IMG/VR virus record: IMGVR_UViG_3300020463_000155 | Coordinates: 1 to 22,105 of that record | Source of the DNA: a virus | Length of the DNA stretch: 22,105 bases | Strand: one strand, 5' to 3' | Notes under the pieces: model-generated | Databases searched by the model: none | What the model was told of the DNA's origin: nothing | The model's input: only the letters and a program-made list of their open reading frames with translations | Made by a program: the position numbers and the translations under genes | Shown here: positions 1-22,105 of the stretch, piece after piece | Layout of the letters: each line of letters opens with the position of its first letter | Numbering within the stretch: the stretch's first letter is position 1

Positions 1-3000
1 ATTCGCTGTACCCTTACCTCTTGTACCTCCACCTGGCTTGTCTTTAGAGAACAAGGCAGATCCAGTGATCTTGGCATGGTATGAATCAACAGTCACCTTG
101 TCTTCAATAGTAGTAGACACATTGATTAGTGAGTGTTGTGTGTTTATCTTTCTAAGAGATACACCAGACAATTCATACTTCTGCACAGGAGTGCCCACTG
201 GATAGGTTCTTGCAAACGTATCATCATTTCCTCTGGTTATAGTACCACTCAACTGGTTAGTACCAACAGATGTGTATTGTATGACCTCATCACCTAGTAA
301 TGCAAAACCAGGATTGCTGGCTGTTACTTGTGCTCCCTCAAAGAAACTGAATCCGATACTACTTGCCACACTGACTACACTTGTGTCACTGACACCGTAT
401 GCAACAGTTGTCTTAGTAGGCACAGTATCACCAGTGATACCATTTATTTTGACTGTATTATTGTCGGAGTAGTTTCCATGATTAGGATGTGTGACTTTGA
501 AGTGTAGTCCATCATACTGGTCAGTATTTGTAGTTACTGTAGAAGGTATGATACCTGCCACTGTGACACCGTATCCTAATGATGCATCATGATATTGTAT
601 TGGATTGGTTGTATCAAAGGTTCCCTTACTGTTAGTAAGAAGAAGTGAATTGACACCAGTTGTTACACCTACAGTGATCAATAGATTCTGTCCTAATCCT
701 TTAGTACCAAGAGAAGCAGTCAACGTATCACCAACCTGATATCCTGTACCAGTGTTTTCATCTATAACTGTAACTCCTGAAATGACACCACTAGAAACAG
801 TGACAACACCTACAGCTCCTGATCCTGATCCTGTAAGATTTACGAAACTAACTGTGCTATATGTTGCATCCTCATACCCTGCTCCACCATTTGTGATTGT
901 AAGAGTGCTGGCTGTCTGTCCAAGATGACCAAGTTTTGCTGCCACAATACCTGATGCTCCCGTATTGGCATCTTGTTTGATTTCTGTGCCGAGGTCTATG
1001 ATACCACTACCAATAGCAGATCCAAGTCCTACTGTAACTCGTTTTGCAAATGTTTCTATTGGATTCTCAGGTAAATTATTTCTACCATCAAATGTATCCA
1101 GTTGTGGATTATAGAAACGTACTGTTCCAGAGTCGGTGACAAATTGTGCCTTTCTCGCTGTGTACTTCATGTCCTCCAACTGTGAAGGAGTCCATGTTCC
1201 AGCTGTCTGTCCTTTGAATAGTGAACCTAGTGATGGTTGTTTTGTTACGATAACTTTTCCAAGTTCAGTATTGTCAGCTGTCGATATGTCAGCCTCACCC
1301 ACCTGACAGATCCACTGATTGTATTCGGATGTTGCAGTAACAATAACAAAAGAATACTCTCCTCTAGGTAAGTAGATCGGAGATGGGAATGTAAAAGTTG
1401 TTGGCACACTTGCATCTGAAGATACATTGACTTGATCAGGATTCAAGATCACTTGTCCATTCTTGACAATATTTCTAGATGGATATCCATTGACCACATT
1501 TACAACTCTCACATCTAAGGGTATAGTCTCAGACTTAGTAGCAAAGAAGAAGTCTACTGATGTCATGAAGATACCAGGATTTTCTTCAACTTGGAATGTT
1601 TGTGCTAGTGGGTCATCATCTTCTTCAACGAAATTGTTGATTACAGTGTTCTGAATTTGTGTAATATTGTTTGTAACGTTAGTGATATTGAATATAACGG
1701 GTTCAGGTATGACAGGAGGTGCTGGCTCTGTTCTCTCAAGGGTAGTATTTGTTATCAGTGTACCCTCAGAGAAGTGGTCTGCTGCAGCTCTTGAGAAGTT
1801 CAAGCCAGGAAAATTATCCTGAGGTTTTAGACTTGATAGTAGGGCTGTGTTAGTACCATTCTCGAATCTTTCTGATGGGATATAGTAAGATCCAAGTAAT
1901 GCACCAAAGTCATCTGATATAAGTCTGATCTGACTGATCTCTGCTTCAGCACCACTGGTTTCTCCAACCAATCTCATACCTACAAGAGCAAATCCAAAGA
2001 AGTTACCATCTGACTTTTGGTTCAATGACTGTATGTCAACGTTCAATACAGTTGTAGTTTCTGAGTATGCTGATGATAGACCTACGTTTGCAGCATATGG
2101 ATTGTTCAGGAATGTGATTGTGGGACTGTTGAAAGGTCCGTCTTTGTGATTAGGTGCTGCTAATCTGAATCTTAGATCTACACCTTGACTTGCATTTTGT
2201 GTAGATACTGCTAAACCACGAACTGTCTCACCTACTTGGAATGCACCCTGTACAGGTGTGACCTCAAGAAGTTTTGGTATCGTACGGATATTATTCTCAA
2301 GCATATCCTCACCAGCAAACGAGTTGAAGTGATTTGTGCCAGGTTTTAGTCGAGTAGCAGTAAAAGCAATGTTTTGCTCTCTCATATTTGGTATTGATTC
2401 CTCTTCTATGATTATGTCATTAGAGAATCCTATACCATCATCTTGCACCTCAAATACTCTTTCTGTAAAGATGTCAGACTCTGGATTTAGAACAAGGTTA
2501 CCATTCCAACTCCTCATCATATATGGGTTTATATTTTCTACTCTCGTTGCAAACGGTTGAGATCTATCAAGCACCTCTTCATAGTCCAAGGTGATAAGAT
2601 CACCTGTCATTTTGATATTAGGAGATCCTAAATCTGAGGCATATCTAGGGTCAACTGAAAGATCTGGGCTGCCATTAGTCCCCACAACACTAGCAGAACC
2701 AACAAGGAGATCGACACTATCAGAGTGCTTTCTTGGTGTGAGTTTACCTTCATTTATATCGTATTTGAGGAATGGAACTGATTTGTCAGCAACAAGGAAG
2801 TTCTGGAAAGGATCAACAACAAATCCATTTTTGAATCTATCAAGACCTGTTGTAGGGTCTGTAATTACAAGACTTTCAGTTTTATTTTCTAGAAGTGATA
2901 GTGCTGTGACTTCTTCTATTGTTCTTATTCTAGTGTCAAGATCACCTATCTGCTTCATCGTGTAACGCTTGTTAGCACGAAAATCTATCTTGACCTCACG

Positions 3001-6000
3001 TTTTGCATTGTAAACGTATGGTTGATATGTTATCTTAGCAAGTTCAAATGATTCTGATATACCTTCTGGTTCAACTGGTTTCACAGAAGGAGTTCCTTTC
3101 TGTACAGTGAATGATGAATCTCTGTTGAGGAACAATCTATCTATCCTACCAAGGTAGTGATTGTAATCAAACGTTATGTTTTCATCAGTAACAAGCACTG
3201 CAGGTGATTGTCCACCACCGCTAAAATCTCTAGAATCAAACTCAAATGGAGATCTAGTACCACTGTAGGGTGCTACTCTTGGTCTTAGATCTATAACATC
3301 TGTATTTCTTATATTACCAAAAGCAGGTGCACCATCATAATTCTCTTTTACATAACTGTTGGCTGTCAGAATGTCTCCTGAGTCTTCAGAATTTATAACA
3401 TAATGATCAAAGAAGACAGTGAGTCTACCCTGTGGTTCAGGGAACCCTTGCTTACGAACAATTCTACCGAAGTCATAATACTCTTCTCTTTGTCCAGTAT
3501 CAAGTATGAAATTATTTCTTATATTAGGATCACCTGAGTTTACGTTTGATAGTATTGCTCTTACACCACTCTCCTCAAAAAATACTTCTTCATTCTCTAC
3601 AAAAGCAGAGGCATTCTTGTATATGACATCTACCTTTGTTGTACCATTTCTTGATAAGACTTGTGCTGCTGCACCAGAACTTTTACCAACACCTATCTCA
3701 CCAACTATAACATCAGTGTTATCTCCATTAGGTCCGTTGTATGAACCTAAAGTCATGTTTGGTATTGTTGCATCACCTGTACCAGATGATTCAAATATTG
3801 CAACTATGTTTACTACATCAGGAACATCTAGAGATATTTCTCTGTCTTGCACTCTCTTTCCAAATACACCACTTGGTGAAAGACCATCACCCACACCTGT
3901 AGATATACCAGAGTTAGTTCTTTTAGATCCTGTAATTATTTTTGTTGCTTCTCTTATGAGTGTCTTTTGTTTTGATTTTACTTTTGATTTTTGTTGTGTG
4001 CTATGTACAACTACAGAAGATTGACTCGCTGTCAAACCTGATATTGTAACACCTTTACCACCACCTGTGATTACAACCTGATCTGATGTTAGATCTTCTA
4101 CAGTTCCATCAGAATATGAAATTGTATATCTCTCTTCATCAAATGGTGCATATACCATCTCTGTACCTGTCAATGATGGCAGATCCATCTGACCAGATGG
4201 ATTTGTATTTTGACCTGTGTTCTCTATTCTTACTTGTAGTAATGATTCAGTAAGATCTAGAGATTCTATATTTTTATTTGCCAACTCAGAGTATAAGAAA
4301 CCACTCGTAGAGTCTCTCAACTTACCTGCTACAATCTTGAGATCACTGACAGTTACTGCAGCAGTAGGAAGTGCTTTATGACATATACCTGAAATTGTAT
4401 TAGGTGCTGCCACAACTGTGATATTATTACTGACAGGAGTTACAGCACTAACCACGTTGAATGTAACATCAGTTTGACTAGCACGTTTGTATGCTACTAC
4501 ATCTCCAATTTTGAAATTAGAAACCCAACCAGGTGTCCCACTGGTTACAACTGATGCACTACCAGATGCAGCTGCTATAGTAAAGGATCTTCCTGTAAAA
4601 TCTTTCTTATTTTCTAACAAAACATCAGCAGCAAATGTTCTACCTGCTGCTGTAGATCTTACTGACTTTACATCGCTTAGATCAAAGTCAGTTACATCTG
4701 TGACAACTCTTCCATCAAGTTCACCGTTGATTATTATCTGCTCGTCTTTTAGGAATGACCCTGACACCTGATTCAAGTTGACTGTGGTGCCACTAGATAC
4801 TGCAGTACGTAAGAATCCCTTTGCACCACTATTTCTACCTTCTATGACAGCAGGTAAAGAAATTGTGTGTGCTTGGTTTATAGTAAGTTGAGTATCTGTT
4901 TGTATGTCAAAGAGAAATATTTCAAATACACTAGCATCACCCGTATAACCTGCATTCTGTAGTTTGTAATCATATATTCTTGCTCTACCAATAGAATTAC
5001 CAGCAGCACTTGACTTAGTTGAACCTAATCTTGCACCACGAAGATCAAGATAATCTGATGTAGCAGCAGATAGATTGATTCTTGCAGAACCAAATACATT
5101 GTTCAATCTCAGTCTATTACCTGCTTGGAATGGTACAGCAGAAGACTCAACCAATCTTGTTGTTCTGGGTTTATCTACATCAATATAGTTTGATCCTACA
5201 GTTTTAGTTTCATATCCTTTTACATATGCTTTACCTGGACCTACTCTGATATTCAATAAGTCTTTTGATGGTACGTTACCTTCATCAGTTTTATTTTCAG
5301 GGAAGAATGTACCAAATACACTGTGTCTGTCATTCAAACACTCTTTTGCTTCTAAATCAAATTTAGTGACATAATAATCACCACTCTCGTCATATGTTCT
5401 TCTTGCAAATTCTTTTGCTAACTCACCATATAAAGTTGTCTCAATTATCTTTTTAGTATCACCTGCTTGAAGTCTTTGTAACTCAATAAAGTTTTCATCT
5501 TGGAAGTCTGTTAGTTCTTTTTTAATGAGAGATAAACTAATCTTGAGCCTATCAGCACCAGGAGCAGTGAAATTGGAGAATCCAGCAGCATTATCATATA
5601 AACTATTATCATCAACAGCAGTGACAATCTCCTCCCTAACATTGAATCCTACCCTATAAGATGGTAAATTACTATACTGATCTAATAATAATGTTTCTGG
5701 AAGTACCTCTACAAAGACACCTCTTGCAAAGAATACACCTCTTGTTATTGTAAACGCTGATCCTATTGAAGTTGCATTTGAATTGATAGCAGTTGCAAAA
5801 TCAGATCCGTTTGATATGGTTGTAACACCATAGTTTATGTCTGCTAAAGTTGTGAGAGCCTCACCATCTAAGAATTGCTCGGACAAATAGTCATCAGAAC
5901 TCTTCTCATATTTTACAAATAATGTAGTATTATTAGTTACTGATTCTGTAGATGATATTACTTTGACAACTTTTGCTGTGATACCAGATTGTTTTCCCTT

Positions 6001-6300
6001 TATACTAAGACCAACCAATTTGTCATAATACAATTCTACAGGAACACCAAAAAATGTAGATTCTATTTTGACAGATGTATATTGATTATCATATTTGAAC
6101 ACACCAGGAATCACCATAGATCCCTCTTTGAAGATGTGTTTACCAAACTTCTCAACCTGATTCTGTAGAATAGATTGAAGTGTGGTTAGTTCTCTTGCCT
6201 GTATCGGACTGCCAGGTTTGAATAGAACTCGATTGAAGTTCTTTGATGAATCAAAATCATCAAAATATGGACTGACGTTTAGGTTGGTGTTCTGTGGCAT
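1..6300 (-). CDS. DUF4815-family virion structural protein, C-terminus cut by the window edge
   Basis: The frame opens at an ATG two bases after the gene 8 stop and stays open to base 1, giving at least 2100 residues with no stop. The N-terminus (MPQNTNLNVSPYFDDF, then FKPGSPIQARELTTLQSILQ) is the signature of the DUF4815 proteins of marine T4-like phages. A second conserved core at about residues 940-1180 includes DVIDLRPRVAPYSG (1001-1014) and YTMKQIGDLDTRIRTIEE, probably a short coiled coil. A proline-rich linker (1525-1535) and an asparagine-rich heptad stretch (1539-1557) precede a PLAQTFQVE domain (from 1564). The end holds a GGxGY module (about 1800-1860) and an IDNE-like module (about 1973-2043). 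It is likely a virion protein on the baseplate or its fibre connectors. It occupies the place of T4 genes 9-11, but its exact role is not known to me. No clear ribosome binding site precedes it. Confidence 0.88.
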   Translation of the reverse strand, partial: MPQNTNLNVSPYFDDFDSSKNFNRVLFKPGSPIQARELTTLQSILQNQVEKFGKHIFKEGSMVIPGVFKYDNQYTSVKIESTFFGVPVELYYDKLVGLSIKGKQSGITAKVVKVISSTESVTNNTTLFVKYEKSSDDYLSEQFLDGEALTTLADINYGVTTISNGSDFATAINSNATSIGSAFTITRGVFFARGVFVEVLPETLLLDQYSNLPSYRVGFNVREEIVTAVDDNSLYDNAAGFSNFTAPGADRLKISLSLIKKELTDFQDENFIELQRLQAGDTKKIIETTLYGELAKEFARRTYDESGDYYVTKFDLEAKECLNDRHSVFGTFFPENKTDEGNVPSKDLLNIRVGPGKAYVKGYETKTVGSNYIDVDKPRTTRLVESSAVPFQAGNRLRLNNVFGSARINLSAATSDYLDLRGARLGSTKSSAAGNSIGRARIYDYKLQNAGYTGDASVFEIFLFDIQTDTQLTINQAHTISLPAVIEGRNSGAKGFLRTAVSSGTTVNLNQVSGSFLKDEQIIINGELDGRVVTDVTDFDLSDVKSVRSTAAGRTFAADVLLENKKDFTGRSFTIAAASGSASVVTSGTPGWVSNFKIGDVVAYKRASQTDVTFNVVSAVTPVSNNITVVAAPNTISGICHKALPTAAVTVSDLKIVAGKLRDSTSGFLYSELANKNIESLDLTESLLQVRIENTGQNTNPSGQMDLPSLTGTEMVYAPFDEERYTISYSDGTVEDLTSDQVVITGGGKGVTISGLTASQSSVVVHSTQQKSKVKSKQKTLIREATKIITGSKRTNSGISTGVGDGLSPSGVFGKRVQDREISLDVPDVVNIVAIFESSGTGDATIPNMTLGSYNGPNGDNTDVIVGEIGVGKSSGAAAQVLSRNGTTKVDVIYKNASAFVENEEVFFEESGVRAILSNVNSGDPNIRNNFILDTGQREEYYDFGRIVRKQGFPEPQGRLTVFFDHYVINSEDSGDILTANSYVKENYDGAPAFGNIRNTDVIDLRPRVAPYSGTRSPFEFDSRDFSGGGQSPAVLVTDENITFDYNHYLGRIDRLFLNRDSSFTVQKGTPSVKPVEPEGISESFELAKITYQPYVYNAKREVKIDFRANKRYTMKQIGDLDTRIRTIEEVTALSLLENKTESLVITDPTTGLDRFKNGFVVDPFQNFLVADKSVPFLKYDINEGKLTPRKHSDSVDLLVGSASVVGTNGSPDLSVDPRYASDLGSPNIKMTGDLITLDYEEVLDRSQPFATRVENINPYMMRSWNGNLVLNPESDIFTERVFEVQDDGIGFSNDIIIEEESIPNMREQNIAFTATRLKPGTNHFNSFAGEDMLENNIRTIPKLLEVTPVQGAFQVGETVRGLAVSTQNASQGVDLRFRLAAPNHKDGPFNSPTITFLNNPYAANVGLSSAYSETTTVLNVDIQSLNQKSDGNFFGFALVGMRLVGETSGAEAEISQIRLISDDFGALLGSYYIPSERFENGTNTALLSSLKPQDNFPGLNFSRAAADHFSEGTLITNTTLERTEPAPPVIPEPVIFNITNVTNNITQIQNTVINNFVEEDDDPLAQTFQVEENPGIFMTSVDFFFATKSETIPLDVRVVNVVNGYPSRNIVKNGQVILNPDQVNVSSDASVPTTFTFPSPIYLPRGEYSFVIVTATSEYNQWICQVGEADISTADNTELGKVIVTKQPSLGSLFKGQTAGTWTPSQLEDMKYTARKAQFVTDSGTVRFYNPQLDTFDGRNNLPENPIETFAKRVTVGLGSAIGSGIIDLGTEIKQDANTGASGIVAAKLGHLGQTASTLTITNGGAGYEDATYSTVSFVNLTGSGSGAVGVVTVSSGVISGVTVIDENTGTGYQVGDTLTASLGTKGLGQNLLITVGVTTGVNSLLLTNSKGTFDTTNPIQYHDASLGYGVTVAGIIPSTVTTNTDQYDGLHFKVTHPNHGNYSDNNTVKINGITGDTVPTKTTVAYGVSDTSVVSVASSIGFSFFEGAQVTASNPGFALLGDEVIQYTSVGTNQLSGTITRGNDDTFARTYPVGTPVQKYELSGVSLRKINTQHSLINVSTTIEDKVTVDSYHAKITGSALFSKDKPGGGTRGKGTAN

Positions 6301-6302
6301 CG

Positions 6303-7841
6303 TTAGAATTCTAAGATGATTTTAATATCTTCTCGTTGGTTTGTTGCTCTAGTTACTTCAGGTCTTTGGTCAACGTAGATGATATTACCAGAGTATTTTT
6401 TGATCTCTGGGTTTGCCAATCCACTATTATATGTTTGTCCAAAGTAGTATGTCCTTGAGTTTACTGTTGTAGAAACTCCTGTGAAACCTGAATCAATTGA
6501 AAGGGTTTCAGTTCCTCCTGTAGTTTTGACAATAACGTTTGTGTTACCACCACTTGCAGGGCTTGCAGTGAATCTATTTAGTTTGTATCCGTAGGTGGGT
6601 TTGTCACCTGAGGTGTCATTAGTAGCAAGGGATCTGTCTTGCCAATACTGTAATGATTTTGTCACTGGATCATATCCAATAATTTGTCCCACAGCAGTAG
6701 AACCTAATCCAACAGTTTGTGTAATTTCACCATCAACCTGTACTGACATACTGGTTGTCGCTGCACCTGCTAGTTTCAATCCATACACACCTGAAGCAGA
6801 TGATGCAGTGAGTAGATTTGTACTACCAAACTGACTAGGATTTTCAATAATACCAATACGTGCAAATTGGTTACCTGTTGGGAAGTCAGGGTTAGTGACA
6901 TCACTGTTCTCAATACGTGAGTATACAAGAACTTTATTTGCACCTAATTCTCTGTATATGTCAGCACCGTGACCGCCTGGTGGTGGCACTATCACAGAGA
7001 AAGATGCTCCACTACCTGTTACAACATCATCTAAGTCTAAGGTAGCGAAAGAGTATCCACTCCCACCGTTTGTGACCTGAACAGCAGATGGTTTACCGTT
7101 GATGAATGTAACAGATGCCAGACCGTCTGATCCATCGCCTCTTATAGGCACAGCGTTCTTAGTACCATTGAACTGATAGGATGCAGTGATTGTATCCTCA
7201 ATTACAATAGTTTCTATCTTACCATCGACAGCAGAATTTCTTACATCTGCTACGTCAGAGTTAGTTTTCCAGTTTGCTGGTACAGGTATGTACTCAGCAC
7301 TATCAAATTTTATAATATCACTCGGTTTTATAGTATAAAGATATTTCCAAACATAACCATCACTTTCTAATCTAGGTTGTAGATCAGTGTGTACTGGTTC
7401 TTCTAGAGATATAACACCACCACCATTGTTTGCTGGAGCTGCTCCGTTGTATATACATTCATATACTCTAAAATCAGAGTTCATGACATAGAAGTTTGTT
7501 TTATACAAACTCGAAGAACTCGTCTGTGGACTCAATCGATTTATACTATAGTCGGGTCGATACATTTCATATATCGTACCTGTTGTCCATGAAATTTTTT
7601 TGATTACCCTCAAAACGTCGTTTGAAGTAATTTTTTTTGCAGATATTAGAGAATCATAGATGTTGTCATGTTCGTCAAAATTATCGATAGGTGCTGGAGT
7701 TGCTGTGTTCCAGTCTGCTGCTACAGAAGTAGCATTAGGTAGTCCTATGAAAACATAATAACTATTATCAGTCGTCGAAATTCCACTAACGAAATTCGTC
7801 GCATTTAGTACTCTTATCTGGTCGGTGATGACTGCTGGCAT
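6303..7841 (-). CDS. 8: Baseplate wedge protein gp8
   Basis: This 512-residue protein matches T4 gp8 in order and motifs. Near the N-terminus a VLNATNFVSG...YYVFIG stretch fits the gp8 start. DGYVWKYLYTIKPSD (161-175) followed by EYIPVP (183-188) corresponds to the T4 GDGYVWEYLFEIPPD...EYIVVP region. GNQFARIGIIENP (323-335) and the C-terminal SGNIIYVDQRPEVTRATNQ (484-502) match the T4 ending around IYMENRPPIIMAMDQ. In T4, gp8 is a dimeric wedge component that binds gp7 and gp10 outside the tail tube. This copy is about 180 residues longer than T4 gp8 (334). Much of the extra length is glycine-rich beta-type sequence containing a GGSGY module at about 245-300. It starts at ATG 35 bases after the preceding gene, downstream of its own late-type promoter box. 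T4 comparison is from memory. Confidence 0.93.
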   Translation of the reverse strand: MPAVITDQIRVLNATNFVSGISTTDNSYYVFIGLPNATSVAADWNTATPAPIDNFDEHDNIYDSLISAKKITSNDVLRVIKKISWTTGTIYEMYRPDYSINRLSPQTSSSSLYKTNFYVMNSDFRVYECIYNGAAPANNGGGVISLEEPVHTDLQPRLESDGYVWKYLYTIKPSDIIKFDSAEYIPVPANWKTNSDVADVRNSAVDGKIETIVIEDTITASYQFNGTKNAVPIRGDGSDGLASVTFINGKPSAVQVTNGGSGYSFATLDLDDVVTGSGASFSVIVPPPGGHGADIYRELGANKVLVYSRIENSDVTNPDFPTGNQFARIGIIENPSQFGSTNLLTASSASGVYGLKLAGAATTSMSVQVDGEITQTVGLGSTAVGQIIGYDPVTKSLQYWQDRSLATNDTSGDKPTYGYKLNRFTASPASGGNTNVIVKTTGGTETLSIDSGFTGVSTTVNSRTYYFGQTYNSGLANPEIKKYSGNIIYVDQRPEVTRATNQREDIKIILEF

Positions 7842-7873
7842 TATTTTTGCAAACTATTATAGTTCGTAATTCT

Positions 7874-7881
7874 TATTTATG
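7874..7881 (-). promoter_or_regulatory. Putative T4-type late promoter box (CATAAATA) upstream of gene 8
   Basis: On the minus strand the sequence reads CATAAATA, one base from the T4 late consensus TATAAATA and fitting the looser NATAAATA form of cyanophages. It overlaps the TAA stop of the upstream gene and ends about 32 bases before the gene 8 ATG, a suitable distance. It would be used by host RNA polymerase with the phage late sigma factor gp55. Its role is inferred from position and sequence; part of the match is forced by the overlapping stop codon. Confidence 0.55.
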
Positions 7882-10800
7882 TGTTTCTTAGTGACAATTT
7901 TGTTGTCCTTTGGATTTCAGGAGCAGTTGATAATCCAGTTAGACCGTTCATAGGGTTCACAGTGAACGCCATACCTACAGCTCCCGTTGTAAATTTGGCA
8001 TATGAATAAGCACCATAGAAATTACCAGCACCTGAACTTAGTCCAGTGACATTCACTCCATGACCTGATGCAATCTCAGTGAATACTCTGATTGTTGAAC
8101 CTGCACCCACTCTTTCAATGTTACTGACTTGGAATACACCGTCAACGCAAATTGTAGTCAGACCAACAGTTGCTGAACCATCAGTTGACATAGCGGTAAC
8201 ACCATCTCCAATATTTGATCTACTTACAAGGAAGAAATCACCTGTACCTATACCAGTCTCAGTAAATCCACCGAATGCATTATCTCTTAGGATTGAATTG
8301 TCTGGTATAGAGAACTCAAACTGTAGACCTTTGGTAGTAGCACCTACACCAACAATAACTCCTTGGTCACCTTCCATAGATGCATTTTCAAAAAGTTTAT
8401 GTGGATAAGTGAATGTAGTAGAACCAAATCCACTGTTATCTTTTTCAGTATCAATAATTTTGACACCGAATTCTAATGTATCAGGATCTTCAGTTCTTGT
8501 AAATCCAACTACACCAGATTGACCATACATGACAGTAGATGTTGTACTCACCCCAGCTATCAATCTAGTTGCAGGGAAAATTCTACCTGCATATATTCCT
8601 CTTGCCTTACTTACTTTTACACCATCAACAATCTTATCATCATCTTGTTTTCTCCATGTCAAAGGTCTCAGTGGTGTTTTAGCAGCAGTGATACCTTGTC
8701 CTTTGTATGTCGTTGTTTGTAATGTATCTCTTGATATTACTTCTCTAATAATTCTTGGATCTTGTTTTAGAATTGACCTGTCAGATGTTGGACTTTGAAT
8801 AGTTACAATATCACCCTTCAGAATTGATTCTACTGCCTCTGCATTTATGATGTCAGCATCAGTTCCACGATAGAATAAAAGTTGTAATGTAGCACCTTCT
8901 GGTGGTGCCTCAGTGAACTTTATTTGTGTACCACCATCAAACTCATATGCTTTACCTGGTTTTTGTAATACATCATTTATAAAAATAAGTAAGATATGAT
9001 CTAAATCAATTGGACTACCTGGTATTTTCTCAATACTGATTGGTTCACCATTATTTGTTATTGTGAACTGTGTCTTACTACTATTGAATTCATGTGAGAA
9101 GTCATCTAGTATTTGGAATTTACCTAACACCCATCCTGAGAACTCGTCATCACTTGTCTTAGTAATTGTGAATGTAGCAGGTGTGAAGTTAGTTCCAGCA
9201 CTAAAGTTTGTGGGTATACCAGCAACTGTAAGAACCTCACCTGCTGTATAACCATATCCTGTATTTGTAATCACTGGTGCCGATATACTATCACCTATAC
9301 CGATATTGAATGATATAGAAGCACCCACACCAACACCTTCACTTATGAGTTTTATATCATCATAAGCATATGGTGAGTCAAACTCAAGCAGTGGCACCTT
9401 AGTAAATGTATAACCTACACCTGCTGGATTCATGGTGATTGTTTTTATTCTACCATCTTGCACAGAGAATGTACCTGCAGCAGGTGTTGTAGGATTACCA
9501 CCTATGACTCTAACTCTGAATACTGTTCCATCAGATCTATATCCACCACCAGTAAATCCCATCGCAACACTGATAGTGCCAGTATCTGATACTACTGCAG
9601 TACCAAAACCAGTTTGTAATTGTTGATATCCAAATCCTTGAGTATTACCAAGACCAGATATAATACCTTTTCTAGGTAGTCTATTGGCGTTGACATCAGA
9701 TGTACTATATGTTTCTGTCTGACCAGGTATATCATTACCAGTAAATCTTATTGATGTGATACCTGAACTCTCAACATAGTTGTAATCTATCTCTGGTTTT
9801 TGGAATACATTGTTTAGTAGTATAACTCCAAAATCAGTATTGATACCACTGATATTAGATCCACTACTGGTCATAGTAAATGTTTTACCAACACCTGTAA
9901 AACTTTCTGCCATATCATCTAGCAAGAAATTACCTCTATAGTCAGATCTTATGAACGATCTTCCCTGAAACTCACTACCATCTACTATATCTGCGACAAG
10001 AAGACTAATTGTTCCTATACCTGCAGATGTCAGAGTGATGCCTACTCCTGTCAGTGCATCTGCTTTTGTTCGTGAGAATGAGAAGTCATTATTACCATTC
10101 TTGATAATGAAGTAATCTTGGTTACCTACAAGTGGTGCAGGTGGTGTCAATGATCTTACCTTTACCTGAGTTCCTGTGCTGAATATCTCAGTCAACGCTG
10201 TAAATCTACTTGCAGATACGTTTATTGCTTCAGAAGAAATTCCAATCTTCTGTCTTGTACCACCAAAAGGTGTATCAGCAAAGTGTATCTTATTTTTTCT
10301 TATATTATAATCACCTCTCACTAATTTGACTGGATCATTGATCAAGTGTGCCTCTTCAGCTGTCCCCATCCATGCACGATCAACAAGAACATTATCTGTC
10401 ATAGTACCAAAACCTATGACCTGTATTCTCATAATCTCATTACCCATCTTTATGATGTCATATTGACTGAAGGGTCTAGTGTCGGCAAATCTTGCCTCAC
10501 GATTGAACATCGTGGAAAGAAGTGTAGTCTCTACTCCTGTATTTTCAAGAAGAGGAGATTGAATCACATTGTCTATGGTGACAATACATTTGGTATCAAG
10601 TTTTTGTGATGTGAAACTCTGTGTTGTTCCAACACCCACAGTTGTAAGACCTATAGGACTATTTCCTACTGCTAAGTCTCTGGTAGCAGCGAGTTTGAAT
10701 TTATTTTCATCTAACTTTATAACAAATACTGATGATGGTAATGTTGTTGCTGCACCTACACCAGCCACACCGTGTTGTATACCAACAGGTGTTCCAGCAT

Positions 10801-11008
10801 ATGCTTCGTAAGTTAGTTCTTCACCAGTAACATAAAAATGATTCTTTATAACAAAAGTATCATTACCTAACAATACATTACTCGATGATCCAGCATCAAA
10901 TTCGTGAGAAAACAACTGATCACCTTTATGTGTCAGTCTAAATGAACTCTGAAAGCTTTCACTTGCAGTGTTGAATTGTTTATTGATTGATCCTAGTTGA
11001 AATGTCAT
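7877..11008 (-). CDS. Virion structural protein of 1043 residues lying between genes 7 and 8
   Basis: No catalytic motif, signal peptide or membrane segment is visible. The protein is built of glycine-, threonine- and valine-rich beta-type modules. An 'H-x-F-x-x-G-E' module lies at about 51-128 with a weaker copy at 266-340. An IDNE-like module lies at 181-232. GGxGY segments occur near 487, 530 and 584. A motif resembling the LNGVxQxPG element of phage fibre repeats recurs at Q150, Q403, Q682 and Q960 (VIQSP, VFQKP, VLQKPG, VFQVS). The best copy, about 634-715, continues through DGGTQIKFTEAPPEGA to FYRGT. The start ATG overlaps the stop of the gp7-like gene as TAATG, so co-production with the wedge proteins is likely. 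I know proteins like this only as uncharacterised virion proteins of marine T4-like phages. A baseplate-peripheral or fibre-like role is inference. Confidence 0.8.
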   Translation of the reverse strand: MTFQLGSINKQFNTASESFQSSFRLTHKGDQLFSHEFDAGSSSNVLLGNDTFVIKNHFYVTGEELTYEAYAGTPVGIQHGVAGVGAATTLPSSVFVIKLDENKFKLAATRDLAVGNSPIGLTTVGVGTTQSFTSQKLDTKCIVTIDNVIQSPLLENTGVETTLLSTMFNREARFADTRPFSQYDIIKMGNEIMRIQVIGFGTMTDNVLVDRAWMGTAEEAHLINDPVKLVRGDYNIRKNKIHFADTPFGGTRQKIGISSEAINVSASRFTALTEIFSTGTQVKVRSLTPPAPLVGNQDYFIIKNGNNDFSFSRTKADALTGVGITLTSAGIGTISLLVADIVDGSEFQGRSFIRSDYRGNFLLDDMAESFTGVGKTFTMTSSGSNISGINTDFGVILLNNVFQKPEIDYNYVESSGITSIRFTGNDIPGQTETYSTSDVNANRLPRKGIISGLGNTQGFGYQQLQTGFGTAVVSDTGTISVAMGFTGGGYRSDGTVFRVRVIGGNPTTPAAGTFSVQDGRIKTITMNPAGVGYTFTKVPLLEFDSPYAYDDIKLISEGVGVGASISFNIGIGDSISAPVITNTGYGYTAGEVLTVAGIPTNFSAGTNFTPATFTITKTSDDEFSGWVLGKFQILDDFSHEFNSSKTQFTITNNGEPISIEKIPGSPIDLDHILLIFINDVLQKPGKAYEFDGGTQIKFTEAPPEGATLQLLFYRGTDADIINAEAVESILKGDIVTIQSPTSDRSILKQDPRIIREVISRDTLQTTTYKGQGITAAKTPLRPLTWRKQDDDKIVDGVKVSKARGIYAGRIFPATRLIAGVSTTSTVMYGQSGVVGFTRTEDPDTLEFGVKIIDTEKDNSGFGSTTFTYPHKLFENASMEGDQGVIVGVGATTKGLQFEFSIPDNSILRDNAFGGFTETGIGTGDFFLVSRSNIGDGVTAMSTDGSATVGLTTICVDGVFQVSNIERVGAGSTIRVFTEIASGHGVNVTGLSSGAGNFYGAYSYAKFTTGAVGMAFTVNPMNGLTGLSTAPEIQRTTKLSLRNT
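9989..10213 (-). repeat. Divergent copy of shared 'H-x-F-x-x-G-E' module in the 1043-residue protein
   Basis: Residues about 266-340 read FTALTEIFSTGTQVKVR, then DYFIIKNGNNDFSFSRTK and ADALTGVGITL. This keeps the GTxV, YFIIK, NxFxF and DAL-G spacing of the module seen in the gp7-like protein, although the leading histidine is missing. Confidence 0.55.
10313..10468 (-). repeat. Shared IDNE-type module in the 1043-residue protein
   Basis: Residues 181-232 contain IIKMGNEIMRIQVIG, then NVLVDRAWMGTAEEAHLIND and PVKLVRG. The arrangement (G/D)NEIM, variable linker, V-x-R, GT..AH, PV matches copies in the gp7-like protein and, less closely, the DUF4815 protein. Confidence 0.6.
10625..10858 (-). repeat. 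Shared 'H-x-F-x-x-G-E' module in the 1043-residue protein
   Basis: Residues about 51-128 contain NHFYVTGEELTYEAYAGTPV, then SVFVIKLDENKFKLAATR and a trailing glycine-rich VGVGTT. The closest relative in this window is the copy at about residues 793-856 of the gp7-like protein. Confidence 0.65.
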
Positions 11009-14000
11009 TAGTACGTTACTGTTGTGTTATTAGCATCAGAATCTGGTTTATCAATTTTCAATTCATGTGTTCTTACTGTGTATGCTTTGTTCGCTAATGG
11101 TAAGAACTTCAATTGTGTATTGATTGATGTTATATCTATGGAAGTATTCGCCATATCTCTCTTCATCACATCATCAGTGTATAAGTTGTTGTATGTGTTG
11201 TATGTGGCATTACCTGCATATGAGTTTGATCCAACATAGAATGTTGAGAACTCGTCATCTGTTGTATTGTGTATCTCAACTTGGAATTTACATGTTGTGT
11301 AGTTTGCATATGCCTTCTGTGAGATTATCTGTTCACTAGGTGAACCGTTAGCAACAATTTGTATAAATGAACTGTCAAGCATAGTATCACCAATATGATA
11401 TTCATCAACTATTCCTGAATTACCATGAGTCTGTGCAACACCTATTGCTCTAACAAGAGATGATACTGTCACTGCCATTCCAACAGGAGGTGTGTGTTGA
11501 AGTTTTAATACATTACTGACATTATTGATCGAGAATATTCCGATGTCTGTGTCAGCATCCATCTTACCAGTGTTAGTGAATACTACATTGTTAGCACCAT
11601 CTGCTAACCATGTAAATTCATCAATCTCCTTCTCTCCATTAGGTCCTCTTGCAGATACAAGTATGCTTCCAGATTTGTACATAGAAGTATCTACCTCATC
11701 AACATCCTGTAGAGTATTACTTACTGCAAGAGTTTTAGTAATACCCTTATACTCCATCAATCCAAATGCAGTGGATGCAACACCCACACCATTTGTAATA
11801 ATCTCCTTATGGAATGTGATATCATAAACCAATGCTGAGTTGTTAGGCACATACATGACACTCGCTAGAGGTCCGTTTGTTTCAGTTATAAACTCGCCTA
11901 AATCCTCTGCATCTGCTAATTCTGAGTAGGTGTTGAGGTATGCATCTGTTCCGTCATGGAAAACAACAAACTCTGAATACTGAGTAGCGTTGAAAGATAT
12001 ACCTGATGATACGTCAAGCACAACTTGAGCATAATATTTGATAGCACTGACACCATCACCTGCAGGTCCTCCCGTCAACATGTCAAATGTATCAAGTTCA
12101 ACTGACCTAATAAGGTTTGGATCGGAATAGAACTGAGGACTGATGTCATCTAGTGATAGAACTCTGTTTGTCTTACAGATAAGACCATCACCAAACTTAC
12201 CAGATAGAAATTGTATTTCATCACTTATATTCTCATCAATATTAGTGTTCTCACTTACCAAGTCAAAGTTTTGTGTATCAAGAAGTGATGCCTGTGCATC
12301 AATCAATACAACTCCACCAGCACCTGATGATACACCAACTGGATTATATAAGTCTGTACCTATTCCCACTGGTTGTGAGTTTATAAGCAGATCTGAGTGC
12401 TTCTTGAAACCTGCTATGTGAGCAAGAGAGTCAACTGGTTCGCTCCAACTACTGATACCTACAAAACTCTTGAGTGAGTATGCAAAACTCTGATAGTAGT
12501 CATTATCTTGAAGTCTCTGATAGAAATCATTGAGTTTACCTGTATCTCTTTCCCATCCAAATATTTTCTCAGATGATGTATCGAGAGTGAAGTATCCACC
12601 ATAAGATTGTGATGATTCTATTGTTCCACCTGCTTTAGAGAACTTACCAGTAATAACATCACCTGTATTGAATCCTACAAGTGAGTCAACTCTTAGTATA
12701 TTTCTCGTCTTTCCTTTACCATTTACAACATTTGCTTCAAATCCTGAAGATGAAACGACTGGTTCACCATTCAAGAATTTACTCTCTATAAGATTTACTT
12801 TGAACTGAGCAAGATCTTGATTTCTAACAACAACACCATATTTTTGTGTATCATGTATGCCAGGATCTCTGTCAACTTCATAAGTTAGAGTTGCTTGGTT
12901 TACATTACCAAATGCTGTGTTCACACCCGTCAATGTAAATGTTTGATACTGGAAGTCAGAAGAGTTATATCCATTACCTGTAGCAACACCTGTATTCTCT
13001 ACAAATACCTTATCACCAACTTCAAATGGTAGTGGTGTGGCTGTGTTGAAACCTGTGATAGGAGTTTGTAGTCTGAGTGTTACGTTAGGTTCAGAATAAG
13101 TACAACTTATAATACCAACACCGTTAGTATTGTTGACTGGGAATAATTCAACATCGCCTGAGCTGAGATTACCACCAGCAAATATAACCTTTACATTTGA
13201 TACAGAACCACCTATAAGTTCTGCCTCAAATTCAGCATTTGGATTTATTGTATCTGTTTTACTATTGTAAACAACAAAACTTGGTGGTGTAAGATAGTTT
13301 TTACCTGTAGATGTAATTGCTACACTATCCACAGCAAAGTTGTCCTTCAAGAACAATACCTGTGGCACAGATGCTTGTGGTTGTAGTGTCAAATCTGATG
13401 GATAATCATATCCAGTATCAATCATCGCCACTTCATCTATCCTACCTATGTCTGAACCAAACGCCTTCAAGTTAGCAGAAGATCCTGTAGTAGATGCCAC
13501 TGATACCTGAGGTATATCCTTATAACTTGATCCACCACCTTGTAATAATACTCTTGCTACTCCACCTCTTACATTTGTTGTGTTAGTAATATAAGAAATT
13601 TGTGATTCGCTTGAGTATCCAACTTTTTCAGGGACAGTGAATAGATTCCAACTAAAGGTGTTTGTATCTTTAGATAATATTGTGTGTCTACCTGTAAACT
13701 TACTTGCATTTACAAAAATCTTAGAGTGATCAACAATCTCTTTATTGATTTCTATTACTTTCGTATTCTGTAAAGGAAGGAACTTATAGTATAATACCTC
13801 TGGCACACGATCTGTAAAATGTATAGAAGTTCTAGATCCTGAATTGCCAGGTATGCCTGTATTCTCAACTTCAATAGCAGATTTACCTGTGCCTACAAAA
13901 GGTTTCTTGAATTCTTGATCTAAGAAGAATACTAATTTTGTATTATCAAGTGATGTATCAGATGTATCAATGTGAAGTGTATCACCAGTGATCAATGATA

Positions 14001-17000
14001 TAGGTGGGTTTGTAGAAGAACCAATACTTACATATCTGTTGCCAGGATCGTATGTTGCTGTGACAGAACTGGTTGCAGAAGAAACAATAGTAAGGTCAAG
14101 TGTGTCACCTCTCTCAAATGTATGATTATTAGAGGTTGCTGTAACGTTGATAATCCTTAGTGTTCCTGTAACAACGTCTTTCTTAGTTCTAAAGAAATGT
14201 GTGTTTCCAATACCTACATTAGCACTGAACATCACTCTATTAGTGTCAAATCCTATGTGTGTCTGTGAGGTTACAATACCAATAAGATTGTTGTCTATGA
14301 CTTGAACAAATACCTCTTCAGGGAGTGGTGATGTAAACGTTGTATTGACACGCTTCATCGCATCAGTTTGATACTTGACACGAGTACCACCATTAGGACT
14401 GTATTCTAATTTTTCTCCAGTTTTGAATCTATGATTAGGGAGGTAGATAGATCTTGTTGGTATGAATATGTCTTTTGTCTCATTACCAAAGAATGAAACT
14501 AACTGATTACCACCTCGTCCATTTACTGCAACTGTGGTTCCTATACCTACACCAAATGTGCTACCTGTGCCTACTACTGATTCAGCATTGAAGTAGTATG
14601 ATCTGTCTTCTTCAGTTGAAAGATTGACTGGTTTGTTGAGTTGATATGAAAATTGATTTTCTAATCTTGTGACTGTAGAACCAAATGTATGTGCAACACC
14701 TGAAGTTCCATTCTGTGCTCTTAGCATCTCAAGTCTATTGTTCTTTACATCAAAGTTTACAATCTTGAGTTGCTCGTTATCAATTTGTACTATGTCATTG
14801 ATTTTGAACTTGTAACCTGTCAATACGTCAGGCACCCAGTCTGTTATGAGAACACTTGTTGTAAGTCCAGTGACATTGACAGATGCCATAGAGACCCCTA
14901 GACCTGTACTAATCTGTTTTAGGTTGATTTGCACGTTACGTGCAGCAAGATTACTGTGAGTGTCAGTAGAGATGCCTATGATCTCAACAAATGAGTTGTC
15001 ATCAATTGTTATTGGACTTGTGTGTATTCCTATAACACCACTAGCATTTGCAACTAAAACAATATCTTCAATCTCTGTAATTGTTGATGTAATTGTGGTG
15101 ATGCCAGGTCCTTCAACAAAACTTACTTTTCCTATAGCACCAAATCCTTCTGTGCCTTGATTATCAAATACTAACTTGTCACCTACATTGTAATCTTTAC
15201 CTGCAGTGACAATATTGACGCTATCAATTATACCACTCTTAGTCTGAGTAATTTTTGAGTTGATATTTGTATTTCTATTTGCATTTGATACAAACTCATA
15301 CTCCTTGATATTGTATGGTTGTGTGTTTCTTATCAATCCTAATGCAACTAAATTTGCATCTTGATTTGAATTATACGCTAAGTTGAATTTTTGTAATTTA
15401 GAATTGTAAGTATCTCCAATAATGTATGGGAATACTGGTGTTCTAACTCTGTTGAATGGAGATGTTGGGTTGATGATTACTGTATCTTCTACAGTTGTAT
15501 AGTAAGCATATACACCATTAGGATATTCAGGTGTTGCAGCAAATCTTCCATTATGCTCATCAAGATCACCTGTGCCTTCAACATATGTAAAGTCTTCAAC
15601 AAAGAATCCAGCAGGGTAGACGCTGATATCAGGTCCGTCAACTCTTGAACTTGACAACTTACGATAACTCGACTCAATATACTTCTTCTTACCATCCACA
15701 ACAGCATAAGGACCGTAGATAGGATGTCCATCATATGCAAAACCAAGGATAGGTGAGTGATCCTGTCCTACATCACCTAAAAAGTTTCTAAGATTACGTG
15801 GCACATAATAATTTACATATGGATTACCTAATTCACTATCTCTTGGTGTCTCTAAGAATCCATCATCCTCTTTTACATCGCCAAACTTTGCATATCTCTC
15901 AACTTGGTTGAGTGTCCACTTCTTGATTTCACTAGAAAATATAGCACCCTCACCTGGCGTTCTAGCAGTAGTAGTAGTTTTCTCTTGTGTATATCCAGCA
16001 CCCTTTTCTATCATATCAATACTGGTTATAGTACCATTTGATATATTTGCTTTTGCCTTACAACCTATACCATCACCTAAAATTACAATATCAGGATTAC
16101 TAAAGAAATTTTCTCCTCCATCTTTTACAATTATCTGATCGATACGACCATTTACTATAAACGGTTGTAGAAATGCATTCTTACCTATGGTAGGTTCAAC
16201 TACTGGTTTGTAGTTATCGTTGATAACAGTAGATCCAAAATTACTACCCTTTCCTTCAACATGAACAGATGCAATTTTTCCTCTTATTATAGGTGTAGCA
16301 GTGGTGATATCTGCAAAACTACCTTCATCTCTTTTTCTACCAAGTATAGAAATTGATATTGGAGGATCTTGGAATATATGTGTGCCTAAACCACCATCAT
16401 TCAAACGTTTGAATAATGTCAATTCTTTTGTATCTGATAGTCTGAAATTATCATCATCTAATTTTTGAACAAAATATTCTGTGTTATTTGATAATCCACC
16501 TATGGCAGACTCAGTAGATGAATATTTGATTATTTCTGAGTTATCAAATCCATGAGATTCTATATTGATGGTATCTGTGAATGTATTGATACCAGTGCTT
16601 GTACGAACTTCTCTGTTCTTGAAGAATCCAGCATCTTCAACTAATATCTTATCAACTTTCAGTCTTCTATCTACAGTTCTAAGTCTCTGTATACCACCAC
16701 CATTTGTAGAAATTGGAATTGTACCTATACCAGCAAGAGCATCTTCTTTATTATCTGCTAGTGAAATTAGAGTGTCAGGATTTCTTTTTACAACGAAGTA
16801 TGTTGCAGTATCAACTAATGTACCTGGTGTTACACCAATACCTATGGGTGTGCTACCATTAGTTTCGTAAATTACTTGTTCACCTTCAATCAAGTTATGA
16901 GGAAATGAGAATAAGAAATCATTACCTGCAGTTCTAACAACTCCTCCTGTAGAAGTTGCATCAAACTCTACAACTTGGTTGACAAACTTCATCTTTGCCT

Positions 17001-19290
17001 TGACTATGGATGTAGTATTGTTACCACCAATAATTTTTACATCAGGTATCTCTTCAAAATCAGAACCCTCATTAGTAATCAATATCTCTTGCAGTGTTCC
17101 TTCCACCTGTGCTATCACAGATGCACCTATACCATTGTGACCATCTTGACTAACAGTCAATCTAGGAGGACTGACAATATCATAGTCTGAACCTGTATTC
17201 AATACTTCTACATTCTCTAGAGGTCCATAGTAAACAATGTCAGATGACTTATATGAGTATGCTTCTACACCATTAGCAAATAAACCAACACCACCCTGTA
17301 TAGTTTTATCTTTTACAGCACCATATTCAGGTTTATCAAACTTTCTTAGTAATTTCTGTGCACCAATATCACTTCCAAATAGATTAGATGGTGTAAGAGA
17401 GTGAGATGTTGTGTTTACAAGATCCGTTCCATCAAACGCTGTAAGGAATTGACCTCTTCTTACGTTCTCTCCTGTATATGCTAGTTTTACAGTATTACTA
17501 TCAACTCTTTTAATATAATATGATTCCCCTTCATTCAAATTAGAAAGTGTCACACCTGAAGAGGAGTATACTACTAGATCGCCATCATGAAACTTATGGT
17601 CAGGGACATTTATCTCTACTTGTGTTGTTGTAACACCAACATTAGTGAATCCTCTGATTCTTTTTTGAGGATCAATAATCCAGTGTGGTAAACTATTTGA
17701 TGCAACATATGCTGAGATACCATCAGTATATGTGTTCTGCACATCAGCTGTATTTTGACCTTGTAATTTTATTTTTCTTCTTATATTATATTTTTTGGTT
17801 TCATCTAGAGTGGGTACACTGATTGAGATAAAATCGTCTTGAACAAAAGTTATACTACCATTCAATACAGAACTAGGATCATCTTGATCAATAACCTCAA
17901 TCAGATCACCAACATATAGAGAGAAGTCTGCTGCTGCTAGTACAATGTCATAACTATTGGCACTTTTGAGTGTAAATGTTGCTATAGCATATGTTGATAC
18001 TGTATTGTATAACCAAGTGGTGTACGATAGATCTGTTTCTATTCTACCAAGTTGACTTATATTTACATTTGAATCCTCTTGTTGGTTTATTGCACCACCC
18101 ACAAATGAATTGAGTACACCAAGGACATTGAAGGTTACAGGTGATGATAATCTACCATCTTCGTATGATGTGGCGATAATACCTGACCTTACTGTAGATC
18201 CAATACCACATGGGGCTGTCAATGTTGATATACCAGTAAATTGTGTAAGTGTTTTACCACCATAAGTCAGTTCTTTATCCTCGAACTGAAAAGATCCTGT
18301 TGCACCAAAACCAACTGTAGAGTCAACATCTAATACAGTAGATCCACTGGTCGCTGACTTAGTAATAAATGTTTTTCCAACCTGTTGGAACTTACCTATA
18401 ACTGTGCCTTTAGATAAAGCGATCTTATAGAAAATTTTACCACCCACAACTGCTTTCTCAACATTTGATATAGATCCACTTGTTTGTAGAGGAGTGGTCT
18501 CTTGTATCAAACTTTCTCCAAGAATTTTGAATGGATCACCAGATAATAACTCACATAGTAAAACATCATTGACAATATAGTCAGCATCCGATGGACTCAT
18601 GATGTATTTTGAAGGTTGAATCATTTCAACACTTTCGCCATACAATACTTTGAATAATATCTTGAATGCTTCTTCTGTACCTTTAGATTTGTAGAAATCT
18701 TTTGCTTGTCTTATAAAATTACTCTGATCAACCTGATCAAATAATTTTCTCTCAGAAAAACCAGGTAATACTTGTTTCTTTAGTTTTTTTCTAAACTCAG
18801 CAAGAAATACATTACTTAGGTTTGTTACTCTTGCATCAACACCATGAGTTCCTACTCCAGTCCTAGTAAATGTTAGGAATTCTGGATCATTTGTTCTCTT
18901 ATTATTTTCAATACCACTGAAACCTCTTACACACCCTGTAAATGATGTGGTGCCTATACCTGTATATGTTATTATCTCATTGTCAATTTTGAGTAGACCG
19001 TATGAGTTAGGCCATCCCTTTGTAGACTTGACATAAATTGTATCCTGATAACCTGCTACGAACTGTGTTACTGAGGTAAATCCTATCAGATTTTCATTAT
19101 TGAGAAAGTCAAGACTCTTGTACTCAACAAGGTTATCAGCGATATCAACTGATGCTCCTTGATATTCTTGAGAAATATAATATTGTTTTAGAAATTCACC
19201 GAAACGAGGATTTTCAGCATCAATTACCTCTGGTATTTGACTCTGAACAACCTCATTAATTTTTACTTTGGTCAATGATGTTTGTATCAT
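11008..19290 (-). CDS. 7: Giant gp7-like baseplate wedge protein with YHYH domain (2760 residues)
   Basis: It sits directly after gene 6, where T4 has gene 7. Residues 27-55 (NPRFGEFLKQYY ... DNLVEY) and especially 197-222 (DFYKSKGTEEAFKILFKVLY, then GESVEM) resemble the T4 gp7 stretch around DFYSTKGIEASYKFLFKVLY. T4 gp7 (1032 residues) initiates wedge assembly and joins gp6, gp8 and gp10. In T4 this stretch is near the C-terminus; here it is at the N-terminus. An IDNE module at 81-130 interrupts it. About 2500 residues of beta-type modules follow: four 'H-x-F-x-x-G' copies (560-612, 793-856, 908-970, 1613-1705), GGxGY segments (691-770, 1006-1100, 1351-1375, 1911-1990), a YHYH domain (about 1171-1266), and two similar domains near the C-terminus (about 2418-2498 and 2660-2748). 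Both ends overlap neighbours as TAATG. The gene is intact; the gp7 assignment is strong for the N-terminal part only. Confidence 0.85.
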   Translation of the reverse strand: MIQTSLTKVKINEVVQSQIPEVIDAENPRFGEFLKQYYISQEYQGASVDIADNLVEYKSLDFLNNENLIGFTSVTQFVAGYQDTIYVKSTKGWPNSYGLLKIDNEIITYTGIGTTSFTGCVRGFSGIENNKRTNDPEFLTFTRTGVGTHGVDARVTNLSNVFLAEFRKKLKKQVLPGFSERKLFDQVDQSNFIRQAKDFYKSKGTEEAFKILFKVLYGESVEMIQPSKYIMSPSDADYIVNDVLLCELLSGDPFKILGESLIQETTPLQTSGSISNVEKAVVGGKIFYKIALSKGTVIGKFQQVGKTFITKSATSGSTVLDVDSTVGFGATGSFQFEDKELTYGGKTLTQFTGISTLTAPCGIGSTVRSGIIATSYEDGRLSSPVTFNVLGVLNSFVGGAINQQEDSNVNISQLGRIETDLSYTTWLYNTVSTYAIATFTLKSANSYDIVLAAADFSLYVGDLIEVIDQDDPSSVLNGSITFVQDDFISISVPTLDETKKYNIRRKIKLQGQNTADVQNTYTDGISAYVASNSLPHWIIDPQKRIRGFTNVGVTTTQVEINVPDHKFHDGDLVVYSSSGVTLSNLNEGESYYIKRVDSNTVKLAYTGENVRRGQFLTAFDGTDLVNTTSHSLTPSNLFGSDIGAQKLLRKFDKPEYGAVKDKTIQGGVGLFANGVEAYSYKSSDIVYYGPLENVEVLNTGSDYDIVSPPRLTVSQDGHNGIGASVIAQVEGTLQEILITNEGSDFEEIPDVKIIGGNNTTSIVKAKMKFVNQVVEFDATSTGGVVRTAGNDFLFSFPHNLIEGEQVIYETNGSTPIGIGVTPGTLVDTATYFVVKRNPDTLISLADNKEDALAGIGTIPISTNGGGIQRLRTVDRRLKVDKILVEDAGFFKNREVRTSTGINTFTDTINIESHGFDNSEIIKYSSTESAIGGLSNNTEYFVQKLDDDNFRLSDTKELTLFKRLNDGGLGTHIFQDPPISISILGRKRDEGSFADITTATPIIRGKIASVHVEGKGSNFGSTVINDNYKPVVEPTIGKNAFLQPFIVNGRIDQIIVKDGGENFFSNPDIVILGDGIGCKAKANISNGTITSIDMIEKGAGYTQEKTTTTARTPGEGAIFSSEIKKWTLNQVERYAKFGDVKEDDGFLETPRDSELGNPYVNYYVPRNLRNFLGDVGQDHSPILGFAYDGHPIYGPYAVVDGKKKYIESSYRKLSSSRVDGPDISVYPAGFFVEDFTYVEGTGDLDEHNGRFAATPEYPNGVYAYYTTVEDTVIINPTSPFNRVRTPVFPYIIGDTYNSKLQKFNLAYNSNQDANLVALGLIRNTQPYNIKEYEFVSNANRNTNINSKITQTKSGIIDSVNIVTAGKDYNVGDKLVFDNQGTEGFGAIGKVSFVEGPGITTITSTITEIEDIVLVANASGVIGIHTSPITIDDNSFVEIIGISTDTHSNLAARNVQINLKQISTGLGVSMASVNVTGLTTSVLITDWVPDVLTGYKFKINDIVQIDNEQLKIVNFDVKNNRLEMLRAQNGTSGVAHTFGSTVTRLENQFSYQLNKPVNLSTEEDRSYYFNAESVVGTGSTFGVGIGTTVAVNGRGGNQLVSFFGNETKDIFIPTRSIYLPNHRFKTGEKLEYSPNGGTRVKYQTDAMKRVNTTFTSPLPEEVFVQVIDNNLIGIVTSQTHIGFDTNRVMFSANVGIGNTHFFRTKKDVVTGTLRIINVTATSNNHTFERGDTLDLTIVSSATSSVTATYDPGNRYVSIGSSTNPPISLITGDTLHIDTSDTSLDNTKLVFFLDQEFKKPFVGTGKSAIEVENTGIPGNSGSRTSIHFTDRVPEVLYYKFLPLQNTKVIEINKEIVDHSKIFVNASKFTGRHTILSKDTNTFSWNLFTVPEKVGYSSESQISYITNTTNVRGGVARVLLQGGGSSYKDIPQVSVASTTGSSANLKAFGSDIGRIDEVAMIDTGYDYPSDLTLQPQASVPQVLFLKDNFAVDSVAITSTGKNYLTPPSFVVYNSKTDTINPNAEFEAELIGGSVSNVKVIFAGGNLSSGDVELFPVNNTNGVGIISCTYSEPNVTLRLQTPITGFNTATPLPFEVGDKVFVENTGVATGNGYNSSDFQYQTFTLTGVNTAFGNVNQATLTYEVDRDPGIHDTQKYGVVVRNQDLAQFKVNLIESKFLNGEPVVSSSGFEANVVNGKGKTRNILRVDSLVGFNTGDVITGKFSKAGGTIESSQSYGGYFTLDTSSEKIFGWERDTGKLNDFYQRLQDNDYYQSFAYSLKSFVGISSWSEPVDSLAHIAGFKKHSDLLINSQPVGIGTDLYNPVGVSSGAGGVVLIDAQASLLDTQNFDLVSENTNIDENISDEIQFLSGKFGDGLICKTNRVLSLDDISPQFYSDPNLIRSVELDTFDMLTGGPAGDGVSAIKYYAQVVLDVSSGISFNATQYSEFVVFHDGTDAYLNTYSELADAEDLGEFITETNGPLASVMYVPNNSALVYDITFHKEIITNGVGVASTAFGLMEYKGITKTLAVSNTLQDVDEVDTSMYKSGSILVSARGPNGEKEIDEFTWLADGANNVVFTNTGKMDADTDIGIFSINNVSNVLKLQHTPPVGMAVTVSSLVRAIGVAQTHGNSGIVDEYHIGDTMLDSSFIQIVANGSPSEQIISQKAYANYTTCKFQVEIHNTTDDEFSTFYVGSNSYAGNATYNTYNNLYTDDVMKRDMANTSIDITSINTQLKFLPLANKAYTVRTHELKIDKPDSDANNTTVTY
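11047..11313 (-). repeat. C-terminal domain of the gp7-like protein, second copy of a duplicated pair
   Basis: Residues about 2660-2748 run from YTTCKFQVEIHNTTDDEF through STFYVGSNS, YNTYNNLY and LKFLPLANKAYTVRTHELKI. Segment order and spacing match the copy about 240 residues upstream (SEFVVFHDG, LNTYSELADAEDLG, MYVPNNSALVYDITFHKEII). The pattern suggests a beta-sandwich domain. The duplication is read by eye and was not scored. Confidence 0.55.
11797..12039 (-). repeat. C-terminal domain of the gp7-like protein, first copy of a duplicated pair
   Basis: Residues about 2418-2498 include KYYAQVVLDVSSGISF, then SEFVVFHDGTDAYLNTYSEL and VPNNSALVYDITFHKEII. Alternating hydrophobic residues indicate beta structure. 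The partner copy lies at about residues 2660-2748. Confidence 0.55.
14176..14454 (-). repeat. Shared 'H-x-F-x-x-G-E' module, fourth copy in the gp7-like protein
   Basis: Residues about 1613-1705 begin IYLPNHRFKTGEKLEYSPNG, the cleanest form of the module opening. The second half (EEVFVQVIDNNLIGIVTSQT) is preserved after a longer linker. Confidence 0.6.
14656..14865 (-). repeat. Shared IDNE-type module, second copy in the gp7-like protein
   Basis: Residues about 1476-1545 contain FKINDIVQIDNEQLKIVN, then NRLEMLRAQNGTSGVAHTFG and STVTRLEN. This is the fullest version in the window: IDNE, variable linker, L-x-R, GT..AH..G..V. Confidence 0.65.
15490..15780 (-). other. YHYH domain inside the gp7-like protein
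   Basis: Residues about 1171-1266 contain HSPILGFAYDGHPIYGPY (1178-1195), SSYR (1207-1210), a glycine/proline turn with AGFFVEDFTY, GDLDEHNGRF and TPEYPNGVYAYYTT. This is the YHYH domain pattern known from secreted and surface proteins of bacteria, whose biochemical role I do not know. All the segments that define the family appear present in order, so the domain looks intact. Its presence in a gp7-position baseplate protein is seen in the sequence; any function there is inference. Confidence 0.8.
16381..17613 (-). repeat. Three spaced copies of the 'H-x-F-x-x-G' module in the gp7-like protein
   Basis: Copies lie at residues about 560-612 (VPDHKFHDGDLVVYSSSG, YYIKRVDSNTVKLAYT), 793-856 (FPHNLIEGEQVIYETNGSTP, YFVVKRNPDTLISLADNKED) and 908-970 (IESHGFDNSEIIKYSSTES, EYFVQKLDDDNFRLSDTKE). 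The shared layout is H-x-F/L, two or three residues, G/S-E/D-x-V/I-x-Y, a glycine-rich loop, then Y-F/I-V-x-K-x-x-D-x-x-x-x-x-L-A. GGxGY-type segments separate the copies. Confidence 0.7.
18901..19050 (-). repeat. Shared IDNE-type module inserted in the gp7-homologous N-terminus
   Basis: Residues about 81-130 contain DTIYVKSTKGWPNSYGLLKI, then DNEIITYTGIGTTSFTGCVR and GFSG. It falls between the two stretches that resemble T4 gp7 and so looks like an insertion into that core. Confidence 0.6.
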
Positions 19291-21431
19291 TAGTATCCGT
19301 ATCCACTACTGCTTGATGAGGATGATGAAGTTGATGTCGATGGAGATGACGAACTATCTATTGTACTTCTAGAACCAGTTATTCCAAGACTTTGTTCTCT
19401 TGTGTCATATATGATGTCATGGGGTGTTGTTGTATGGAATGCTCCTACCATTTTTTCTCCAGTGCTAGGATGTGTGTGGAACGGACCGTAGTATGGTTGA
19501 CCATTTACATAACCAACCAAATTAGATCCAGAAGAGTTTGCTGTGATAATTGAACCTCTTACTTTCGCTCCATTACTGTAACTTGATTGTGGATCGTATC
19601 TTGTACCAGATGTGTTTGCACCAGATGATATTGGATCTTCTTTCATAGTAAAGTTACTGTTAGAAACATCGAACTGTAAGTACAATTCTTTTCTTGCTAG
19701 TACATCATTAGACTGTGGTATCGCCTGTATCTCAATTACATTATCAGATAAGACAGTAGATGTGATATTCACTGTGTCAATTATGACCTCACCCTTCTTG
19801 TAGTCCACAGATCCAAAGGATGATGATAATATCTTCACTGATGAGTCAGAATCAATTTGGAATAGGAATAGTTTTCCTTTATCTCCAGATGTGTACTGAT
19901 CAGAGAAGTAAACTGTTCCTGATACACCAGACACTGTAAATCCTGTTGACTTTACGTTATAACTATCTTGATTTCTATGGAAGGTATTGTCAAAACATAT
20001 TTCATATTGACTGAATACGTTTAGCACTGCAATCAAGTTTCTTCTTATCCTGATTGTAGTAATATTAGATGTGATGGAGTCACTTACTCTATCAATCAAT
20101 GATAATACTTTACTGTATTTGAATCTACCACCAAACTTGTTCAATTCAGTGCCACTTGCAAATAGGTTCATTGAAGATATTACATCTGATCTTAGATTAT
20201 TGACATCACCCACGAAGTTTGCATTGAAGTAAACATAACTATCAATTTCTACATATAGGAACTTTAAGTCAATCAGTTCAGGCACAATACCTGCTACTGA
20301 ATAGTTTTTCAATGATGTAAGTATTTGTTTCTTAGTGAAATTAGATAAGAATGATCCGTTCTTTGGTTTAGCAGCGATGAATACTCTACCATACTTGGGA
20401 GGTGTGAGTTCCTCTCCACCAAAAGCACTTATTGACTCGATGTTAGGATATACTGTAGGGATTATTGCTTCATAATCACTTGCTGTTACTGCTCTGTGCT
20501 GTGAAGAGAATAATCTAGGAGCATAGTATCTTACACTTCGTAGATCTTCAATATCATCACCATTCTGTGATGCAAACTGTGGTCTAAAGATTACTTCTGC
20601 AGTTGTTTCTTCAATTCCGTCTTGATCTTGTATTATACCAGTAAAACCTAATCGATTTACACCATTACCATTCTTACCCTCTGTCTTGATGTATGATATA
20701 TCAATTACATTACCACTTCCCAACTTCTTACCGAAGATACCATCACCAAATAGTATCTCATACTTCTCATCTGTAGTCTCTTGTATAAGATATATGTTTG
20801 AAGTTGAGGTTATACCGATTATATTATCTACAAGTTTGTATTCTTCGGATGATGTGCTTGCATTATTCTCTTTCACCTTCACTCTGATAGTGGAGGTGTC
20901 AATACCATTATTGGGTAGCACGTATCTTTGATTGGGAAGAGAATCATCAACCACAAATCTAGATTCTAAGAACTGACCTTGAAATACCTCAAGAACACCA
21001 TTTGCCACACCATTCGATGATGTACCAGTTACCTTTTCTGGTACAGAGAAAAGATAATTTGTATTTGAAACAGAACCACTAGCAACAAGACCTGGTTGAA
21101 ATATAATTGAAGTCGTTGTAGATGATATGCCACTGATGTTGTAAGATACTGTGGTTCTCGCTGCTCTTCTTGATCTTGGAACATATCCTATATTTCTTGC
21201 AAGTGATACTACATTTTCTCTAAGTGTTGCACTGTCAATGAAAGTTTCATTGACGATTGCATTTGTATTATATGCTGTGGTATATGAGTTATATGCTAAC
21301 AGATTTACAATGACAGAAAGGTTAGACCCCTCAAAATCCATATCACTGAAGTTTGAGTTTTGTCTCAGATAATCTTTTATCGAGGATTTTATGTCCTCAA
21401 AATTTAGATTTGTAAATTGTTGCAGTGCCAT
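19290..21431 (-). CDS. 6: Baseplate wedge protein gp6
   Basis: A 713-residue protein slightly longer than T4 gp6 (660). The N-terminus shows the gp6 pattern: NFEDIKSSIKDYLRQN (10-25), then DFEGSNLSVIVNLLAYNSY (32-50), ETFIDSATLRENVVSLA (62-78) and IGYVPRSRRA (81-90). FGDGIFGKKLGSGN (228-241) and AVTASDYEAIIPTVYP (314-329) are typical of the baseplate J/gp6 family. In T4, gp6 dimers form the inner ring of the baseplate and link neighbouring wedges. The last ~70 residues differ: a histidine-rich stretch (647-671) then a serine-rich tail (693-709) ending GYGY. The ATG overlaps the gene 25 stop (TAATG) and has an AAGG a few bases upstream, the only convincing ribosome binding site in this window. 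Confidence 0.95.
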   Translation of the reverse strand: MALQQFTNLNFEDIKSSIKDYLRQNSNFSDMDFEGSNLSVIVNLLAYNSYTTAYNTNAIVNETFIDSATLRENVVSLARNIGYVPRSRRAARTTVSYNISGISSTTTSIIFQPGLVASGSVSNTNYLFSVPEKVTGTSSNGVANGVLEVFQGQFLESRFVVDDSLPNQRYVLPNNGIDTSTIRVKVKENNASTSSEEYKLVDNIIGITSTSNIYLIQETTDEKYEILFGDGIFGKKLGSGNVIDISYIKTEGKNGNGVNRLGFTGIIQDQDGIEETTAEVIFRPQFASQNGDDIEDLRSVRYYAPRLFSSQHRAVTASDYEAIIPTVYPNIESISAFGGEELTPPKYGRVFIAAKPKNGSFLSNFTKKQILTSLKNYSVAGIVPELIDLKFLYVEIDSYVYFNANFVGDVNNLRSDVISSMNLFASGTELNKFGGRFKYSKVLSLIDRVSDSITSNITTIRIRRNLIAVLNVFSQYEICFDNTFHRNQDSYNVKSTGFTVSGVSGTVYFSDQYTSGDKGKLFLFQIDSDSSVKILSSSFGSVDYKKGEVIIDTVNITSTVLSDNVIEIQAIPQSNDVLARKELYLQFDVSNSNFTMKEDPISSGANTSGTRYDPQSSYSNGAKVRGSIITANSSGSNLVGYVNGQPYYGPFHTHPSTGEKMVGAFHTTTPHDIIYDTREQSLGITGSRSTIDSSSSPSTSTSSSSSSSSGYGY
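19419..19493 (-). other. Histidine-rich motif in the gp6 C-terminal extension
   Basis: Residues 647-671 read YYGPFHTHPSTGEKMVG followed by AFHTTTPH, giving four histidines (652, 654, 666, 671) in 20 residues, two of them as HxH. HxH motifs bind iron in some phage spike tips, so metal binding is possible, but this is inference. Confidence 0.6.
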
Positions 21432-21835
21432 TATAACCTTGTTGGTTCTAGAATAAAGTTGACAGATTGTGTAGGTGCACTTAGACCGACGATATCATAA
21501 AATATTGTTATTTCCATTGAGTTTTTATCAGGTGTAGAAATAAATTTTACATCTGTAACTCTTGCTCTCGGTTCAAAGTTTTTTAAGGTGCTTACAATTT
21601 CAGATTTGATTGGATCAGTATAAGCAGAGTTTGCTAACTCAAATAAAGATCCTGATATATTTGTGCCAAGTAAGTCATTGAAAAATACTTCACCAAATTG
21701 AATACGAACTAAATTTTGCACAGAGCGTTTGATGGCATCCTCATTTTTTAGTGTAAGGATGTCTTTTGTTACTGGATGAGTTTTGAAAGACAAGGAAACG
21801 TCTTTGAATCCTTGCGAAAACTTCTGTGCTGGCAC
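21431..21835 (-). CDS. 25: Baseplate wedge protein gp25
   Basis: A 134-residue protein, the usual size for the gp25/GpW family (T4 gp25 is 132). DAIKRSVQNLVRIQFGEVFF (33-52), LLGTNISGSLFELAN (55-69) and the hallmark FEPRARV (87-93) match family positions, including the conserved EPR motif. In T4, gp25 sits in the wedge core with gp6 and gp53, close to the first sheath ring, and helps trigger sheath polymerisation. The start is GTG (codon for MPAQKF...); the next in-frame ATG is at residue 107, too late. No clear ribosome binding site is seen. A late promoter box ends about 20 bases upstream and a terminator lies beyond it, making this the first gene of the block. Its TAA overlaps the gene 6 ATG. 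Confidence 0.95.
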   Translation of the reverse strand: MPAQKFSQGFKDVSLSFKTHPVTKDILTLKNEDAIKRSVQNLVRIQFGEVFFNDLLGTNISGSLFELANSAYTDPIKSEIVSTLKNFEPRARVTDVKFISTPDKNSMEITIFYDIVGLSAPTQSVNFILEPTRL

Positions 21836-21855
21836 TAATTCTTATAGTCTGGGTA

Positions 21856-21863
21856 TATTTATC
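21856..21863 (-). promoter_or_regulatory. Putative T4-type late promoter box (GATAAATA) for gene 25
   Basis: The minus strand reads GATAAATA, one base from T4 TATAAATA and fitting the cyanophage NATAAATA form. It lies between the terminator of the preceding gene and the gene 25 start, in the only real gap of the window. Expected initiation falls a few bases before the GTG. This would be the main entry point for the 25-6-7 transcript. Confidence 0.75.
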
Positions 21864-21875
21864 ATTATTTAGAGC

Positions 21876-21901
21876 AAAAAAAAGACCCTCTATTGAGGGT
21901 C
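21876..21901 (-). terminator. Rho-independent terminator after the small ORF
   Basis: On the minus strand GACCCTC (21901-21895), loop AATA, GAGGGTC (21890-21884), then eight T (21883-21876). The stem is a perfect seven base pairs. The TAG stop of the small upstream gene (21892-21890) straddles the loop and the 3' arm, so a translating ribosome would cover the hairpin. Confidence 0.9.
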
Positions 21902-22078
21902 GTCTTCATGACCGAGGTATCTGACCTCTATTTCTTCGGGATGTGGGAACCCTTCCTTGTAATAATCGTCTGCCAATTCTTGCACTTTTTCCTCCATTTC
22001 CTCTTCTGTGATTGACTCGAACTCTAAAGATCCTTTGATGTATATGTCATACAATTCCATATTAGTTATATTGATCAT
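21890..22078 (-). CDS. Small acidic hypothetical protein (62 residues)
   Basis: I do not recognise a characterised family. The protein is rich in Glu and Asp (for example TEEEMEEKVQELADDYYKEG), with a predicted helix in the middle and an IEVRYLGHEDD ending. It has no membrane segment or signal peptide. The first ATG (22078) has no clear ribosome binding site; a second ATG at residue 7 (MELYDIYIKG) could be the true start, giving 56 residues. The frame ends inside the terminator hairpin, which supports it being a real gene at the end of an upstream transcript. It is outside the baseplate operon and need not be a virion protein. Confidence 0.7.
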   Translation of the reverse strand: MINITNMELYDIYIKGSLEFESITEEEMEEKVQELADDYYKEGFPHPEEIEVRYLGHEDDPQ

Positions 22079-22105
22079 CGGAAGTATCTATATGATTCTA
22101 GTTTT

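Follow-up and report, generated by a model that had tools for sequence, protein, structure and literature searches.

In a contractile tail, wedge proteins of the gp7 class link the host-sensing periphery with the trigger of the sheath. T4-like phages of marine origin are very abundant. According to one publication, pelagi- and cyanomyophages are without gp7 and have VrlC as a substitute (PMC7029224). In this work we focused on a stretch of viral DNA of 22,105 nucleotides (the window), which encodes a protein of 2760 aa, P0001, on its minus strand. An initial annotation had proposed that the core of T4 gp7 lies at the N-terminus of P0001 and that the large arm of T4 gp7 had been exchanged for a C-terminal arm of repeats. 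We asked what P0001 is, where its arm sits and how this architecture arose. The explanation that we consider probable is that P0001 is a marine gp7 wedge protein with a split core and an internal arm, derived from a bare core.

Genomic context of P0001

The P0001 gene (ORF 11008..19290; all genes and features given here are on the minus strand) encodes a gp7 baseplate wedge protein that belongs to phrog_2885, annotated as 'baseplate wedge subunit' (E=0 and 1856 bits, the best-matching stretch being 4-1744). In tblastn, 472 phage records match. It is preceded by the genes for the gp25 wedge/sheath initiator (21431..21835; PF04965, phrog_261) and the baseplate wedge protein gp6, the expected core partner (19290..21431; PF21379, PF21387, phrog_219). 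It is followed by P0004 (7877..11008, 1043 aa), the baseplate wedge protein gp8 (6303..7841; PF09215, phrog_438) and P0006, a VrlC-type baseplate protein (1..6300; DUF4815, PF16075, by Pfam) that runs off the window. P0001 thus lies after gp6 and before gp8, with P0004 between P0001 and gp8; the T4 gp7 gene likewise follows gp6 and has gp8 downstream. HTVC008M and P-SSM2 have the order gp25-gp6-gp7-gp8-VrlC, which is also that of the window, with P0004 added after gp7.

P0004 starts in a TAATG overlap with the gp7 gene and matches the C-terminal portions of phrog_2885 and of P-SSM2 gp7 (PSSM2_111, 'gp7 baseplate wedge initiator', 5195 aa). The latter is one long ORF, whereas phages of the window clade encode the tail part in a gene of its own; a P0004-homologous ORF comes next after gp7 in all 25 loci whose gp7 ORF is complete. 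PSSM2_111 and other Kyanoviridae gp7s share with P0001 the family, the operon and the order of the core and closing motif (C-motif) described below. The gp7 naming of the P0001 family is not new, as several cyanophage proteins (e.g. that of P-SSM2) carry this label in GenBank.

The N-terminal gp7 core

Residues 10-304 of P0001 (18379-19263) were confirmed to be homologous to T4 gp7 641-839. The interval first noticed, 18511-19233, corresponds to residues 20-260 and contains residues 197-216, DFYKSKGTEEAFKILFKVLY. The T4 segment to which these had been likened proved correct: the T4 gp7 sequence 733-752 reads DFYSTKGIEASYKFLFKVLY, and 13 of the 20 positions are identical. When residues 1-260 were compared with PDB sequences by phmmer, the gp7s of two T4-like phages came first (E 9e-4 and 1.4e-3; next E 0.2), and with a profile of 80 sequences these two were the sole hits at E<=1 (5e-7 and 1.6e-5). 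The window-family profile was aligned by hhalign with a 6-sequence Straboviridae gp7 profile at E 3.6e-10 (191-292 against 726-813), compared with E 0.079 for the reversed T4 profile and 0.036 for the best of 20 column shuffles. As further controls, T4 gp5, 6, 8, 9, 10, 11, 12 and 53 all gave E>=0.16 in hhalign.

The first core piece is a helical segment, residues 10-62 (19105..19263), corresponding to the T4 gp7 helical domain (PF21428, 643-689). Residues 27-55 within it had been said to resemble the preceding T4 segment; their direct profile search against PDB sequences was not significant, and the resemblance was borne out by structure comparison and through a bridging family of phiM7-like gp7s (window 10-304 with phiM7 10-198, E 4e-22; phiM7-like 7-214 with T4 641-839, E 2.6e-12). 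Next comes an inserted small beta-barrel, residues 63-165 (18796..19104), seen as a gap in the window-versus-phiM7 profile alignment and as barrel-like structural hits at about 68-161; it is absent from T4 and phiM7-like gp7s. The second piece, residues 166-230 (18601..18795; T4 ~705-761), is helix 2 with the motif DFYxSKG, found by phmmer, profile search and hhalign; in T4 the DFYxxKG helix lies at 726-760. The third, residues 231-304 (18379..18600), is a domain V-like beta domain (T4 gp7 domain V, PF21427, 766-861), recognized by hhalign and the phiM7 bridge. The match first assigned to residues 1-260 is thus real, but it extends to residue 304 and is interrupted by the barrel.

An AlphaFold2 model of residues 1-330 (pLDDT 69, pTM 0.42) retrieved gp7 chains at Foldseek ranks 1-3 (E 3.4e-5, 3.5e-4 and 0.036). 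VIA-align listed 5iv5 gp7 at rank 6 (Z 6.1), pairing 174 residues between model 2..304 and gp7 636..823 with an rmsd of 15.5; gp7 superpositions have in general a large rmsd of 15-24 A. P0001 scored 19.6 bits against Pfam PF23786 (Baseplate_wedge), below the curated cut-off of 27 bits, which is passed by the gp7s of HTVC008M, Melnitz, phiM7, Marzo and phiW-14. As proposed initially, the core stands at the N-terminus here and at about 641-895 of 1032 residues in T4 gp7. The T4 front arm (1-640), a mark of the Straboviridae-type family phrog_964, was not detected in the window proteins.

A closing motif near the other end

The initial annotation took the roughly 2500 residues after the core to be unrelated to gp7. 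This does not hold for residues 2245-2305 (12376..12558), a fourth core piece that HMM and hhalign comparisons match to T4 gp7 ~862-895. We propose this C-motif as a gp7 feature; it is present in P0001, and its direct match to T4 is of moderate strength. Judged from its sequence, P0001 has helix 1, helix 2 and the domain V-like piece at its N-terminal end, with the closing motif near the other end, the same order as in the T4 wedge initiator (PDB 5IV5, 5HX2). The match to T4 862-895 indicates that an arm of about 1,940 residues splits the core, so that most of the arm would be an insertion inside the core.

It is unlikely, in our view, that everything after residue 304 is instead a plain C-terminal arm, with 2245-2305 an unrelated conserved arm domain. 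The direct match to T4 is indeed short (31-40 columns) with a moderate hhalign probability (26-79%), and past domain V the other T4 matches of the window family are no better than E 0.2; in the reverse search the T4 segment found its best match in the window protein at 585-606 (E 6.7), not at the C-motif. However, an HMM built from 76 gp7s and searched against 886 ORFs and proteins ranked, after its training gp7s, phiW-14 (E 2e-6) and all six Straboviridae gp7s, none of them in the training set, ahead of any other entry (next ORF E 0.17). In all of these six the match fell on one position, T4 865-890 (E 0.002-0.025). In hhalign against T4 862-898, two queries scored 34.2 and 42.4, a level reached by none of 200 column shuffles for either (best 23.1 and 29.4). 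The motif was also found at E<=3e-7 in all six later-fetched gp7s outside the HMM (LIMEstone1, Cygsa01, C48C1, phiM9, N34 and S-RIM2), and in 85/85 complete proteins, 76 of which were in the HMM. It directly follows helix 2 in the bare cores of phiW-14, LIMEstone1, Cygsa01 and C48C1, and is nearly terminal in 14 of the 16 phiM7-like proteins, with just 16-46 residues after it. With a mean identity to 25 relatives of 0.76 it is the most conserved of 13 segments, helix 1 being second (0.75).

Structurally, an L161 model (83..381) was paired by VIA-align with 5hx2 gp7 707..897 (Z 8.7, rmsd 17.7); among the three T4-type gp7 rows only the untrimmed 5hx2 reaches the motif, 5iv5 stopping at 851 and 9f4a at 853. 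AlphaFold confidence is low at the C-motif, so the packing of the two gp7 ends is something that we infer.

The probable internal arm and the extension

With the closing motif assigned to the core, the internal arm comprises residues 305-2244 (12559..18378), between domain V and the C-motif. It contains a YHYH domain (PF14240, residues 1174-1273, 15472..15771, Pfam E 5.7e-24), present in 16/16 arms scanned; a lectin-type domain was found in one of the 16. The arm also contains the two halves of a small beta unit, the first at residues 1354-1398 (15097..15231, iE 2e-6) and the second at 1901-1940 (13471..13590, iE 0.004). In gp7s of the L161/L166/Marzo type this unit makes up the short arm, and in the L161 model it resembles domain I of the T4 sheath protein gp18. 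In the region of the second half, P0001 1911-2005 matches HTVC008M 495-587 by blastp (E 6e-7). The arm had been described as made of repeats, but self-comparison of P0001 revealed no internal repeat at E<0.01. Beyond the C-motif lie only the last 455 residues, 2306-2760 (11011..12375), perhaps together with P0004; this extension has no Pfam match at E<=0.1. T4 gp7 has a front arm of 640 residues, and its domain V is followed almost directly by the motif. P0001 differs in lacking such a front arm, in the barrel that separates its helices, in its internal arm and in its extension.

Across the 85 complete proteins the stretch from core to motif ranges from none in phiW-14 through 74-141 residues in L161, L163, L164, L166 and Marzo, 304-442 in Melnitz and HTVC008M-like proteins and 442-879 in phiM7-like ones to 1872-1919 in the window clade and 2109 in P-SSM2. 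In Melnitz-3 a gp10-like protein occurs although the T4 arm is absent; the coupling between arm and gp10 is therefore not strict.

Which architecture came first

The bare-core gp7s, LIMEstone1 ORF162 (Dickeya phage, 284 aa) and phiW-14 gp64 (Delftia phage, 246 aa), are encoded directly after gp6 and consist of helix 1, helix 2 and C-motif; unlike P0001 they are armless, helix 2 leading directly to the motif. As they have no domain V-like piece, this piece is not essential to gp7 membership. Bare cores range from 246 to 316 aa (Cygsa01 291, C48C1 316). Of 14 gp7s examined from outside Straboviridae, 12 begin with the core at the N-terminus, and so do those of 151 of 152 viral loci. Front extensions amount to about 640 residues in Straboviridae and precede the core by about 262 in Pootjesviridae (phiM9, N34), and therefore extend beyond Straboviridae. 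In published structures, XM1 gp17 and A-1(L) gp32, from simpler contractile phages, have their helical core at the N-terminus, with the helices in the core bundle. Together with the bare cores, this makes front arms the likelier additions.

That a front-armed gp7 was ancestral, and that marine phages lost this arm and gained an internal one, seems quite improbable. The gp6 trees, unrooted and with weak placement of several rows, are compatible with it; Pootjesviridae are also front-extended, and one of the two, N34, weakly matches the T4 arm profile (E 0.02, set of 6). Against this, the Pootjesviridae extension and the T4 arm, compared as profiles, gave only E 0.3, and no front arm occurs in LIMEstone1, Cygsa01, C48C1 and phiW-14 nor in XM1 gp17 and A-1(L) gp32. 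We favour the view that a bare core of the kind seen in Ackermannviridae and phiW-14 would have been elaborated independently in separate lineages, with front extensions added in Straboviridae and Pootjesviridae and a growing internal arm in marine and related phages. The initial idea that the core was kept and that the T4 arm is missing stands in part; most of the replacing arm is internal, and the direction was probably the opposite one, front arms being additions and not an ancestral arm lost.

VrlC and the reported absence of gp7

That gp7 is missing in these phages and VrlC takes over its role (PMC7029224) is highly implausible: direct similarity to T4 is weak and the HTVC008M record names VrlC while labelling the gene at the gp7 position merely 'putative structural protein', but that protein (AGE60389, 1016 aa), encoded between gp6 and gp8, has a P0001-type gp7 core (E 4e-21) and C-motif and scores 48.9 bits against the Baseplate_wedge cut-off of 27, and VrlC is encoded separately, downstream of gp8. 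At the sequence level the gp7-lacking statement is thus contradicted by the gene in the HTVC008M gp6-gp8 interval. The internal arm of AGE60389 has just ~400 residues, in which Pfam finds no YHYH domain. The VrlC protein is large and belongs to the P0001 operon; no gp7 core was detected in it, the best E values among eight VrlC-type proteins (six incomplete at a stretch or window edge) being 0.011 for the core HMM and 0.1 for the C-motif HMM. Conversely, P0001 has no DUF4815 match.

Possible role of the arm

The two ends of P0001 would pack with two gp6 chains as in T4, forming the core bundle and the trifurcation unit under gp25. The arm would extend outward from the wedge and, together with gp8 and VrlC, form the baseplate periphery or a second layer that would hold or present receptor-binding parts, doing the job of the T4 gp7 front arm and gp10, gp11 and gp12. 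The function that we infer for it is thus to serve as a scaffold for receptor-binding parts or to make a second layer of the baseplate. The published descriptions suggest a likeness to XM1 gp17, A-1(L) gp32 and TssG, which are small, have no giant arm, adjoin two gp6-like chains and hold spikes or fibres by loops or the C-terminus: XM1 gp17 binds tail spikes via loop 80-106 and its C-terminus, and a C-terminal loop of A-1(L) gp32 helps to hold the long tail fibre. The AlgoCIS authors regard the gp7-like part as a re-engineering hotspot. Quite tentatively, the loop between helix 2/domain V and the closing motif might be a general insertion platform of contractile-phage wedges; the giant marine arm, with its two ends anchored in the trifurcation unit, might then correspond to the loop that holds spikes in simple phages and to the T4 gp10-gp11-gp12 pins, relaying host contact directly into the gp6-gp7-gp25 core.

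Conclusions

Placing gp7 in marine T4-like phages corrects the printed description of their baseplate as lacking it, and T4, the best-known gp7 model, turns out to be an unusual version. The marine gp7 shows a site at which large peripheral arms may be inserted without breaking the wedge and, with both arm ends apparently rooted in the core, provides a concrete model for cryo-EM.

Genomic context of the gp7-type protein

On its minus strand the 22,105-base virus record carries an operon for the baseplate of a marine phage of the T4 type, which encodes gp25, gp6, P0001 (2760 aa), P0004 (1043 aa), gp8 and a DUF4815/VrlC-type protein, the last being incomplete as it extends past the end of the window. 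P0001, the gp7-type protein (11008..19290, minus strand), matched 472 phage records by tblastn, the names of which begin with Synechococcus, Cyanophage, Prochlorococcus, Marine, Methylophilales or Pelagibacter, and the window, P-SSM2 and S-PM2 formed one grouping on gp6 trees. In single-sequence phmmer searches neither full-length P0001 nor P0004 matched PDB sequences at E<=0.1, and no NCBIfam family was found at E<=0.01 for any of five proteins.

The start of P0004 overlaps the end of gp7 in TAATG at position 11008. A P0004 homologue comes after gp7 in all 25 loci with a complete gp7 ORF, with an ATG 0-18 nt past the gp7 stop in 24 of them (offset 0 in 15), and a single 5195-aa ORF of P-SSM2 matches both the gp7 and the P0004 parts. 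The junction is a conserved gene split or fusion. On the other side, gp6 is 713 aa long in the window and 707 aa in L030, another viral stretch, the other complete gp6s compared having 592-676 aa; in the window its C-terminus (19293-19633) carries a His-rich YYGPFHTHPSTGEKMVGAFHTT stretch followed by a serine-rich tail.

Homology of the core with T4 gp7

The initial annotation had noticed a T4 gp7 core in P0001 from its resemblance to a T4 gp7 segment. The T4 gp7 sequence was translated for comparison; the segment quoted was correct, and 13 of its 20 positions agree with P0001. When residues 1-260 were searched with phmmer, the best two PDB chains were gp7 (E 9e-4 and 1.4e-3), and an 80-sequence profile against PDB sequences gave gp7 at E 5e-7 and 1.6e-5 with no others at E<=1. 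In profile-profile comparison P0001 191-292 corresponded to T4 gp7 726-813 at E 3.6e-10, the controls giving 0.079 for reversed T4 and at lowest 0.036 for 20 column shuffles. Eight other T4 baseplate proteins scored E 0.16 or worse against the window-family profile. The 92% identity filter retained 79 of 146 relatives in A1, and 32 of the 34 listed sequences were retained in A2.

Helix 1, the first piece of the core, was reached through bridging phiM7-like gp7s, which are devoid of the barrel insert: window residues 10-304 matched phiM7 10-198 at E 4e-22, and the phiM7-like gp7s matched T4 641-839 at E 2.6e-12 over 193 columns, which bears out the helix 1 part of the match proposed initially. 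Both the window-family and the phiM7-like profiles recover the core against T4 with hhalign, unlike the full-length HTVC008M family, whose best match lay elsewhere (E 0.0043; core E 0.034).

An AlphaFold2 model of residues 1-330 was of medium quality (pLDDT 69, pTM 0.42). Its top three Foldseek matches were gp7 chains, two of them the sole matches at E<=0.001. VIA-align superposed model residues 2..304 on T4 gp7 636..823 (174 residues, Z 6.1, rmsd 15.5, rank 6) and 3..303 on a Klebsiella phage gp7 638..823 (169 residues, Z 5.8, rmsd 15.4, rank 7); a Z below 8 is weak by itself, and the weight of these rows lies in the agreement of their ranges with the sequence alignment. Most rows, including F1-ATPase barrels and phage proteins, cover only about residues 68-161. 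Five rows outrank those of gp7; they were read as a common small barrel. The observation of a gp7 core in P0001 is thus right.

Probable interruption of the core

Short gp7s carry pieces of the window protein in the same order. Local alignment with HTVC008M paired 1324-1394 with 389-458, 1911-2005 with 495-587 and 2251-2306 with 759-814, the last of these pieces being similar to T4 gp7 862-895. For this C-motif (P0001 2245-2305) an HMM was built from 76 gp7s; it ranked its training gp7s, phiW-14 and all six Straboviridae gp7s first, the next E being no better than 0.17; the Straboviridae proteins, none of which is in the HMM, have the motif at the same place (E 0.002-0.025). Against T4, two query profiles scored 34.2 and 42.4, the best of 200 shuffles each reaching 23.1 and 29.4, and a wider query scored 35.5, where reversed T4 reached 15.8 and the best among 50 shuffles 24.8, with a probability of only 26%. 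The reverse search with the T4 segment recovered the motif position in several gp7s (E 1e-4 in the short-armed L161 and in L163) and not in the window protein.

The motif is present in all 85 complete proteins surveyed (76 of them in the HMM), among which truncated ORFs such as L107 are not counted. The interval between core and motif varies from none to 2109 residues, counted in T4-like proteins from the end of the profile match, so that it mostly includes domain V there; the S-PM2 'core end' at 2954 is an artefact caused by a second copy of the barrel. The motif is followed by no more than 16-46 residues in 14 of the 16 proteins of the phiM7-like type. Helix 1 (0.75) and the C-motif (0.76) are the most conserved of 13 segments in 25 complete relatives of the window protein. 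For a model of L161 residues 1-406, Foldseek ranks 1-3 were gp7 chains (E 3.5e-6 to 5.6e-5 over 389-391 columns), and VIA-align matched 83..381 with 5hx2 gp7 707..897 (160 residues, Z 8.7, rmsd 17.7); the rows of 5iv5 and 9f4a, which are trimmed, end at 851 and 853. In this AlphaFold model, built to examine whether helix 2 packs on the C-motif, the motif itself has low confidence.

The C-motif was strengthened by six further gp7s, all of which carry it at E 3e-7 or better. This argues against a simple C-terminal arm comprising everything after residue 304, with the C-motif as an unrelated domain of that arm, which we consider improbable. We conclude that the arm, about 1,940 residues long (305-2244), lies inside the marine gp7 core and that a further 455 residues extend this core. 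The unrelated arm that the initial annotation had placed after the core stands in part: a long arm is present, but it is mostly internal, the C-motif resembling T4 gp7.

Contents of the arm

A YHYH domain lies at P0001 1174-1273 and was detected in all 16 arms scanned, one of which also has a laminin-G/concanavalin-type lectin domain (L062:3934-14928, a gp7 of another viral stretch; E 1.4e-13, ahead of the YHYH domain). Conservation is 0.65 for YHYH, 0.47-0.57 for the other arm segments and 0.55-0.76 for the core, most of which exceeds the non-YHYH arm. The good conservation of the YHYH part favours a role in structure or in general binding over that of a hypervariable receptor-binding tip.

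The short arm of the L161 type is one beta unit (217-316), the halves of which are found again at 1354-1398 and 1901-1940 of the window protein; this suggests that the giant arm arose from a short ancestral loop by three large insertions. In the L161 model the unit (238-315) is similar to domain I of gp18, the sheath protein of T4 (Z 9.2, rmsd 2.3, 76 residues aligned, 28% identity), and Pfam Gp18_dom_I matches the Marzo and L153 gp7s below its cut-off. GxGY-type units exceeded shuffles in several proteins by a regular-expression count, which was too crude for them to be taken as defined repeats.

Position of the core in other phages

Among 886 ORFs and proteins, all matches of the window-family HMM at E<=10 were gp7s. 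The core lies near the N-terminus in HTVC008M (1016 aa), Melnitz-3 (896 aa), Sinorhizobium phiM7 (1006 aa), Stenotrophomonas Marzo (503 aa), Delftia phiW-14 (246 aa), S-PM2 (3048 aa), P-SSM2 (5195 aa) and the window, where an N-terminal core had been proposed, and, in a later set, in LIMEstone1 (284 aa), Cygsa01 (291 aa), C48C1 (316 aa) and S-RIM2. LIMEstone1 provides a gp7 of Ackermannviridae. Altogether 12 of 14 non-Straboviridae gp7s begin with the core. Helix 2 starts at residue 723-836 in all six Straboviridae gp7s (T4, PspYZU05, RB49, leE, V09, AS-yj), and about 262 residues precede the core in the Pootjesviridae phiM9 (903 aa, L195:4167-6878) and RHph_N34 (867 aa, L196:4167-6770), which rules out a confinement of front extensions to Straboviridae. 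Of 152 loci in viral contigs, 151 allowed the core to be located, its first matched residue lying no more than 35 residues from the open-frame start, a figure that describes relatives rather than all phages, the loci having been selected by similarity to N-core queries. The core HMM had no match in regions from Klebsiella phage Menlow, Staphylococcus phage 812, Bacillus phage Goe17 and Vibrio phage D508, the gp7 counterparts of which may be located elsewhere in these genomes or have diverged too far.

Unrooted gp6 trees (33 and 39 rows) placed Straboviridae in one group with 100/100 support and the two Pootjesviridae in a separate group, with LIMEstone1, Cygsa01 and phiW-14 together. A profile of T4 gp7 1-640, searched against 1,313 ORFs from 15 sources, reached E<0.1 only for the six Straboviridae gp7s; in the later six-gp7 set N34 gave E 0.02, and comparison of the Pootjesviridae extension with this T4 profile gave E 0.3. 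This extension is not clearly related to the front arm of T4. The bare core is the likely ancestor of the gp7 architectures and front extensions occur in two families, which speaks against the arm replacement from a T4-like state suggested initially.

The scan of these 15 sources, which also took in T4 gp9-gp12 and other T4 proteins, covered genome stretches rather than whole genomes, two of the sources being parts of HTVC008M. Within these stretches T4 gp11 and gp12 were found solely in T4 and PspYZU05, the remaining Straboviridae stretches stopping before those genes; gp6 and gp8 were more widespread, and gp53 occurred in two further stretches. Melnitz-3 encodes a gp10-like protein between gp7 and gp8 (L089:14715-15599, phmmer E 2.4e-9); its gp7 is without the T4 front arm.

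S-RIM2 gp7 (L193:2989-16497, cut) has about 500 extra residues between its helix 1 (4-106) and helix 2 (612-842) parts and a C-motif at 3445-3503; its CDS of 6378 codons is annotated as a hypothetical protein. PhiW-14 gp64 (L086:7590-8330), of 246 aa and directly after gp6, is a bare gp7 core plus C-motif. The label 'head closure Hc2' stands on this protein, on C48C1 gp7 and on phrog_3465, a family matched end to end by HTVC008M gp7; it is probably a misannotation.

Relation to previous annotation

The gp7 identification is largely known already by annotation, since GenBank records, among them P-SSM2 and S-SM2, and the bare core of LIMEstone1 bear this name. Sullivan et al. 2010 mention gp7 where they treat the genes of the non-cyanophage core (PMC3037559). 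Another paper reports that pelagi- and cyanomyophages have no T4 gp7, its place apparently being taken by VrlC (PMC7029224). HTVC008M AGE60389, between gp6 and gp8, carries the gp7 core (E 4e-21), is above the Pfam Baseplate_wedge cut-off and corrects that statement. Eight VrlC-type proteins, six of them incomplete, gave no significant core (best E 0.011) or C-motif (best E 0.1). No description of an interrupted gp7 core was found in the literature searched, which took in few subscription papers. The new content is the interrupted-core architecture, the front extensions in two families and the likely ancestral bare core, together with a correction to the statement that gp7 is absent.

Proposed function

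According to the respective papers, the core bundle and trifurcation unit of T4 and its relatives consist of one gp7 and two gp6, with gp25 above (PMC6300606, PMC10457771); the outer domains of T4 gp7 touch gp10, gp9 and gp8 and shift upon baseplate opening (PMC3004832); the long tail fibre of A-1(L) is held with the help of the gp32 C-terminal loop (PMC10966104); and the gp7-like part of AlgoCIS is regarded by its authors as a hotspot for re-engineering (PMC8894135). On this analogy, the arm of the marine protein would most likely serve as a scaffold that extends from the trifurcation unit towards the outside and, together with VrlC, would hold or present receptor-binding parts.
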